NCBI GenBank assembly: GCA_020831485.1
Contig: JAFIGG010000001.1
Coordinates: 62,001-126,000 of the forward strand
Length of the DNA stretch: 64,000 bases
Direction: 5' to 3'
From: Opitutales bacterium
GTDB lineage: Bacteria > Verrucomicrobiota > Verrucomicrobiia > Opitutales > Oceanipulchritudinaceae
Shown: piece by piece, positions 1-64,000 of the stretch
Position numbering within the stretch: the first letter of the stretch is position 1
How the letters are laid out: every line of letters begins with the position of its first letter
Notes under the pieces: model-generated
What the model was told of the DNA's origin: nothing
Databases searched by the model: none
Seen by the model: the letters and a program-made list of their open reading frames with translations, nothing else
Translations under genes and position numbers: made by a program

Positions 1-232
1 GCTCTTCCATCCGCCGATTGAACTCCGCACGGGAGCGGGAAGCCTCACGGATCTGCGGAATCAGTGACGACATTTCGCGCCGGATCTCCTCAAAAGTAAT
101 GATCTGGTTTTCAACTTCGGCCGCAATCCCCTGGCGAAAAGGTGGATCCCATATGTTGTGGGCGACCTGCGCCTGAACGGTGGCCGGTACGGCGACCGCA
201 AAAAGAAAGAGAATAGAAAAAATGCGTTTCAT
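1..232 (-). CDS. SurA-like periplasmic chaperone / peptidyl-prolyl isomerase, N-terminal part
   Basis: Partial gene running off the left edge; the start is the ATG at 232. The 77 visible residues begin with a signal peptide (MKRIFSILFLFAVAVPATVQA). A segment typical of the SurA N-terminal chaperone domain follows: 'AAEVENQIITFEEIRREM' and then 'SLIPQIREASRS'. SurA-family proteins hold outer-membrane proteins in the periplasm of Gram-negative bacteria. The gene lies 53 bp downstream of mfd on the same strand and probably shares its transcript. No clear Shine-Dalgarno sequence precedes the start. The isomerase domains cannot be seen, so the call rests on the N-terminal domain only. Confidence 0.7.
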   Translation of the reverse strand, partial: MKRIFSILFLFAVAVPATVQAQVAHNIWDPPFRQGIAAEVENQIITFEEIRREMSSLIPQIREASRSRAEFNRRMEE

Positions 233-285
233 AATCGAATGCTACATCAGGGGAGAAGGGTCCCTTGAAAACGGAGAACCCTATG

Positions 286-3200
286 CTACCGACAGTGGCG
301 GGCAAGAAAATGTTCAATCTCGCGCAACCTTAGATCAGGAGTCTTACGGGTCAAGCGGGGAAATCGATTGCCGATTTTGATATAATCGTCACGCCGACTC
401 CCTGCACGCAGGCATTTTAAGCGGCTTCCTTCGGTCGTCACCTGCTGAACACCTGCCTTCTCAGCCAGCACCCGAATACGGGTAATCACCAAAAGGCGGT
501 CGGTCTCCTTCGGAATCGGACCGAAACGATCTTTCAGGGTTTCCGCCAGAGCCTCAAGCCCCGCCTCATTCGAGGCCATTGCCAATTGACGGTAAAAATC
601 GATCCGCAGCCTGGCCTCCGCAACGTAGTCAGCCGGAATGCAGGCGACAACCGGATCCACGCCGTCATCAAACTCTTCATCGTTCAACAAATGGAAACGC
701 TTTTGCGCCTCGCGGTTCTCCGGAGCCGGCCGATCGAGGATAAAATCAATCGAAACACTGGCGCGAATACGCGCGGCTTCCGGATCGCCCTTAAGGCGCT
801 GGATGCTCTGGCGTAAAAGCTGACAATAAAGGTCAAAACCGACGCCTGCGATGTGGCCGCTCTGCTGAGCACCGAGCAAATTGCCGGCCCCCCGCAACTC
901 CAGATCCCGCATGGCGATGCGAAAACCGGCGCCCAACTGGTTGTGCTGGCGCAGCGCGTTCAAGCGCTCACGCGCCTGATCCAGAATGCGTGCATGCCTG
1001 CGCAGCAACAAATAGGCATAGGCCTGGCGCTTAAAGCGCCCCACCCGACCCCGCAGTTGATACAACTGGGACAAGCCGAAGCGGTCGGCGCCTTCAATGA
1101 TCAGGGTGTTGCAGTTCGGAATGTCCAAGCCGTTTTCAATAATGGTGGTGCAGACCAGCACATCCAGCTCTCCGGCAGCAAAGCGGGTCATTACCTTTTC
1201 CAGGCTGTGCTCGGTCATTTGCCCGTGCCCAACACCGATTTTTGCCTGGGGAAACCAATCCTGGAGATTTTTTGCTACGCCTTCGATGGACTGGACCCGG
1301 TTGTGCAGGTAAAAAATCTGGCCGCCGCGGTCCAGTTCGCGCCGGATCGCCCGCTTTACCAATTCCGGCTCGTAGCCACGCACCACCGTCTCGATCGGCA
1401 GTCGATCGGCCGGTGGTGTTTCAATCACACTTAAATCCCGCGCACCCATCAGGGCCATGTAGAGGGTGCGCGGAATCGGGGTTGCGCTCATGGTCAATAC
1501 ATCGACATCGCCCTTGAGCTGTTTCAGGCGTTCCTTGTGGCGCACGCCAAACCGGTGCTCCTCATCGATCACAACCAAACCCAGGCGGACCGGCTTCACG
1601 TCCGGACTCAAGACCCGGTGGGTGCCTATCAGAATGTCGACCCGTCCGGCCTCAAACTGGCGGGCAATCTCCTTCTGCTGGGCGGCGCTGCGAAAGCGGC
1701 TGAGCATTTCGGTGGTCACCGGATAGGCCGCCATGCGCTCGCGGAAGGTGTTGAGGTGCTGCTGGGCGAGAATCGTCGTTGGACACAACACCACCACCTG
1801 CTTTCCGTCCATGACCGCTTTGAAGGCTGCCCGTATGGCAATTTCCGTTTTCCCGAAACCAACGTCGCCACACAGCAAGCGATCCATCGGGCGGGGTAAT
1901 TCCATATCCGCCTTGGCTTCTTCAATCGCACGCAGTTGATCGGGTGTCTCGGTGAATGGAAAACTGCTCTCGAAGGCCAGCTGCCATTCACTGTCGGGCT
2001 GAAAGGCATAACCCGGCCCGTGGGTGCGCTCGGCCTGGGTTTTCAGCAAGGTGGCGGCATAATCCAAAGTCGCCTTTTCCGCCGCCGCCCGGGTCTTGTC
2101 CCAAGCACTGCTGCCCAGGGCCGCCAGCTTTGGCGAAGCTTTGCTGAGGCCGACATAGCGGGTCAACAAATGGGCATCGGCCAGCGGCACATGCAGGGTC
2201 ACCCGGTCACGAAACTCGACTGAGATCACATCTTCGGCCCGCCCCTGAATCTCCATCTGGGTCAGCCCTCTGAACTGGCAGATTCCGTGTGACAGGTGGA
2301 CCAGATAATCGCCGTCAGCCAGCTCTGAAAAATCCAGCAGCTGATCGACCGCTGCCCGCTGCGGCAGCTTGCGTCGGCGCCCTTTACCTACTTCGCGGGC
2401 AAGGCTGCGCCCGAGCAATTCACGCGCCGTCAACAGGATCAGTCGCCGCGAAGGCTTTCCGCCGTCCAGCTTCAGCTTGAAATCTGGCAAACTCTTTGGC
2501 GCTGCCCAGCGAAATCCGGCAGGCACCGAACCAATCCGCAGCTCGGGTTCAAAGTCCTTCAGCCCCCACTCCGCCAGGATTTCGCGGAAGCGCTCCACCT
2601 CGGCTTCGACCGGAAGCAAGGCAACGACCCGTTCACCCCTCTGCTGGCGTCCCATCGCCCAACGCATCAACTGGATACGCGCCTGCTCGCTGGCATCGCT
2701 GTGCCCCAACCCGATCGCCTGTTCGGAATCGAGCCCGCTGTAGCTGTCGAGCGACTCCAGATCGAAGCGGTGTTCAGTCTTCGGTTTGCCCAGGAACGGA
2801 GTCTGCGGCGGCAAGGCGCTGATACTTATCCACTCATCCTTGGCCGGAGCTCTCTGCTCAATCAGCGCTCCCATAAAGACCCTTGAGTCCTTAAGGCGCT
2901 CAAAGGTGGTGAAGTGTCCCGCATAGGCATCGACCATCGCATCGGGTTCCACCAGTAACCAATTCTGCTGCTTGCCAAAATACTCGTGCAGGTGCTCCTC
3001 GCGGGTCTGCACCACGGCCGACAGGCGCGTCGCCAGAATTACCGCATCGAGGTTACCGGAGCTGCGCTGGCTGGTGGGGTCGAAGCGGCGAATGCCGTCC
3101 AGTTCATCGCCAAAAAAGTCCAGCCGTACGGGTTCGGTTGCGTTAAGGGGATAGACATCAATCAAGCCACCCCGCACAGCAAATTGGCCGGGGTATTCGC

Positions 3201-3714
3201 AGACTGCTTCGGCATCGTAATCGAGATCCTCGGCAAGCACGCGCTGAATCTCCTGAAAATTGTAGCTGTCGCCGACCTTCAGCTGAAGCTCGCGCTGCAG
3301 CAGGTGCTCGCGTTTGGGCAGAGGCGAAAACAATGCACCCACAGTTGTCACAATCAGCAGACGGCGATTCTCCGGGGTTTTATCGGCAAAATTCGCCAAC
3401 TCTGTCAGGGCCGCGAGGCGGTCGCATTCCAGTTCTTCACGCGCCCTGGCCGGCATCGGTTCATCCGGATCCTCGCCCGGCATTTCCGGCAGGGACAGGA
3501 CTGTCAGAGAATCATTCGCCGCATAAAACAAGGAGCGCAGGTGTCGTATGCGGCTGGTCCAGCTCTCGACGGCAGCCGGCGAAGCCAGCAGTAGCAAACT
3601 GACCGGCTTGGCATGATCTTCCAGATACTGGTTCGCAACCAGCGTTGCCGCATAGCCTTCAAGGCCGTCAAAACTCGCCCAATAGAAGCGATCCGGCAGT
3701 TGAATCGTCTTCAT
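286..3714 (-). CDS. mfd: Transcription-repair coupling factor Mfd
   Basis: Full-length at 1142 residues (family about 1150). Mfd removes RNA polymerase stalled at DNA lesions and recruits UvrA. In order: a UvrB-homology N-terminal module (about 1-350), the RNA-polymerase-interacting (CarD-like) domain at about 460-520, and a RecG-like translocase with Walker A 'GDVGFGKTE' (about 616-624), the DEEH box 'VVIDEEHRFG' and 'TMSATPIPRT'. The C-terminal TRCF domain follows. The ATG overlaps the rnc stop codon by 4 nt (ATGA), so the two genes are translationally coupled. It is a cytoplasmic housekeeping gene with nothing degenerate in it. Confidence 0.97.
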   Translation of the reverse strand: MKTIQLPDRFYWASFDGLEGYAATLVANQYLEDHAKPVSLLLLASPAAVESWTSRIRHLRSLFYAANDSLTVLSLPEMPGEDPDEPMPARAREELECDRLAALTELANFADKTPENRRLLIVTTVGALFSPLPKREHLLQRELQLKVGDSYNFQEIQRVLAEDLDYDAEAVCEYPGQFAVRGGLIDVYPLNATEPVRLDFFGDELDGIRRFDPTSQRSSGNLDAVILATRLSAVVQTREEHLHEYFGKQQNWLLVEPDAMVDAYAGHFTTFERLKDSRVFMGALIEQRAPAKDEWISISALPPQTPFLGKPKTEHRFDLESLDSYSGLDSEQAIGLGHSDASEQARIQLMRWAMGRQQRGERVVALLPVEAEVERFREILAEWGLKDFEPELRIGSVPAGFRWAAPKSLPDFKLKLDGGKPSRRLILLTARELLGRSLAREVGKGRRRKLPQRAAVDQLLDFSELADGDYLVHLSHGICQFRGLTQMEIQGRAEDVISVEFRDRVTLHVPLADAHLLTRYVGLSKASPKLAALGSSAWDKTRAAAEKATLDYAATLLKTQAERTHGPGYAFQPDSEWQLAFESSFPFTETPDQLRAIEEAKADMELPRPMDRLLCGDVGFGKTEIAIRAAFKAVMDGKQVVVLCPTTILAQQHLNTFRERMAAYPVTTEMLSRFRSAAQQKEIARQFEAGRVDILIGTHRVLSPDVKPVRLGLVVIDEEHRFGVRHKERLKQLKGDVDVLTMSATPIPRTLYMALMGARDLSVIETPPADRLPIETVVRGYEPELVKRAIRRELDRGGQIFYLHNRVQSIEGVAKNLQDWFPQAKIGVGHGQMTEHSLEKVMTRFAAGELDVLVCTTIIENGLDIPNCNTLIIEGADRFGLSQLYQLRGRVGRFKRQAYAYLLLRRHARILDQARERLNALRQHNQLGAGFRIAMRDLELRGAGNLLGAQQSGHIAGVGFDLYCQLLRQSIQRLKGDPEAARIRASVSIDFILDRPAPENREAQKRFHLLNDEEFDDGVDPVVACIPADYVAEARLRIDFYRQLAMASNEAGLEALAETLKDRFGPIPKETDRLLVITRIRVLAEKAGVQQVTTEGSRLKCLRAGSRRDDYIKIGNRFPRLTRKTPDLRLREIEHFLARHCR

Positions 3715-4439
3715 GCCTCCGGCAAGAGAGCCTGCCAGTGCTCCAGGGCTTGGCGAGCGGCCATTTCTTCAGCTTCTTTTTTCGAGGAGCCACTGCCGCG
3801 GCCCCAAACCTCATCCGTTACCCGCACCTCGACTTCAAAGGTTTTGCTGTGGTCCGGGCCACTGGAATCGACTACGACGTAGTCGATGCATTCATTGCCG
3901 TGCTGCGGCTGCAAGAGCTCCTGCAACTGACCCTTGGGGTTGTGGTCTTTGTGGCCGTCGGAAAGACGTTCTTCCAGATTTCCGTACCAGCCGAGGACGC
4001 AGTCCCGGGTTTGCGCGAACCCGCTGTCCAGATAGATCGCCCCCACCACAGCCTCGAGCGCATCTTCAAGGATCGAGTCACGCCCCTCCTCACCGCCTGC
4101 CTGCCGTTCGGATTCACTCAGCAGCAGGAAAGGCGTCAAGCCTAGTTCCCGAGCCAGCACCGCCAGCTGTGTGCCATTGACCAACATCGACCGGTAGCGC
4201 GTCAAAACCCCTTCACGTTTGGCCGGCATTTGATGGAACAGCTGTTCCGCCAGAATCATCCCCAGCACCGCATCTCCCAGAAATTCCAGGCGCTGGTTGT
4301 TCTCCTGGACCGCATCCGATTGCTGACTGAATGAGGGATGTGTCAATGCCCGTTCCAGCAGACTGACATCCGCAAAGCTGTGTCCCAGCCGGGCCTCCAG
4401 CGCCCCAAAGGCCCTGCCTTCCTGTCCCTGAGCGCTCAT
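3711..4439 (-). CDS. rnc: Ribonuclease III
   Basis: 242 residues. RNase III cleaves double-stranded RNA during rRNA and mRNA processing. The signature 'NQRLEFLGDAVLG' lies at about residues 48-60. The second acidic cluster, 'EDALEAVVGAIYLDSG', carries the catalytic metal-binding glutamate. A double-stranded RNA-binding domain occupies about 168-236, starting 'NPKGQLQELLQ' and ending with the 'SKKEAEEMAARQALEHW' helix. It starts 5 bp after parA and overlaps mfd by 4 nt, so parA-rnc-mfd-surA read as one operon. Confidence 0.96.
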   Translation of the reverse strand: MSAQGQEGRAFGALEARLGHSFADVSLLERALTHPSFSQQSDAVQENNQRLEFLGDAVLGMILAEQLFHQMPAKREGVLTRYRSMLVNGTQLAVLARELGLTPFLLLSESERQAGGEEGRDSILEDALEAVVGAIYLDSGFAQTRDCVLGWYGNLEERLSDGHKDHNPKGQLQELLQPQHGNECIDYVVVDSSGPDHSKTFEVEVRVTDEVWGRGSGSSKKEAEEMAARQALEHWQALLPEA

Positions 4440-4444
4440 GCCGC

Positions 4445-5227
4445 TTACTTCTTTAAGTCGAAGCGCTTGATCACTTCTTTTGCCAGCTGTTGATAAGCAA
4501 CCGCCCCGGCGCTGACCGGATCGTATTCAAAAATGGTCTGACCAAAACTCGGGGCCTCCCCCAGACGAATCGAACGCGGAATCAGGGATTTGAAAACCTT
4601 GTCCGGAAAGTGCTTTTCGACCTCTCCGACAACTTGGCGGCTCAGATTCGTGCGCACATCAAACATCGTCATCAGAATGCCACCCAACTCAAGGTTCGGG
4701 TTGACTCCTGCATCGCGCAGCTGATCGACCACTTTCAGGATCTGCCCCAAACCTTCCAACGCCAGGTATTCGCACTGCAGGGCGATCAGCAGGTAATCCG
4801 CCGCCCCCAGCGCATTCATCGAAGTCAGCCCCAGAGCCGGTGGACAGTCGACAATGATGGCAGCGTATTCATCCCCCTCGCGCAGTGGCTTCAACACATT
4901 GCGCAGCTGAATCAGGTAATCCGGTTTGCGGCTCAACTCGATTTCAAGCGCCGCCAGATCCACTTCGGCAGGAATGATATCGAGGTTCTTGATCCGCGTC
5001 GCAACGATCTGGTCAGCCGCCGTCCCCTCTCCATTCAGAGGACCATACAAACTGCCCCCTTCTGTCTTGTCCACGCCAAGACCCGAGGTCGCATTCGCCT
5101 GCGGATCCAAATCGATCAGCAAAGTCTTTACCCGGCTCGTTGCCATAGCAGCCGCCAGATTGATCGCCGTAGTCGTCTTACCGACACCGCCCTTTTGATT
5201 CGCAATTGTAAATACCTTCGCCGACAT
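4445..5227 (-). CDS. parA: ParA/Soj-type chromosome-partitioning ATPase
   Basis: 260 residues. The deviant Walker A motif '[14 protein letters not shown]' is near residues 11-24, followed by '[16 protein letters not shown]' (Walker A' region) and '[17 protein letters not shown]' (Walker B region), as in chromosomal ParA/Soj. These ATPases move ParB-parS complexes along the nucleoid. No parB follows: the next gene 5 bp downstream is rnc. The partner must be encoded elsewhere, or this is an orphan ParA/MinD-like protein. It is the outermost core gene; the accessory polysaccharide locus begins 67 bp upstream of its start on the same strand. Confidence 0.93.
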
Positions 5228-5294
5228 ATCCGCAACATCTTGTGGCCTCTGTGACGCCTTTCAATGGAATTCTTCAGGGATGACCCATCGCGGG

Positions 5295-7343
5295 TCAGCG
5301 GCGCGTGGGTGCCAAGTCTGTAATACACAGCGAATAGCGACCTTCAGTGTCCGGATTCCGATCTATCAGGCGGATCCGATACATGCGATCGCCCCAGCGG
5401 TCGACCACTCCAGGGTCCTCAGGGCCGTCCAGAGCGAGCCGCTCGATTTCAACCTCAAGATTAGTAGGGTCAAAATCCAGCTGAATACGACGGCCCTTAC
5501 GGGTCTTGATGTTCAGAACACCTTCTCCGGCTGGCTCAACAGCGTGAACCGTCATCAGGTTTAACTTGATCGAACCGGTATTCTGCAAGGAATAGTTGTC
5601 CTCAATCAGGACCTCGCTGCCGCGGACAAGCTGAATCGAACGACTCCACGACTCGACTCCAGCCGCTTCCGGGTATGCTCCGGCGATGTCGAGACTGAGC
5701 TTTGCCACTTCAGCGTCCGCATGATAGGCAACCTCTCTGGAACGGTAATCCGGACCCGGGCGCTGTTCGAACCCGTTGATAGTTGGCACATTGTGGTAGT
5801 CTGAGCGATTGAGCCAGACCGTGTAGCGGTCAGCCCCAAAGGTGCGCCGGGTGTAAGTCCCGAGTCCAACATCGATCAAAATCGGCTCGCCTTGATAGTA
5901 GACGATAAAATTACCAATATCGTTGTGATTGTGGCTCTCATCGTTATGGCCGCCTTTGGCAGCTATCGCAAAACTTTCAACCGAGCCCTCAACGGATCGG
6001 GCCGTCATGACCTCAATCACCGGCAGCCAGGCATCCAACACCATCGGTTCCCTGGACGGATGGGAAACAATTTCGTCAAATGCGAATAAATCTGATAAAA
6101 CACGCCAGTTGCGGCGCGATGCAATCGGCAGAATTTCCCGCAGGTGATTGAAATCGTGGATATTAAAATCTTCATCGTCCACGGGAACATCCGTGTACAG
6201 GTAGGATCCCATTGCTTTCATCGTTTCATTGCCCAGGGCTTTTCCGTAACGGTAGACCAGGCCTCCAATCACGGGATTAACCTGCGGCCCCGAGTCGGCA
6301 AAATTTGCAACGTAATCGTTCCCCATATGAACTTTATACACGTAAGTGCCCATGTTTCTGATCAGCTCTTTCTCAAACACAGATTCAAAGCTGCCACCTG
6401 TAGCCGCATTGAGCAGTTCGATATTATCAAACAATGAGCCCGCTGCGACGCCCCAATAGGCGGGGCCCTCATCACAACCGCCATCGGCGGGATAGGGATT
6501 GGTAAAGCGATCGAGAGCCTTGGTGATGCGGTATACGGAGCGGGCCCGAAGTTCGCTGTCACCCTCGAGGATCAGCAAGGCCGTCAGCCAGTTTGAGTTG
6601 TTCCAGGGATTCCAATTGTTCACTCTCCGGGTGCGCTCCGGGTCGAAACCCATCCACCAATGGTCGCGCTCAAGCGCTGGAGTGAGCACACGGCGGTTCA
6701 CTTCATCGTAAATCCGCTTGCTTACCACCGGACTGATTGAATCCAGTTCATCTCCGAGAAAATAATAGACCCAGCTCAAGAGCGATGCGGTTTCTCCGGC
6801 AATCGTATCGAGGTATGGGTTTTCAATGTCCGGCAATTGCCCTTCTTCATACCATTGATTCAGGTGGGCCGGAAGCACCCAGGTGGATTCTTCGCAAATG
6901 CTCCAGACTCCGTTTACGATCTCCCGTAGAAACCGACCTTCTCCTTCGATCATCTCCGCGATCAGCAATGTCCAAAGATTGTTTCGCTTTTCATAAGCCA
7001 AGGCTTCGTAGGGAGTGCGTGCCCCTGTTTCAAAGAACTCAAATATCAGGTTCACAGGTATGTTTGGCCAGCTATAGCCAAGGGCTGCCTCTGCCGCATC
7101 GATGATCTGTCTGGAAAAATCAACCGGAAGGCTTTGCCAGGCCTGCCTGTCCTCATATCCCGGAAACGGCCGGAAATCTTCTTTCGGCACCAAGTCATCC
7201 ATCAGGGTTTCCACGGAACGACCGCCACTAAAAAGGTCCTGCTGCTGAGGCCCGGAGGCATCGCCACCACAACCGGCAATAAGAAAGGCTGCCATAATGA
7301 TATAAAGGAGTTTTAAAGAGAGTTGAGTCGAATGATTGTTCAT
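5295..7343 (-). CDS. Heparinase II/III-like polysaccharide lyase, lipoprotein (subfamily A)
   Basis: 682 residues with a lipoprotein signal whose lipobox 'LIAGC' puts the lipidated Cys at 25, so it is probably membrane-anchored in the periplasm or on the surface. An (alpha/alpha) toroid at about 80-430 contains 'NNWNPWNNSNWL' (242-253) and 'DEGPAYWG' (291-298). The heparinase II/III beta-sheet domain follows with 'GGHNDESHNHNDIGNF' (about 464-479) and 'IDVGLGTYTRRTF'. Such enzymes cleave uronate-containing polysaccharides by beta-elimination; the substrate cannot be read from sequence. It lies 15 bp downstream of its paralogue at 7359-9305 with the same architecture. A weak 6-bp hairpin overlaps its stop codon, with no T-tract. 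Confidence 0.85.
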   Translation of the reverse strand: MNNHSTQLSLKLLYIIMAAFLIAGCGGDASGPQQQDLFSGGRSVETLMDDLVPKEDFRPFPGYEDRQAWQSLPVDFSRQIIDAAEAALGYSWPNIPVNLIFEFFETGARTPYEALAYEKRNNLWTLLIAEMIEGEGRFLREIVNGVWSICEESTWVLPAHLNQWYEEGQLPDIENPYLDTIAGETASLLSWVYYFLGDELDSISPVVSKRIYDEVNRRVLTPALERDHWWMGFDPERTRRVNNWNPWNNSNWLTALLILEGDSELRARSVYRITKALDRFTNPYPADGGCDEGPAYWGVAAGSLFDNIELLNAATGGSFESVFEKELIRNMGTYVYKVHMGNDYVANFADSGPQVNPVIGGLVYRYGKALGNETMKAMGSYLYTDVPVDDEDFNIHDFNHLREILPIASRRNWRVLSDLFAFDEIVSHPSREPMVLDAWLPVIEVMTARSVEGSVESFAIAAKGGHNDESHNHNDIGNFIVYYQGEPILIDVGLGTYTRRTFGADRYTVWLNRSDYHNVPTINGFEQRPGPDYRSREVAYHADAEVAKLSLDIAGAYPEAAGVESWSRSIQLVRGSEVLIEDNYSLQNTGSIKLNLMTVHAVEPAGEGVLNIKTRKGRRIQLDFDPTNLEVEIERLALDGPEDPGVVDRWGDRMYRIRLIDRNPDTEGRYSLCITDLAPTRR

Positions 7344-7358
7344 TTTTGTAGAGGCTTG

Positions 7359-9305
7359 TTATTCTTTCCTGAAAAATATCTTCACTTCATTCTTTGCACG
7401 CGGCTGATCCATCCGAAACTGGAGTCGATACATGTTTTCACCCCAGTGGTTTATCACCGCAATATCTTCAGGTTGATCCAGAGGTATGCGTTCCCAGTCC
7501 CAGTACAGTTGACGGGGATCGTATTCAACCAGCACATTGGGTCTTTCCGAATGCCGTAGACGCAGGAGTCCCGGATAGAGCTCCTCAATGCGGTGCACGG
7601 TCATAAAATTAAAGGCAAGCTGCTCCCGTTTCTCCAATGTGAAACGGTCGCTCAATTCAAGCGATTCACTCCGGTTAAGCCGGATGATTCGGGTCCACTC
7701 CCTGACACCGGCTTCCTCAGGATAGGCACCGGCAATGTCCAGACTCAACTTCGCATAATCCTCTGTGTATTCGAAATCTGCATTCCGTGCGGCAAAACGG
7801 GGTCCGGGCTTCTGTTCAAACCCATTGATGGTCGGCACGTTGTGATACTCAGAGCGATTGAACCAGACGGTATAACGTTCCTGGCCGAAAGTTCGACGGG
7901 TGTAAGTGCCATGTCCAACATCGATCAAAGCGGGCTCTCCGTCTATGTAGAGGATGAAGTTGCCGATGTCATTGTGGTTATGACTTTCATCATTATGGCC
8001 GCCTTTGGCCGCAACCTTGAGGCCGTTTGTGGAGCCAGCCACCGATCGACTCACCATCACTTCAATTTCCGGAAACCAGACATCGAGTTCCAGAGGTTCA
8101 GCAGCTGGATATTCAATGACCGCCGGATAGACAAGCGCATCGGCCAAAGACCGCCACAGCCTCCATGCATGAATAACCGGAACGTAGTCCCATTCCTGCC
8201 ACAGGTAAGCCCCATACTGCTTCATTTTCTCACTCCCGATGGCCCGCCCGTAGCGATATACGATCCCTCCAATATGCGGATTTACCCTCGGACGGGAATC
8301 TGCAAAATTAACGACGTAGCCATTGCCGAAATTCACCTTGTAGATGAACTCTCCCATGTTGCGCACCAAGTCTTCTGAAAAGAGGTCAAAGTGCCCATCC
8401 GTCGCCGCGCTGAGGATTTCAATATTGTCAAACAATGAACCCACGGCAATCCCCCAGTAACCGGCACCCTCGTCGACCCCACCGTCGGACGGATAAGGGT
8501 TTGCAAACTGATCGACAATCCTGGTCAGCCGATAGATCGTTTCGGCACGCCGTTCTCTGGATTCGTCCAGGATCATGGAAGCAGGTATCACATTCGATAC
8601 GATCCATGGATTCCAGTTATTGGGTCTGCGACGATCCTCGTCAAAACCCATCCACCAGAAGTTCTTTTCCAAGGTGGGTTCAATGACTCTCCAGTTAACC
8701 TCGTAGCGGATCCGATTGACAATTTCAGGGGATACCGAATCGAGTTCGTCTTCAAAGAAATAGACGGTCCAGGCAAGCAGAGACGCGGTCTCCGCGGCTA
8801 CGGTATCCACATAGGCATCCCGGACATCCGGAACGGCCCCCTCGTCATACCACTGGTTCATGTGCGCGGGTATGACCCAGGTCGATTCCTCGCAGATGCT
8901 CCAGATGCCATTGATAATTTCGTCAATAAAGCGCCCTTCTCCCTCGAGAAGTTCCGCCACGACAAGCTGCCACAGGCGGTGGCGTTTGCCAAAAGCGATG
9001 CCCTCCCATTGCTCCCGACTGCCGGTTTCAAAGAAATGAAAGAGGGTCTGGATGGAAACAGAACGCCATTCTTCACCCAGAGATTCTTCTGCGCTCTGAA
9101 TGACCGGTTCCCGGACCGCAACGTGCACGCCTTCCCAAGCTTCCCGGTCGGCATAGGGAGGGAAAGGCTGGAATGCTTCCCGATCTACTAGAATATCTAC
9201 GAGTATAGGGACACTCAGATTACCCGAGAAAAGGTTGCGTTCGGCAGAAACGGTTAAGCCACCGACCAACAGCAGGGGTATAGTAACGTAATTCAGTAGT
9301 TTCAT
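7359..9305 (-). CDS. Heparinase II/III-like polysaccharide lyase, secreted (subfamily A)
   Basis: 648 residues from the ATG at 9305. An ATG at 9425 is also in frame, but its 40 extra residues are out-of-frame read-through of an older gene remnant (9319-9435), while 9305 gives a clean signal peptide (MKLLNYVTIPLLLVGGLTVSA) preceded by a purine-rich stretch. The toroid carries 'NNWNPWIVSNVI' and 'DEGAGYWG'; the beta domain carries 'GGHNDESHNHNDIGNF' and 'IDVGHGTYTRRTF'. It is a clear paralogue of the lipoprotein at 5295-7343, but has a Sec signal and no lipobox. The pair probably acts on the same uronate polymer at different cell-envelope locations. Confidence 0.85.
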   Translation of the reverse strand: MKLLNYVTIPLLLVGGLTVSAERNLFSGNLSVPILVDILVDREAFQPFPPYADREAWEGVHVAVREPVIQSAEESLGEEWRSVSIQTLFHFFETGSREQWEGIAFGKRHRLWQLVVAELLEGEGRFIDEIINGIWSICEESTWVIPAHMNQWYDEGAVPDVRDAYVDTVAAETASLLAWTVYFFEDELDSVSPEIVNRIRYEVNWRVIEPTLEKNFWWMGFDEDRRRPNNWNPWIVSNVIPASMILDESRERRAETIYRLTRIVDQFANPYPSDGGVDEGAGYWGIAVGSLFDNIEILSAATDGHFDLFSEDLVRNMGEFIYKVNFGNGYVVNFADSRPRVNPHIGGIVYRYGRAIGSEKMKQYGAYLWQEWDYVPVIHAWRLWRSLADALVYPAVIEYPAAEPLELDVWFPEIEVMVSRSVAGSTNGLKVAAKGGHNDESHNHNDIGNFILYIDGEPALIDVGHGTYTRRTFGQERYTVWFNRSEYHNVPTINGFEQKPGPRFAARNADFEYTEDYAKLSLDIAGAYPEEAGVREWTRIIRLNRSESLELSDRFTLEKREQLAFNFMTVHRIEELYPGLLRLRHSERPNVLVEYDPRQLYWDWERIPLDQPEDIAVINHWGENMYRLQFRMDQPRAKNEVKIFFRKE

Positions 9306-9318
9306 GTCTCTTGCTTTC

Positions 9319-9435
9319 TCAATATTTCTTGATTGTAATCCGGTATTCGCCTTCCAACAGGGGACTCTCGTCGACCAGCCTAATGCAGTAAAGGCGGTCA
9401 CCCAAGTTGAGTCGAATGGCATCATCCTCCGGCCC
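9319..9435 (-). pseudogene. C-terminal remnant of a third subfamily-A heparinase-like gene
   Basis: One minus-strand frame from 9435 to a TGA at 9319-9321 encodes 38 residues including 'GPEDDAIRLNLGDRLYCIRL' and 'EGEYRIT'. This aligns with the extreme C-terminus of the lyase at 5295-7343 ('GPEDPGVVDRWGDRMYRIRL', 'EGRYSL'). An in-frame TAG lies directly upstream (9436-9438), and there is no room for the rest of a gene before the amidohydrolase that ends at 9528. It is therefore the scar of a deleted or rearranged paralogue, not an expressed gene. See also the N-terminal scrap at 27703-27954. Confidence 0.75.
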
Positions 9436-9527
9436 CTACATCCCAGAATCCGTCACCGAAATAAATGAATTCCATCGGGATCAATAGGGCCTTACCTTAG
9501 GGGGTGACTGCGCTTGTAGACATGGCC

Positions 9528-10313
9528 CTATAGCGTGGAAAAAATCCGCTCTGCATTTCCTGAGAGGATTGCATGCTTGGCCGCTTCGGGCACTTCCGCG
9601 AACACGACCCTTCCCAACTGATGGGCAGCGTCGAAAAATGCCTGATCCGAGCCCCAGACGATTTGTTCGACCGGGACCTCCCTGACGAGGTACTCCACCA
9701 GGCCCTTCGGGCACTTCGAATAGCAAAGCTCCAGGTTTACGTTTGGAAATTTTAGTGCGGAATCGACATACTTGTCCAAATCCCGGGACCCTACGTGCGC
9801 GCACAGCCAGCGGATGTCCGGATACTGCCTGAAAGCCTCCTGCAGTTGATCCATCTCCGCCCCCCAGGTATGCACCAGCACGGGCATGCGGTGGCGGTTC
9901 GCAAAAGCATAAATGGGCGCATAATTTGGATGATCGTAATCCAGACCGGGCACAAAGGAATAACTGTAGATCTTCATTGCCCGAAGGCCCAGCCCATAGG
10001 CGTATTCAAGCTCTGTCTCGATGGTGTCCGGATCGCCGGGGTCAGAAGTCATGTAGCCGATGATTCGATGTGGATACTGTTTCTGCGCTTGCGCCACCTG
10101 TTCGTTCCCCCAGCGGGTTTGTCCAAAAATCCCTGGCAGGGAAGAAACCGCCGCGCGGTCAATACCGAGGCGATCCATCCGTCGAATCAAGCCGGCAGAG
10201 GTCCAATCAACCCAGGGAAACTTGGGAGCCGGTCCCAGGTGCGTATGAGCATCAAAAATCGAGAACGACAAGGGAAACCGCCGCTCCAGAACTGCTCTAC
10301 ATAAAGCATCCAT
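9528..10313 (-). CDS. Metal-dependent amidohydrolase (amidohydrolase-2 / COG2159 type)
   Basis: 261 residues with no signal peptide, so cytoplasmic. It shows the TIM-barrel metal motifs of amidohydrolase-2 proteins: 'FDAHTHLG' (HxH near residue 22), 'VLVHTWG', 'LCAHVGS' and the late Asp in 'VWGSDQAFFD'. The family hydrolyses lactones and amides or decarboxylates aromatic acids; the substrate here is unknown. Its start lies 2 nt after the upstream gene, and a perfect GGAGG (10320-10324) sits 6 nt before the ATG inside the end of that gene. The two are translated as a pair. It is the last gene of the aminotransferase operon. Confidence 0.85.
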   Translation of the reverse strand: MDALCRAVLERRFPLSFSIFDAHTHLGPAPKFPWVDWTSAGLIRRMDRLGIDRAAVSSLPGIFGQTRWGNEQVAQAQKQYPHRIIGYMTSDPGDPDTIETELEYAYGLGLRAMKIYSYSFVPGLDYDHPNYAPIYAFANRHRMPVLVHTWGAEMDQLQEAFRQYPDIRWLCAHVGSRDLDKYVDSALKFPNVNLELCYSKCPKGLVEYLVREVPVEQIVWGSDQAFFDAAHQLGRVVFAEVPEAAKHAILSGNAERIFSTL

Positions 10314-10315
10314 AC

Positions 10316-11107
10316 TTAGCCTCCGAAAAATTCGATTCTAATTTCATGTAACAGTGACTCCAAATTTTCTGCCGCAATGGCCCTTCGGGTTGCGTCATCA
10401 ATATCCGCAGCCATCAGCGACAACAGCGCAGCTCCGCCCTCTGCCTCGGGGAAGCCGCTGCCGAACACCCACCGGGACGGACCAAAATTCCTCACCAGGT
10501 CCTCAACACCTTCGGCAACCGAATACGCCTGACTCAGACACATCCACAATCCGGAATGACGCTCCAACAGGGGGTACACCTTGCGATTGCGTCCATCACG
10601 CGGAACATCGAGCAGGACAACCCGTAAAAAGGGATGGATCGAAAGCACTTCGTTCAGTGTATCCAGATCCAAACCAGTGTACGACAACAGCACGGGAATG
10701 CGCGCAGCCTCAAGTGCCCTGAGCAGTGCACCCGAACACCACTCACGCAGTGAATAGCCTTCCGCAACTGGGTCCAGCCAAGCGAGGAACGGTCCCTGCT
10801 TGAGTAGGCATTGCAACTGCTGCTGTGGACTGAAATCCGGTGCGACCCCATCCGGCGTCAACATGTAAGCCGGAACCCAGCCGCGGTCTTTTCCCCCGGA
10901 CTGGCAAAGGCGTTCATTCAATTCCCGGTTGCCCGCTTCCGCGCCACAATCCCAGCACTTCCGATTGCGCAGGACCCCTGCCTGAAATTCGAGACGGCCG
11001 AACTCTGCCTCAAGACTTTCGAAGTCATACCGCAACAGCCGATCGGGCACCCTGGGGCGCCCAATCAAAGCATCGACAGGACGAATGCGGAAACGCTCAA
11101 CCTTCAT
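10316..11107 (-). CDS. Degenerate amidohydrolase-like protein (probable pseudoenzyme partner)
   Basis: 263 residues. The C-terminal third resembles amidohydrolase-2 proteins: 'LVRNFGPSRWVFGSGFPEAE' followed by 'RRAIAAENLESLL'. The metal ligands seen in the next gene are absent: there is no N-terminal HxH, 'VLLSYTG' replaces the strand with His, 'VVLLDVPRDG' replaces the second His strand, and 'GSGFPE' stands where GSD is expected. A CxxC ('CWDCG') lies near residue 53. It overlaps the aminotransferase by 4 nt (ATGA) and ends 2 nt before the active amidohydrolase. A non-catalytic subunit or regulatory partner is the simplest reading (inference); an alternative is a divergent enzyme with other ligands. 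Confidence 0.6.
   Translation of the reverse strand: MKVERFRIRPVDALIGRPRVPDRLLRYDFESLEAEFGRLEFQAGVLRNRKCWDCGAEAGNRELNERLCQSGGKDRGWVPAYMLTPDGVAPDFSPQQQLQCLLKQGPFLAWLDPVAEGYSLREWCSGALLRALEAARIPVLLSYTGLDLDTLNEVLSIHPFLRVVLLDVPRDGRNRKVYPLLERHSGLWMCLSQAYSVAEGVEDLVRNFGPSRWVFGSGFPEAEGGAALLSLMAADIDDATRRAIAAENLESLLHEIRIEFFGG
10320..10324 (-). promoter_or_regulatory. Ribosome-binding site of the amidohydrolase, inside the preceding gene
   Basis: GGAGG on the minus strand, 6 nt before the ATG at 10313 and formed by the last Gly-Gly codons of the degenerate partner gene. It supports the short start and coupled translation of the pair. Confidence 0.7.
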
Positions 11108-12411
11108 ATCTCCAATCCCTTGTAGACCTTGATGATGCCCCGCGCAATATCCTCCATATCCTCGTCCGAATACAAAGGACCGACCGCAATGCCCACCATC
11201 GAATCAAGAATCTTGTCAGTCCGCGGAGCATCGCCGAGAGAATACCAGCCGGAAGCCCCTGAGTGCCCCGGACCGAAAGGCGCCAGGGCTGGATGCGACA
11301 GGCTTCGGTTGCGCACATAGTCGAGGTGCAGCAGGTTCACCATGCCTGAGGATGGGCCGACCCGGAAACCCTCCGCCTTATAGGCCTTGGAAAACAGCTG
11401 CCCCCGCTCTGGATTTCCAAGATCCAGAAAAAGGGTTATCCCCAGATCGCCCTCAGGGTCCGGCGAATCCCTAAAACGGATCTCCGGCAATGCATCGCGC
11501 AAGCGCTCCTGCAGCCTGTGATTCTTCCTGCGGCAGTCCGCGATCATCCCATCCAGCCTGTCAAACTGGGCAAGGCCCAGAGCCGCAACCACCTCACTCA
11601 TGCGAAATTGCATTCCGGGAAAGCCATCCGCCTCATCGCGCGCAAACAGTTGCACTCCCATCTGCTTACGGAATGTCGGCCGGGTCTTGCCCAAATCGTG
11701 ATACCGGACCGCGCGCTCGAACAACTCCGGCCGCCTGGTCAACAGAAACCCACCCTCACCTGTGCATAGAATCTTATTCGCCTGCATACTGAAGGCAGAC
11801 ACGTCCCCAAGCGTTCCCAGCAATTTTCCTTTATATCGCCCTCCCATCGCCTGGGCCACATCTTCGATGACGCCAATTCCAGCCCGTTCGGCAATCTCAA
11901 GGATCGAATCCATGCGCGCGGCACCACCTTGGTAATGAACAACCAATACGGCCTTGGTCGCAGGCGTGATCTTACGCTCCAAGTCTGCCGGATCCAGATT
12001 CAAGCTGCGGTCGATGTCCGCAAAAACCGGTAAAGCTCCCGCAAGAACAATTGCATTATAACAGGACAACCAAGCAAATGCCGGGAGAATCACTTCGTCA
12101 CCAGGGCCTATGCCCAAGGCGTTTACGGCACATTGCAGGGCACCTGAACAGGATGAAACACCTAGCGCGAGAGGTATCCCGAAATAATCCCGCAAACGCT
12201 TCTCGAAATCATCCGCGAAATGCGGTGTGCCAATCCCGTAATGCCGGAACAGGCTTTTGTTCTGAATCACTTTAAGAACCGCTTGCTCTTCCAGATCGCC
12301 GACCAAAGCGGCACCCAAAAGACTGCTCGGCAATGGATTCGACCGAACCGGAGCGCCACCATATAAACTCAAAACAGCAGAGAGAGACTCATCACCATGG
12401 TTAAATGACAT
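11104..12411 (-). CDS. DegT/DnrJ/EryC1-family PLP-dependent aminotransferase
   Basis: 435 residues. Type I fold with 'EDVAQAMGG' (Asp184, expected to contact the PLP ring nitrogen) and the Schiff-base lysine in 'MQANKILCTGEGG' (Lys213). The SSCSGALQCAV segment is the phosphate-binding region. This family usually transaminates keto-sugars, either nucleotide-linked or free. No nucleotide-sugar or glycosyltransferase genes lie nearby, so a catabolic role on a free keto- or amino-sugar is possible (inference). It is the first gene of a three-gene operon with the two amidohydrolase-like proteins. An AGCAAAC/GTTTGCT inverted repeat lies 31-48 bp upstream of its start. Confidence 0.88.
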   Translation of the reverse strand: MSFNHGDESLSAVLSLYGGAPVRSNPLPSSLLGAALVGDLEEQAVLKVIQNKSLFRHYGIGTPHFADDFEKRLRDYFGIPLALGVSSCSGALQCAVNALGIGPGDEVILPAFAWLSCYNAIVLAGALPVFADIDRSLNLDPADLERKITPATKAVLVVHYQGGAARMDSILEIAERAGIGVIEDVAQAMGGRYKGKLLGTLGDVSAFSMQANKILCTGEGGFLLTRRPELFERAVRYHDLGKTRPTFRKQMGVQLFARDEADGFPGMQFRMSEVVAALGLAQFDRLDGMIADCRRKNHRLQERLRDALPEIRFRDSPDPEGDLGITLFLDLGNPERGQLFSKAYKAEGFRVGPSSGMVNLLHLDYVRNRSLSHPALAPFGPGHSGASGWYSLGDAPRTDKILDSMVGIAVGPLYSDEDMEDIARGIIKVYKGLEI

Positions 12412-12441
12412 GAGTTTGAATTGTCATATTGAAAAAACAAA

Positions 12442-12459
12442 AGCAAACAAAAGTTTGCT
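12442..12459. promoter_or_regulatory. Inverted repeat: candidate regulator operator (site A) and/or gntR terminator
   Basis: A perfect 7-bp inverted repeat, AGCAAAC-AAAA-GTTTGCT. On the minus strand it reads ACTTTTGTTTGC, matching the TTTT(N)TGTTTGC core seen at 15274-15311 and 28259-28299, and it sits just upstream of the aminotransferase operon. The same structure, followed on the minus strand by TTTGTTTTTT, would also work as a Rho-independent terminator for gntR, whose stop codon is 32 bp upstream. Both roles are possible; sequence alone does not decide. Confidence 0.55.
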
Positions 12460-12490
12460 AGACTTATGCTTTTTAATAAAACAGATCAAT

Positions 12491-13642
12491 TCAGTCGACT
12501 GGATCCAGGCGTCGCATGGAAGCCTTTACCTCCAAGCAAGGAATCAAACGACCGGGACGATAATCCCTGCCACCATCGACCAGAGAAACAATCCAGCTGA
12601 TCAATTCCCGGCCCATTCGCGTTAGCGGAGGAGCAATCGTCGAAACTGGATGCCAACCGAGAGGGAACTGAGGCAACTCTGTACCGTCGAGGACGTTGTA
12701 CAGAACCGACAAAGCCTTGGGCAGACGTTCCGGGCAGCGGCGCATCGCCTCGCCCAGATAGCTCGCTGAATGGGAATAAAGGACGATGACACCGGTCACA
12801 TCTGGATTTGCCTCAAAGTAGGCCTGAACCATTTCCACCTGCTCGTCCACCGATTCATGTCCCGAAAATTCCTGAATCGCCGAGTCCTTAATAACCACGT
12901 CCAGAGAGTCGGCAGTATCCTGCAACGCACGCAGTCGTTCGCGATAATACTCGTCCGTTCGATCCGACACAAAAACCCCGAGACGACGGTGGTTGTGCAT
13001 TTTGAAAGCGGATAAAGCCTGTGAGCTGAATGCGTAGTCATCATCCCTCAAAACCGGAATATCACTGTCCTCAATCTTACGCATTGTCGTGATCACCTTG
13101 ATCCCCTCGCGGCGAATCTCATTGAGAATACCTGACTGATTCTGATAAGCATGCAACCAGATGACGCCGTCAGGCTGAGCCAATTTGATAAGCCCCAGGA
13201 GCTTTTCCCGCTTCTCCTCGCTACTTCCAATACCCTCGGGAATCCGCTCAAAAGAAACCTTAAGGTCCGCCTCCTGGGCGGCAAAAAGCATACCCTCAAT
13301 GATCTTGCCCGTATACCAATACTCGTCATTTCGAACAAAATAAGGCATGAGCACCAGGATCTCCTTCCGCCCATTTCGCCTCTCACTGGAAGGACGACTC
13401 TTGACATAGTAGCCACTTCCATGGCGAGCCTCAAGCACGCCTTCATCCTGAAGCAGACCGAGGGCCTTGTGCACCGTTGACAGACTGAGCTTACTGGTTC
13501 TGACCAACTGGCGAATGGTGGGAAAACGCTGGCCTACCTGAAAATTCTTATCGATCACATAGCGCTTCAACTCTTCCGCAAAATCACGGTAGTGCGGCCC
13601 AGCCACATCTCCAAAATCACCTGATGCTTTTACTCTAGCCAT
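12491..13642 (-). CDS. GntR-family regulator with LacI/PBP1-type sugar-sensing domain
   Basis: 383 residues. An N-terminal GntR winged helix (about 18-83; 'FPTIRQLVRTSKLSLSTVHKAL' region, then 'GVLEARHGSGYYVKSR') is joined to a periplasmic-binding-protein-like sensor (about 94-383, starting 'EILVLMPYFVRNDEYWYTG'). This AraR-like architecture usually responds to a sugar. It is the only DNA-binding regulator in the window and lies between the aminotransferase operon and sdaA. It is therefore the candidate that reads the TTTT(N)TGTTTGC sites upstream of the neighbouring transcription units (inference). The start at 13642 has no strong Shine-Dalgarno sequence. Confidence 0.9.
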   Translation of the reverse strand: MARVKASGDFGDVAGPHYRDFAEELKRYVIDKNFQVGQRFPTIRQLVRTSKLSLSTVHKALGLLQDEGVLEARHGSGYYVKSRPSSERRNGRKEILVLMPYFVRNDEYWYTGKIIEGMLFAAQEADLKVSFERIPEGIGSSEEKREKLLGLIKLAQPDGVIWLHAYQNQSGILNEIRREGIKVITTMRKIEDSDIPVLRDDDYAFSSQALSAFKMHNHRRLGVFVSDRTDEYYRERLRALQDTADSLDVVIKDSAIQEFSGHESVDEQVEMVQAYFEANPDVTGVIVLYSHSASYLGEAMRRCPERLPKALSVLYNVLDGTELPQFPLGWHPVSTIAPPLTRMGRELISWIVSLVDGGRDYRPGRLIPCLEVKASMRRLDPVD

Positions 13643-13852
13643 ACGTATCTATCACAAATTAATAATTAATACCTCAAAAAGATCCCACACTAAACGTTTA
13701 TTCAAAAGCCCCAAATCAAACAAAATCGAACAGTAAGAAAACAATCCATCCGCCAGACATCCAATGGTTTGCTTGCTTTTTCGAAAAGCAAGATGGATCC
13801 CATTTAAAAAAACTTCGACTGTCAACAAACACTTTTCCCAACCCGAACGCCC
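13643..13852. promoter_or_regulatory. AT-rich intergenic region upstream of the GntR gene, with a perfect hairpin
   Basis: The 210 bp between sdaA (stop at 13853) and gntR (start at 13642) carry no ORF. At 13772-13792 there is a perfect 9-bp inverted repeat, CTTGCTTTT-TCG-AAAAGCAAG, flanked by GGTTTGC at 13767-13773. It could be an autoregulatory operator or a weak sdaA terminator; no run of T follows on the minus strand, which argues against a terminator. The gntR promoter must lie here, but I could not assign a convincing -35/-10 pair. Confidence 0.4.
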
Positions 13853-15187
<1,335 letters not shown>

Positions 15188-15273
15188 CGATTACAGATTT
15201 TTAAGCGATCGATCCGCACCAAATAAAGCGTGAAGAAGACTTGCGGTAAGATCAAAAGCCTTCAGCCCTCTAG

Positions 15274-15311
15274 GCAAACAAAAAAGATACAGTTTGTTCT
15301 TTTTTGTTTGC
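15274..15311. promoter_or_regulatory. Candidate operator between sdaA and symporter 1 (site B)
   Basis: A 14-bp perfect inverted repeat: GCAAACAAAAAAGA at 15274-15287 and TCTTTTTTGTTTGC at 15298-15311, with a 10-bp spacer. It lies 87 bp upstream of sdaA and 66 bp upstream of the symporter gene, in the only intergenic gap between these divergent genes. No gene ends here, so a terminator role is excluded. The arm TTTTTTGTTTGC recurs at 28259-28299 and, in altered form, at 28048-28067 and 12442-12459. Confidence 0.65.
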
Positions 15312-15376
15312 ATTAGCGCTTTTCGATCTATTTCCGTTAGGTCTATTGGCAATCGAGCCCTCTACTCTCTCTCAAG

Positions 15377-17152
15377 ATGGATAATCAATTCGAGGTCATA
15401 ATCTTTCTGGCGTATCTGGGGTTTCTCTTGGTAATCGGTTTTGCGTTCTCCAAGTGGAGCAAAGGAACCCGGGATTATTTCATCAGCGGATCCAAGGCGA
15501 CCTGGTGGCTAGTAGGCATGAGTGTGTTCATGTCTGGAATCAGTGCTTACACATTCACCGGCAACGCCGGCATTGCCTATGAAGCTGGCTGGACGATCAT
15601 GGTTCAGTACATTGGCGGTATTTTCGCCTACGTATTGAATGCCATTTTCCTCGCCCACCTCTTTCGTCAAACCCGCTGCGTAACCTTTCCGGAAATCGCC
15701 CGAAACCGTTTCGGCAAACCTACCGAGATGCTGTATTCGCTGATCTCGGTGGTGAACTTCCCACTGTATTCAGGCATCATGATCTGGGCGGTGTCCTCAT
15801 TCGTATCGGTAATAACCGGCTGGCCGCTGGAGTGGCTGATTGTATCTCTCGGCGCAGTGGTTTTAATTTATTCCACGACAGGAGGCCGCTGGGCGGTGCT
15901 ATCGACCGACTTCATTCAGGGCATCTTGATGATGGGTTTGTCCATCCTGATTACGGTCCTGTGCCTAAGGGAACTCGGTGGCTTCGCGGGGATGTTTGCA
16001 ATGATCGAAGCCAAAGGGCTCAGCGAGCAGTTTGCCGTCGTCAACCCGCCTGAACTTCGCGTGGACGGCGTTTATGGTCCTCTCTGGATCGCAATGAACA
16101 CCTTGGTGGTTATAGCCGTTCAGTGTTCATTTCAGGTAGCAACCCGCTACTTCTCGGTGAAAACCGGCTGGGACGCGCGCAAGGCAGCACTGCTGGGAGG
16201 TGCCATGTTTGCGATGGGAACGATCGTCTGGTTCATTCCCCCAGTGGCAGCCCATCTGCTGTATTCGGATCAGGTGATGGCGATGACCCAGATTTCCTCG
16301 CCGCGGGAAGCCTCCTTTGCTGTTGTGAGTATGAATCTGCTGCCAACGGGGATGATCGGGATGATGATTGTTGCAATGATGGCCGCTTCGATGAGTACGC
16401 TCGATACAGGGCTGAACAATACCTGCGCCATCGTTATCCGAAACCTGGTGCCTGAATGGCGCCGCTGGTTGGGTCAACCTCAACCAAACGAGCGCCACGA
16501 GCTGATGCTCAGTCGGACAGTGACCATTATTCTGGGAATGGGGATAATCACCAGTGCACTCTATTTTGCCTCGGTTGAAGGCCGGGGAATGTTTGAGGTG
16601 GCCATCAACCTTCTGGCAATCGTCGGAATTCCCATGGCCATACCGATGATCTTCGGTATATTCATCCGCCGCATTCCCCAGTGGGGTATTTTCACCGGTA
16701 TGGGCTTTGGATTGCTGCCGTCCATCATCAGCATGTTGTTTCCAGAGCTGCTCAACTACCAGACCCGCACAATGTGGATTTTCATTGGCTCCTCCGTGGG
16801 AACGCTGATTTCAATGCCTTTCTGGAGACTGACCTCCGTCGTCTACCGCGAAAAAGTGAAGGACTTCTTTGAGCGCATGCACACGCCCATCCAGTTTGAA
16901 GAAGAGATTGGTCAGTCGGAAGACGTGCTCCAGCTCAAGCGGATTGGCTTGTTTTCATTGTGTGTCGGGGGGTTCGTCCTCGTCCTTCTGGTATTGCCCA
17001 ATGACGCCGCCGGCCGCATTGGTATATTCTGCATCGGCGCACTGATCAGCCTGATAGGCATCGGCATGATGCACGCCGCACGCCGCGCAAGGCTCAGAGC
17101 CCTGGCCGTTTTCAATCTTCAAAAAACATCCAAAAACAATGATGCTACATGA
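15377..17152 (+). CDS. Sodium:solute symporter (SSS family), copy 1
   Basis: 591 residues of LeuT-fold sodium:solute symporter with about 13-14 hydrophobic segments. Recognisable blocks are 'GTRDYFISGSKATWWLVGMS', 'YSTTGGRWAVLSTDFIQG' and 'MMAASMSTLDTGLNN', the last from the region that forms the Na+ site in this family. It probably imports sugar acids or small saccharides across the inner membrane. It heads a plus-strand unit with an alpha/beta hydrolase (14-nt overlap) and a DapA-like aldolase. It is homologous along its whole length to the symporter at 28360-30126, which also heads a sugar-acid operon behind a similar inverted repeat. Confidence 0.92.
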   Translation: MDNQFEVIIFLAYLGFLLVIGFAFSKWSKGTRDYFISGSKATWWLVGMSVFMSGISAYTFTGNAGIAYEAGWTIMVQYIGGIFAYVLNAIFLAHLFRQTRCVTFPEIARNRFGKPTEMLYSLISVVNFPLYSGIMIWAVSSFVSVITGWPLEWLIVSLGAVVLIYSTTGGRWAVLSTDFIQGILMMGLSILITVLCLRELGGFAGMFAMIEAKGLSEQFAVVNPPELRVDGVYGPLWIAMNTLVVIAVQCSFQVATRYFSVKTGWDARKAALLGGAMFAMGTIVWFIPPVAAHLLYSDQVMAMTQISSPREASFAVVSMNLLPTGMIGMMIVAMMAASMSTLDTGLNNTCAIVIRNLVPEWRRWLGQPQPNERHELMLSRTVTIILGMGIITSALYFASVEGRGMFEVAINLLAIVGIPMAIPMIFGIFIRRIPQWGIFTGMGFGLLPSIISMLFPELLNYQTRTMWIFIGSSVGTLISMPFWRLTSVVYREKVKDFFERMHTPIQFEEEIGQSEDVLQLKRIGLFSLCVGGFVLVLLVLPNDAAGRIGIFCIGALISLIGIGMMHAARRARLRALAVFNLQKTSKNNDAT

Positions 17153-18014
17153 TCGCCGACCGGCGCTTGCTTTAATTACGCTGCTGGTATGGTGCGCAAC
17201 TGCCCTAGCTGCCTGCTCAAAGCCTGCTACCGAAGCGCTTGCCCAGTCCTTCGAATCCTCTGATGGAGCGGCAATCCACTATGTCGAAAAAGGCACCGGA
17301 AACACCCTAGTCTGGATTCCCGGATGGACCTTTTCGGGGATGGTCTGGGAGGAGCAAATGGATGCCTTCGCGGCCACCCACCGCAACGTCGTCGTCGATC
17401 CCAGGGGACAGGGCCGGACACCCTTCAAGGATCATCCGAAATTATTTGAGCGCCGGGCAAAGGACCTGCATGAACTGCTCGCCCACTTGGACACGGAAGA
17501 TGCCATCCTTATTGGCTGGTCATTGGGTGCTGAAGAATTGGCCTTCATGGCTGCCCGCTACGGCACCGAGCGAATCGCGGCACTGGTACTGGTCGATTCA
17601 GATGTCACCAACGAGTCACGCGGTGATGAAGAAACCGCCGCCTCGCGGACTCAAGAGTTTCGCCAAAACCGGGAGGCGATGACCCAAAACTTCAACAGAT
17701 CCATGTTTGAAGGAGAAGTGCCGGAAGAGCTGCTTCAAAGGCTTGTAACGGACTCCCTCTCTGCCGATATCGAAGGCGCAACCCGCCTGATGACGCGTCC
17801 CCGGATCAACCATGGCAAGGCTCTCAGAGACCTCGACCTTCCGATTCTCTACATTGGTGCGGAAAGCAATCGTCACCTTACTGAATCCCTCACTACAACA
17901 GCGCCCTCTGTTCAAACGGTTCTCCTGAAAGATGTAGGCCATGCGCTCTTCATGGAAGATCCCGAAGCTTTCAACGCTGCCCTCAACACTTTCCTTAAAC
18001 AGATGGAGCTATAA
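17139..18014 (+). CDS. Alpha/beta hydrolase, lipoprotein
   Basis: 291 residues. A lipoprotein signal ends in the lipobox 'LAAC' (Cys26), so the enzyme should face the periplasm. The alpha/beta-hydrolase fold shows the oxyanion region 'WIPGWTFSG', the nucleophile elbow 'GWSLGA' (Ser128) and the C-terminal His in 'DVGHALFMEDPEAF'. It is likely an esterase or lactonase; the substrate is unknown. The start (ATG at 17139, with a second ATG at 17142) overlaps the symporter stop by 14 nt, indicating translational coupling. Removal of ester substituents from oligosaccharides before uptake would fit the neighbours (inference). Confidence 0.83.
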   Translation: MMLHDRRPALALITLLVWCATALAACSKPATEALAQSFESSDGAAIHYVEKGTGNTLVWIPGWTFSGMVWEEQMDAFAATHRNVVVDPRGQGRTPFKDHPKLFERRAKDLHELLAHLDTEDAILIGWSLGAEELAFMAARYGTERIAALVLVDSDVTNESRGDEETAASRTQEFRQNREAMTQNFNRSMFEGEVPEELLQRLVTDSLSADIEGATRLMTRPRINHGKALRDLDLPILYIGAESNRHLTESLTTTAPSVQTVLLKDVGHALFMEDPEAFNAALNTFLKQMEL

Positions 18015-18016
18015 CA

Positions 18017-18937
18017 ATGCATTCGGAACCCACAGCGACAATACCGATCTGGTCTGCTACCCCAACACCCCTTGACGATTCGTTTAAGGTAAACCTCGAA
18101 GATGTGAGACGCTTGATGCAACACCACATTGATTCGGGCATATCCGGAGTTATGCTGGCCGGCACTTCGGGAGAAGGCCCCTGGCTTCCCAACGCTGAAA
18201 TTGAGCGCCTGGTCGCCGCTGCAGCGGATGCCGCCGGAAAGGATTTGAAAATCGCCGCTCAGGTGAGCGACAACTCCGCCAACCGGATCCTCGAAAACAT
18301 CGACAGAGCAGCGAAGGCCGGAGCCCAATACGCCGTGATTGCCCCACCCTATTATTTGATGAATGCAAGTCCGGAAAACTTGCTGCGGCTTTACAGGACA
18401 GCGATCCGGGAGTCCGGACTACCCGTAATTATCTACAACATTGGAGGAAGACAGATTGTACTGACCGCCGAGATACTGGAAGAAATATACGCGGAGCCCA
18501 ATGTCGTAATGGTGAAGGACAGTTCAGCCGATCCCCGGACCCGCTCTGCAGCATTGAAAGCCCAGAAAACGCGACCCGAACTCAAGGTGCTGACCGGAGA
18601 CGAATTCAAGGTCATCGATCATTTGGAGGCTGGCGGGGCCGGGATGATGCTGGGGGGAGCGGCTCTGACAGGACGGATGAATGCCATGCTGGTAAACTCA
18701 TTTATGAAGGGAGACAAGGCTGGCGCACATGAATGGCAAAGCCGAATAAATTCGTTTCTGCTAACGATCTACGGAGGACCCGAAATACCTTGCTGGCTTC
18801 CGGGCTTAAAATACGCACTGGTTCGCCTGGGTGTATTTTCCAGTTGGTCACACACCCTTAATTATCCATTTGGCGAAGATCAGCGGCAACAGATTGATCG
18901 GGCTATCGCCACAGAAAGATCGCAGATTCTTGGTTGA
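18017..18937 (+). CDS. DapA/NanA-family pyruvate-dependent aldolase or dehydratase
   Basis: 306 residues. A TIM-barrel class I aldolase with 'GTSGEG' near residue 50 (phosphate/carboxylate-binding loop), Tyr140 in 'VIIYNIG' and the Schiff-base Lys167 in 'VMVKDSSAD'. The family includes dihydrodipicolinate synthase, N-acetylneuraminate lyase and 2-keto-3-deoxy-gluconate/galactonate aldolases. With DgoD-like, SMP-30 and SDR genes nearby, a 2-keto-3-deoxy sugar-acid aldolase giving pyruvate is the best guess. Adjacency to the kelch-symporter makes a sialate-type lyase a second option. It begins 2 nt after the hydrolase and ends 21 bp from the convergent symporter fusion. Confidence 0.85.
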   Translation: MHSEPTATIPIWSATPTPLDDSFKVNLEDVRRLMQHHIDSGISGVMLAGTSGEGPWLPNAEIERLVAAAADAAGKDLKIAAQVSDNSANRILENIDRAAKAGAQYAVIAPPYYLMNASPENLLRLYRTAIRESGLPVIIYNIGGRQIVLTAEILEEIYAEPNVVMVKDSSADPRTRSAALKAQKTRPELKVLTGDEFKVIDHLEAGGAGMMLGGAALTGRMNAMLVNSFMKGDKAGAHEWQSRINSFLLTIYGGPEIPCWLPGLKYALVRLGVFSSWSHTLNYPFGEDQRQQIDRAIATERSQILG

Positions 18938-18958
18938 GCACCGGACTCAATTAGCGGA

Positions 18959-21457
18959 TTATCTCTTCACATTCAAGGTGCGGTAGGTAAGGCCATCCAG
19001 GTTCTTGCCCTTGCCAACCAAGAGGCTTGCTAGGTACCCTATCGACACACAGGTGACAACACCCACAGTTGCATACAGGTACAGGGAGATCTGAGTGAAC
19101 TGCCATACCGACAGCGTTGTTGCGACCGAAGCGACAATGCCCACAGCAGTCCCTCTGGCGTTTGCCCTACGCGTAAAAATCCCAAGCACAAAGATGCCTG
19201 CCAGCGAACTGCCGATGATACTTACGATCTGAATCGAGAGCTCGAATAGAAATTGAACATCCAGCCACGCTACTCCCATTGCACTCACCGTCCCGAACAC
19301 GCCGACAAAAATTGTCAGCCACCTGGCACGCCGCAAAAACCATTCGTCCGCGTGTTCAGGGCGAAAGCGCTTAATTACATCGGTTGTAAAGGCCGTTGAA
19401 ACGCTGTTCATATTGCTGTCAATCGACGACATACTCGCGGCAAAAAGTCCTGCGATCACCAGGCCTGCGATGCCAACCGGCAGTTTATGAACAACAAAAT
19501 ACGGGACGATCTCCCGCATCTCCGGTGCAGGCAGGATGACTGGGTTTTCCTTATAAAAGACGTAAAGCGCAATGCCCAGGCCCTGAAATATAAGGATTGC
19601 AGGAATTACCATCACACCATTGGTCCAGATACTTTTTGCGGCCGCACGCTCATCCTTAACCGTAAGGTACCTTTGAACAACCGTTTGTTCCGACGTGTAA
19701 GGCATCAAATTAATAAAGAAAAAGCCTACCAGAGCAACCCACCATACCATCTCGGTCGGAGTCCATCCGCCATGCAGAACCTTGAATTTTCCATCGGCCA
19801 TCCCCGACTGAAAGACGGTCAAAGCTCCACCATCCGTGTTAAGGAAAACATACCCTATGCAGAGCATTCCTCCCCCGAGTAAAACCAAGACCTGCAGAAG
19901 GTCGGTCCAGATAACAGCCTCAATTCCGCCCAGCACGGTATATACGATGCTGACCACCCCCATGATCAGAATTAAAGTATATATATTAATGCCTGTTACC
20001 GCTGAGATCGCCAGTGCCGGAAGGTAAAGCATCACACCCGTTCGGGCCAGCTGCATGGCGATGAAAGTAAAACTTCCGAAGAGTCGGATATTCACATCGA
20101 AACGGTGCTCAAAATACTCGTAAGCCGAGGTCACATTCAAGCGCCTGAAGAAAGGCAGGTAAAAATGGATGACCAATGGAGCCACTGCAATAATCATCAG
20201 GCTACCGACCACCAACCTCAAATCATAAGCAAAAACCAGCGGAGGAAGCGCTATAAAGGTGATCCCGCTCAACTGTGTTCCGTAAATACTGATCCCCGCT
20301 GCCCACCAGGGAATTCTCTCTCCAGCCTTGAAAAAGTCCTTGGTCGTTTGGCCCCGCAGCGAGAACCAGAAACCCAGCACAATTACAGCCCCTAAATACA
20401 GCATTACGGCAAGCCAGTTGAGCCCACCAAAATGGAGAGCTGGTTGGAAGACTGTTGAGACCCGGTCCAGGAATTCATCAGCATTATCGCTCCCCCCTAT
20501 GACTGAATAGCGCCTGCCCTCTGCAAGCACCGGAGCCATTGCAACCAGCCGGGTTTTGTCGGCGATACCCAGTTCCACCCATTGATCACTCCCAGCCTTG
20601 TAGGAGTACAAGCGCTCCAGCAGGTTTTCTCTGCTGAACTCCGGCCCTTGAAAGCCGCCCAGTATAAGGAAATGATCGAGCCCTAAACGCGGCGCCGGAG
20701 ACGGCGCAGCTGCGAATGCAACCGGACTCTCAGCGAGTTGTTCCCATGAGCCACCCGTCAGAATGCCATCCTGGTAATCCGGGGAGAACCGATAGCCGTC
20801 GGCAAGAATTCCGGGTTCGTCATCGCTGTTAATTCCTCCAAAAAGCAGGAAAGCCTTGTCATTCACAGCCGAAACAGCAAAGGCACGACCCGGACCCGGC
20901 CAGGGGTCCAGCTCGGTCCATTCATTCGACTTTAGATTGAACGCAAGGAACTGGCGCAGGGATTGCGAATCGGGCCCCGTGCTGCCACCCGCGACCAGCA
21001 GTTCATTGCCGACACGAGCTCCCGCAGATCCCTCCAGCGGAACGGGCAGCGCAGGCAACGATTCAATCACGAGTTCGTCTGCTTTCCATTTGAGTGAAAA
21101 TACCGTGTCGACAGGCCGCTCGCCGTTCGTGCCTCCGACCACCACAATTCGATCCTCAAACTCAACTGCGAGTGCATGCGCCAGAGGCTCCGGCAGGCGG
21201 AGCTCCTCCAACTGCCATGCCTGCCTGTCCGGATGCAGAGTATAGATTCGGTCGGAGACAGCTGAATGACCTTCACCCCCAAAGGCAATCCAGACGCCAT
21301 GACTGCTTCCCGCAGACATACCGCGGTAGCCGGAATCCGGCAACGATGGCAAATCCTCCCAATGCAGCCCTTCTTCAGCCTGCGCCAGAAGGGAACCGGC
21401 TGCACAAAAAAAGACAACCGTAATGATCCCCCATACTCTGTTATTTTTAGAACTCAT
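18959..21457 (-). CDS. Kelch (mutarotase-like) domain fused to a sodium:solute symporter
   Basis: 832 residues. A signal-like N-terminus (MSSKNNRVWGIITVVFFCAAGSLLAQA) is followed by a six-bladed kelch propeller at about 30-335, with repeated 'VVGGTNG', 'LVAGGSTG', 'LLFGGINS' and 'LILGGFQG' turns. An SSS symporter occupies about 345-832 ('GFWFSLRGQTTKDFFKAGERIPWWAAG', 'MSSIDSNMNSVST'). The kelch part resembles NanM-type cyclically permuted mutarotases, suggesting periplasmic anomerisation of the sugar directly before transport. It overlaps the SMP-30 gene by 4 nt and is the last gene of the nine-gene operon. The fusion is continuous, with no internal stop or frameshift. Confidence 0.85.
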   Translation of the reverse strand: MSSKNNRVWGIITVVFFCAAGSLLAQAEEGLHWEDLPSLPDSGYRGMSAGSSHGVWIAFGGEGHSAVSDRIYTLHPDRQAWQLEELRLPEPLAHALAVEFEDRIVVVGGTNGERPVDTVFSLKWKADELVIESLPALPVPLEGSAGARVGNELLVAGGSTGPDSQSLRQFLAFNLKSNEWTELDPWPGPGRAFAVSAVNDKAFLLFGGINSDDEPGILADGYRFSPDYQDGILTGGSWEQLAESPVAFAAAPSPAPRLGLDHFLILGGFQGPEFSRENLLERLYSYKAGSDQWVELGIADKTRLVAMAPVLAEGRRYSVIGGSDNADEFLDRVSTVFQPALHFGGLNWLAVMLYLGAVIVLGFWFSLRGQTTKDFFKAGERIPWWAAGISIYGTQLSGITFIALPPLVFAYDLRLVVGSLMIIAVAPLVIHFYLPFFRRLNVTSAYEYFEHRFDVNIRLFGSFTFIAMQLARTGVMLYLPALAISAVTGINIYTLILIMGVVSIVYTVLGGIEAVIWTDLLQVLVLLGGGMLCIGYVFLNTDGGALTVFQSGMADGKFKVLHGGWTPTEMVWWVALVGFFFINLMPYTSEQTVVQRYLTVKDERAAAKSIWTNGVMVIPAILIFQGLGIALYVFYKENPVILPAPEMREIVPYFVVHKLPVGIAGLVIAGLFAASMSSIDSNMNSVSTAFTTDVIKRFRPEHADEWFLRRARWLTIFVGVFGTVSAMGVAWLDVQFLFELSIQIVSIIGSSLAGIFVLGIFTRRANARGTAVGIVASVATTLSVWQFTQISLYLYATVGVVTCVSIGYLASLLVGKGKNLDGLTYRTLNVKR

Positions 21458-22278
21458 TGGGTCAGCTGTTTGGACATGTTTAAGGTTGCGACAAAGCCGG
21501 GCCCGGATTCCGTGGTTCCTCCAGTAACAACGAGCTCCGTTTCATCACTGTTGAAGCTGAGGTTGCTCGTGAGTGGTATTCCCGTATCGAAGCTCTCCAG
21601 TAAGTTGCCATTGGCATCAATTCGATGAACCGCTTGCATACCGTAGTGCGCAACCCATAGCTGCCCTTTTGAATCAAGCGTGATGCCATCCGGAAGATTT
21701 CCCGTGAGCTTATTCTCCGGATGCTCTGGCAATTCACAGAAGACCGCACCCTTGCTGCAGAAACTGCCCTGCTCATTCAAATCGAAAACCAGTATTCGGT
21801 TCCGATAGCTTTCAGCCACAAATAGCCGTCGTTTATCCGCGGACAAACAGATCCCGTTCGGGTAATCCAAATCTCTCGCCACCACAACACCACGGCCATG
21901 TTTGGGGTAATGATAAACAGCTCCACAATGGCGAACGGAGTCTGTGAAAAAGAATCCTCCTTCCCCGTCCAGAGCCAGATCGTTGGGTGTTCGAATTCGG
22001 ATGTTCTGGCAATTACCCTCTGCAGCAACCGCAACCCATCGGCCTTCAGCATCGAAACGGATGACGGCACCCAGTTGGCTGTCACACACCAGATGGTCGC
22101 CGTTTGGCGTAATCCGTTGACCATTCGGACAGGCGGTTCTGGCCCAAACAGATTCATAACCATTTCGATCACGCCGGATGATCTGCCCCCCTTTAAGGTT
22201 TGTAAAATAGAGTGTGCCCTCAGTGTCGTGTACGGGGCCCTCCGTATAAAACTGCTGATGCGATAGTATTGTGCTCAT
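21454..22278 (-). CDS. SMP-30/gluconolactonase-like protein
   Basis: 274 residues of a six-bladed beta-propeller lactonase. Motifs include 'EGPVHDTEGTLYFTN' (metal-binding Glu), 'RTPNDLALDGEGGFFFTDS' (Asn/Asp ligands) and 'LPDGITLDSKGQLWVAHYG'. SMP-30 proteins hydrolyse sugar lactones made by sugar dehydrogenases. It starts 5 bp after the M81 gene and overlaps the kelch-symporter by 4 nt. No signal peptide is visible, so it acts in the cytoplasm. A second family member is at 60706-61590. Confidence 0.87.
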   Translation of the reverse strand: MSTILSHQQFYTEGPVHDTEGTLYFTNLKGGQIIRRDRNGYESVWARTACPNGQRITPNGDHLVCDSQLGAVIRFDAEGRWVAVAAEGNCQNIRIRTPNDLALDGEGGFFFTDSVRHCGAVYHYPKHGRGVVVARDLDYPNGICLSADKRRLFVAESYRNRILVFDLNEQGSFCSKGAVFCELPEHPENKLTGNLPDGITLDSKGQLWVAHYGMQAVHRIDANGNLLESFDTGIPLTSNLSFNSDETELVVTGGTTESGPGFVATLNMSKQLTQ

Positions 22279-22283
22279 AATTT

Positions 22284-23783
22284 TTAGGGTTCCTTAAAGC
22301 TTGATGGATCATAGTCTTCGAATGGATACAATGGCTTGCACCGGTTCCGATAGGGGAAACAGGTCAAATCAATCTGAGTGCAGCCAGGTGTTGCTACCTG
22401 GATCTCACTGCGGCAAACAGCCTCGTAGGCCGCAATCGGAGCATGCACTCCTTTTGCCACGATCACCTCGTACGACTCCGGGTTCAGTGCGAAAGCGGTC
22501 ATTTGCCGTAAACTGAAGGGTGGAGTCCGTCTGGATGTAACCTGAATCGTTGTGCCCTTATCGGTTTCGAGAATAGCCATTCTACCCATATTGTAGCTTG
22601 TCTGTCCTCCGTGACGGGGTTCAGTTTCCTTGAAACTGCCTTCGAGTACCTTTTGGATCCGCGCATTGACTTCGACTGGGTCACCGTGCAGGGCATCGGT
22701 TTTACCTCCAATGCGGAAACGGTGAAGGCTGCTCTTGTTCAGCGCTTCAGCATAGGCCACGGCTTCGGGATCCTGAATGCAGATAAACGAACGCCATTTA
22801 CCCACCCTCTCCAGAGCCTCGAGCAGAGAAGTGCCGTCTCCCGGAGAGCCTCCCCCTATATTGTCCCCTGTATCGAGAACCAAAACAGGTTTATCCAAGG
22901 ATTCAATGGCCGCCAATGCCTGTTCGATGTCGATTTTATCTCCACAAAAATTCCTGCGCCTATTCCATAAGTAGGCCGCGAGCTGATCCGCTCTGGTTTG
23001 CGCGAGGTCGACATCTTTGTGCGCGGCTACCACAAGAAAAGATGCGCCCATCTCGCACACATCTGCATAGGGGAAGCCTAGTAAAACGTTTGCAGCAAGG
23101 ATCTCAGCTTCACTTTCAAAATCAGCGGCTAGCTCATACAGTTCGCGGCACGGGCTGAGCGCGGTCCGCTGCCGCTCGATGCCAATGAGGCAATTCGGCT
23201 TTGCCATAACCTGAACAGCGGTAAAACCCTCATTCAGTTGCTTCATTAATAACTCAGCAGCCCTGACACCTGCTGAAACCTGGTCCACGTGAGGATTTGT
23301 GCGGTAAGAGATCAGGACATCCGTCACATCCAACATGCTCTGGCTCAAATTGGCATGGGGATCCAAGGTACCGAAAATGGGCACCTCGGAGCCAACAAAC
23401 TCCCGAACTTTGCTCAACCAATAGCCGTCCATGTCGGAGTGAAGTTCGGACACCGCTGCACCATGAACTGCAAATACAAGCCCGTCCAGATCCTTGCTGG
23501 ATTCCAGTTGTCGAAGCATCTCTCCGACAAGAAATTCCTCGGCGACGGCATCAATGGTCCCGCCTGGGACCGCTTCTGCATAGAACAGCGGGACGATTTC
23601 AGCGCCGTGTTTTTCGAGTTCGGAAATCACTCCACTCAGCTCGTGAAAACCACCCGTATACTCCGCATAGATCTCCTGGCCCCAGAAACAGCGGTTTTTG
23701 ACAAAATGATCCACGCCCGTTTTCCTGGACACAAAAGTATTGGACTCGTGATAGATGCCGCCGATGCCAATTCGCCTAGTCAT
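22284..23783 (-). CDS. M81-family metallopeptidase (MlrC/microcystinase C-like)
   Basis: 499 residues, full length. The N-terminal DUF1485-type domain starts 'RRIGIGGIYHESNTFV' and contains 'FAVHGAAVSE', 'GTLDPHANLS' and 'SYRTNPHVD', whose Asp and His residues are the predicted zinc ligands. The MlrC C-terminal domain begins near 'LDTGDNIGGGSPGDGT'. MlrC cleaves linear peptides from microcystin, but the family is broad and many members sit in small-molecule catabolic operons; the substrate here is unknown. It overlaps ridA by 4 nt. In context it probably opens an amide or peptide-like bond in an imported product (inference). Confidence 0.85.
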   Translation of the reverse strand: MTRRIGIGGIYHESNTFVSRKTGVDHFVKNRCFWGQEIYAEYTGGFHELSGVISELEKHGAEIVPLFYAEAVPGGTIDAVAEEFLVGEMLRQLESSKDLDGLVFAVHGAAVSELHSDMDGYWLSKVREFVGSEVPIFGTLDPHANLSQSMLDVTDVLISYRTNPHVDQVSAGVRAAELLMKQLNEGFTAVQVMAKPNCLIGIERQRTALSPCRELYELAADFESEAEILAANVLLGFPYADVCEMGASFLVVAAHKDVDLAQTRADQLAAYLWNRRRNFCGDKIDIEQALAAIESLDKPVLVLDTGDNIGGGSPGDGTSLLEALERVGKWRSFICIQDPEAVAYAEALNKSSLHRFRIGGKTDALHGDPVEVNARIQKVLEGSFKETEPRHGGQTSYNMGRMAILETDKGTTIQVTSRRTPPFSLRQMTAFALNPESYEVIVAKGVHAPIAAYEAVCRSEIQVATPGCTQIDLTCFPYRNRCKPLYPFEDYDPSSFKEP

Positions 23784-24163
23784 TTCCCCAAATAGGCCAC
23801 TGCGTCGATTTCAAATCCCAGCACACCGCCAAGGCAGCCGATTAATGTCGTACGGGCTGGGTGAGGCTCCGAAAAATACTCACTATAGATCCGGTTGAAC
23901 TGATTAAGATCCTGCGGATTATCGACGTAACAACGGACCTGCACAACATCTGACAATCCAATTCCAGCACCCTCCAGAACCCGCCTGAGGTTCTCGATGG
24001 ATCGACGGCATTCGGATTCAAACGAATCCCGTATGATGTTGCCCTTCAAGTCAACGGATGCCTGTCCGGAAACAAACAGATAATCGCCAACGGCAAGGGC
24101 GGGTGAAAATGGCAGGTAGGATCCGGGTATCCCTTCTCCTTTGATGACGCGCTTAGTTGTCAT
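23780..24163 (-). CDS. RidA-family enamine/imine deaminase
   Basis: 127 residues, the usual size. The arginine that binds the substrate carboxylate is present in 'HPARTTLIGCLGG' and is followed by the conserved Glu in 'GFEIDAVAYLGK'. 'VSGQASVDLKGNI' and 'VVQVRCYVDN' are typical RidA strands. Canonical RidA hydrolyses 2-aminoacrylate and other enamines or imines released by PLP-dependent dehydratases. It overlaps both neighbours by 4 nt and shares the operon with a threonine-synthase-like PLP enzyme, which fits a role in cleaning up or finishing that deamination. Confidence 0.9.
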   Translation of the reverse strand: MTTKRVIKGEGIPGSYLPFSPALAVGDYLFVSGQASVDLKGNIIRDSFESECRRSIENLRRVLEGAGIGLSDVVQVRCYVDNPQDLNQFNRIYSEYFSEPHPARTTLIGCLGGVLGFEIDAVAYLGK

Positions 24164-24804
24164 AACACCCCGTATTTTGCGTAGGCATCGCTTGCTTTCA
24201 TGCCTTTTTTGATCGCATCCCGACTGACATTTTCGGCGCTCACTTTGTCCATGGCGCGTTTCAGGACCTCTTCCTCAACTTCTTTCGGGACCACCACGAC
24301 CCCATCCAGATCCGCAAAAACGAGGTCGCCCGGGCGGAACACGACGCCGTCTATTTCGACCGGGATGTCCATATCGATCACCCGTTGCCGGTGCATGCTG
24401 TCATAAGGCGAGCGACTGGTGGCAAAAACGGGGAAACCCATTTCTGTCATCTTGTCGATGTCCCTTACTGAACCATGGACAAGAGCGCCCACGCACCCCC
24501 GGTTTCGGGCCGCTGTCGACAGCAACTCTCCAAAAATCCCCGAACGTCTGGAACCGCCTGCGGCGGCGATCAGCACATCCCCCTCTCGACAGGAATCAAC
24601 CGCCTTGAGTTCGAGATCGTAGGGTTTCGGATCGTCGTGGTACATATCCGCCCAAAGCGTTGTCTTGCACCGCCCCAGTAATACATGGATTCCCGTGCAC
24701 GGCGCCAGATCTACGCGCGGCGATTGGTTGCGATACCCCATGCTATCGAGGGAGTCGCAAATCACTGCTACATACAGTTTTTCTTTAATTTGCTTCCAGT
24801 TCAT
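24160..24804 (-). CDS. RraA/HMG-aldolase-family protein
   Basis: 214 residues. The RraA-like core is visible: 'GGSRRSGIFGELLSTAARNR', 'ALVHGSVRDIDKMTEMGFPVF' (conserved Arg-Asp) and 'PGDLVFADLDGVVVVPKE'. Members are 4-hydroxy-4-methyl-2-oxoglutarate or oxaloacetate-type lyases, or regulators of RNase E. Placement in a catabolic operon favours a pyruvate-releasing aldolase or decarboxylase of a keto acid (inference). It overlaps ridA by 4 nt and lies 25 bp downstream of the PLP-enzyme gene. Confidence 0.85.
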   Translation of the reverse strand: MNWKQIKEKLYVAVICDSLDSMGYRNQSPRVDLAPCTGIHVLLGRCKTTLWADMYHDDPKPYDLELKAVDSCREGDVLIAAAGGSRRSGIFGELLSTAARNRGCVGALVHGSVRDIDKMTEMGFPVFATSRSPYDSMHRQRVIDMDIPVEIDGVVFRPGDLVFADLDGVVVVPKEVEEEVLKRAMDKVSAENVSRDAIKKGMKASDAYAKYGVL

Positions 24805-24829
24805 ATTTTGATTTTATTGTAGATAGATT

Positions 24830-25939
24830 CTAGTCACTTAAGCTTCGTTTAATTTCAATCCGGCACGCCTCGACGCTGTCCATGGTTCGCATCGGGAACT
24901 TGCCAGCCATTGCCTCATAAGAAGGGCTGTCCTTGAATCCAATGCCCGAAATCACGCAGACCACGGGTTCATCCCTGCTGAGCTCATTCGCTTCCAATGC
25001 AGCAACGGCACCGGCCAGACTGACCGCCCCCGCCGGCTCGGCAAATATCCCCTCCTTAACCGCCAGCTCACGCTGCCAGAAATAGACGTCCTCGTCAGAA
25101 ACCAACTGCCCGGTTCCACCGCTGTTTCGACACGCCTGCAAAACTTTATCGCCGTCAAGTACGGACGGCACCTGCAAACCGCTGATCCGCGTTTGACTCC
25201 GCTCAATTGGCCTTGACCTTAGTGATTGGCTGCGGATAGCGCCGGCAATGGTATCGTTGCCTGCAGGCTGAACGCAGTGGATACGTGGCATAGAGAATCC
25301 CGGATGTTTTCCCCGCCATTTTTCAAAACCCAGTGCGATCGCCAGCGCCAGGCCACCGCCGCCGGAGGGCACAAAAACATTTAAACAGTCTGCCAGGGCC
25401 TTCACGCTGGCCAGTTCGAAGCTGATCGTCTCGACGCCCTGCATGCCCTCGGGGCAGTGGCAATAGGCGCTGATCATTGGGGATGAGTTCATCTCCCGGG
25501 CCAGTATCCGCAAGGTCTCAAAGGTGTTTTTCGTGATCTCAGGATCCTTACCGAATCCCTTAACCGTCAGCAATTGCGCTCCGTAAACCTGCATCTGGCA
25601 GACCTTGCCTGCGGGGGCACCTTCAACAATGACAAGCACACAGGGAATCCCTGCGGCCGCGCAGCAAGCGGCCAAGGCCGACCCGGTATTTCCACTTGAG
25701 GTGCCTATGGCACAAGGTGCTCCAATGGTTTGCAAATGCGAGACTGCACTAGCGGCAAAACGGTCTTTATAGGACCCCGTGGGATTGGCCGTCTCCAATT
25801 TAAAGAACAGATTGTCCAAACCGAGGGCTGCACCAATGCGCCGTGAGCGGAGCAAGGGCGTATGGCCCTCACCGATCGTCAAACGCTTCTCCTCGGGGAT
25901 GCGGGGAAGGAAATCTGCGTATGTCCATATTCCGTTCAA
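24830..25939 (-). CDS. Threonine-synthase-like PLP-dependent lyase
   Basis: 369 residues of fold-type II PLP enzyme. The Schiff-base lysine is in 'NPTGSYKDRFAASAV', and the phosphate-binding glycine loop and substrate loop follow ('IGTSSGNTGSALAACCAAAG'). The sequence is nearest to threonine synthases and threonine/serine or diaminopropionate-type ammonia-lyases. True ThrC works with homoserine kinase and dehydrogenase, and none is here. With RidA two genes downstream, a catabolic beta-elimination from a hydroxy- or amino-substituted amino acid is more likely (inference). It overlaps the SDR gene by 4 nt. Confidence 0.82.
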   Translation of the reverse strand: MNGIWTYADFLPRIPEEKRLTIGEGHTPLLRSRRIGAALGLDNLFFKLETANPTGSYKDRFAASAVSHLQTIGAPCAIGTSSGNTGSALAACCAAAGIPCVLVIVEGAPAGKVCQMQVYGAQLLTVKGFGKDPEITKNTFETLRILAREMNSSPMISAYCHCPEGMQGVETISFELASVKALADCLNVFVPSGGGGLALAIALGFEKWRGKHPGFSMPRIHCVQPAGNDTIAGAIRSQSLRSRPIERSQTRISGLQVPSVLDGDKVLQACRNSGGTGQLVSDEDVYFWQRELAVKEGIFAEPAGAVSLAGAVAALEANELSRDEPVVCVISGIGFKDSPSYEAMAGKFPMRTMDSVEACRIEIKRSLSD

Positions 25940-26751
25940 AAGGCTTCGGGGAACATGCGTTCCTTCAGGTTGTAGTTGTTGAAATTAACCAGAAATCCAC
26001 CGTCCAGGGCGAATGACGACCCTGTCATAAGCGCGGTATCGGCACTGCTCAACCAATGCACAACTTCCGCAATTTCCTTCGTCGAAATCGAGCGGCCAAT
26101 GGGGGTGCTTTGCTCCATATCGCCAATCAACTGATCACTGATATTCTCCCCCTTGTTTTCCGTGTAGTCCTGGCTGAGGGCGGTCACCACATTTCCCAGC
26201 TTAAGGCAGAACACCCGGATATTGCGCCGGCCGTAAAGTATAGCCAGTTCACGCGTCAAAGCTTCCATTCCAGCCTTGGCGGCACTGTAGGCAGGGCAAT
26301 AGCCTCCAGGCCTGTCGGCCATGACACTGGACACATTGATAACCACTCCCCCTTCAGCGCGTTCGATCATTGATTCGGCTGCACGCCGTGTCAGGAAGGC
26401 GGGCGTGGTCAGACAGACCCGCAGAGTCTTTTCCCAATTCTGGATTGAGATCTCTCGCATCGTTTCCAGAGAGCGCCAGGCCGCATTGTTGATTAAAACA
26501 TCAATCCGCCCCAAACGATCCAGGATCGAAGCCACCATGCGATCGACCGACTCCGTATTGTTCAGGTCTTCATCCAGACATACTGTAAGGGCACCGTGGT
26601 CCCTGGCCAAAAGGTTACCCAAGGCTTCCAGGGCTTCCTTGTCATAATCAATCAAGCCCAGTCGAAATCCAGCCTGCGCAAAGCGTATGGCCATCGCCCT
26701 TCCTATGCCATTGGCTGCACCTGTAATCACTGCCACTCTGCTTTCCTTCAT
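25936..26751 (-). CDS. Short-chain dehydrogenase/reductase (SDR)
   Basis: 271 residues of classical SDR: the NAD(P)-binding 'TGAANGIGRAMA' near residue 11, 'NNAAW' near 90, and the catalytic Ser and Tyr-x-x-x-Lys in 'NVSSVMADRPGGYCPAYSAAKAGM'. 'MTGSSFALDGGFLVN' near the end is the usual C-terminal block. It probably oxidises a sugar or a hydroxy acid in the cytoplasm. It overlaps both the aspartoacylase-like gene and the PLP-enzyme gene by 4 nt, so the three are translationally coupled. A second SDR is at 61597-62409. Confidence 0.9.
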   Translation of the reverse strand: MKESRVAVITGAANGIGRAMAIRFAQAGFRLGLIDYDKEALEALGNLLARDHGALTVCLDEDLNNTESVDRMVASILDRLGRIDVLINNAAWRSLETMREISIQNWEKTLRVCLTTPAFLTRRAAESMIERAEGGVVINVSSVMADRPGGYCPAYSAAKAGMEALTRELAILYGRRNIRVFCLKLGNVVTALSQDYTENKGENISDQLIGDMEQSTPIGRSISTKEIAEVVHWLSSADTALMTGSSFALDGGFLVNFNNYNLKERMFPEAF

Positions 26752-27683
26752 ATCGACCCCCTGTCCAATTTCACGAATTTATCCAAAGGCCAGATTCCGT
26801 ATAGCCGCGAATTGCGGTCTACCAGAGCCCTGGCCCGCAACATGAAGATTTGCCCAACCGCATTCGAGAAAACGGGATATTCCCGACGCGTTTCAATTTC
26901 CCATACCGTACCAATAAGGTCACCTGTTTCCACAACATCACCAACACGCTTTGAGGGAACAAATAAGCCTTCAGCCGGGGAAACCTCCAACCGATCCAAA
27001 TCGCCGCTTTCAGGGGCTTCATCGCGAATCCAGTCCTGCTTTGTCTGGATTTCTTCCACCTCACCTGCGACAATGCCAAGCCACCTGAGAACGTTCAGGC
27101 ATCCCTTCAAATAGGCCGCAACCGTATCCGGGTCGAATCCACCGCCGCCTCCCATCTCGGCATAAATGGCTGGAACACCACAATCGCGTGCTGAGGAAAG
27201 GCTGCGGCCCTCTACCCTGGCATCGGTTGCCCATATTCGTTTCAACCCGAAGACACGGGCCATCTCCATCTGCCGTTCCCGAATCCCAACATCCGTGTGC
27301 CAGAAGAAGCCACTGAATGGCGCCAGCCGCATGGCTGTGCCACCGGTATGCAAATCCACGAGATAATCGGCTGCTGCAATCAGTCCATGCACCTCATGAG
27401 CCTGCCTTTCCGTTTCACTCCCATTCGCCCGGCCAGGAAAAACCCTCGCCATATCCAAGCCATCAGTGCCTTCCCTGCGGCTCGATTTAAAAGCCGATGG
27501 ATTCGCCACCGGCACAACCGTCACTTGCCCCTTATTTAAGTCGTTTGCTCTCAGGTATTTGATCAGCTCAAGGGCCGCAGCGATCGGTTCGCATTCATCC
27601 CCATGTATCCCAGCCAGAATTAACACCGCAGGGCCCTTGGAAGCAGCCAGCCCAGTACTTTCAAATCTTGTGTAGGGATCCAT
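26748..27683 (-). CDS. Succinylglutamate desuccinylase/aspartoacylase-family amidase
   Basis: 311 residues. The zinc-binding pair is in 'ILAGIHGDECEP' (His27, Glu30) and the third ligand in 'YLVDLHTGG'; the catalytic Glu is probably in 'YAEMGGGGGFD'. A C-terminal beta-barrel follows ('VVETGDLIGTVWEIETRREY'). These M14-like enzymes remove an acyl group from an N-acyl amino acid or related amide. It is the first gene of the nine-gene operon, whose promoter must lie in or upstream of the lyase scrap at 27703-27954. Together with the M81 peptidase it suggests that an N-acyl or amide bond is opened in the imported molecule (inference). Confidence 0.85.
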   Translation of the reverse strand: MDPYTRFESTGLAASKGPAVLILAGIHGDECEPIAAALELIKYLRANDLNKGQVTVVPVANPSAFKSSRREGTDGLDMARVFPGRANGSETERQAHEVHGLIAAADYLVDLHTGGTAMRLAPFSGFFWHTDVGIRERQMEMARVFGLKRIWATDARVEGRSLSSARDCGVPAIYAEMGGGGGFDPDTVAAYLKGCLNVLRWLGIVAGEVEEIQTKQDWIRDEAPESGDLDRLEVSPAEGLFVPSKRVGDVVETGDLIGTVWEIETRREYPVFSNAVGQIFMLRARALVDRNSRLYGIWPLDKFVKLDRGSI

Positions 27684-27702
27684 ATAGAGCGCCTTTAGAA
27701 CA

Positions 27703-27954
27703 TTACTCGAAACCGCAGGCGGTGCGACCTGTCATCAGTCCCTGCCGGTAAAACTCCGGAAGGTTCTCCCAGAATTCCAGGTCCCTGTAAGCGGGAAAGA
27801 TTTGAAATTCTTTCTGGCTTACCAACATCTCAGCTAAATCCTCTTCGCTGAGCTGACCGGTCAACAAATTCCGCTCCGCATACGAATTAGATAAAACGAA
27901 CCAGACACAAAAAAAAATAACACACGCAGTCAGACTGCCTTTAACCGATTTCAT
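27703..27954 (-). pseudogene. N-terminal remnant of a subfamily-A heparinase-like lyase
   Basis: 83 codons from the ATG at 27954 to a stop at 27703. A signal peptide (MKSVKGSLTACVIFFCVWFVLSNSYA) leads into 'ERNLLTGQLSEEDLAEMLVS', then 'QKEFQIFPAYRDLEFWENL'. This matches the mature N-terminus of the lyase at 7359-9305 ('ERNLFSGNLSVPILVDILVD', 'REAFQPFPPYADREAWEGV'). Similarity ends near 'FYRQGL', after which an unrelated tail runs to the stop. It keeps a start and a signal peptide, so a short peptide could be made, but the catalytic domains are gone. A matching C-terminal scrap lies at 9319-9435 in the same orientation. Confidence 0.75.
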
Positions 27955-28047
27955 AGCTTAATCCTTCTCAGATAATGTGTTTGAAGCCAGCGATCCTTAA
28001 GCTTGGGCATACACTTTCAGCGGGCGGAGCTGCACAAAAGACAACAC

Positions 28048-28067
28048 TTTGTTCTTTTATGTTTGGC
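28048..28067. promoter_or_regulatory. Candidate operator (site C) before the leftward operon
   Basis: The 20 bp TTTGTTCTTTTATGTTTGGC closely match the right half of site B (TTTGTTCTTTTTTGTTTGC at 15293-15311). The AAAAGA at 28037-28042 forms a short imperfect inverted repeat with its TCTTTT. It lies about 95 bp upstream of the lyase-remnant start and could control the nine-gene leftward operon. This is the weakest of the matched sites, with one substitution and one inserted base. Confidence 0.45.
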
Positions 28068-28258
28068 AACCACAAAAAAACTCTCGGAGATTTATAGCCC
28101 ACACAAAGCGGTGCTTACGACTTTTCGCATCAATTCATTTCTATGCGTCACCGCTGATTACAGTTCGGCGACGGCAGCGCTCAACTTGAAATCATCAAGA
28201 TCCCCAGCAAAGCCCCAGGCCCAATCTCCGCAAAACAGGAAGACAGCGGTTCCCGCAT

Positions 28259-28299
28259 AAAAAGAAACAAAATACATATTCTGTTTCTTTTTGTTTGCA
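28259..28299. promoter_or_regulatory. Candidate operator (site D) before symporter 2
   Basis: Inverted repeat AAAAAGAAACA (28259-28269) and TGTTTCTTTTT (28282-28292) with a 12-bp spacer, continuing as GTTTGCA (28293-28299) so that the right side reads CTTTTTGTTTGC, as at site B. It lies 61 bp upstream of the symporter start, almost the same distance as site B from its symporter (66 bp). No gene ends here, so it is not a terminator. Confidence 0.6.
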
Positions 28300-28359
28300 C
28301 CCGAAATAAGGATCCTCCAAACCAGACTACAGTCTCTACAACCCTGATCTTATTTTCGA

Positions 28360-30126
28360 ATGGATAACAAAATCGAACTGACGGTGTTCATCGTCTACCT
28401 GGTCTTTCTCGTCGCAATGGGGATCGTGTTCTCCCGCTGGAGCAAAGGCACCCGCGACTACTTCATCAGCGGCTCCAAGGCTGCCTGGTGGCTGGTTGGG
28501 ATGAGCGCCTTCATGTCCGGTATCAGCGCCTATACTTTTACGGGTAATGCAGGCATTGCGTTCGAGGCGGGCTGGACCATTACGATTATGTTTTTGGGCA
28601 GCGTACTGGCCTACATCCTGAACGGCTTTTTTCTGGCTCATCTATTCAGGCAAACCCGCTGCGTAACCTTTCCCGAGATTGCCCGAGAGCGATTTGGCAG
28701 GGCTACAGAGCTGACCTACTCCTTTATAGGTGTTATTAATTTCCCGCTGGGGGCCGGAATTGGAATCTGGGCGGTTTCGGCATTCATTTCGGCGATCTCA
28801 GGATGGCCTCTGGAATGGCTGATTGTCTCACTTGGCATTGTCGTACTCGTCTACTCGACAACTGGAGGGCGCTGGGCCGTTATGTCGACGGACTTCATCC
28901 AGGGAATCGTAGTGGTTGCCCTCTCCATCTACATTACGATTCTCTGCATGATTGAGATTGGCGGCATCCAGGGTTTCATCAATAAGGTAAACGAAAAGGG
29001 CCTCGCCGATCAATTCGCCTTTATAAATCCGCCGGAAATTCGCGAAGATGGAGTTTATGGGCCTTTATGGATTTTTGTCACGACCCTCGTTGTCATTGCG
29101 GTGCAGTGCTCGTTTCAGGTTTCGACCCGCTATTTTTCGGCGAAGGATGGACGCTCTGCCCGCAAAGCCGCGTTTTTAGGTGCTGCCCTCATTCTAGTGG
29201 GCAGCATTGTCTGGTTTATTCCTCCAATGACGGCCCGCCTGCTCTTTGAAGAGCAGGTCATGACCATGGGCCAACTCTCGGCGCCCCGTGAGTCTGCTTT
29301 CGCGATCATCAGCATGAATCTACTGCCAACAGGAATGATTGGCATGATGATTGTTGCGATGATGGCGGCATCGATGAGCACCCTGGATACGGGGCTGAAC
29401 AATTCATCCGCCATCGTCATCCGCAACCTTTTCCCGGCAATGAGACGCCTGCTCGGCACGGCAGATCCCACCGAAAAGCAGGAGTTGCTCCTGAGCCGAC
29501 TGACAACGATCCTACTGGGGCTGGCCATCATTACCAGCGCCCTCTATTTTGCATCCGTAGGCGGCAGGGGCATGTTCGAGATTGGCGTCAACCTGCTTGC
29601 CATCGTCGGCTTGCCAATGGCGATACCTATGATTTTGGCGATCTTCATTCGCCGCATCCCTCAGTGGGGCATCTTTCTGGGCCTGGGTCTCGGTATTCTG
29701 CCTTCGGTGATGAGCCTTATTTTCAGCGACCTGTTCAACTACCAGACGCGGACTCTCTGGATCTTCATTGGATCGACTTCCGGCACATTGATTTCCATCG
29801 CATTCTGGCGCTACACCAATGAGGCGTTCAGAAAACAAACCCGTGAGTTTTTCATAAAGCTACACACACCCATTGACTTCGAGGCGGAAGTTGGCGAGCC
29901 GGAAGATATTCTTCAACTCAAGCGCATCGGGTTCTTTTCCATATGCGTGGGGGTCTTCATCCTCAGCCTTCTGATTCTTCCCAATCCGATCGAGGGACGC
30001 CTCGGAATACTGGGAATAGGGCTGCTTATTGGAGGGATTGGGCTGGCCATGATGCATGCCTCACGCCGGGCCCGTCTTCGGGCGTTGAAACTCGTGAACG
30101 AAACGGGGAAGTCCAGTGGAAAATAG
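28360..30126 (+). CDS. Sodium:solute symporter (SSS family), copy 2
   Basis: 588 residues, homologous over the full length to the symporter at 15377-17152; shared blocks include 'GTRDYFISGSKA', 'RQTRCVTFPEIAR' and 'MMAASMSTLDTGLNN'. It is an inner-membrane Na+-coupled importer with about 13-14 membrane segments, and probably takes up sugar acids. It heads a plus-strand operon with a D-2-hydroxyacid dehydrogenase (11-nt overlap) and a galactonate-dehydratase-type enzyme. Upstream lies site D. Two paralogous symporters under similar sites but with different downstream enzymes suggest uptake of two related products. Confidence 0.92.
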   Translation: MDNKIELTVFIVYLVFLVAMGIVFSRWSKGTRDYFISGSKAAWWLVGMSAFMSGISAYTFTGNAGIAFEAGWTITIMFLGSVLAYILNGFFLAHLFRQTRCVTFPEIARERFGRATELTYSFIGVINFPLGAGIGIWAVSAFISAISGWPLEWLIVSLGIVVLVYSTTGGRWAVMSTDFIQGIVVVALSIYITILCMIEIGGIQGFINKVNEKGLADQFAFINPPEIREDGVYGPLWIFVTTLVVIAVQCSFQVSTRYFSAKDGRSARKAAFLGAALILVGSIVWFIPPMTARLLFEEQVMTMGQLSAPRESAFAIISMNLLPTGMIGMMIVAMMAASMSTLDTGLNNSSAIVIRNLFPAMRRLLGTADPTEKQELLLSRLTTILLGLAIITSALYFASVGGRGMFEIGVNLLAIVGLPMAIPMILAIFIRRIPQWGIFLGLGLGILPSVMSLIFSDLFNYQTRTLWIFIGSTSGTLISIAFWRYTNEAFRKQTREFFIKLHTPIDFEAEVGEPEDILQLKRIGFFSICVGVFILSLLILPNPIEGRLGILGIGLLIGGIGLAMMHASRRARLRALKLVNETGKSSGK

Positions 30127-31081
30127 ATCGGCAAAGAATAGCCTGATTGCCCTCGGCCCCGGATGGGCAGCGGGAATATACACCGACTCGGTTCGCGAAA
30201 AGCTGGACCAGCTGCTGGGAGCAGCACCGGTGTTCCAAGACCCAAAGTCAATTTTCGAAGATCCGGATCGACTGCGTGAGGTTGACATTCTCTTTTCTGG
30301 TTGGGGAAGCCCAAAGCTGGACCAGAGGCTGTTATCGGCAGCACCCAATCTCAAAGCCGTCTTTTACGCTGGTGGCAGCCTGGATGGCCTCTTAAGTCAG
30401 GAGTTCAAAGCATCCGGTATCCGTACCTTTTCAACCATACAGCTCAATTCGGAATTTGTTGCAGACTACACAACATCCCTCATTTACCTCAGCCTGAAAG
30501 GATTCTGGAATTTAACTGACCAAATTCGTGCAAACCGGCGATTCCCGGACGCTGCGCAGGCGCAGGTTCCCGGACTGCGTCGGGCGAAAGTCGGACTAGT
30601 CTCGCTGGGAAGGATCGGTATTGCTACAGCCCAACAGCTGAAGCGCTGGAACATTGAGCTTTCCGCCTACGATCCCTACTTTTCAGCACAGGAAGCAAAG
30701 CGCCTCGGAATCCGGCTGACGACTCTGGAAACCTTGTTTGCCGAATCTGAAATCGTTTCCATCCACACGCCCTTGAAAGAGGAAACCCGACACCTGATTA
30801 AAAGTAACCATCTTGCACGCATGCCTGCCAAAGCTGTGCTCATCAATACCGCACGCGGTCCGGTCATCGACGAAAAGGGCCTGGTGGAGGTCTTCAATAA
30901 ACGGCCCGATCTCAAGGCAATTCTCGATGTTACCGACCCCGAACCCTTTGTGCCCGATTCACCGGTTTCCAAACTTGAAAATGTCTGTATTACTCCACAC
31001 ATTGCCGGCATTCTTGGCCGCGATCTGGAATGTTTCGGTGCCGCAATTGCCGATGAACTGGAACGCTTTCTTAAGGAATAA
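30116..31081 (+). CDS. NAD-dependent D-2-hydroxyacid dehydrogenase
   Basis: 321 residues starting with GTG inside the end of the symporter gene (11-nt overlap). The Rossmann domain has 'VGLVSLGRIGIATAQ'. The catalytic triad is intact: Arg247 in 'NTARGPVID', Glu276 in 'DVTDPEPF' and His295 in 'ITPHIAG'. The enzyme should interconvert a 2-keto acid and a D-2-hydroxy acid, possibly reducing a 2-keto-3-deoxy acid or oxidising a sugar-derived hydroxy acid. It is the functional paralogue of the degenerate protein at 38179-39201, with which it shares the N-terminal block 'SGWGSPK...PNLKAVFYAGGS'. Confidence 0.9.
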   Translation: MENRSAKNSLIALGPGWAAGIYTDSVREKLDQLLGAAPVFQDPKSIFEDPDRLREVDILFSGWGSPKLDQRLLSAAPNLKAVFYAGGSLDGLLSQEFKASGIRTFSTIQLNSEFVADYTTSLIYLSLKGFWNLTDQIRANRRFPDAAQAQVPGLRRAKVGLVSLGRIGIATAQQLKRWNIELSAYDPYFSAQEAKRLGIRLTTLETLFAESEIVSIHTPLKEETRHLIKSNHLARMPAKAVLINTARGPVIDEKGLVEVFNKRPDLKAILDVTDPEPFVPDSPVSKLENVCITPHIAGILGRDLECFGAAIADELERFLKE

Positions 31082-31084
31082 AGT

Positions 31085-32236
31085 ATGACCGTTAATCAGA
31101 CTGGCCTCGACGAATCGGTTCGCATCACGGGGTTTGAGACCTTCCACGTCAAGCCTCGCTGGTTGTTCCTGAAAGTATCGACCAACGCAGGCATCTGCGG
31201 TTGGGGCGAACCTGTGCTTGAGGGGCGAGCAAGGACCGTTGAGACAGCGGTGCACGAGATCGGCCGATCCTTGAAGGGCCGCAACCCTTTCGAAATCGAA
31301 GCCCTCTGGCAAGAGATGTATCGCGGCTCCTTTTACCGCGGCGGCCCCATACTGACGTCGGCGATTTCAGGCATTGAACAGGCCTTGTGGGATATTAAAG
31401 GCAAAGCTTTGGGCGTCCCGGTTTATGAACTGCTGGGTGGAGCCGTTCGCAAAAAAGTTCGCTTGTACGCATGGATGCCAGGCGCTTCAGTGGGAGACTA
31501 TGTCGAGCAGGCGGTGGAAACACGCAGTAAAGGTGGATTCACCGCATTTAAACTCGTCCCACTCCCCGCATTGAGGGCGATTGAATCCCCTGCAGCCATC
31601 GATCGGATCGTTCAAAACGTGGCCAGGGTGCGGGAAGAGTTGGGTTGGGAAACCGACCTCTGTCTGGATTTTCACGGACGGGCCCGGCTTGGAGTTGCGC
31701 GCACTTTGATTCGGGAACTCGAAGCCCTGAAGCCAACCTTTATCGAAGAACCGGTGCTGCCTGAAAACCTCGAAGCGCTCCGCCAGCTGCGGGCATCGAC
31801 AAGCATTCCACTGGCCTGCGGAGAGCGACTGTTCACGCGTTGGGCCTTCCGTGACCTTATCCGTGAGCACCTGGTTGACTTGATCCAACCAGACCTTTCC
31901 CACGTTGGGGGCATCTTTGAAGCCCGCAAATTGGCAGCAATGGCCGAAACGGAAGAGATCTGCCTGGCTCCCCACTGTCCACTGGGTCCGATCGCATTGG
32001 CGGCCTGCCTGCAGCTGGCGGCCTGCACACCAAACTTTTTCTGTCAGGAACACATGACTTTGGGAGAGGGATTGCTCAAACAACCGTTTATTGCGCAGGA
32101 GGGGCATGTCGAGATCGGCCCCAAGCCGGGCCTGGGAATTGAGCTGGACGAAGATGCGGTCCGTTCCCAGGCCTTCGACGGCACCTGGGAAATCCCGCGC
32201 CTGTCCCTGGAAGATGGTTCCTTTGCCGAGTGGTAG
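31085..32236 (+). CDS. dgoD: Enolase-superfamily sugar-acid dehydratase, D-galactonate dehydratase type
   Basis: 383 residues. Metal ligands and bases stand where D-galactonate dehydratases have them: Asp195 and His197 in 'LDFHGR', Glu221 in 'FIEEP', Glu247 in 'CGERL' and His297 in 'APHCPLGP'. The spacing (26, 26 and 50 residues) equals that of the E. coli DgoD ligands and base as I recall them. The product would be a 2-keto-3-deoxy sugar acid, a suitable substrate for the DapA-like aldolase at 18017. Related dehydratases (gluconate, mannonate) share many motifs, so the exact sugar is less certain than the reaction. It starts 3 nt after the dehydrogenase and ends 4 bp from a convergent lyase gene. 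Confidence 0.85.
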   Translation: MTVNQTGLDESVRITGFETFHVKPRWLFLKVSTNAGICGWGEPVLEGRARTVETAVHEIGRSLKGRNPFEIEALWQEMYRGSFYRGGPILTSAISGIEQALWDIKGKALGVPVYELLGGAVRKKVRLYAWMPGASVGDYVEQAVETRSKGGFTAFKLVPLPALRAIESPAAIDRIVQNVARVREELGWETDLCLDFHGRARLGVARTLIRELEALKPTFIEEPVLPENLEALRQLRASTSIPLACGERLFTRWAFRDLIREHLVDLIQPDLSHVGGIFEARKLAAMAETEEICLAPHCPLGPIALAACLQLAACTPNFFCQEHMTLGEGLLKQPFIAQEGHVEIGPKPGLGIELDEDAVRSQAFDGTWEIPRLSLEDGSFAEW

Positions 32237-32240
32237 GCCT

Positions 32241-35200
32241 TTAACGGTAGAGGTGGATCAGGTCTCCGGTCGATCTCAAGTTTAAGGCCGGTTCGTAAGA
32301 CTCCGGTATCCTGAGTGTTCCCTTCGAACGCAACTCCCCTGCACTTGATTTGCTCATTCGAATGGATTGAATCATAGAAGTCTGCTCGACGGTATCATCG
32401 ATCCCGGCCCAAAAGCTGTAATCGTCTTCGCCTATTCTGAGCTTAAAACCGATGCCACCATCCTGGCGCTCCTGCTCGAATGTGAGTTTCCGCTCATTGC
32501 CTTCAATGGATTCGACTACAATAGCAGTCAGGGCAAGGGCGCGGTCGGTGTTTGCATTACTGGACCAGATAAACCGGTGGGTTCTCCTTTCATCCCCGTA
32601 ACCAAGGCGCCAATCGCTCGTGGAGCCGGAAAGCCTCTGATCACTTACAGTGAACAGCGACACCTGATTTTTTTCTGTCCGTGACCAAACCCTGCCATCA
32701 TTGTCCCTTTTAACGGGTGCTGGGAAATGAAAATTCAACTCAAACGGTTGTTTCTCATAGGTCTGAAATTCGTCGATGACGACAAACACATCGGGACGGA
32801 GCCAGATAAAATGCCGTTGATAATATTTCGCTTCCGGATACACATCTGCCAGGTCGAAAACTGCCCAGTCGATTCCATCGTTGTGGGCTGGTAGCGAGTC
32901 ACCTGAGCTGGTCGCTGAATCCACCACTTTGACATCATAGGGGTCGTTGCCCCAGTCCTGGCTTGCCTGGTCAAATGTAAGCGCATTGTGGACAAAGGTT
33001 TCGACCTGATAAGCAGAGCGCGGAGTGTTGTAGTTATGATTCCCTGGGTCCAACAATAAAAACTCCTCATTGTGGAAAAGTACGAACGAACCTCTGTCCT
33101 TATGGCCATGCCCTCCCATATAGCGCAATCCCGTCGCGGCAAACAAGGTGTCTCCCGGCTCGGTTCCATTGCGGTAGAACAGGCTGGGCTGCTCCTCAAT
33201 CACAAAAACAGGATCCAATTCCAGCCGATCTGCTACGGCACTATCTATAAGGTTCGTGAACAGAATCGGATCCACATCCATTCGACTTTTCTGCTCCAGT
33301 AAAAAACGTGCCTCGTCGCGACCATAGTATTTGTGAAAGAAGGAAAGGACGTTGGCAGGAATTTCCCGCATGGTGCGATTGCTCCAGGGAATATACCTGA
33401 CCGCTGCATCCGCACTCACAGGCAGGCCTGTATTCAGTAAATAATCAAAACTCGAATCCAGTTCCTGACCAGCAACATCGCGAACTGACTTTCCAAGCAT
33501 GTTGGCATAGGGAATCAGCGCGTTGGTCCAGTATCGAAGTGTCACCATACCGTAATAGGGTCCTTCCGTAAGAACTCCATCCATCAACCAGGGGCCCTGT
33601 CCGTAGTCCTCCATAAACTGATGGGTCCAATCAAATATCTCCTGATAAAGCGGGTCTTTATCCTTGAGTACAAATGCCTGCATCATCAAAGGGGGTGCAA
33701 ACATGGCCCCCTGATTCATACCCAGATAGAAGTCGCGGGCATTGGTCAACTTATCATAGAGGATGTAGATTCCATGATCGGCAAATGCCTGCAATGCCTC
33801 GGCGCGCTCCTCTTCAGTCAAAAGGTGATAAATCCAATCGAATGTTAGAACAATGGCGTTCGCGGTGTGCGAAAGGTAGAGGGGATAATCCATGTAGCCT
33901 CCCCACCCTTTCGGATACCAGGCTGTGAAACTCTCATTGTAAAAGCCGCGGCTGCCAATCACTGGCCTATAGGGAACACCCCAGGCACCGCCGATCCAAT
34001 CCGGACTTCGGATGGCCCGTAAAAACCACGTTTTGGCTGCGATGCCATACTTCTCTTCCTCTGTCAGGAGAAACAACAAGGCTGCTGGGGTCAGGTAAAC
34101 ATCAACCCTGTTGCCCATAGCCCCTATTGGTAAACCAACGCCGCCAGTGGTCATCCAGGTCATCGCTGCTTCTTCCGGCGTACGCCCTCCCGGGTTCATG
34201 CCAAGCCTGAAATGATGGTGCGCACCCCGGTCCTCAAAGACATAGTCCTTCTCAATTGCCGTATCAATTCGATCCTTCAAGCCTTCAAATACTCTCTTGC
34301 CCAGACCGGTTCCGGACTGCGCACGCAATTGGCTGAGTTCACTCTCTGAAAAAATGAATCCGAAGGGCAACTCAGGTTCAATCTCCGGCAAGGAGACGAT
34401 TGGATCGACCTCACCAATGTGCCCTTCCGGGAACTGAGGCACCAGCGCCCAGACGCTCTCCGGTTCCCGTGCCTCTGTGCGGATGTCAATTACCCTTACC
34501 TCCCTTTTCTCGATGTCGACTTCATCCCAGGCGGATGGTTTCCGCAGGAGGATGTGGAACAGCGCCAGACTGGAGCTTCGCGAAAGCTCAATCTCATCGC
34601 TGATTTCATCAATCTGAACCTCAATGGCTTCAAGCCTTTGAGCACCCCTTAAGTCCGTTCCGATGGTTTTGAAGGATCCAACGGATTCATGCCTGGAAAC
34701 CAGATCCAGTCGTTTGCCACCGTCCACAATAGCCGTCATGGTAAACAGGCTGTCGGTCCCCCAATTGACTTTTGCAAGTATCTCTGAGTAAGGGGTAATG
34801 TAGATATCCAACTCCCGTCTCAGGCTCAAGGTCTTTGCTTCGCCCTCAACACTCCAATGGAAGGTCACCCAGGGCAAAGTGGAAACGCTGACACTTTCGC
34901 GAGGCATTGTAGACTGATCATCCAAAAATTTCCATTCGAACGGCGCTGAAAATTCACCTCTCCAACCCAATTCCAGAATTTCGTCAGAGTCATTCACTGG
35001 CCACAGGGGATACCCCCCCTTCCACTGCACAGACTCCAGTCCAATATCCGTCTCGCGAAAACCCTCGCGCTCCAACAGGAAACGAATGCCATACAGCCTG
35101 CCAGCGAATTCAGAATCGTGATCGGCTTTCAGTTCAATCTGAGGAACCCGATTGCGTCCGGAAAAATCAACAGCACTTTCAATCCGATTCGAGTTCAGGG

Positions 35201-35474
35201 CACTCAGTGGAAATTGCACGGTATTCAAACCCTCCCAGTCCACAGCCATGACACTGCGATGCAGGGCATGACCGTTTTCATCGACAAGTTCCAAGGCAAC
35301 CCGTGCTCCGGAACGCTGTCCTGAAGTCAATTTTATCTCAAGGTAGTGTGGCTGAGTGAAATCCACATCGTCATTGCCGATAGGATAGACCGTTTTCAGG
35401 TCAAGACCGATGGCCACGTTGATTGCACTCAGTGCAAATACAAGGAGGAAGACTGGCTTTAGTTTAGGTTTCAA
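32241..35474 (-). CDS. Large heparinase II/III-like lyase (subfamily B)
   Basis: 1077 residues, secreted (signal MKPKLKPVFLLVFALSAINVAIG). The first 360 or so residues are beta-rich, carbohydrate-binding-like modules. An (alpha/alpha) toroid follows with 'GGVGLPIGAMGNRVDVYLTP' and 'FYLGMNQGAMFAPPLMMQA', then the heparinase beta-sheet domain with 'GGHGHKDRGSFVLF' near residue 786 and 'LLDPGNHNYNTPRSAYQVET'. It overlaps the upstream glycosidase-like gene by 4 nt and is the last gene of the 32-kb minus-strand run. It is homologous to 44014-48681 and more distantly to 40737-44012. The substrate is unknown beyond a uronate polymer. Confidence 0.83.
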   Translation of the reverse strand: MKPKLKPVFLLVFALSAINVAIGLDLKTVYPIGNDDVDFTQPHYLEIKLTSGQRSGARVALELVDENGHALHRSVMAVDWEGLNTVQFPLSALNSNRIESAVDFSGRNRVPQIELKADHDSEFAGRLYGIRFLLEREGFRETDIGLESVQWKGGYPLWPVNDSDEILELGWRGEFSAPFEWKFLDDQSTMPRESVSVSTLPWVTFHWSVEGEAKTLSLRRELDIYITPYSEILAKVNWGTDSLFTMTAIVDGGKRLDLVSRHESVGSFKTIGTDLRGAQRLEAIEVQIDEISDEIELSRSSSLALFHILLRKPSAWDEVDIEKREVRVIDIRTEAREPESVWALVPQFPEGHIGEVDPIVSLPEIEPELPFGFIFSESELSQLRAQSGTGLGKRVFEGLKDRIDTAIEKDYVFEDRGAHHHFRLGMNPGGRTPEEAAMTWMTTGGVGLPIGAMGNRVDVYLTPAALLFLLTEEEKYGIAAKTWFLRAIRSPDWIGGAWGVPYRPVIGSRGFYNESFTAWYPKGWGGYMDYPLYLSHTANAIVLTFDWIYHLLTEEERAEALQAFADHGIYILYDKLTNARDFYLGMNQGAMFAPPLMMQAFVLKDKDPLYQEIFDWTHQFMEDYGQGPWLMDGVLTEGPYYGMVTLRYWTNALIPYANMLGKSVRDVAGQELDSSFDYLLNTGLPVSADAAVRYIPWSNRTMREIPANVLSFFHKYYGRDEARFLLEQKSRMDVDPILFTNLIDSAVADRLELDPVFVIEEQPSLFYRNGTEPGDTLFAATGLRYMGGHGHKDRGSFVLFHNEEFLLLDPGNHNYNTPRSAYQVETFVHNALTFDQASQDWGNDPYDVKVVDSATSSGDSLPAHNDGIDWAVFDLADVYPEAKYYQRHFIWLRPDVFVVIDEFQTYEKQPFELNFHFPAPVKRDNDGRVWSRTEKNQVSLFTVSDQRLSGSTSDWRLGYGDERRTHRFIWSSNANTDRALALTAIVVESIEGNERKLTFEQERQDGGIGFKLRIGEDDYSFWAGIDDTVEQTSMIQSIRMSKSSAGELRSKGTLRIPESYEPALNLRSTGDLIHLYR

Positions 35475-36931
35475 TGTGAATAATGTTTACCGTTCAATAC
35501 GTAGGGTCGCCTGTAGATGGATCGAACCGCGATGCTGGCATAGTCCGGGGCTTCAATATGAAATACGCCATCGACAAGCCGAAGACGAACCGGTGGATTC
35601 AGATGTCTGGCCGGATACGGAGGATCGCAGAACTTTGGGAGACAGGGATAGCCATACCGGTCCTTCTTGGCTGCGGCGATGCCAAAGCCATAGGAAGCAG
35701 GCGGCAACCAGGCCCATTCATCGTCCGATTCAACCCAGGCATCGTTGTATCCCAACAGCACTGCCAGATCGGGACCATTTTCATGAGATTCTTTCAATAC
35801 CTGTTCTACGTCAGGTGCAACGTGCATCAAATACGCAAAGTCGTGAACCTGCCAGGTTGTTCCACACAGTATGTCGTATTCATCATGCCAGCCCGTGGCG
35901 GGCGTCAGAAAGCCGTAAGGATGTTGATGCGCTGCGTACGTTTGATTCATTTCAGTTAGAAAAACATCGATGAACTCGAATCCGGACTGCGTGCGCATTT
36001 CATGAAACGATAAGGCAAGTAAGCCCATACCCGCGACCAGCATCGGCTCGCGGCTCGCCTGCCATTGGCCGTCTACCCTATCATAGCACCGGTGCACCCT
36101 GCGCAGGCCTTCACTGTCCAGCCACGAACTCCGAACGACGTGGTTGGCCAGAGATCGACAGGCCTCCAGATATTCCTTTTTGCCAGTCTTACGATACGCC
36201 TGCCAGAACGGAGGAATAATGACCCCGTAGTATTCGGCTGGCTCAATGTAGTCCGGTTGTCCGGCCTCCCTCAACATCGCAGCAGAAGTGGCATCGGGAA
36301 CGCCCATGACCAGGGTATTCTGCAGGCGCTTATCCAAAAGCGCAGAGGCGATTTCCATCCACCGCTCATCATGCCCGAAAGCCTCCATCCATTCAAAGAT
36401 TGCCCATGCAGCTGCGCAATCCTGATTGGCCGTCACCACAAAAGCATGGCCTTTGGATTCAATCGAATCCAAGGTCACATTGTAGCTTTCAAGGTTCCTG
36501 AGAACCGCCTGGCAAATACGATCCTTGAACGCCGAATCCAGCTTATCGGGGATGGTCGAAACCAGGCGGCAAAGCGACAAATTCTGCAGCATGTTACAGA
36601 TTGTTGACCGGTTAAAAGCGCGGCCAAATTCAGCTCCACAGAAATCCCATTTGCTGTCTTCCTGTTGATGAGTGAGTGCGTACTCGCACAGTTTGACGGC
36701 ATACTCGAGATAGGATTTGGAGTCACTTCGCCGAACCAATTCAGCCAAACCGATCAAATAAGGTGCGCCCCAAGCAGCATAACCACTGTAATGGTCTTCG
36801 AGAATTCCAGGATGAAGGCGCCAGACAGGATGTGTGTGGAAACCATTGAAGGAGCCATCTTCCTGACCCCAGGACCTCAGATACCGGAGCATCCGCCCAG
36901 TTACTAGATTGAGTTTTACAGCCTTATTCAT
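35471..36931 (-). CDS. Secretion-signal-free (alpha/alpha) barrel protein, glycosidase-like, function unknown
   Basis: 486 residues from the ATG at 36931; a GTG six codons earlier (36949) is also in frame. There is no signal peptide. Repeated helical hairpins with aromatic and acidic turns ('WGAPYLIGLAELVRRSD', 'VVTANQDCAAAWAIFEWMEAFG', 'GWHDEYDILCGTTWQVHDFAYL') suggest an (alpha/alpha) six-hairpin fold like unsaturated glucuronyl hydrolases and related cytoplasmic enzymes. I could not assign a catalytic pair or a named family. Acting on the unsaturated oligosaccharides made by the lyases would fit (inference). It is coupled to the downstream lyase by a 4-nt overlap. Confidence 0.6.
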   Translation of the reverse strand: MNKAVKLNLVTGRMLRYLRSWGQEDGSFNGFHTHPVWRLHPGILEDHYSGYAAWGAPYLIGLAELVRRSDSKSYLEYAVKLCEYALTHQQEDSKWDFCGAEFGRAFNRSTICNMLQNLSLCRLVSTIPDKLDSAFKDRICQAVLRNLESYNVTLDSIESKGHAFVVTANQDCAAAWAIFEWMEAFGHDERWMEIASALLDKRLQNTLVMGVPDATSAAMLREAGQPDYIEPAEYYGVIIPPFWQAYRKTGKKEYLEACRSLANHVVRSSWLDSEGLRRVHRCYDRVDGQWQASREPMLVAGMGLLALSFHEMRTQSGFEFIDVFLTEMNQTYAAHQHPYGFLTPATGWHDEYDILCGTTWQVHDFAYLMHVAPDVEQVLKESHENGPDLAVLLGYNDAWVESDDEWAWLPPASYGFGIAAAKKDRYGYPCLPKFCDPPYPARHLNPPVRLRLVDGVFHIEAPDYASIAVRSIYRRPYVLNGKHYSH

Positions 36932-36956
36932 AATTTTAGGTCTATCCACAGCCTTT

Positions 36957-38153
36957 TCAATAGGATGCGCTGATCTCCGCCTTTACCGGACAACCCTTTA
37001 AACCGGGCATATCCGGGCAGGGGGCCAGATGCAGTGCCTCAGGCGGGAAGTATTCGTTGAAGGCCGTAACAACCTTGTTCAGTTCATCGCTCGTCATTGT
37101 TTGGCCAATATAGACCATTACGCAGTTGAGGTGAGCCTTATCGAATCCGTTCTCCTGCAAGAGTTCGGCAGTCGTTTGGCAGATTTCAATAATCGCATCA
37201 ACTGGACCGGTCGCTCTCTTTGCATGCAGCTCACTAATACTCAACAAGCCATAGTCGTTTCCTTTAATGCAGATACTCCGCCCTACACCTTGCTCAGCAG
37301 TGAGGCCCTTATTCTTGATTTCTGTATCGGCAGTTTTTGGAATCAATGCCATCGCCTGAACCTCTGTATGAAGTTTTTCGCCCCATGAGTGATTATCGGC
37401 ACCGAGGACCGTTGGAGGGCTTCCTTGAAAGACTTTATCGATGGTCTCTAACAGTAACGGATGCAGTTCCGGGGAGGCAAAGGTTCTCAATTTAACCAAG
37501 TGAGAGGCATTTCCACCAGCTTGCTCGACGGCGGCAATCAGATGCTTGATGATAAACTCAAACTGTTTGCCGGGGTTGTCTGCATGCACAACCTCCTGGT
37601 TTTCATCCATACCCAGGAGGCCTGCAATATGTAAGATTTTGAACTGCGGTGTCTCAATAATGACAGCTGGCGCAACCGCAAACATCTCGGCATCATAGTA
37701 CCCTTCGGGCCTCCACAGCCGTTGAGTGAATTCATCCTCCTCGTCGTCGAGAAAATAGGCGATGGCCTGAATGTTTGCAGTCACAGGACTATCTTCCCGA
37801 CTCCACTTCAAAGAAGAGATCGCCGCGCGATAACCCTTGCCGAAGCGACTCCGACGTTTTTCTCTTATATCCTGACCCGTTAAACGGTCATCCGGGAAAG
37901 CAAAATAGGTCCATTCGGCAAATGATTTAAAGGAACCACCTAGAGCTTCGGCTGTCCATGACATTGCTTCGACAAAAAAACTATTCACCCCTTTGAGCCA
38001 TTGGCCGCGCACTTCCTCGGATGCATTGCGAAACCCCTCGGGCAGATCGCAGCATAGATTGTTCAAGTCGAGGCGGCGCAAGCTGCCCAACCGAGAGAGA
38101 CGAGCGGAAAACCGCGGAGAGGGTTCTGGAGGGCTTAACATTTCTTTTTTCAT
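36957..38153 (-). CDS. Multi-domain Rid (YjgF)-like protein
   Basis: 398 residues, about three times a normal Rid protein. A Rid-like half occupies about 155-273 ('ILHIAGLLGMDENQEVV', 'LVKLRTFASPELHPLL', 'GEKLHTEVQAMALIP') and another about 285-398 ('SICIKGNDYGLLSISE', 'LNCVMVYIGQTM', 'PVKAEISASY'). The region 25-135 ends 'VTANIQAIAYFLDD' and may be a third, more diverged copy. The carboxylate-binding Arg of RidA is missing in both clear copies ('PPTVLGADN', 'LAPCPDMPG'), so canonical 2-aminoacrylate hydrolysis is unlikely. No signal peptide. It lies 25 bp from each neighbour in the long operon. The role is unknown. Confidence 0.7.
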   Translation of the reverse strand: MKKEMLSPPEPSPRFSARLSRLGSLRRLDLNNLCCDLPEGFRNASEEVRGQWLKGVNSFFVEAMSWTAEALGGSFKSFAEWTYFAFPDDRLTGQDIREKRRSRFGKGYRAAISSLKWSREDSPVTANIQAIAYFLDDEEDEFTQRLWRPEGYYDAEMFAVAPAVIIETPQFKILHIAGLLGMDENQEVVHADNPGKQFEFIIKHLIAAVEQAGGNASHLVKLRTFASPELHPLLLETIDKVFQGSPPTVLGADNHSWGEKLHTEVQAMALIPKTADTEIKNKGLTAEQGVGRSICIKGNDYGLLSISELHAKRATGPVDAIIEICQTTAELLQENGFDKAHLNCVMVYIGQTMTSDELNKVVTAFNEYFPPEALHLAPCPDMPGLKGCPVKAEISASY

Positions 38154-38178
38154 AATAATCTATTCCTTCAGGTTTCCG

Positions 38179-39201
38179 TTATGCGAGGTGTGTTACTTTG
38201 AATTGGCTGAGCTCGCCCTGAAGCGCTTCCCCACGAATAAAGCGTTCGAGTTCATCCACCATGAAATTGCCCATGCGCTCACATTCACGATCCATGGAAC
38301 CAGCGATTCCAGGGGTCCAATGCACATTGGGCAGGTCCAGAAAGGAAACGGCTGCACTTGAGGAATAGCTGACGTCAAGAATGGCTTCAATATCTTCTCT
38401 TTTTTTCAAGGCCTGGCAGACGGTTCTTTCTTCCAATACGGAACGCTCCGGGGCCACAGCAGAGGTGAAAACAACAGCAGCATTCTCTTTCATCGAAAGC
38501 AAATGCTGTCCAGTTATTAGTTTGAGCGTTTGATCCAGCAGGGGCGCATGGATGGAAACCACATCTGACCTTGAGAAAACCGTATTCAGATCCACCCATT
38601 CAATGCCATACTCTTTCCCAAATACTCTATCCGGGAACGGATCGTAGGCAATAATCTTTATATCCATAGGCTTCAAAAGGCGACAGAGATGTTTTGATAT
38701 ATTGCCTAGAGAAACAATGCCAACGGTACTTTTATATGCACCGTGGATTTTACGGTCCTCTGGGGCTGCTTTATTCTCACGTGTTTCCCGCAGAAAATAG
38801 TGTCCCCGCTTGAGCGCAAACAAGACCTGACTCAGACAATACTCCGCAACGGGAATTGCATTCTGTTTTAATGCGCTGGTAATCCTGATCTGACGTTCCC
38901 AAAAACTTTCCGTCACTACGCCCCGTATCGATCCTGCCCCGTAAAACACAGCTTTCAGATTGGGGCAATGCGCCAGGAAGCCTTCGTTCATCTCTGGAGC
39001 GCCCCACCCTGACAGGATTACATTGACATCACGCAGGACAGAGGGCTCCTGCAAAAAATCGGTGCTATTTACCTGCGGCCCAACCAGATCAACCAAACCT
39101 CGAATCCTATCCTCGGCAGCTTCACTGTACACCTTCCGATAATAGCGGTCATTCATGATCACCAGAGCCTTTACCTTCCTTGTATTACTTCTATTACTCA
39201 T
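38179..39201 (-). CDS. D-2-hydroxyacid dehydrogenase-like protein lacking the catalytic triad
   Basis: 340 residues, clearly homologous to the dehydrogenase at 30116-31081 (shared 'ILSGWG', 'PNLKAVFY', 'VSIHAPL'). Every catalytic residue is changed: the Arg position is Val249 ('TSAVAPERS' for 'NTARGPVID'), the Glu is Ser ('DVSYSSS' for 'DVTDPEP') and the His is Gly298 ('WTPGIAG' for 'ITPHIAG'). The third Rossmann glycine is Ser ('SLGNIS'). The reading frame is long and intact, so it looks maintained, perhaps as a ligand-binding or regulatory pseudoenzyme, or with a new reaction (inference). It lies 25 bp upstream of the Rid-like gene. Confidence 0.8.
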   Translation of the reverse strand: MSNRSNTRKVKALVIMNDRYYRKVYSEAAEDRIRGLVDLVGPQVNSTDFLQEPSVLRDVNVILSGWGAPEMNEGFLAHCPNLKAVFYGAGSIRGVVTESFWERQIRITSALKQNAIPVAEYCLSQVLFALKRGHYFLRETRENKAAPEDRKIHGAYKSTVGIVSLGNISKHLCRLLKPMDIKIIAYDPFPDRVFGKEYGIEWVDLNTVFSRSDVVSIHAPLLDQTLKLITGQHLLSMKENAAVVFTSAVAPERSVLEERTVCQALKKREDIEAILDVSYSSSAAVSFLDLPNVHWTPGIAGSMDRECERMGNFMVDELERFIRGEALQGELSQFKVTHLA

Positions 39202-39265
39202 ATTACTTAAAATAGTCGTCAGATTCCTTTCTGAAATTCATCGAAAATTGATTCCTTGCACCGCA

Positions 39266-40723
39266 TCAATTGGCCCTCAGAAAGCGCTGTGTATAATAGT
39301 TTTTAATTCGGAAGTTTCTCCAATAAGACTTCTGTGGCTCGTCATAACCCGCACGCACAAATCGCTCTTCTCCCGCCTCGATTTCATTCAAGGTCGTTCT
39401 GGCCCCTGCCCATCCAGGATGCAAACTGATCGCACTCACTCCATTAAATCGATTGGACAAGCTAAACTCATGGCTGCCGTGGTTTATTACCGGTTTCTCA
39501 TCTACCCATACGCGGGCAAGTTTGAGCGCATTGGACCACCAGATTCTCACATGATAAACCTGAAAATCCTCGATCTCAATATCCTCCACTACCGCCCATG
39601 AAGGGGCCTTCTCAAAATCCCTTCGATAATATTCGGCATCAGTTACCTCATTGTGCACAGGTACGAAATCCCGCTCGTTGCTGGACATGGAAACTTTAAA
39701 GTCATTCTCCAGAATTGTGACATTGATCTCCATTGAATTCAGGTCTGCGCGCTCGGGTTGATAACTGCCCAACTGAATCATTGCTTCCACATCAACATTG
39801 CTCGCCATCATCTCAAACTCAATTTCACCTTCGTCGATAGGATCAATTACCGCTGTTACCCAGCCATACCAGGTCGTTACTTCCAACCATTGATTATCCA
39901 CGGGGCGAAGGGTGGACTCGGCTAAGTTGTCACGGGGATATCCTATCTCTGGAGCGGGAACCCGATACCAATAAACCGGGAACACTTCATTATAGATTAT
40001 AAGATTTTCTCTTTTCTGTTGAAAACGGCGCAGAAACAAAATGGTTCCGGGGTATTCGGAATCGGAGAATAATTCCACTTTATTAATATCCTGATGCTCG
40101 TTCAACATGCCCGATTCTATAATTTCCGACCTGCGAAGCAGTCCGCCAATACCACCGTGTCGACCGGACTCATCAACGCGAAACGAAGGCTGGGTAACAG
40201 ACAGCGTGAAGTCCCCCGTCTCAAAATCAAAGTCATGAAATTCAATTGTAATGGGATCCGTTTCCCGGGCATACCATCGATCGGAATGAACGCGGTTCCT
40301 CGGGTCGACAATTGGGTGCCCCCCAGACGTAAGGTAAAGCCCGGTCTGAATCACTCCGGATTCAGTCAAAACCTCCAGCCAGCCCTCCCGATCAATCCTG
40401 CATTCCACCACGACCTGATCAGACGAATTATACAGGCGGATGCCATATTCCCGTTTGATAACAAACCTCAGGTCCAATGCAATAGAATCGTCAACGGAGT
40501 TAATTTTCTCTTCAAGGAATCGGTAACATTGGATGCCGGTCCCTGTGCCATCCATGATCATACTCCCGTTCTTTCCGAATTCAAAATGAGTGCCCTCGTT
40601 CGCATCATGCCATTTAAAATCCAACTTCATCTCGGTACCCGCTTTCGATGCTCCCAGCAAATACACTGGCAAACCAATGATGCAAAGAGCAAACATTGTG
40701 AACGGTGTTCTTTGTAATCTCAT
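39266..40723 (-). CDS. Secreted two-domain beta-sandwich protein, unknown function
   Basis: 485 residues with a signal peptide (MRLQRTPFTMFALCIIGLPVYLLGA). Two beta-rich halves are visible. The second (about 265-440) has features of a concanavalin/LamG-like sandwich: 'NQWLEVTTWYGWVTAVID', 'FQVYHVRIWWSNALKLARVWVDEKPV' and 'NGVSAISLHPGW'. There are no catalytic motifs I can name. A carbohydrate-binding or beta-sandwich lyase/hydrolase role in the periplasm is plausible from its place 13 bp downstream of a subfamily-B lyase. The 64-bp gap after it is the largest spacing in the long minus-strand run. Confidence 0.6.
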   Translation of the reverse strand: MRLQRTPFTMFALCIIGLPVYLLGASKAGTEMKLDFKWHDANEGTHFEFGKNGSMIMDGTGTGIQCYRFLEEKINSVDDSIALDLRFVIKREYGIRLYNSSDQVVVECRIDREGWLEVLTESGVIQTGLYLTSGGHPIVDPRNRVHSDRWYARETDPITIEFHDFDFETGDFTLSVTQPSFRVDESGRHGGIGGLLRRSEIIESGMLNEHQDINKVELFSDSEYPGTILFLRRFQQKRENLIIYNEVFPVYWYRVPAPEIGYPRDNLAESTLRPVDNQWLEVTTWYGWVTAVIDPIDEGEIEFEMMASNVDVEAMIQLGSYQPERADLNSMEINVTILENDFKVSMSSNERDFVPVHNEVTDAEYYRRDFEKAPSWAVVEDIEIEDFQVYHVRIWWSNALKLARVWVDEKPVINHGSHEFSLSNRFNGVSAISLHPGWAGARTTLNEIEAGEERFVRAGYDEPQKSYWRNFRIKNYYTQRFLRAN

Positions 40724-40736
40724 AATATATCCTTTT

Positions 40737-43700
40737 TTAGTTCGCTGACTTAAAGGCTGTCAGTTTATCAACTTTCAATGTCATTCCCTCAGCCGACACC
40801 CCGTCGGCGAATGTTCCGCCATAGAAAATAGCGGAAAGAATCTCATCTCCTTTCATGGTCAGAGCCAATGCTTCGGCGTCGGAATGGATCCCCATGTGTT
40901 GCCATGATGCGGAAGCATTTCCCTTTCGGATCGCAAAGAATCCAACCTCTTCGCCCTGTTCCCATTGTAGCCCGGTCAGTTGTTCCGTTTCAAAACGGCT
41001 GAAACCGGTGCATGAAGCATCGCCTTTCGGATGCGCAAGGAAGCCGAAAAGCTGTTGAGTCCGGCCCTTCGAAAACTGCCTGCTGAAGGTATGCGGATAC
41101 GCAGTGATTTCAGAATGCCTCGTGCGCATCCTTCGGGTGCTTTTTTCGAAATCCGATAAATTGTCTACAAACACATGGAGAGTATTCCTTGGCGTTTCCA
41201 CCCGGTATCCGCTTGCGACTGCGTCTCCGAGTGCGGAAAAATTAAAATTCCAGCTCATTTCGGCTTTGTCCAAAGTCAGTTCCACATGGTCCCAGACAAT
41301 AATCGCGCCAGGTCTAACGTAGACCAAATGCCGATTAAAATGCTCCAGATCACGATAGACCGCCTGCGCATCCGATATCACCCAATCAATCCCCCCGGGT
41401 TCTCCGGGAAGGATTTCTCCTGAAGTCGATTTAAAATCCGTAAAACCAACGTCGAAGTACTCCTCGCCATAACGTTGATCCTCCCTATCGACAATGAGTG
41501 TGTTGTGTAAATTTGTCTTTTTGTACAATACGGCTGTTGGCTCGCTGTAATCAACAACTTCCGGGTCTAAAACCAGGGATTCCCCATTGAACTCAAATAT
41601 AAAGGAATTGCGGTCTTTATGTGAGTGAGTCCCCGAAAAAGATGGGTTGGTCAGTGCGACCACCGAGTCCCCGTATTCCAATCCTGTCCTGAAAAAAGCA
41701 TGAGCGCGGATCGGAAAAACTCGTGTAGGCGCGATTTTAATCTCTTTCGCTGGTACAGGATCACCGAATAAGGTAATATTGCGAAGTGGAACAACAGAGC
41801 CGGGTTTTCCCTCTTGGAAATAGGAATCAAGCAAGTACTGGGCAGTTTCATTTTTAAGGTGCCTTGCGTAGAATAGAAGAACCTCAGGTCTTATCCAGCC
41901 TAATGAACTTAAATCACCAAACGAGAGAAATTTCGGCTCCTTGAATATCGTTGAAGTCGAATAGACCATGAAGTCGAGCGGTGCCTCGATGTTCTGTGGG
42001 ACAATCTCTTTGAATGGGACATCCAGGATTCTAGAAACAGGGGGCAGCATGTCCATATACAATTGCAGTCCACTCTGTCCGTAACCTGGTCCTTCCGTAA
42101 AGACGCCGTCATTACTCCAAATGACTTTGCTGCTTGAGAGCATCAGATCAATGGTCACATCCATCGCTTCGGCATACACTGGATCATCTTCCTGAAAGAA
42201 TGCGAGTTGCATCACAAGAGGCAATCCATACCAAATTCCCTGATGGTTGGATCGGTAGAATTCGACATTGCTCATCAGTTTATGATAGAGCATGTAAAAC
42301 CCATGTGCCTTCATGGCATCAGTGATCTCTTTGCCTTCCTCTTCGGTGAACAGCTCGTGTAACACATCGTAACCGAGGCCCATCGCAAAACCAATCCGAC
42401 TGATCGCAAAGCCAACATTCATGTAACCGGCAAAACCCTTTGGATACCACCCTGAATAACTTGTGGAATACCCATTCATGTCTCCGGGCATATCCCGTCC
42501 CGTCACCATATAGTGTTCACCCCGCCATTCGCCGCTTCGAGCTGTCCGAAGCATCCACCTTCGGCAGGCTTCTGCGTATTCACGATTTCCCGTCAAAATA
42601 TATGCCAACATCACAGGCGGTAGCGCTTTTTCCAGCCCTGCACCCTTCATTCCTTTCGGATGACCGATTCCACTTGACCAAATTTTGCCGTAATAATTCC
42701 TATCTACAAACTCATTCGAAACCTGAAGGTCTGCCTCATCAATAATGGCTTCAAGATAAGGAAGATAACGTTCGTCTCGTTTCTGGTATACCTGACGAAG
42801 CCACTTGATGTCATCTTTGTCAAAGTAGAAGCCGAATTTCGGTGTGAGTGTCTCAACCGGAAGTAGTTCCGTCATGGGTTCAACATCAACGGTGTAGGGA
42901 AACTGTTGAACGGTTCTGTAGGCAATGGGCGTGGCTTCCGGTGCTGGATTATAATCCCCAATCAACCGGACAGCAACAGTCTCCCAAGGTGCATCGTCGT
43001 AGACGGATGGTTCCCGTAGAACAATGGAAAAGAGGCCAACACCGACCTTCGACCGATCTTTTATGGCTTCGGTTGTTGCCCGCAGTTCGATGCGAATGGA
43101 TTTTATAAAGTCTACCCCCTCCAAATCGGCTGCAAAGGTCAACCACCCAAACCCATCCCTGAAAGCTGGATTCAAACTGTTTCGAAGCATGTAGATGCGG
43201 TTCCCATTCCCGGAGAGAATCGAGACAGACAGGGTCGACCCTGGTGACCATGTCATTTTCGACAGTAATTTACTGAACTTTTCGGCTGGCATATTCAGGT
43301 TCCGCTCGAGTGTCAGAACCCTTGCCTTTTCCGATGCCTCGAAACTGAATTGAGCCCAAGGTGTTGTCATGGCAACGACCTCATCGGATGCAACTGCTGC
43401 AACCTCCTTATCCAGCACTTGCCATTCCGCAAGGTTCACTGCATGGAATCGCCACCCTGTCTCTATAACCGTATCGGAAGCATTGACACGGTAGCGCGGA
43501 AAGTCTGAAGACAGTTCGGGTTCTCCCACCTTTACCGGCTCTTCCCAGAATGCAAAGCTGTCCTCAGACAGTCGCAAACGCAGGTATCTAATGGCCCTGA
43601 TATTGAGGCGTTCTGCGACCGAATGAACTTCCTCCATGTTCAGCTGCTCCCGCTGATTTCCGCGCCTCGGCAGGAAATTCCTTAGCCAGAGATGCATCCG

Positions 43701-44012
43701 GTTCTCGCCTTCCCAGTCGTCCACAAATGGTATTTTTCCCAATGTTTCTCTTTCTGCGTTAAGCAACTCGATCACATACGATGCTCCGGTCCGCTTCTCG
43801 GAATCCAGCGTTAGGATCAATGATCGCGCATCCGGATCGAAGTTCTCATGAAATCCGAACATTGCCTCTCCGCGGTAAGGATCCCAATAGGGTTCTCCAT
43901 GCTTATCGATGGCACCCGCTCCACTCCACCCGGATCCAAATGCAGTCGTACCGCAGAAGAAAATCAGAATAGCAAGGATCGCTTCCGCGCTTATTTGATT
44001 TGTCGAATTCAT
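40737..44012 (-). CDS. Large heparinase II/III-like lyase (subfamily B, divergent)
   Basis: 1091 residues from the ATG at 44012, chosen because it yields a signal peptide (MNSTNQISAEAILAILIFFCGTTAFG) and starts 1 nt after the stop of the upstream lyase; an in-frame start at 44063 would overlap that gene by 50 nt. Beta-rich N-terminal modules precede an (alpha/alpha) toroid ('WYPKGFAGYMNVGFAIS', 'NHQGIWYGLPLVMQL') and a beta-sheet domain with 'SGTHSHKDRNSFIFEF' near residue 790. It is the most diverged of the three subfamily-B proteins: 'LVLDPEVVDY' replaces the 'DPGNH' seen in the others. Confidence 0.82.
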   Translation of the reverse strand: MNSTNQISAEAILAILIFFCGTTAFGSGWSGAGAIDKHGEPYWDPYRGEAMFGFHENFDPDARSLILTLDSEKRTGASYVIELLNAERETLGKIPFVDDWEGENRMHLWLRNFLPRRGNQREQLNMEEVHSVAERLNIRAIRYLRLRLSEDSFAFWEEPVKVGEPELSSDFPRYRVNASDTVIETGWRFHAVNLAEWQVLDKEVAAVASDEVVAMTTPWAQFSFEASEKARVLTLERNLNMPAEKFSKLLSKMTWSPGSTLSVSILSGNGNRIYMLRNSLNPAFRDGFGWLTFAADLEGVDFIKSIRIELRATTEAIKDRSKVGVGLFSIVLREPSVYDDAPWETVAVRLIGDYNPAPEATPIAYRTVQQFPYTVDVEPMTELLPVETLTPKFGFYFDKDDIKWLRQVYQKRDERYLPYLEAIIDEADLQVSNEFVDRNYYGKIWSSGIGHPKGMKGAGLEKALPPVMLAYILTGNREYAEACRRWMLRTARSGEWRGEHYMVTGRDMPGDMNGYSTSYSGWYPKGFAGYMNVGFAISRIGFAMGLGYDVLHELFTEEEGKEITDAMKAHGFYMLYHKLMSNVEFYRSNHQGIWYGLPLVMQLAFFQEDDPVYAEAMDVTIDLMLSSSKVIWSNDGVFTEGPGYGQSGLQLYMDMLPPVSRILDVPFKEIVPQNIEAPLDFMVYSTSTIFKEPKFLSFGDLSSLGWIRPEVLLFYARHLKNETAQYLLDSYFQEGKPGSVVPLRNITLFGDPVPAKEIKIAPTRVFPIRAHAFFRTGLEYGDSVVALTNPSFSGTHSHKDRNSFIFEFNGESLVLDPEVVDYSEPTAVLYKKTNLHNTLIVDREDQRYGEEYFDVGFTDFKSTSGEILPGEPGGIDWVISDAQAVYRDLEHFNRHLVYVRPGAIIVWDHVELTLDKAEMSWNFNFSALGDAVASGYRVETPRNTLHVFVDNLSDFEKSTRRMRTRHSEITAYPHTFSRQFSKGRTQQLFGFLAHPKGDASCTGFSRFETEQLTGLQWEQGEEVGFFAIRKGNASASWQHMGIHSDAEALALTMKGDEILSAIFYGGTFADGVSAEGMTLKVDKLTAFKSAN

Positions 44013-44013
44013 C

Positions 44014-47000
44014 TTAATTATTGTTATTATAACTTTTTTGAAACCATTCAAAAGCAGCTTCATTATTCACAGCGTGCCCTCCTTCATGGAAGATTCCTTC
44101 AAGTTTGTTTTCGGCCCCGAGGATGCGATAGGCCCGCTCGATTTCTCTGAACATAACATCGTATTCCTCCCGCGGCATTACTCCATTGTTCCAGGACAGC
44201 ATCAGGTAAGTTGGATCGGAGCCCGGTCCGAGCGAAGCGTCTTTCAGGCCTTGTTGATACTGCACCCGCTTCGGTGCCAACAATGCGGCCCAATCGGCTT
44301 GATCCATGTAAGGTTCCAGCTGTTTTTGCAGGCCCGCATCAGAGTGGGGTGGGAAGCGGAACCTTTTGTCGTAGTGATTCCAAGTGCTCAAAATACATCC
44401 AACCACACCAGTTGTTACCCTTTCATCGAACGCGAGGAGGTTCATGACGATCCAGCCGCCAGCCGACAAGCCGACAGTGCCTACACGTCCTGAATCAATC
44501 TCAGGCTGCTCCAGCGCATAATCAATCGCGCGCATTGCGTCCCAGGTCCATTCGCCAATGAGAGTCCAATCTTCGTTCTGGAGTGTGTAATCCATTGTTG
44601 CGGGCTGCAAAACCGCATAGCCCCGCTTCGCAAAATAGGCACAAAAGTCATTGATGTGCCCCTCCTCGAAGGCTTCTATAACGGCTGCACCCCAGCGGGT
44701 TTCGTGTCCGTGCAGCCCCACCATTAAGGGCAACTTACCCTCATACTCCCGAGGACGCGACAACAGCAGATCTATACGGCGGTTCTCCTGAGTGGTTATG
44801 CGAATGCGTTCAACATAAAAGTCCTCATAATGATACGTGCGGATTTTTTCCGGCTCCAGGTCCAGGATTTCCTGTTGCTCCACTGGACCGTCCAGAAAGA
44901 CATCTGCCAGCGTGTTCCGGGATTCCTCGCGCCATTTCAGGAATTCATCCTGGGTTGACGGAAAGGCCGATTTTCTTTCCCGCAATTTCTTTTCATACTT
45001 CTGGATGCCCAACGGATCTTCGGCCATGGGTGAACGCACAGGGTGTTCGATATCTATGGCCACCTCAATCAGACCGGGTTTGCCATCCAAGGGTTCAATC
45101 TCCAGCCAATAGTGACTGTAAGCGAGACGCCCATCCCAACCTGGAGTCAGAGCGACCTCTGCCCCATCCAATCCGAATGCCTTCAATGGGCTCATCGTGT
45201 AGACTGGGAGGCGAACGGGGGAACCATCCTGACTCCAGACCCATATCCGATTGAGGCCGTGGCCGACAACCCTGGCATTGTCCACTGGACCCACTTCAAG
45301 GTCTGTTACCGGGTAGAAGACATCGCGGTCCAGACGATCCTGCCCAAACTGATATCCGGCAGTGCCCTGGCTAAACAGCGTGGTTCCGCCTCCATGCTGG
45401 CGAAGCACCGGCTTGGAATCATAGAACAATTGCTTCCCCTGGTTCATACCGGCTGAAAGAAGGTTCCCTTCCCCATCTGTTTTCCAGGCAAAAACCCCGG
45501 CGTCGCTGGAAACCTTGTCAAATTCGACGCGCGAAGCATCCGGATTCAATACCAGATGATACTCCTCGCCTTCCAGCCGAATGCGCAGTCCATAAGCATC
45601 TCCGGTTTCGATCTGTTCAATCTCCGGAGGTGTCGCATCCAGGGATTGAGGAATCATTACCGTTAAAACTCTCGCCGATGACTCCGGCTGCACCGTGCTC
45701 AGCTGAACGCGCTGGGTCTCGTGAGACTCATCCCAGGACAAAATCCAACGGGCAAAACGCGGCTCCAAGTCGATGTTCGAAACAGCAAACAGAGTCAGTC
45801 GGTTGGAATCTGTCTCTGCCACCAAACGTCCATCCTCATGCTCCTCAACGGAGGTCAGCGCATGGAAATTCAATTCAAACGATTCAGGTTCGTGGCAATC
45901 CAAAGCATCCACCACCGCAAACACTCCTGGCCGCATCCAGATAAACTGCCGCTCGTATCGCTCGGCTTCCGCATAGACGGCTCCTACATCCATAACGCCC
46001 CAGTCGATGCCATGGGGTTCGCCTGGTGTCTTGCGTCCGGAAGTGCTCGCAACCGAAACAAGGGAAAGATCGTAGGGGTCGTCTCCGGACAGTTGGTCTG
46101 CCTGTCCAAATGTCAGCGTGCTGTGAACTGCAGTTTCGACCTGTCGGCCGCTCCGGGGATGATAATAAGAGTGATTCCCCGGGTCGGTCATCAACAATTC
46201 ACCATTGTAGGACAGGATGAACGATCCCCGATCCTTGTGAAAATGCCCGTCATAGTAGCGCATATTGGTCGCCGCAAACACGGTAGAACGAAAATCAATT
46301 CCATCACGATAGAAGAGCAACGGCTGATTCTCGAAGTAATGAACTGGTGGCAGTTCGACTTTTTTTGCTTCTGGCCAGTCGCGGTAATTAATGAATAGCA
46401 GGGGATCTCTGCCCGCATCCGCCGGATTATCATCAAGGGCACGTTTCAAATATTCAAGCGCCTCACCTCTTTGATATTCACGGTGAAAGAAACCGAGTAC
46501 CGTCGGATGAAGCCGATTCTGACGACTTGCATCGCTCCACGGGATAGCACCTATGTGGCTGCCTTCCGCAACGGGCAGACGGGTGTGCAGAAGGTAATCA
46601 AAAGAACGTCCCAAATCTGGTCCGGCGATATCCCGAACAGGTGTTTCGGTCAGTCTTGAATAGACACCAAGTGCCCGAACAAAATAGAACAAGGTCCCGT
46701 TCAAATAGCCTGGACCTTCCGTTCCCACGCCATCAATGAGCCAGGTTCCAGTGGCAAAATCTTTAAAAAAGTCGCCCACCCAGTCGTACATCTTCGCGTA
46801 GTCTTCATCCTTATCTCTCAAGGCCTGCAACTGCATGAGCAACGGTCCTGAAAAGATAGCGCCCTGATTCATTCCCAGGTAAAATTCAGGGTTATTGTGA
46901 AGTTTATCAAATGGCACGAAAAGGCCTGTTCTCGCCAGCGCATCTTCCACCTTGCGACGTTCTTCATCCGTCAAGAGATGGTAGATCCAGTCATAGGCCA

Positions 47001-48681
47001 GCATAATTGAGAACGCAGCTTGGGATTGGTAAAGTGGTGCATCCATGTATCCACTCCAACCTTTCGGATAGCGGCTCGTAAAGCTGTCGACGTAATAACC
47101 CCGACCTCCTACAAAAGGTCGATAGGGTACACCATGAGCCCCGCGAAGATCCGGACTTTCGGCAAAGCGCAAAAGCCAGGTTTTGGCAGCTGCAGCATAC
47201 TCCCTGTCTCCCGTAACCAAATACGTGAGCGCGGCCTGCGCAATATACGCGTCCACGCCTGCCCCGTAAGCGCCAATCGGAAGCCCGACGCCACCAACAG
47301 TCATCCAGGTGTCATGCAGCTCGTCAGGATCAAGGCGGTCGATGATACCGTCGCGCGAGTGCATGTGATGACGCCCTTCCCGATAAACATAGTCCCGCTC
47401 AACCGCCCCCTTTGCAGTCTGATGAACCGCCTCGAAGAGCCGCCTGCCCATATCGCTATCGACCTTACTTCGCAGTTCATACAGATCACTCCGATCGAAA
47501 AGAAAGCCAAATGGGATTTCTGGTTCGGCCTCGGGAAGTGCCGAAGCGAGCACCCTATCCCTCACAACAAAGGGTAACTGAGGAACGGCAATTCTGCGGG
47601 AAACAACTCCGGTATCCATGCGATCGCCCCGGCCTGGCTCGAAGACAACCTCCCGCTCGACCACTTCGACTTCGTCCCACTCCGATGGTTTTCGGAGCAA
47701 AACGTGAAACAGTCCGACACCGGGGCTGCGTTCATCCCGGTCAACCGTTTGCTTTTCCCTGAATTCCAGTTCAATCGCCCGTAAATGTGTGGCGTCGTCC
47801 AAATCACCCCCTATAGTCAAAAAACTGCCGGCGGATTCGGTAGACTCAGTGACATCAATTGTTCGGCCATCGTCGACAATTGCCCTCAAGGTGACCGCCG
47901 TCTCCCAGTCCCAGGTCAACTTTGCCAGCATTCGGTCAAAGTCTCCGAGGGGAATGTCCACCTCCCTTCGCAAAGTGAGCACCTTGGGCTCGCCTTGCGA
48001 GTCCCACTCGAAGCCGACCCAAGGTTCGGTGTGGACACGCAAGGTATCGACATCAACCGTTGTTGCTTCGGGAACCACTTGCCAGTCCCCAATCTGCGCA
48101 AAGGTAGAACGCCAGCCGAGTTCAAGGATCGCGTCGGATTCATTCACCTCCCACAAAGCTGAGCCCCGTCTCATCCGCACATGCTGGACCGATAAATCTG
48201 TTTCACGGAAGCCTGCGGAAACCTCAACCAGCTCGACATCCTTCAAATACAAATGTCCAAATCGTTCGATTTCTTGATGGACCTGCTTGATCGGAATCTT
48301 CTTGCGGCCGGAAAAATCAAGATCCATCCGCTCACCAGCCAGCGCAATGGATGACAAAGGCAGCCGAATCTGATTCAAACCCTCCCAATCGACCGCGAAC
48401 ACAAGGGCTGCTGCCTGCTGTCCATTGACATCATTGATTCGGATTTCAACCCTTGCACCACTGGCTCTTTCCGAAAAAATACTCAGTTCAAGGTAGCTGT
48501 TAAAATCGCTGAACCGCTCCGCATTATCAATGTTTGAGCGCAAAACGAACTTTCCAGTTAATTGATTTTCAATTGAATCGCCTATCCCCTCCGAGCAGCC
48601 GCTGATCGCGAGCATATTCAACAAGCAGCCAATCATAAGCGTTAGTTTTGAATAATCTTTTTTCGTTATCATAATCTCCAT
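44014..48681 (-). CDS. Fusion of a heparinase II/III-like lyase with a C-terminal alpha/beta-hydrolase (esterase-like)
   Basis: 1555 residues in one uninterrupted frame. The N-terminal signal (lipobox-like 'AISGC') suggests a lipoprotein. Residues to about 1100 match subfamily B: 'GGVGLPIGAYGAGVDAYIAQ', 'FYLGMNQGAIFSGPLLMQL', and 'GHFHKDRGSFILSYN' near 810. From about 1230 an acetylxylan-esterase/dienelactone-hydrolase-like domain follows: 'MVGLHGHETRWG' near 1320, nucleophile elbow 'GLSAGG' (Ser1406) and the C-terminal His in 'EGGHAV' (His1536). One enzyme could both remove ester groups and cleave the chain (inference). It ends with four Asn residues, and the next lyase gene starts 1 nt after its stop. 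Confidence 0.87.
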   Translation of the reverse strand: MEIMITKKDYSKLTLMIGCLLNMLAISGCSEGIGDSIENQLTGKFVLRSNIDNAERFSDFNSYLELSIFSERASGARVEIRINDVNGQQAAALVFAVDWEGLNQIRLPLSSIALAGERMDLDFSGRKKIPIKQVHQEIERFGHLYLKDVELVEVSAGFRETDLSVQHVRMRRGSALWEVNESDAILELGWRSTFAQIGDWQVVPEATTVDVDTLRVHTEPWVGFEWDSQGEPKVLTLRREVDIPLGDFDRMLAKLTWDWETAVTLRAIVDDGRTIDVTESTESAGSFLTIGGDLDDATHLRAIELEFREKQTVDRDERSPGVGLFHVLLRKPSEWDEVEVVEREVVFEPGRGDRMDTGVVSRRIAVPQLPFVVRDRVLASALPEAEPEIPFGFLFDRSDLYELRSKVDSDMGRRLFEAVHQTAKGAVERDYVYREGRHHMHSRDGIIDRLDPDELHDTWMTVGGVGLPIGAYGAGVDAYIAQAALTYLVTGDREYAAAAKTWLLRFAESPDLRGAHGVPYRPFVGGRGYYVDSFTSRYPKGWSGYMDAPLYQSQAAFSIMLAYDWIYHLLTDEERRKVEDALARTGLFVPFDKLHNNPEFYLGMNQGAIFSGPLLMQLQALRDKDEDYAKMYDWVGDFFKDFATGTWLIDGVGTEGPGYLNGTLFYFVRALGVYSRLTETPVRDIAGPDLGRSFDYLLHTRLPVAEGSHIGAIPWSDASRQNRLHPTVLGFFHREYQRGEALEYLKRALDDNPADAGRDPLLFINYRDWPEAKKVELPPVHYFENQPLLFYRDGIDFRSTVFAATNMRYYDGHFHKDRGSFILSYNGELLMTDPGNHSYYHPRSGRQVETAVHSTLTFGQADQLSGDDPYDLSLVSVASTSGRKTPGEPHGIDWGVMDVGAVYAEAERYERQFIWMRPGVFAVVDALDCHEPESFELNFHALTSVEEHEDGRLVAETDSNRLTLFAVSNIDLEPRFARWILSWDESHETQRVQLSTVQPESSARVLTVMIPQSLDATPPEIEQIETGDAYGLRIRLEGEEYHLVLNPDASRVEFDKVSSDAGVFAWKTDGEGNLLSAGMNQGKQLFYDSKPVLRQHGGGTTLFSQGTAGYQFGQDRLDRDVFYPVTDLEVGPVDNARVVGHGLNRIWVWSQDGSPVRLPVYTMSPLKAFGLDGAEVALTPGWDGRLAYSHYWLEIEPLDGKPGLIEVAIDIEHPVRSPMAEDPLGIQKYEKKLRERKSAFPSTQDEFLKWREESRNTLADVFLDGPVEQQEILDLEPEKIRTYHYEDFYVERIRITTQENRRIDLLLSRPREYEGKLPLMVGLHGHETRWGAAVIEAFEEGHINDFCAYFAKRGYAVLQPATMDYTLQNEDWTLIGEWTWDAMRAIDYALEQPEIDSGRVGTVGLSAGGWIVMNLLAFDERVTTGVVGCILSTWNHYDKRFRFPPHSDAGLQKQLEPYMDQADWAALLAPKRVQYQQGLKDASLGPGSDPTYLMLSWNNGVMPREEYDVMFREIERAYRILGAENKLEGIFHEGGHAVNNEAAFEWFQKSYNNNN

Positions 48682-48705
48682 TTTTAAGAATTCGAATGAT
48701 TTGAG

Positions 48706-51387
48706 CTACTCCCTTGATTGAATATCTAAATACAAAAACTCAGGATCGATTCCCGCCTCAACCCGTCTGTCGCCAAGACTCAGATAGCTGGCATTGAAAG
48801 CGTACGCAGATTCGGGTCTTCCCTCCCGATGAATTACCAGAGCGAGGTTGCCGTCCGTCTGCAGACCAAACTTTCCGGCTGAATCTTTTCCGTTTAATAG
48901 GATAAACACTCTGCGACCATCATTGCCTTTCAGCTCAACGATGCCTTGATCGACCTGCCTGATTTCGGGCATACGCTCTTTGTCACCCTGTCCTGTTATA
49001 AGCGTTTGGATGCGGTGCTCGAGGCTCTCGGGTGTTTGCACGTCCAGTTCATAAACTGGCGCTAGCGAACTTATCAGTTGCCGATACTCATTCCGGATCC
49101 GGTCAATGTGATCCCGATCGCTACGACGGTATTCCGTTTCATAGGATTCCCCGGCAGACAAAACCGAGACTTTAATTGCCGCGCTCTCCCCTGTGCTCTT
49201 AAAACTGCCTTCCGCTAACTTCTGAAAAGGGTATCGACTGTTCCAGTGCTGTATGCCACCTGCCTGCTGAGACAATTGGAACTGATCGTCTATAAGAATG
49301 ATATTTGGCCGAATGTAGACCATTCTGCGGATACCCTTTTGCACGCCCTCAAGCCAGGCCGAGGCAAAATCCATCTCAATAAAGTCTATTCCGTTTACAG
49401 ACCGGGCCAACAGTGTCTCCGCCCCCCTGCCCTCCTTCAGCAAAGCGTCCTGGTTTCGCCCGGATGGCGTAAACAAATTGTAGTCGCGGCTCTGGATCTG
49501 TTGAGAATCCCCATAACCGGTCGGCTCTTTAGTCAGAAAGAAATTTTCTTCTCCCCAGGAAAGTTCAAATTGACCTTTAGTAGGATAGGTGTGCCCCCCC
49601 TGGCGCCAGAACCCGCTTTCAACCTTGAGATTGAAGCCACGATCTGGCAGGTCCGATCGGCTGATGATCCAGCCGCCATCAGGGAAAAATTGAAACAGTT
49701 CATCATCCGGAACACCCTCTTTCTGCCTGTAAGCGTCTGCGTATGCTTTCCCATCCATCCAAATCCAATGCAAGCCGAAGAACCAGGTCTCTGGAAGGTT
49801 TATGGTTTCCGCATGATCAAAAAGAGGCGTCGGATAATAGTAGGCGCTGAAAGAGTCCTCCTTCATCGGACCCGCCAAAAATGCGGCCCACATCGGCAGC
49901 ATCTCGCCTGTATACGCCACATTGAAATGTGCGCTGCGGATCAAACGTTCCGGCACCAAGTCGCGAATATCAACTCCGGTCGCTCGCGCCGCTGCATAAT
50001 AGGTCAATAGAGTGCTGATTGCCGTACCGGCCCCATAGGAAACACCTTCAATAAAGGTACCATCTTCGTTCATTTGGGGCAAGAACCCCTTGTTCAATGA
50101 ATCAATCTCTGCAAGAACCTGCGTGTGCGATAGTGGTGCTCCCAATCCGCCTTTTGATAGCGCAAGTTTCCCCAGCAAGAGTCCCTTATGGAACCGGGTT
50201 CCCTGATTGGCATACTGGAAACGAAACCGCTCCAAGGGCTCCAGCCCTTTGACCCGTATGGCTTCCGCCACAAACTGCCTTCCATCCGGCGTCAGCCAGT
50301 CCCAACACCAATCCAGCAACAGTGCACTGAACAGTGTTACAAAGTTATACGAAAAACCACTGTGGTGCCAGTCAACAAAACTGTTATTCACAGTGAAACC
50401 CTCTTCCCAATCAGGAATCGCTGCGAGCCGAATCAATTTGTGTGCAGCACGCTCCATCAACTCTGGATCTTTTTTGAGCTGCCCCAGCAATCCTTCCAGC
50501 AATCCGTTGTCTGCCCGATTGGATTTAAACGCCTCATTGGCGAGCCTTCCATACCGGCTGTTGCTGTAGGTAAAGTACGCCGGTGGTTGTGGGTCGAAGT
50601 CAAGGCCCAGCCATTCACCAAACCGCGTTAAATCCTTTTGCAGGAGATCCGCGTATGGTTCGGCAGCAACCATTTTTCTCAACGCTTTAATGTCTTCTCC
50701 TGAAAGAATCAGTCCCAACCCGGGAAGGTAATCCGGGTTGTCCGGTCTTTGGATATAGCGCTCATAGTCAGGGTGGTCCACGACAAGACCCACATCGGGT
50801 CTACGCAGCATCAGCCACCTCAGGGTCAACACATAATCGCCCGGCTCATCGACGGTTACGTCAATCCATGCCTGGTTCAACTGCTTGCCTTTGATCGGCA
50901 TGGCATGCTCGATGTGAGGTCTGCTTTCTCTCGGAGTCCGATCCAAAACAACTTCGGAACTTTGATACACCTCACCTTCCTCAAAGCTCAACCCATAGCT
51001 CAAACGAGTGCCTTCGGGCTGCATAACTCGCAAAACGGCCTCCGAAAAGTCACCCACAAAAAGTTCATAAGGTCTTTGCATCCTTACCTTCCCCGCTTCA
51101 GTAGCCGTCCACTGCAATTCGACCCGATCCCAAAACCGTTCGAACCGCGCCTGCTCGACACCTTCGCTCTCAACGATTTCCCAGCGATTTTGCGCCAATG
51201 CATTGGGTGCCCAGAAAGCTTCAATGATGCCTTCCCCGGGCGATACCATTTGCGGAAATGCCGGCCACAATGGATCCGACAATTCTCTCTCATGGTACGG
51301 CTTTCCGCCATACAGGTCTGCTGCGACGATAAAGACCGCACACACTAAAAAGCCGGAGAGTTTGAATCGTTTTGCTGAGCTTTTCAT
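48706..51387 (-). CDS. Heparinase II/III-like lyase (subfamily C, outlying member)
   Basis: 893 residues, secreted (signal MKSSAKRFKLSGFLVCAVFIVAADLYG). The mature start 'ELSDPLWPAFPQMVSPGEGI' and 'RFWDRVELQW' parallel the tandem trio at 52816-60709. The toroid carries 'NNSFVDWHHSGFSYN' and 'YANQGTRFHKG'; the beta domain has 'GGHTYPTKGQFELSWG' and 'QHWNSRYPFQKLAE'. It is more distant from the other three copies than they are from one another, so it probably arose from an older duplication. It begins 7 bp after the gene at 51395 and ends 24 bp before the fusion gene. Confidence 0.83.
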   Translation of the reverse strand: MKSSAKRFKLSGFLVCAVFIVAADLYGGKPYHERELSDPLWPAFPQMVSPGEGIIEAFWAPNALAQNRWEIVESEGVEQARFERFWDRVELQWTATEAGKVRMQRPYELFVGDFSEAVLRVMQPEGTRLSYGLSFEEGEVYQSSEVVLDRTPRESRPHIEHAMPIKGKQLNQAWIDVTVDEPGDYVLTLRWLMLRRPDVGLVVDHPDYERYIQRPDNPDYLPGLGLILSGEDIKALRKMVAAEPYADLLQKDLTRFGEWLGLDFDPQPPAYFTYSNSRYGRLANEAFKSNRADNGLLEGLLGQLKKDPELMERAAHKLIRLAAIPDWEEGFTVNNSFVDWHHSGFSYNFVTLFSALLLDWCWDWLTPDGRQFVAEAIRVKGLEPLERFRFQYANQGTRFHKGLLLGKLALSKGGLGAPLSHTQVLAEIDSLNKGFLPQMNEDGTFIEGVSYGAGTAISTLLTYYAAARATGVDIRDLVPERLIRSAHFNVAYTGEMLPMWAAFLAGPMKEDSFSAYYYPTPLFDHAETINLPETWFFGLHWIWMDGKAYADAYRQKEGVPDDELFQFFPDGGWIISRSDLPDRGFNLKVESGFWRQGGHTYPTKGQFELSWGEENFFLTKEPTGYGDSQQIQSRDYNLFTPSGRNQDALLKEGRGAETLLARSVNGIDFIEMDFASAWLEGVQKGIRRMVYIRPNIILIDDQFQLSQQAGGIQHWNSRYPFQKLAEGSFKSTGESAAIKVSVLSAGESYETEYRRSDRDHIDRIRNEYRQLISSLAPVYELDVQTPESLEHRIQTLITGQGDKERMPEIRQVDQGIVELKGNDGRRVFILLNGKDSAGKFGLQTDGNLALVIHREGRPESAYAFNASYLSLGDRRVEAGIDPEFLYLDIQSRE

Positions 51388-51394
51388 AGGACAA

Positions 51395-52819
51395 TTATGG
51401 GGTTTGATAGATCCTCAAGCTGCGAATGGTCATCCGTGTTCGCTTCATGAATCTCAATGCCACATAGCCGCAGTGGAGAAAGCCTCCCGAATACTGAAAC
51501 GGCTCATCTTCAACATCGAAGACCTGGACACCATTTAAGATCCCACGAAGTCTCGGACCTTCCTGAACATACTGAAACCGATGCCAGACACCCAGTTCCA
51601 GAAGCCTGTCAAGGCATTGAAAAGCAAGTGGGCGTTGCAACGGATCTTTTACCAGCCCAACATTAGCGACATCGTTGCGGGTGTCTGCCATCTCTCTATA
51701 GAATTCCAGATGGTAGTTGCGCACGTTCTCCCGATGTACCGTGCGCATCGACCCCGAAGAACGCGGAGGATGGTCGGAGAACAGATCTTCACGCTGCATG
51801 CCACTGGACTGGAGCATCAAGAGCGCCAATCCTCCGCGACTATGAATCTTAAAGTCGAGACTGAGGGCAAGGTCCCCTTCAAACCATTTTTTAAGCCAGT
51901 AATACACCTGGCTCTGTTCGTTTTCATCCTCGTCCACCATCTCTTCGGGCGTTTCGATCTCCAATCCCTCATCGGACCATTGGTGTGCATTGGGATTTCC
52001 CTGAATGTAGAAATCGGAAAGCCCAGCCTCCTCTGGGAAATCAGTTTCATAGGCAAGCTGCCAAGAGCCCGGATCGAATTCGCAGGTTTTCAAGCCCTTT
52101 CCTCCATAAGTTTTCTCGAGCACGGCAATCGAAGCCTGCTCCTCCTCACGCGAAGAAGCCATGAAGCAGTCTTTAAGAGCGGTCTGCGTTAATACCTTAT
52201 CGTAAAACTCAAGGTCACCGATCAGAAAACAGGGGTGTCCTACAAAAAGGCTGCGACCGCCAGGGTGCTCCTCAAGGGGGCCCGAAAACTGGTCACTACT
52301 ACCTATACACACACCATTCACATACATTTTATAACTACTCTCATCCCGATTCCAGGAGACGGCCAACTGCTGCCAGGTCTCGCGATGAAAGTAATAGTGA
52401 TTGGCAGTTACCAGTGCGCGGGGCGGATCGTATGCATCCATGTAAATGTTCCCCCGATAAAATTTAGCCCAGAAAACCGGATACCAGCCTCCACTCCAAA
52501 CTATAGAGAAGGCACTTTTCTGCCACTTGCGGTCACGCAAGCGGTCGGTTACGATCACATAATCCCGGTAATCCGGATGATGTTCCGCGATATGTTGCCA
52601 ATGAGGAAAGCTGGAAAGATCTTCCCGGCACGCAATCCATATTGTCATTGTCCCCTGCCGCTCATTTAGGGTATGGTTCCGCAGCATGCATTGTTCATGC
52701 AAGGTGCGAAAACCGACACCCGCGCGGTTGCCAAGGGTTACTTCTTCTGCTGTAGAATTCGAAGAGAGCAATTGCTCTACGTTGTATTCGATAGTGGGGC
52801 CAATTATCGTTTTTTTCAT
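51395..52819 (-). CDS. Two-domain LamG-like / DUF1961-like protein
   Basis: 474 residues with no signal peptide. The first half (about 1-215) is a LamG-type beta-sandwich: 'RQGTMTIWIACREDLSSFP', 'RETWQQLAVSWNRDESSYKMYVNGVCIG' and 'FLIGDLEFYDKVLT'. The second half (about 245-474) resembles DUF1961 proteins: 'GLALLMLQSSGMQREDLFSD', 'NYHLEFYREMADTRNDVANV' and 'LRGILNGVQVFDVED'. DUF1961 genes tend to occur with polysaccharide catabolic genes; the activity is not known to me. It overlaps the first subfamily-C tandem lyase by 4 nt. The lack of a signal next to secreted lyases is unexpected. Confidence 0.65.
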   Translation of the reverse strand: MKKTIIGPTIEYNVEQLLSSNSTAEEVTLGNRAGVGFRTLHEQCMLRNHTLNERQGTMTIWIACREDLSSFPHWQHIAEHHPDYRDYVIVTDRLRDRKWQKSAFSIVWSGGWYPVFWAKFYRGNIYMDAYDPPRALVTANHYYFHRETWQQLAVSWNRDESSYKMYVNGVCIGSSDQFSGPLEEHPGGRSLFVGHPCFLIGDLEFYDKVLTQTALKDCFMASSREEEQASIAVLEKTYGGKGLKTCEFDPGSWQLAYETDFPEEAGLSDFYIQGNPNAHQWSDEGLEIETPEEMVDEDENEQSQVYYWLKKWFEGDLALSLDFKIHSRGGLALLMLQSSGMQREDLFSDHPPRSSGSMRTVHRENVRNYHLEFYREMADTRNDVANVGLVKDPLQRPLAFQCLDRLLELGVWHRFQYVQEGPRLRGILNGVQVFDVEDEPFQYSGGFLHCGYVALRFMKRTRMTIRSLRIYQTP

Positions 52820-55425
52820 CGTTTTTCTTTTATTAAAGTGAGAGTAGATCTTTCTTCCGAGAGAATTTCCTGTGGACCATAACGCAACAATGTCGCTCCA
52901 AAGGCGCCTGCCTCGACAACCTCATCGTCATGGTGAACGACAAAGCTCAGCTCCCCATCCGATTGAACACCAAGCAAGGCCGAACGGTCCATCGAATTAC
53001 CATAGGCGATTCGGACCCTGACGTCGTCCTTCCCGGTTACTTCAATGACACCATTTGCAACATGCGTCACTTTGGGACGTTCATCACCGGCCCAAGCAGT
53101 GACTAATGTTAAAACTCGATGATTCTCCTGTGATGGGCTTTCGAAACGGATGCTGTTGACCGGAAGCGCAACATCGCCGTCGTCACTTACTGCCCCCGAT
53201 CGATGCACCGAGTTCGGCGCAATGACCGGGTTGACCAATTCATGGTTAAGAACTTCAAGCATCGCTTCACCACTCGCAAACCTAATGCCAAAGCGACCGT
53301 CACCATGATCTTCAATCGCCTCAAGACTGTTCCATATCTGGAATCCCTCACCGGGTTCCGTGAAGCGGTAGTCGTCCTCAACCAACAACACTCCTGGCGG
53401 GATATAAAGCAATCGCCGAATCCCTTTATCCACGCCTTCGAGCCAGGCTGTGTGGTTGTCAATTTCAATGGCATCCACGTATTCGAGTGATTCAACCGCC
53501 TTAACTTCTGCACCACGCTCGTTTTCGTTCAATCCATCCTGGGTCTTTCCAACTGGTTTGAAGGTATTGAAAGCGCGTGTGCGCCAGCTCGCACGAAAAC
53601 GGGAGTCATTATAGGATGTGCTTGCTCGCCTGATCAGGAAGGGTTCGCCTCTAAAGCCGACTTCAATATCGCCCTTGCGCGGCCGCGTGTGGCCACCTTG
53701 AATCCAATAGCCGGCATCCAGCGTGAAGGAAAGCTCCGGACCCTTGCTGATAATCCAGCCGCCAACAGGATAGTGACGTAAAACCGGTCTTTGCCGAGTT
53801 TCAGCGCCCTCCCCACTATCAACCCTGTCCATCCACAGCCAATCCGTTCCGAAACTTGCCCATTCCGGTGGATTCGAATAGCCCCCGGCACCCCCTTCCA
53901 GAGGTGCTCCTGGTTTATAAAATCGCTGCAGTTCAGTTTCACCTAAGAGCCCGCCTACAAACGCAGAAACGGGATGCGGAAGCTCATCGGTCAAGCCCGC
54001 ATAGAAGTGTGCAGATTCAATAATTCGTCGGGGAACTATTGCCTTCAAATCCGTTCCTGTTTCTCTAGCAATCAATTGATAGATTGGAATCACTATTTGC
54101 AAGGTTCCCATCCCATAGCCGTCGGCCTCGACAAAAGTTCCATCCTCATTGATCAGATTCAAAAAATGGCTTTCAAATGAGCGCAATTCAGCAAGCATTT
54201 GATGGTTATCAAACGGCGTCCCCAGCCTGGATTTAGCCAAGGCTAAGCGCGCTAGAATAATTCCCTTGTGGAAACGGGCTCCCTGATTCGCATGATTGTA
54301 GCGATGTTGATCGATTTTCGCCAGGCCCTTGTCCCTCATGGCCTGGGCAACAAATACACGCCCTTCAGGCGTCAGCCATTCCCAGACCCAGTCCAGGAGC
54401 AACGCACTTTGAATCAGGGTGACATTGAAGCTGAATCCACTGTGTGCCCATTCAACAAAGCTATTGCTTGTCATGAACCCTTCCTCCCACTCATCGGTGG
54501 CCGCCAGCCGGATCAATATCCGAGCCGCCTCTTCCATCAGTTCAGGATCCTTTTTCAGCATGCCGTAATAACCTTGCAGCAGCCCACCGTTCCTCCACTC
54601 TCGCCTACTATCATAAACACGCCCGTAGCGCATCCAGGCGTACAAGCTGAAGCGGGGCGCCACCGGATCAAGCGCCTCTTCAAGCCAAGGCTTTAGTTGA
54701 TCCAATTCGGCGTCGATCAGATCCTTGAATGGGGCGCCCTTAGACAGTTCCCGCAAACGATCCACTTCGTCTTCGGTCAGCAGCACACCCAACCCAGGAC
54801 TAAAATCAGGATCAACAGGTTGCCGTATAAAGCGTTCATAGTCCGGGGTAGATCCCACCCAGTCGACTCCGGACCGCCGAAGCATCAACCAGCGCAGCTC
54901 AACCGTCTGCGTGCGGTCTGCAGTATCCGCACGGAAATGAATCTCAACACCCGCCAGGCGCTCGCCCTCAATCGGTATTGCCACCTCCATGTGCCTGTAT
55001 TCACCGCGGGTCCATTCACTCTTAAAGCTTTGCCCTGAATCGTTTTCGGCGATCAGCTTAAACTCCATGTCCGGCGACAGGTTCACCCGGAATACCAGCT
55101 CTTCAAAGTCGCCGATGTACAGGTCATAGGGACGGTGAATACGCGCCTGCGCATCTGCCTTGGTCTCCTCTTCCAGCTCCCAGCGGAATTCAACACGGTC
55201 CCAGAAACGTTCGATCAACCCGTCTCCGTCAGTATGCCATCGCGTTTCCGCAACGCCATTAGGAGCCCAAAAAGCTTCAATGATGCCTTCCGTGCTCGAG
55301 ACCATTTTGGCCTTCTCCGGCCACAAAGGATCGTCCAGGGTTCGACCCGGGTGCTGCGGTTCGGCTGCCAAAAAAGAAGGCAGCAACACAAGCATAAAAA
55401 GCATCATCAAATAAATTGGATTCAT
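52816..55425 (-). CDS. Heparinase II/III-like lyase, tandem copy 1 (subfamily C)
   Basis: 869 residues, secreted (signal MNPIYLMMLFMLVLLPSFLAA, mature start 'EPQHPGRTLDDPLWPEKAK'). Beta-rich N-terminal modules are followed by a toroid ('NSFVEWAHSGFSFN', 'HANQGARFHKGIILARLAL') and a heparinase beta domain ('GGHTRPRKGDIEVGFRGEPF', 'QIWNSLEAIEDHG'). The start overlaps the upstream copy by 4 nt and has a good Shine-Dalgarno AGAGGAAG at 55430-55437. It is the most diverged of the three adjacent copies, but shares a 126-bp identical tract with copy 2 at its 5' end. Confidence 0.85.
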   Translation of the reverse strand: MNPIYLMMLFMLVLLPSFLAAEPQHPGRTLDDPLWPEKAKMVSSTEGIIEAFWAPNGVAETRWHTDGDGLIERFWDRVEFRWELEEETKADAQARIHRPYDLYIGDFEELVFRVNLSPDMEFKLIAENDSGQSFKSEWTRGEYRHMEVAIPIEGERLAGVEIHFRADTADRTQTVELRWLMLRRSGVDWVGSTPDYERFIRQPVDPDFSPGLGVLLTEDEVDRLRELSKGAPFKDLIDAELDQLKPWLEEALDPVAPRFSLYAWMRYGRVYDSRREWRNGGLLQGYYGMLKKDPELMEEAARILIRLAATDEWEEGFMTSNSFVEWAHSGFSFNVTLIQSALLLDWVWEWLTPEGRVFVAQAMRDKGLAKIDQHRYNHANQGARFHKGIILARLALAKSRLGTPFDNHQMLAELRSFESHFLNLINEDGTFVEADGYGMGTLQIVIPIYQLIARETGTDLKAIVPRRIIESAHFYAGLTDELPHPVSAFVGGLLGETELQRFYKPGAPLEGGAGGYSNPPEWASFGTDWLWMDRVDSGEGAETRQRPVLRHYPVGGWIISKGPELSFTLDAGYWIQGGHTRPRKGDIEVGFRGEPFLIRRASTSYNDSRFRASWRTRAFNTFKPVGKTQDGLNENERGAEVKAVESLEYVDAIEIDNHTAWLEGVDKGIRRLLYIPPGVLLVEDDYRFTEPGEGFQIWNSLEAIEDHGDGRFGIRFASGEAMLEVLNHELVNPVIAPNSVHRSGAVSDDGDVALPVNSIRFESPSQENHRVLTLVTAWAGDERPKVTHVANGVIEVTGKDDVRVRIAYGNSMDRSALLGVQSDGELSFVVHHDDEVVEAGAFGATLLRYGPQEILSEERSTLTLIKEKR
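55271..55396. repeat. 126-bp tract identical to 57880-58005
   Basis: Reading both stretches base by base I find no mismatch over 126 bp covering the signal-peptide and mature N-terminus codons of tandem copies 1 and 2. The flanking sequence differs at both ends. The offset is 2609 bp. Perfect identity including third positions points to recent exchange or strong local sequence homogenisation between the copies. Confidence 0.8.
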
Positions 55426-58034
55426 TGAGCTTCCTCTCTGATATGTAATAACTCAACGGACTCGGACTGCATTTGCTGCGAGCCATGGCGCAGATAGGTT
55501 GCTCCGAAGGCGCCCGCTTCGATGACCTCACCACCTCGGTGCACAACGAATGTCAATTGCCCGTCCGACTGAATTCCAAACAAGGCGGAGCTATCCACAT
55601 TGCCACCATAGCCAATGCGCACCCTGACATCGTCCTTCCCGGCAACTTCGACAACTCCATCGGTCACCTGCGTCAGCTCTGGGTGCTCGTCTCCGGTCCA
55701 CGCGCTGATCAGGGTTAAAACGCGGTGGTTTTTCTGTGATGGGGTCTCGAAACGGATGCTGTGGACCGGTAGCGTACCGTCACCGTCGTCGCTCACTGCT
55801 CCTGAGCGGTGGACTGAATTTGGAGCAATGATCGGATTAACCGATTCCGGGTTCAGCAGCTGCAGCATCGCTTGCCCACTCGCAAACTGAATGCCGTACC
55901 GACCATTTCCACGGTCTTCAATGGCGTCCAGACTGTTCCAGATCTGAAAACCTTCGCCGGGTTCCGCGAAACGGTAATTGTCCTCCACCAGCAGCACACC
56001 CGGTTCAATATACAGCAGTCGCCGAATACCTTGATCCACGCCTTCGAGCCAGGCGGAGTGGTTGTCAATTTCAATGGCATCTACGTATCTAAGTGATTCA
56101 ACCGCCTTAACTTCTGCACCGCGCTCGTTTTCATGCAGGCCGTCCTGGTATCTTCCTTTTGGCTTAAAGGTATTGAATGCACGCGTACGCCAGGTTGCCC
56201 GAAAACGCGGATCCCGATAGCCCACACTGGTTCGCCTCAATAGAAACGGTTCTCCAGCGAAGCTGACTTCAATATTTCCCTTGCGGGGGCGGGTGTGTCC
56301 GCCCTGAATCCAATAACCCGCATCAAGAGTGAAGGACAGATCCGGGCTCTTCCTTAGAATCCAGCCACCGATCGGATAGTAGCTCAAGGTTGAGCGTGCT
56401 TCCTCGTCCGGCACCTCAACAGTATCGACACCATCCATCCACAACCAGTCCAATCCGAAATACGCGACCTCAGAAGGATTCCAGTAAGTACCAGCCCTGC
56501 TGGCAAGGGGTGCCACCGGCTGATAATAACGGGCCAAAGTATTCTGTCCAAGAACACCGGCCGTCAAAGACGCCACTGGATGGGGCAATTCACCGTGAAG
56601 ATCCGAATAGAAGTAGGCCGATTGCACGATGCGCTCGGGGAGCAACTCTTCAATTGGAAGTCCGGTCGCCCGGGCGATGATAAAATAGTTCATGATCACA
56701 ATGTGCAGCGTTCCCATTCCGTAGCCATCTTCCTCTACAAAGGTCCCATCTTCATTGATCAATTTCAAATAATGGCTTTCAAAAGACCTCAGTTCATCCA
56801 GAAGTACCCCAGAATCTGTGGGAACACCAAGTTGGGCACGGTCAAGGGCAACGAGTGCCAGCATTATTCCTTTGTGAAAACGGGCACCTTGATTGCCATG
56901 ATTGTAGCGGTGTCGATCAATCTTCGCCAGGCCCTTGTCGCGCATGGCCTGGGCAACAAATACCCGCCCTTCAGGCGTCAACCATTCCCAGACCCAATCC
57001 AGAAGCAGCGCACTCTGAATCAAGGCGACGTTGAAACTGAATCCACTGTGCGCCCATTCAACAAAGTTGTTGCTAGTGGTAAAACCTTCCTCCCACTCAT
57101 CGGTGGCTGCCAGTCGAATCAACCGTCGGGCCGCATCCTCCAAAAGTTCAGGATCCTGTTGTAGCATACCGTAATAGCCCTGAAGCAGCCCGCGGTTCTC
57201 CCAGATCCGATCCCCATCCCAGGGACGGCCATAGGCTTGCCATCCAACATACAAACTGTAGCGAGGGGCAACCGGATCAAACGCCTCTTCAAGCCAGGGC
57301 TCGAGCTCAGCCAGTTCGGCCTCAATCAAACCCTTGTAAGGGGCGCTTCTGGATAGCTCCCGCAGGCGATCCACTTCGTTTTCAGTCAGCAGCACACCCA
57401 GCCCAGGATTAAAACCCGGATCGGAGGGCCGCTGGATGAAGCGTTCATAGTCAGGAGTGACTCCCACCCAGTCGATTCCAGGTCTCCGCAACATCAACCA
57501 GCGCAGCTCAACCGTCTGGGTCCGGTCCGCCGGGTCCGCACGAAACTGGATTTCGATGCCGCTGAGTCGCTCGCCCTCAATCGGTATCGAAACTTCCATA
57601 TGTTTGAATCCACCATGAGTCCAGTCGCTCGCAAAGCTCTGCCCTGAATCGTTTTCGGCGATCAGCTTAAACTCCATGTCCGGCGACAGGTTAACCCGGA
57701 ACACCAGCTCCTCAAAATCCCCGATGTACAAGTCATAGGGACGGTAGATACGCGCCTGCGCATCCGCCTTGGTCTCCTCTTCCAAATCCCAGCGGAATTC
57801 CACTCGGTCCCAGAAACGCTCGATCATTCCCGGGCCCTCAGTCTGCCAGCGCGTTTCCGCCAGACCGTTACGGCTCCAGAAAGCTTCAATGATGCCTTCC
57901 GTGCTCGAGACCATTTTGGCCTTCTCCGGCCACAAAGGATCGTCCAGGGTTCGACCCGGGTGCTGCGGTTCGGCTGCCAAAAAAGAAGGCAGCAACACAA
58001 GCATACATAACATTCTCAAATAATTTGGATTCAT
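55422..58034 (-). CDS. Heparinase II/III-like lyase, tandem copy 2 (subfamily C)
   Basis: 870 residues from the ATG at 58034. An in-frame start at 58094 would add 20 residues inside the upstream gene, whereas 58034 gives the ATGA overlap, a Shine-Dalgarno AGAGGAAG at 58039-58046 and a signal peptide like that of copy 1 (MNPNYLRMLCMLVLLPSFLAA). The mature start 'EPQHPGRTLDDPLWPEKAK', toroid 'NFVEWAHSGFSFN', beta domain 'GGHTRPRKGNIEVSFAGEPF' and 'QIWNSLDAIEDRG' match its neighbours. Its 3' part contains a 339-bp stretch identical to copy 3. The catalytic motifs are intact. Confidence 0.86.
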   Translation of the reverse strand: MNPNYLRMLCMLVLLPSFLAAEPQHPGRTLDDPLWPEKAKMVSSTEGIIEAFWSRNGLAETRWQTEGPGMIERFWDRVEFRWDLEEETKADAQARIYRPYDLYIGDFEELVFRVNLSPDMEFKLIAENDSGQSFASDWTHGGFKHMEVSIPIEGERLSGIEIQFRADPADRTQTVELRWLMLRRPGIDWVGVTPDYERFIQRPSDPGFNPGLGVLLTENEVDRLRELSRSAPYKGLIEAELAELEPWLEEAFDPVAPRYSLYVGWQAYGRPWDGDRIWENRGLLQGYYGMLQQDPELLEDAARRLIRLAATDEWEEGFTTSNNFVEWAHSGFSFNVALIQSALLLDWVWEWLTPEGRVFVAQAMRDKGLAKIDRHRYNHGNQGARFHKGIMLALVALDRAQLGVPTDSGVLLDELRSFESHYLKLINEDGTFVEEDGYGMGTLHIVIMNYFIIARATGLPIEELLPERIVQSAYFYSDLHGELPHPVASLTAGVLGQNTLARYYQPVAPLASRAGTYWNPSEVAYFGLDWLWMDGVDTVEVPDEEARSTLSYYPIGGWILRKSPDLSFTLDAGYWIQGGHTRPRKGNIEVSFAGEPFLLRRTSVGYRDPRFRATWRTRAFNTFKPKGRYQDGLHENERGAEVKAVESLRYVDAIEIDNHSAWLEGVDQGIRRLLYIEPGVLLVEDNYRFAEPGEGFQIWNSLDAIEDRGNGRYGIQFASGQAMLQLLNPESVNPIIAPNSVHRSGAVSDDGDGTLPVHSIRFETPSQKNHRVLTLISAWTGDEHPELTQVTDGVVEVAGKDDVRVRIGYGGNVDSSALFGIQSDGQLTFVVHRGGEVIEAGAFGATYLRHGSQQMQSESVELLHIREEAQ
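55750..56088. repeat. 339-bp tract identical to 58359-58697 (gene conversion)
   Basis: Base-by-base comparison with tandem copy 3 shows 339 identical positions, bounded by a mismatch on each side (55749/58358 and 56089/58698). Outside the tract the copies differ at many sites, including synonymous ones. The tract encodes the C-terminal beta domain around 'QIWNSLDAIEDRGNGRYG'. Confidence 0.85.
57880..58005. repeat. 126-bp tract identical to 55271-55396
   Basis: Partner of the tract in tandem copy 1, covering the same N-terminal codons of copy 2. Copy 3 has a similar mature N-terminus (60490-60579) but with several substitutions and a different signal peptide. Confidence 0.8.
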
Positions 58035-60709
58035 TGATCTTCCTCTGTGATAAGTAATAACTTTGCGGACTCGGACTGCATTCGCCGCGAACAATGGCGC
58101 AGATAAGTTGCGCCAAAGGCGCCCGCTTCGATGACCTCACCGCCTCGGTGCACAACGAATGTCAATTGCCCGTCCGACTTGATTCCAAACGAGGCGGAGT
58201 GATCCACATTGTCACCATAGCCAATGCGTATCCTAACACCGTCCTTCCCGGCAACTTCTACAACTCCATCGGTCACCTGCGTCAGCTCGGGACGCTCATC
58301 TCCGGTCCAGACGCTGATCAGAGTTAAAACGCGGTGGGTTTTCTGTGATGGAGTCTCAAAACGGATGCTGTGGACCGGTAGCGTACCGTCACCGTCGTCG
58401 CTCACTGCTCCTGAGCGGTGGACTGAATTTGGAGCAATGATCGGATTAACCGATTCCGGGTTCAGCAGCTGCAGCATCGCTTGCCCACTCGCAAACTGAA
58501 TGCCGTACCGACCATTTCCACGGTCTTCAATGGCGTCCAGACTGTTCCAGATCTGAAAACCTTCGCCGGGTTCCGCGAAACGGTAATTGTCCTCCACCAG
58601 CAGCACACCCGGTTCAATATACAGCAGTCGCCGAATACCTTGATCCACGCCTTCGAGCCAGGCGGAGTGGTTGTCAATTTCAATGGCATCTACGTATTTA
58701 AGTGATTCAACGGCCAAAACTTCAGCCCCGCGCTCGTTTTCATTCAAGCCGTCCTGATATTTTCCCTTTGGTTTAAAAGTATTGAATGCACGCGTACGCC
58801 AGGTTGCCCGGAAACGCGGATCCCGATAGCTCACACTGGTTCGCCTAATCAAAAACGGTTCCCCGGCAAAGCTGACTTCAATATTACCTTTGCGGGGGCG
58901 TGTTTGCCCACCCTTCATCCAATAACCCGCATCGAGGGTAAAGGACATCTCCGGGCTCTTCCTCAGAATCCAACCCCCAATGGGATAGTAGCTCAAGGTT
59001 GACCGTGCTTCCTCTTCCGCCACATCCGCAGCATCGACGCCTTCCATCCACAGCCAATCCAATCCGAAATAGGCAGTCTCAGCCGGATTCCAGTAGAAAT
59101 CACCCCAGGCAAGCGGCGCTGCCGACAGATGATAACGGGACAATGAATTCTCACCAAGAATCCCGGCAGTGAATGAAGCTACTGAATGGGGTAATTCATC
59201 GTGGAGGTCCGAATGGAAATGAGCCGATTGCACAATGCGCTCGGGGATCAATTCATTAATGGGGAGTCCAGTAGCGCGTGCGATGATAATATAATTTAAA
59301 AGCACAATGTGCAGTGTGCCTATTCCGTAGCCATCTTCTTCTACAAAGGTCCCATCCTCGTTGATAAGCTTCAAAAAATGGCTTTCGAAAGAGCGTAATT
59401 CAGCGAGTATCTGGCGATTGTCCAGCGGTGCCCCCAGCCTGGATTGACTCAAGGCTATGCGCGCCAGAATAATTCCTTTGTGAAAACGGGCTCCCTGGTT
59501 CGCATGGTTGTAGCGATGCTGATCAATCTTTGCGAGGCCCTTGTCCCGCATGGCTTGGGCAACGAATGCCCGCCCTTCGGGTGTCAGCCAATCCCATACC
59601 CAATCCAAAAGCAGTGCACTCTGAATCAGAGCGGTATTGAATGTGAATCCACTGTGCGCCCATTCGACAAAGTTACTGCTAGTGGTAAAACCTTCCTCCC
59701 ACTCATCGGTGGCTGCCAGTCGGATTAAATGTCGGGCTGCATCGTTCAACAGTTCAGGATCCCGTTTCAGCATACCATAGTAGCCCTGAAGCAGTCCGCG
59801 ATTATCCCAGGACCGACCTTCATCCCAGGGACGGCCATAGGCTTGCCATCCAGCATCCAAACTGTAGCGAGGGGCAACCGGATCGAGCTTCTCCTCAAGC
59901 CAGGGCTTGAGCTCAGCCAGTTCGGCCTCAATCAAATCCTTGTAAGGGGCGCGCGTGGAAAGCTCCCGCAAACGATCCACTTCGTCTTCGCTCAGCAGCA
60001 CACCCAGCCCGGGATTAAAGCCCGGATCGGAAGGCCGCTGGATGAAGCGTTCATAGTCAGGAGTGACTCCCACCCAGTCTATTCCCGGTCTCCGCAGCAT
60101 CAACCAGCGCAGCTCAACCGTCTGGGTCTTATCCGCCGAGTCTGCACGAAACTTGATTTCGACACCGCTGAGGCGCTCGCCTTCAATCGGTATCGCCACT
60201 TCCATGTGCCGCAATCCACCGCGGGTCCAGTCGCTCGCAAAGCTCTGCCCTGAGTCGTTTTCAGCGATCAGCTTGAACTCCATATCCGGCGAAAGGTTGA
60301 CCCGGAATACCAGCTCTTCAAAGTCCCCAATATACAGGTCATAAGGACGGTGGATACGCGCATGCGCATCCGCCTTGGTCTCCTCTTCCAAATCCCAACG
60401 GAATTCCACTCGGTCCCAGAAACGTTCAATCAGCCCCGGGCCCTCAGTCTGCCAGCGCGTTTCCGCCAGGCCATTACGGCTCCAGAAAGCCTCAATGATG
60501 CCCTCTGTGCTCGAAACCATTTTGGCCTTCTCCGGCCATAGGGGATCGTCCAGGGTTCGACCCGGGTGCTGCGGTTCGGCAGAAAGTTCCGAAACCAATA
60601 CGGTTACGAATCCAATCAGACAGGATGCAGTGAGACCATGAACCATTCGGTTCACCTCAAATAGATGGTTATTCAGTTTTTTCATGCGTTCATAAGCCTG
60701 CGGCTTCAC
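58031..60709 (-). CDS. Heparinase II/III-like lyase, tandem copy 3 (subfamily C)
   Basis: 892 residues from the ATG at 60709, which overlaps the SMP-30 stop by 4 nt. Internal ATGs at 60685 and 60646 would give a shorter leader; the last gives a conventional signal (MVHGLTASCLIGFVTVLVSELSA), so the true start is uncertain. The mature sequence 'EPQHPGRTLDDPLWPEKAK' is the same as in copies 1 and 2, although the leader is unrelated to theirs. The toroid ('NFVEWAHSGFTFN', 'HANQGARFHKGIILARIAL') and beta domain ('GGQTRPRKGNIEVSFAGEPF') are intact, but His of 'GGHTRPRKG' is Gln here. Confidence 0.85.
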   Translation of the reverse strand: MKPQAYERMKKLNNHLFEVNRMVHGLTASCLIGFVTVLVSELSAEPQHPGRTLDDPLWPEKAKMVSSTEGIIEAFWSRNGLAETRWQTEGPGLIERFWDRVEFRWDLEEETKADAHARIHRPYDLYIGDFEELVFRVNLSPDMEFKLIAENDSGQSFASDWTRGGLRHMEVAIPIEGERLSGVEIKFRADSADKTQTVELRWLMLRRPGIDWVGVTPDYERFIQRPSDPGFNPGLGVLLSEDEVDRLRELSTRAPYKDLIEAELAELKPWLEEKLDPVAPRYSLDAGWQAYGRPWDEGRSWDNRGLLQGYYGMLKRDPELLNDAARHLIRLAATDEWEEGFTTSSNFVEWAHSGFTFNTALIQSALLLDWVWDWLTPEGRAFVAQAMRDKGLAKIDQHRYNHANQGARFHKGIILARIALSQSRLGAPLDNRQILAELRSFESHFLKLINEDGTFVEEDGYGIGTLHIVLLNYIIIARATGLPINELIPERIVQSAHFHSDLHDELPHSVASFTAGILGENSLSRYHLSAAPLAWGDFYWNPAETAYFGLDWLWMEGVDAADVAEEEARSTLSYYPIGGWILRKSPEMSFTLDAGYWMKGGQTRPRKGNIEVSFAGEPFLIRRTSVSYRDPRFRATWRTRAFNTFKPKGKYQDGLNENERGAEVLAVESLKYVDAIEIDNHSAWLEGVDQGIRRLLYIEPGVLLVEDNYRFAEPGEGFQIWNSLDAIEDRGNGRYGIQFASGQAMLQLLNPESVNPIIAPNSVHRSGAVSDDGDGTLPVHSIRFETPSQKTHRVLTLISVWTGDERPELTQVTDGVVEVAGKDGVRIRIGYGDNVDHSASFGIKSDGQLTFVVHRGGEVIEAGAFGATYLRHCSRRMQSESAKLLLITEEDQ
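58039..58046 (-). promoter_or_regulatory. Ribosome-binding site fixing the start of tandem lyase copy 2
   Basis: AGAGGAAG on the minus strand, 4 nt upstream of the ATG at 58034. The same octamer precedes copy 1 at 55430-55437. It decides in favour of 58034 over the in-frame start at 58094. Confidence 0.7.
58359..58697. repeat. 339-bp tract identical to 55750-56088 (gene conversion)
   Basis: Partner of the identical tract in tandem copy 2. Both lie at the same alignment position of their genes, offset 2609 bp. Confidence 0.85.
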
Positions 60710-61590
60710 CCCGGATAGGCATCCACGGGAAAGCCCCTGACGCTTAAGTTAGCGACAAAGACAGAACCTGCAGATGGCTGTTCAGCCAGTTGCTTGTCAT
60801 CGAGACCGGTTCGTGCTGTGGTGATGATCAATTGAGACAAATCGGCGCCTCCAAAACAACAGGAGGTAACCCTGGACACCGGCAGTTCGATACGCTCAAG
60901 GCAATTCCCGCTGGCTGGGTCCCAGCGACAGACACGGGAACCCTCCCACTCAGCAACCCAAAGCTTACCTTCAGCATCGATGCACATGCCGTCCGGATAG
61001 CCATGACTGTCATCCAAACGGATCACCTCAAAGGGGTTCTGAATGCGTCCGGTGTCGAGGTCATACTGCCAGGAGACAACCGATCGCTCAGGAGTATCGA
61101 TGAAATACATACGGCCCAGCAGCGGGTTCCAGGCAAGGCCGTTGGAGATCGAAACATTACTTACCTTTTCTTCAATTTTGCCACTCGGATCCAGACAATA
61201 GAGAGCGCCCTTGCCCGCATCGCCGTCTTTGGCCATTGTTCCAGCCCAATATCGTCCGACGGGATCGCACTTCCCGTCATTAAATCGCAAGCCGGAATCT
61301 TGCGGATGAATAGCTCCACCAAGGCGTGAAACAATCCCCCCCTTGTCATCCAATGCGAAAAACCCACTCTCCAGGGTAGCGGCAAAGCCACCCCTGATGC
61401 GCGGCACGACTGAGCTGATACTGGAGCCCACCTCAACAACATCGAGTGCTTCTGTATCCATACGATAGCGGAGCAGCCTGCCCCGCAGAATATCGACCCA
61501 GACCACACTGCCGCTACCTGTCAGATAAATCGGCCCTTCCCCCAGTTCACAGTCGGATTCGACCAGCACCTGTGCTTTATGAACTTTCAT
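60706..61590 (-). CDS. SMP-30/gluconolactonase-family sugar lactonase
   Basis: 294 residues with no signal peptide. The metal-binding Glu is in 'CELGEGPIYLTGSGSVVWVD'; further ligands are in 'LRFNDGKCDPVGRYWAGTM' (Asn/Asp), 'VSISNGLAWNPLLGRMYFID' and 'GYPDGMCIDAEGKLWVAEW'. 'VTSCCFGGADLSQLIITTA' is a typical closing blade. It should hydrolyse a sugar lactone, following the SDR encoded 6 bp upstream. This motif set is closer to characterised lactonases than that of the paralogue at 21454-22278. Overlap with the tandem lyase copy 3 is 4 nt. Confidence 0.9.
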   Translation of the reverse strand: MKVHKAQVLVESDCELGEGPIYLTGSGSVVWVDILRGRLLRYRMDTEALDVVEVGSSISSVVPRIRGGFAATLESGFFALDDKGGIVSRLGGAIHPQDSGLRFNDGKCDPVGRYWAGTMAKDGDAGKGALYCLDPSGKIEEKVSNVSISNGLAWNPLLGRMYFIDTPERSVVSWQYDLDTGRIQNPFEVIRLDDSHGYPDGMCIDAEGKLWVAEWEGSRVCRWDPASGNCLERIELPVSRVTSCCFGGADLSQLIITTARTGLDDKQLAEQPSAGSVFVANLSVRGFPVDAYPG

Positions 61591-61596
61591 AACAGC

Positions 61597-62409
61597 TCAA
61601 CCTCCTTCAATGCTTTTTGACGCGTAGGGTTCACGGCTGACCAACAGGCTCGTCATGCCATGGTCGGCCATCAGGTTTGCACCTGTGATCGACGAACTGA
61701 GATCGCTGAGTAAAAACAGGCAGGCATTGGCAATCTCTTCCGGTTCAATCAGTTTTTTAGCCGGAATATTGGCATTCCAATAATCCCAGCATTCGGACTC
61801 ACTCGGAGCTGCTGCAACGATATCCTTCCAGATTTCAGTTCGGCACAGGCCAGGCGAGAGCACATTTACCCGTACACCCTTGTCGGCCAACTCGACCGCG
61901 ACGGCTTTGCTGAAACCAACCATGCCACATTTCGCAGCGTCATAGGGAGCGGCTCCTTCGAGGGAGGCATGCGTATGAACACTGGCTATCTGGACGATCG
62001 AACCTCCCGGGTCTTTCTGCTTCAGCATCTGCCGGGCGCACAATTGGGTCAGAAAGAAGGAGCCTTTGAGGTCAACCGCCATCACCCGGTCCCATTCCTC
62101 CTCGGTCACCTCGAGTGCCGATTTCACATAATTGACTCCAGCGTTGTTGATCAAGCCGTCGATGCGTCCAAAGGCATCGACAGCACTTTCAACCAGGTGC
62201 TTGAGATCGGCTGGCTTCGACACGTCACAGATGACCGACAGTGCTTCGCCTCCCGCTTTCTTGATTTTCGATTCGAGTTCCTCAAGCAATCCTTTCGAAC
62301 GCGCAGCCATCACAACCCGCGCACCTTGTTGGGCACAGACCTCGGCCATCGCAACGCCCAGGCCTTTGCTCGCACCAGTAATGATAATTACTTTATTCTT
62401 CAATAGCAT
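61597..62409 (-). CDS. Short-chain dehydrogenase/reductase (SDR)
   Basis: 270 residues. Cofactor motif 'TGASKGLGVAMAEV' near residue 12, 'NNAGVNYVKSALEVTEEEWD', catalytic Ser in 'IVQIASVHTHASLEGAAPYDAAKCGM' with Tyr-x-x-x-Lys replaced in register as 'YDAAK', and 'SSSITGANLMADHGM'. It is similar to glucose/gluconate-type SDRs; with the lactonase downstream it likely oxidises a free sugar to its lactone. It lies 3 bp after the mutarotase-like gene and 6 bp before the lactonase, an order consistent with mutarotation, oxidation and lactone opening. Confidence 0.9.
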   Translation of the reverse strand: MLLKNKVIIITGASKGLGVAMAEVCAQQGARVVMAARSKGLLEELESKIKKAGGEALSVICDVSKPADLKHLVESAVDAFGRIDGLINNAGVNYVKSALEVTEEEWDRVMAVDLKGSFFLTQLCARQMLKQKDPGGSIVQIASVHTHASLEGAAPYDAAKCGMVGFSKAVAVELADKGVRVNVLSPGLCRTEIWKDIVAAAPSESECWDYWNANIPAKKLIEPEEIANACLFLLSDLSSSITGANLMADHGMTSLLVSREPYASKSIEGG

Positions 62410-62412
62410 ATT

Positions 62413-63363
62413 TCAATCCTTTCTATTCAGGTCAGGTCCCACAGTGATGCGCATGCTCCAGCCACAGCTTGCACCAGCTTGAATTTTCGTATACCGATCC
62501 CATTCGTTCACTGCCAAATCCAGAAGGTCAGGCGCCCCATTAGTGGGCTCGATCGCCACATGATGATAGCCGTTCCAGCCACCCCTGTTAAGCCAGACCC
62601 CTAATGTGTCCAACAGCGAACCTTCGAAATCGAACCGAATATAGTCGCCGGTGACATCATTGGTAATTTCAGCAAATCGCTCGCCTTCGCCAAGGCTGGG
62701 AGAAAAGCATTTCAAAGCCCGGTCATCCCCCCCGAGGTCCAGGTTGCTCAGGCTGCATGGATCCCCGAGTATCTCGCGAGGCACCCAGTCGCCCCGTTCC
62801 GCTTCAAAACCAATTGCAGTATCCACCTGATAGACGCCCTGATGTTTTGGGATGACCAGACGATCCCCGGCCTCAATCCGCATCATTGGATGGAAAGCCC
62901 AGAGAAAATCGAAGTCTCCTTCGCCCTTATTTTCGAGTGTGTAGCAGAAATTCAAAACCTGTTCACTCTCAAAGGATACTTCCCTTACCATTCGTAGGGG
63001 TGAGAGTGGAAAACAGACACTCGTAACAATTTTACCAGCGGCGAGCGCATCCCTGTCCAGTTCCCACTTCTCCGTCCAGATCTCGCCATGATCGGTCAAT
63101 TCCATTCCACGATGCCTGCAAGGGGCAATTGAGGGGCAGCACTCATCGGCTCCCGTGCGGGTGCTGTCAGGAAAGGCATCTCCCGTTTGATTTCGAAACA
63201 GCTTGGGCTTCTCGGTTGGCCACCACATCCACTCCCGTCCGGAATGCAGGGATCTAAGGCCGATAACCTTCGCCCCGAGATCTGGAACAACGGTCAGCTC
63301 ACACAATTTCGATGTCAGCTTTGCGCTTTGAAAGCCATCCACTTTACCCAGTGATCCTCTCAT
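62413..63363 (-). CDS. Aldose-1-epimerase-like (galactose-mutarotase fold) protein
   Basis: 316 residues from the ATG at 63363, which overlaps the dehydrogenase stop by 4 nt (ATGA); an upstream in-frame start at 63387 would overlap by 28 nt. 'CELTVVPDLGAKVIGLRSLHSGREWMWW' is the opening beta-sandwich of galactose-mutarotase-like proteins, 'FLWAFHPMMRIEAGDRLVIP' carries the conserved central His, and 'GYHHVAIEPTNGAPDLLDLA' the late Glu. It probably equilibrates anomers of the released sugar before the SDR, or binds a sugar without catalysis. No signal peptide. Confidence 0.75.
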   Translation of the reverse strand: MRGSLGKVDGFQSAKLTSKLCELTVVPDLGAKVIGLRSLHSGREWMWWPTEKPKLFRNQTGDAFPDSTRTGADECCPSIAPCRHRGMELTDHGEIWTEKWELDRDALAAGKIVTSVCFPLSPLRMVREVSFESEQVLNFCYTLENKGEGDFDFLWAFHPMMRIEAGDRLVIPKHQGVYQVDTAIGFEAERGDWVPREILGDPCSLSNLDLGGDDRALKCFSPSLGEGERFAEITNDVTGDYIRFDFEGSLLDTLGVWLNRGGWNGYHHVAIEPTNGAPDLLDLAVNEWDRYTKIQAGASCGWSMRITVGPDLNRKD

Positions 63364-64000
63364 GCCAAGACCTCCGGATTGATGCAACAGCGTAAGGGTT
63401 CTCTCCTGACGGCACGCAGTGCCTCCTCGCCCGCAAGGCGCTGTAAGGTCGGCAGCGCATCTTCACTGAACCAGGCTAGGTGGGGCGAGAGCATGACCCG
63501 GGGTGAACGCCGTATCGGGTGATCGGGCGTCAACGGTTCCTCGGCAAACACATCCAGAGCGGCACCGCCCAATAAACCCTCTTCAAGGGCCTGAACCAGC
63601 GAAAGCGTGTCCACCAGGCCACCACGCGCAGTGTTCACCAGAATCGAACCCTTTTTCATCCGACTGAACTCTGCGGTGCCAATGAAACCGCGGGTTTCAT
63701 CCGTCAGCGGAAGGTGCAATGCAATAATGTCCGATGTTTCAATCAACTGATCCTTGGTGACCGATTGGATTCCCAGGGTTTCGAATTGAGAAGCAGACAG
63801 ATACGGATCGTATGCCACCGACTTCACACCGAAAGCCTGCATCCGTCGATGGACCTCACGCGCAATTCTGCCGAGCCCAGCGGTAGCAAAAACCACTGAC
63901 CGGAGACTTTTCTGCGGCCGGACTATCGGAGAATCGGGCCAGTCACCGGCACGGACGGAATGGGTATAGTGGATCAATTGCCGGCTCAGGGCAAGACACA
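63360..64000 (-). CDS. D-2-hydroxyacid dehydrogenase, partial
   Basis: C-terminal 213 residues of a gene that continues beyond the right edge; the frame stays open to 64000 (…'LALSRQLIHYTHSVRAGDWP'). The Rossmann motif is 'VFATAGLGRIAREVHRRM'. The catalytic triad is present: Arg in 'LVNTARGGLVD', Glu in 'DVFAEEPLTPDHP' and His in 'MLSPHLAWFS'. It is thus an active-type enzyme, unlike the paralogue at 38179-39201. It is the most upstream visible gene of the long minus-strand run, so the promoter of that run lies outside the window. Confidence 0.9.
   Translation of the reverse strand, partial: CLALSRQLIHYTHSVRAGDWPDSPIVRPQKSLRSVVFATAGLGRIAREVHRRMQAFGVKSVAYDPYLSASQFETLGIQSVTKDQLIETSDIIALHLPLTDETRGFIGTAEFSRMKKGSILVNTARGGLVDTLSLVQALEEGLLGGAALDVFAEEPLTPDHPIRRSPRVMLSPHLAWFSEDALPTLQRLAGEEALRAVRREPLRCCINPEVLA

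Follow-up and report, generated by a model that had tools for sequence, protein, structure and literature searches.

An Opitutales gene joining a heparinase-type lyase and a CE19-like esterase in one probable lipoprotein

The window analyzed herein is a stretch of 64,000 nucleotides from the genome of an Opitutales bacterium (contig JAFIGG010000001.1, positions 62,001 to 126,000). A single frame runs on the minus strand from 48681 to 44014. It starts with ATG and encodes 1555 amino acids with no internal stop, the length given by an earlier reading of the same DNA made from its letters (the sequence-only reading). When the bacterium's own genome was searched, the 1555-residue protein was the sole full-length match. 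The translation begins with a signal peptide carrying the lipobox ISGC with Cys29 (residues 1-29, 48595-48681). By the lipobox rule, the fused protein is a probable lipoprotein. GC3 was alike on both sides of the fusion (0.55 and 0.58), and both values match those of the neighboring genes.

The first two thirds of the protein appear to form a PL35/PL15-like lyase, for which lyase activity is inferred. An N-terminal beta-rich region (residues about 62-370, 47572-48498) is common to the fused protein and two sister lyases by alignment, and its strands come from a low-confidence model. A helical, toroid-type lyase region follows (residues about 371-760, 46402-47571), defined by PL35 and PL15 profile matches and by helices in the same low-confidence model. 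The heparinase II/III C-terminal domain occupies residues 807-966 (45784-46263). It matches Pfam PF07940 at 44.6 bits (E 1.6e-11), above the curated cut-off of 24, which places the fused protein in the heparinase II/III-like lyase family. The lyase motif expected near residue 810 was located at residues 812-821. The lyase end and a linker cover residues 1044-1123 (45313-45552), and the alignment with the closest sister stops at 1041.

A lyase profile was built from the three window lyases and one relative. It matched the PL35 chains 9o3q (a chondroitinase; E 3e-17), 8khw (E 7e-17), and 8khv (E 3e-14), as well as an alginate lyase of PL15, 3a0o (E 3e-13). Structure prediction had been proposed for the whole protein and was carried out by halves. 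It succeeded for the esterase (476 residues, 6 sequences, pLDDT 72, pTM 0.73). The model of the lyase half (residues 30-1130, pLDDT 45, pTM 0.35) was too poor for a fold search, and the fold of this half therefore rests on sequence.

The passages on GAGase II in PMC12088678 give Asn192, Tyr246, and His401 as the catalytic residues and His403, Asp405, Asp421, and His457 as the Mn-site residues. All of the residues given there have counterparts in the fused protein. By alignment, Asn605 (46867-46869) corresponds to the neutralizer Asn192 and Tyr659 (46705-46707) to Tyr246, both in the helical region. In the heparinase II/III C-terminal domain, His813 aligns with the base His401, and His815, Asp817, Asp833, and His853 align with the Mn-site residues. 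The residue spacings are 54 in both proteins, 155 in GAGase II and 154 in the fused protein, then 2, 2, and 16 in both; the last Mn-site spacing differs, being 36 in GAGase II and 20 in the fused protein. The Asn-Tyr-His set and the Mn-site residues are common to PL35 GAGase II/VII (8khv, 8khw) and the fused protein, which differs by several hundred extra residues before the toroid and by an esterase after the lyase.

Two sister lyases lie on the same minus strand. The closest (32241-35474) is 44% identical and aligned to residue 1041, and the other (40737-44012) is 30% identical and aligned to residue 973. The alignments bear out the earlier statement that both sisters stop after the lyase part, without an esterase. 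Two further window genes match PF07940, and four resemble the sister lyases weakly by BLAST. Seven lyase-like genes stand in a minus-strand cluster running from 63998 to 32241, and two more at 5295-9425. All 15 consecutive gaps in this cluster fall between -64 and +64 bases, which indicates that it is probably one long operon. No sulfatase family was found among the 38 window products scanned, and this absence fits an unsulfated uronate polymer. The gene at 31085-32236 passes the NCBIfam cut-off for galactonate dehydratase (485 vs 311 bits), which points faintly to a partner sugar of the galactose type. About 11 kb beyond the right end of the window, on the same strand, stands a gene of GH88, the family of unsaturated uronyl hydrolases, and dihydrodipicolinate synthase-type genes lie just right of the window, also on that strand.

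The esterase module opens with a small beta domain (residues 1124-1211, 45049-45312), which has seven strands in the model. This domain was assigned to the module because the relatives of the esterase carry it too. The module thus begins earlier than about 44980, the junction implied by the sequence-only reading, and the whole mature esterase, beyond its catalytic domain, comes after the lyase. Confidence in the esterase model is low over its first 44 residues, and the small beta domain was hardly probed by the fold search. The alpha/beta-hydrolase domain (residues 1212-1555 with the stop, 44014-45048) was defined by the relatives, the model, and the fold comparison.

The nucleophile Ser1406 lies in GLSAGG (44464-44466) and is conserved as Ser in all 13 sequences of the alignment. 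His1536 (44074-44076) is present in all 12 sequences that reach the position; that of locus L030 ends earlier at a contig edge. Both residues had been named by the sequence-only reading and were found where it placed them, and the pair, whose loss in all relatives it held would speak against the fusion, is kept in every relative reaching these positions. Asp1481 (44239-44241), Asp in the 6 close members and Glu in 7 rows of a sister subfamily, completes the Ser-Asp-His triad of CE19. Asp1481 and His1536 were assigned by alignment position.

In the fold comparison, the esterase model matched the putative proteins 3nuz (Z 27.1, rmsd 5.7, 291 aligned) and 3g8y (Z 26.9, rmsd 2.8, 277 aligned), then BT1017 (6goc; Z 26.0, rmsd 4.3, 291 aligned), and so has the BT1017-type alpha/beta-hydrolase fold as modeled. 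The CE15 glucuronoyl esterase 6gu8 followed within 1 Z unit of BT1017 (Z 25.5, rmsd 3.2, 295 aligned), with other CE15 structures lower, and CE7 acetyl esterases reached a Z of about 20. By the model, the esterase half appears to resemble BT1017 (CE19) and CE15 more than CE7. The passages concerned in PMC10483417 and PMC7939467 describe BT1017 as a pectin methylesterase and, in 2023, as the sole functionally characterized CE19 member. BT1017 has the triad in the same order, and the fused protein has a GH motif at the position of its oxyanion His201; BT1017 carries a DUF3826 domain, where the fused protein carries a lyase. The CE15 enzymes OtCE15A and PvCE15 have the same fold (Z about 25) and carry a comparable W..G.W.W stretch ahead of the nucleophile. 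CE15 membership was rejected, as the oxyanion arginine placed directly after the serine in the CE15 passage of PMC10807430 is replaced by Ala1407. Membership in CE7/AXE1 (Pfam PF05448) was also rejected at 18.9 bits against a cut-off of 21, which the relatives at L027, L028, and L029 pass.

From about residue 1124 to its end, the module is 41-45% identical to proteins of five other genomes (L026-L030). Identity at this level over the whole module in five genomes is far from chance. The source lineages include Verrucomicrobia, Bacteroidia, Phycisphaerae, and a Bacteroidales bin. The relatives at L026, L028, L029, and L030 are separate genes with their own starts and signal-like leaders, surely unfused; the frame at L027 is open at the left end of its contig, where an upstream fusion is possible. 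Separate genes in relatives, together with a frameshift, had been named as the finding that would undo the fusion. At least four of the five close relatives are indeed separate, but they are ordinary exported proteins with no frameshift.

A heparinase-type lyase gene adjoins the esterase gene on the same strand in two of these five genomes. At L026, the esterase gene (5785-7170) begins 1 base after the lyase gene (3786-5783), and at L027, it ends 4 bases before the lyase gene (1365-3620). The neighbors in the other three are GH2 (L028 and L030) and a beta-helix protein (L029). The L026 lyase belongs to another clade than the window lyase: it is 39-49% identical to those at L046, L047, L048, and L053, whereas its identity with the window protein is 26% across 192 residues.

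The sister subfamily of the esterase (L061-L067, n=7) is 27-34% identical to the close members. The frames at L064 and L066 end after the esterase. Those at L061, L062, L063, L065, and L067 extend in frame past it by several hundred to more than 1000 residues, with no heparinase-type Pfam match in the extensions; two of the extended frames weakly resemble GH127. The frames at L061, L062, and L067 (in full, L071, L073, and L072) were considered as second fusions and rejected for want of a lyase domain by Pfam.

The same domain order was sought in other genomes, as had been suggested, and among those searched the fusion turned up in no other genome. With the esterase alignment at E 1e-20 or better, matches were present in 3 of 273 genomes of the order and 6 of 387 of the phylum, the window's own genome included. 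At E 1e-40, the genomes around other members gave 1/298, 1/344, 1/14, 8/166, and 1/159; the sets overlap in part, and for most of them scoring covered the top few candidates in each genome. Among the matches in these seven sets, a lyase-esterase fusion was not seen a second time. Loci around lyase relatives of other genomes (L054, L055, L059, and L060) gave no match to the esterase part. Two further candidates were rejected, since L050 (1354 aa) joins a lyase to an NPCBM domain and L047 joins one to a PL5 domain. The latter frame, of 1169 residues in a genome of the same order (L047 28-3534, also L054 7022-10237), combines a heparinase-type lyase with a PL5-type alginate lyase domain. The alignments excluded the weaker esterase matches (L032-L037, L043, and L044), of which L032 alone was Pfam-scanned; the frames of the others (386-688 aa) look too short for both domains. 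Viral contigs were searched with the esterase and lyase alignments, and no relative was found in them. A plasmid search gave 7 distant matches, of which 3 were examined, and the three best are annotated as acetylxylan esterases. One distant esterase relative, on a Hymenobacter volaticus plasmid (L069 8872-10851), sits in a SusC/SusD locus between GH28 and pectate lyase genes.

Lyase-esterase fusions as a kind are already in print. In the CE12-CBM35-PL11 proteins, as a passage of PMC10483417 presents them, a polysaccharide lyase and an esterase likewise share one chain; the lyase and esterase families are other ones there, with a CBM in between. Open-access literature listings gave no report of a CE19-like esterase in one chain with a heparinase-type lyase. 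What is new here is this pairing together with a lost metal site. The combination of two known enzyme kinds is genuine and is unique within the searches made.

In BT1017, four residues (Cys315, Cys317, His201, and His244) bind zinc at a distance of about 9 A from the serine, and the authors leave the role of the metal open in the passage on this site (PMC7939467). These residues were placed on the fused protein by order, spacing, and profile match ranges. Tyr1365 (44587-44589) matches His244, and the alignment shows His there in all 12 other rows; all 3 of the more distant relatives have it as well. Ser1447-Asp-Ala1449 (44335-44343) matches Cys315/Cys317, where Cys-x-Cys is found in all 12 other rows (5 close, 7 sister). 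The pair is missing from 3 distant plasmid-borne relatives, which retain both histidines. His1326 is kept in the fused protein, within the GH motif common to all 12 relatives. One of the four ligand positions of the Cys2His2 site of BT1017 is therefore left in the fused copy, and the separate relatives L026-L030 differ from it in having CxC and His intact. The zinc site is not established as a defining feature of CE19, because the passage in PMC10483417 reports the two histidines as kept in another CE19 member.

The preferred reading, to which we give a probability of about 55%, is that the gene encodes a single-chain lipoprotein with two activities, a PL35/PL15-like lyase and a CE19-like esterase acting on an ester of the same polymer. 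In the lyase site, Asn605 would neutralize the uronate carboxylate, His813 would abstract the C5 proton, and Tyr659 would protonate the leaving sugar, while a metal bound by His815, Asp817, Asp833, and His853 would shape the site. The Ser1406-Asp1481-His1536 esterase would strip an ester, most likely from the uronate carboxyl (methyl-type), and the free carboxylate would thereby be offered to the adjoining lyase, an order of action that is part of the proposal. The gene may have arisen through the fusion of a lyase gene with an esterase gene like those found next to such lyases in some other bacteria.

Gene fusion is good evidence for two activities serving one substrate. The fusion itself is supported as a true one by the sequence, the catalytic residues, the single frame, GC3, and the adjoining genes. 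The sequence-only reading went further in holding that it implies an esterified substrate; we would say that it hints at esterification of the natural polymer. The fusion further links an uncharacterized CE19-like family, which adjoins heparinase-type lyases in two other lineages, to the breakdown of uronate polymers.

The ester type had been left as acetyl or methyl. The fold comparison leans toward a uronate carboxyl ester and away from acetyl, and by the model the former is the more likely. Removal of O-acetyl groups instead, such as those of an acetylated alginate-like polymer or of another uronate polymer, is less probable but deserves weight. It would be consistent with the AXE1 match, weak in the window protein and above the cut-off at L027-L029, with the annotation of the three best plasmid relatives, with the alginate-type lyases among the relatives of the lyase half, and with the PL5 alginate lyase domain to which one lyase relative, from the same order, is fused. 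However, the model agrees less closely with CE7 (Z about 20) than with BT1017 and CE15 (25-26), although a common fold does not determine which ester is cut, and BT1017 prefers methyl over the acetylated substrates tested, as the passage in PMC7939467 indicates.

A more speculative extension of the two-activity reading, which we regard as rather unlikely, is that a zinc-free CE19-like branch has been paired with a heparinase-type lyase for the first time, with de-esterification and beta-elimination following each other on one uronate. The zinc would have been lost through a pocket altered by the fusion. The esterase family, including a sister branch fused with other domains, would be a new carbohydrate esterase family.

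Three of the four zinc-matching residues differ from all 12 relatives, and the fused esterase may therefore be altered or inactive. Judged from these residues, the loss counts against unchanged activity. A non-working esterase half, retained for a structural or sugar-binding role beside a lyase that acts alone, seems to us unlikely. The changes His to Tyr1365, Cys to Ser1447, and Cys to Ala1449 occur together at positions constant in the relatives, and further conserved positions are altered (Leu1263, Glu1268, Asp1274, and Thr1402). The triad and the HGH motif are nevertheless retained, and the fold needs no metal, given that BF1801 (3nuz) and StnA are metal-free according to the passage in PMC7939467 and that three distant relatives do without the Cys pair. 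Of all the features of the fused copy, the loss of the zinc-like site lends itself best to testing; with its triad kept, this copy is a natural test of whether the zinc of BT1017 is needed.

An assembly or frame error uniting two genes is very improbable: the fusion was seen once, in a genome of 142 contigs, and most close esterase relatives are separate genes, but one frame stays open for more than 4.6 kb, both halves share their GC3 with the neighboring genes, the lyase reads on in frame into the beta domain of the esterase, with no signal peptide there, and the 15 gaps between genes of the cluster stay within -64 to +64 bases.

Other genes of the window were also recorded. Three tandem genes (52816-55425, 55422-58094, and 58031-60709) are 74-86% identical, have no Pfam match, and are weakly lyase-like. 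They keep the NQG and Tyr motifs and lack HxHxD, and one copy has Gln for the base His; they are possibly recent duplicates with changed or lost activity. The gene at 48706-51387 is 39-40% identical to this triplet and likewise lacks the full HxHxD. Two cluster proteins, at 35471-36949 (492 residues) and 39266-40723 (485 residues), have no Pfam match and no convincing match to a solved structure. In the single frame at 18959-21457, a propeller of the kelch/N-acetylneuraminate epimerase type is fused with a sodium:solute symporter.
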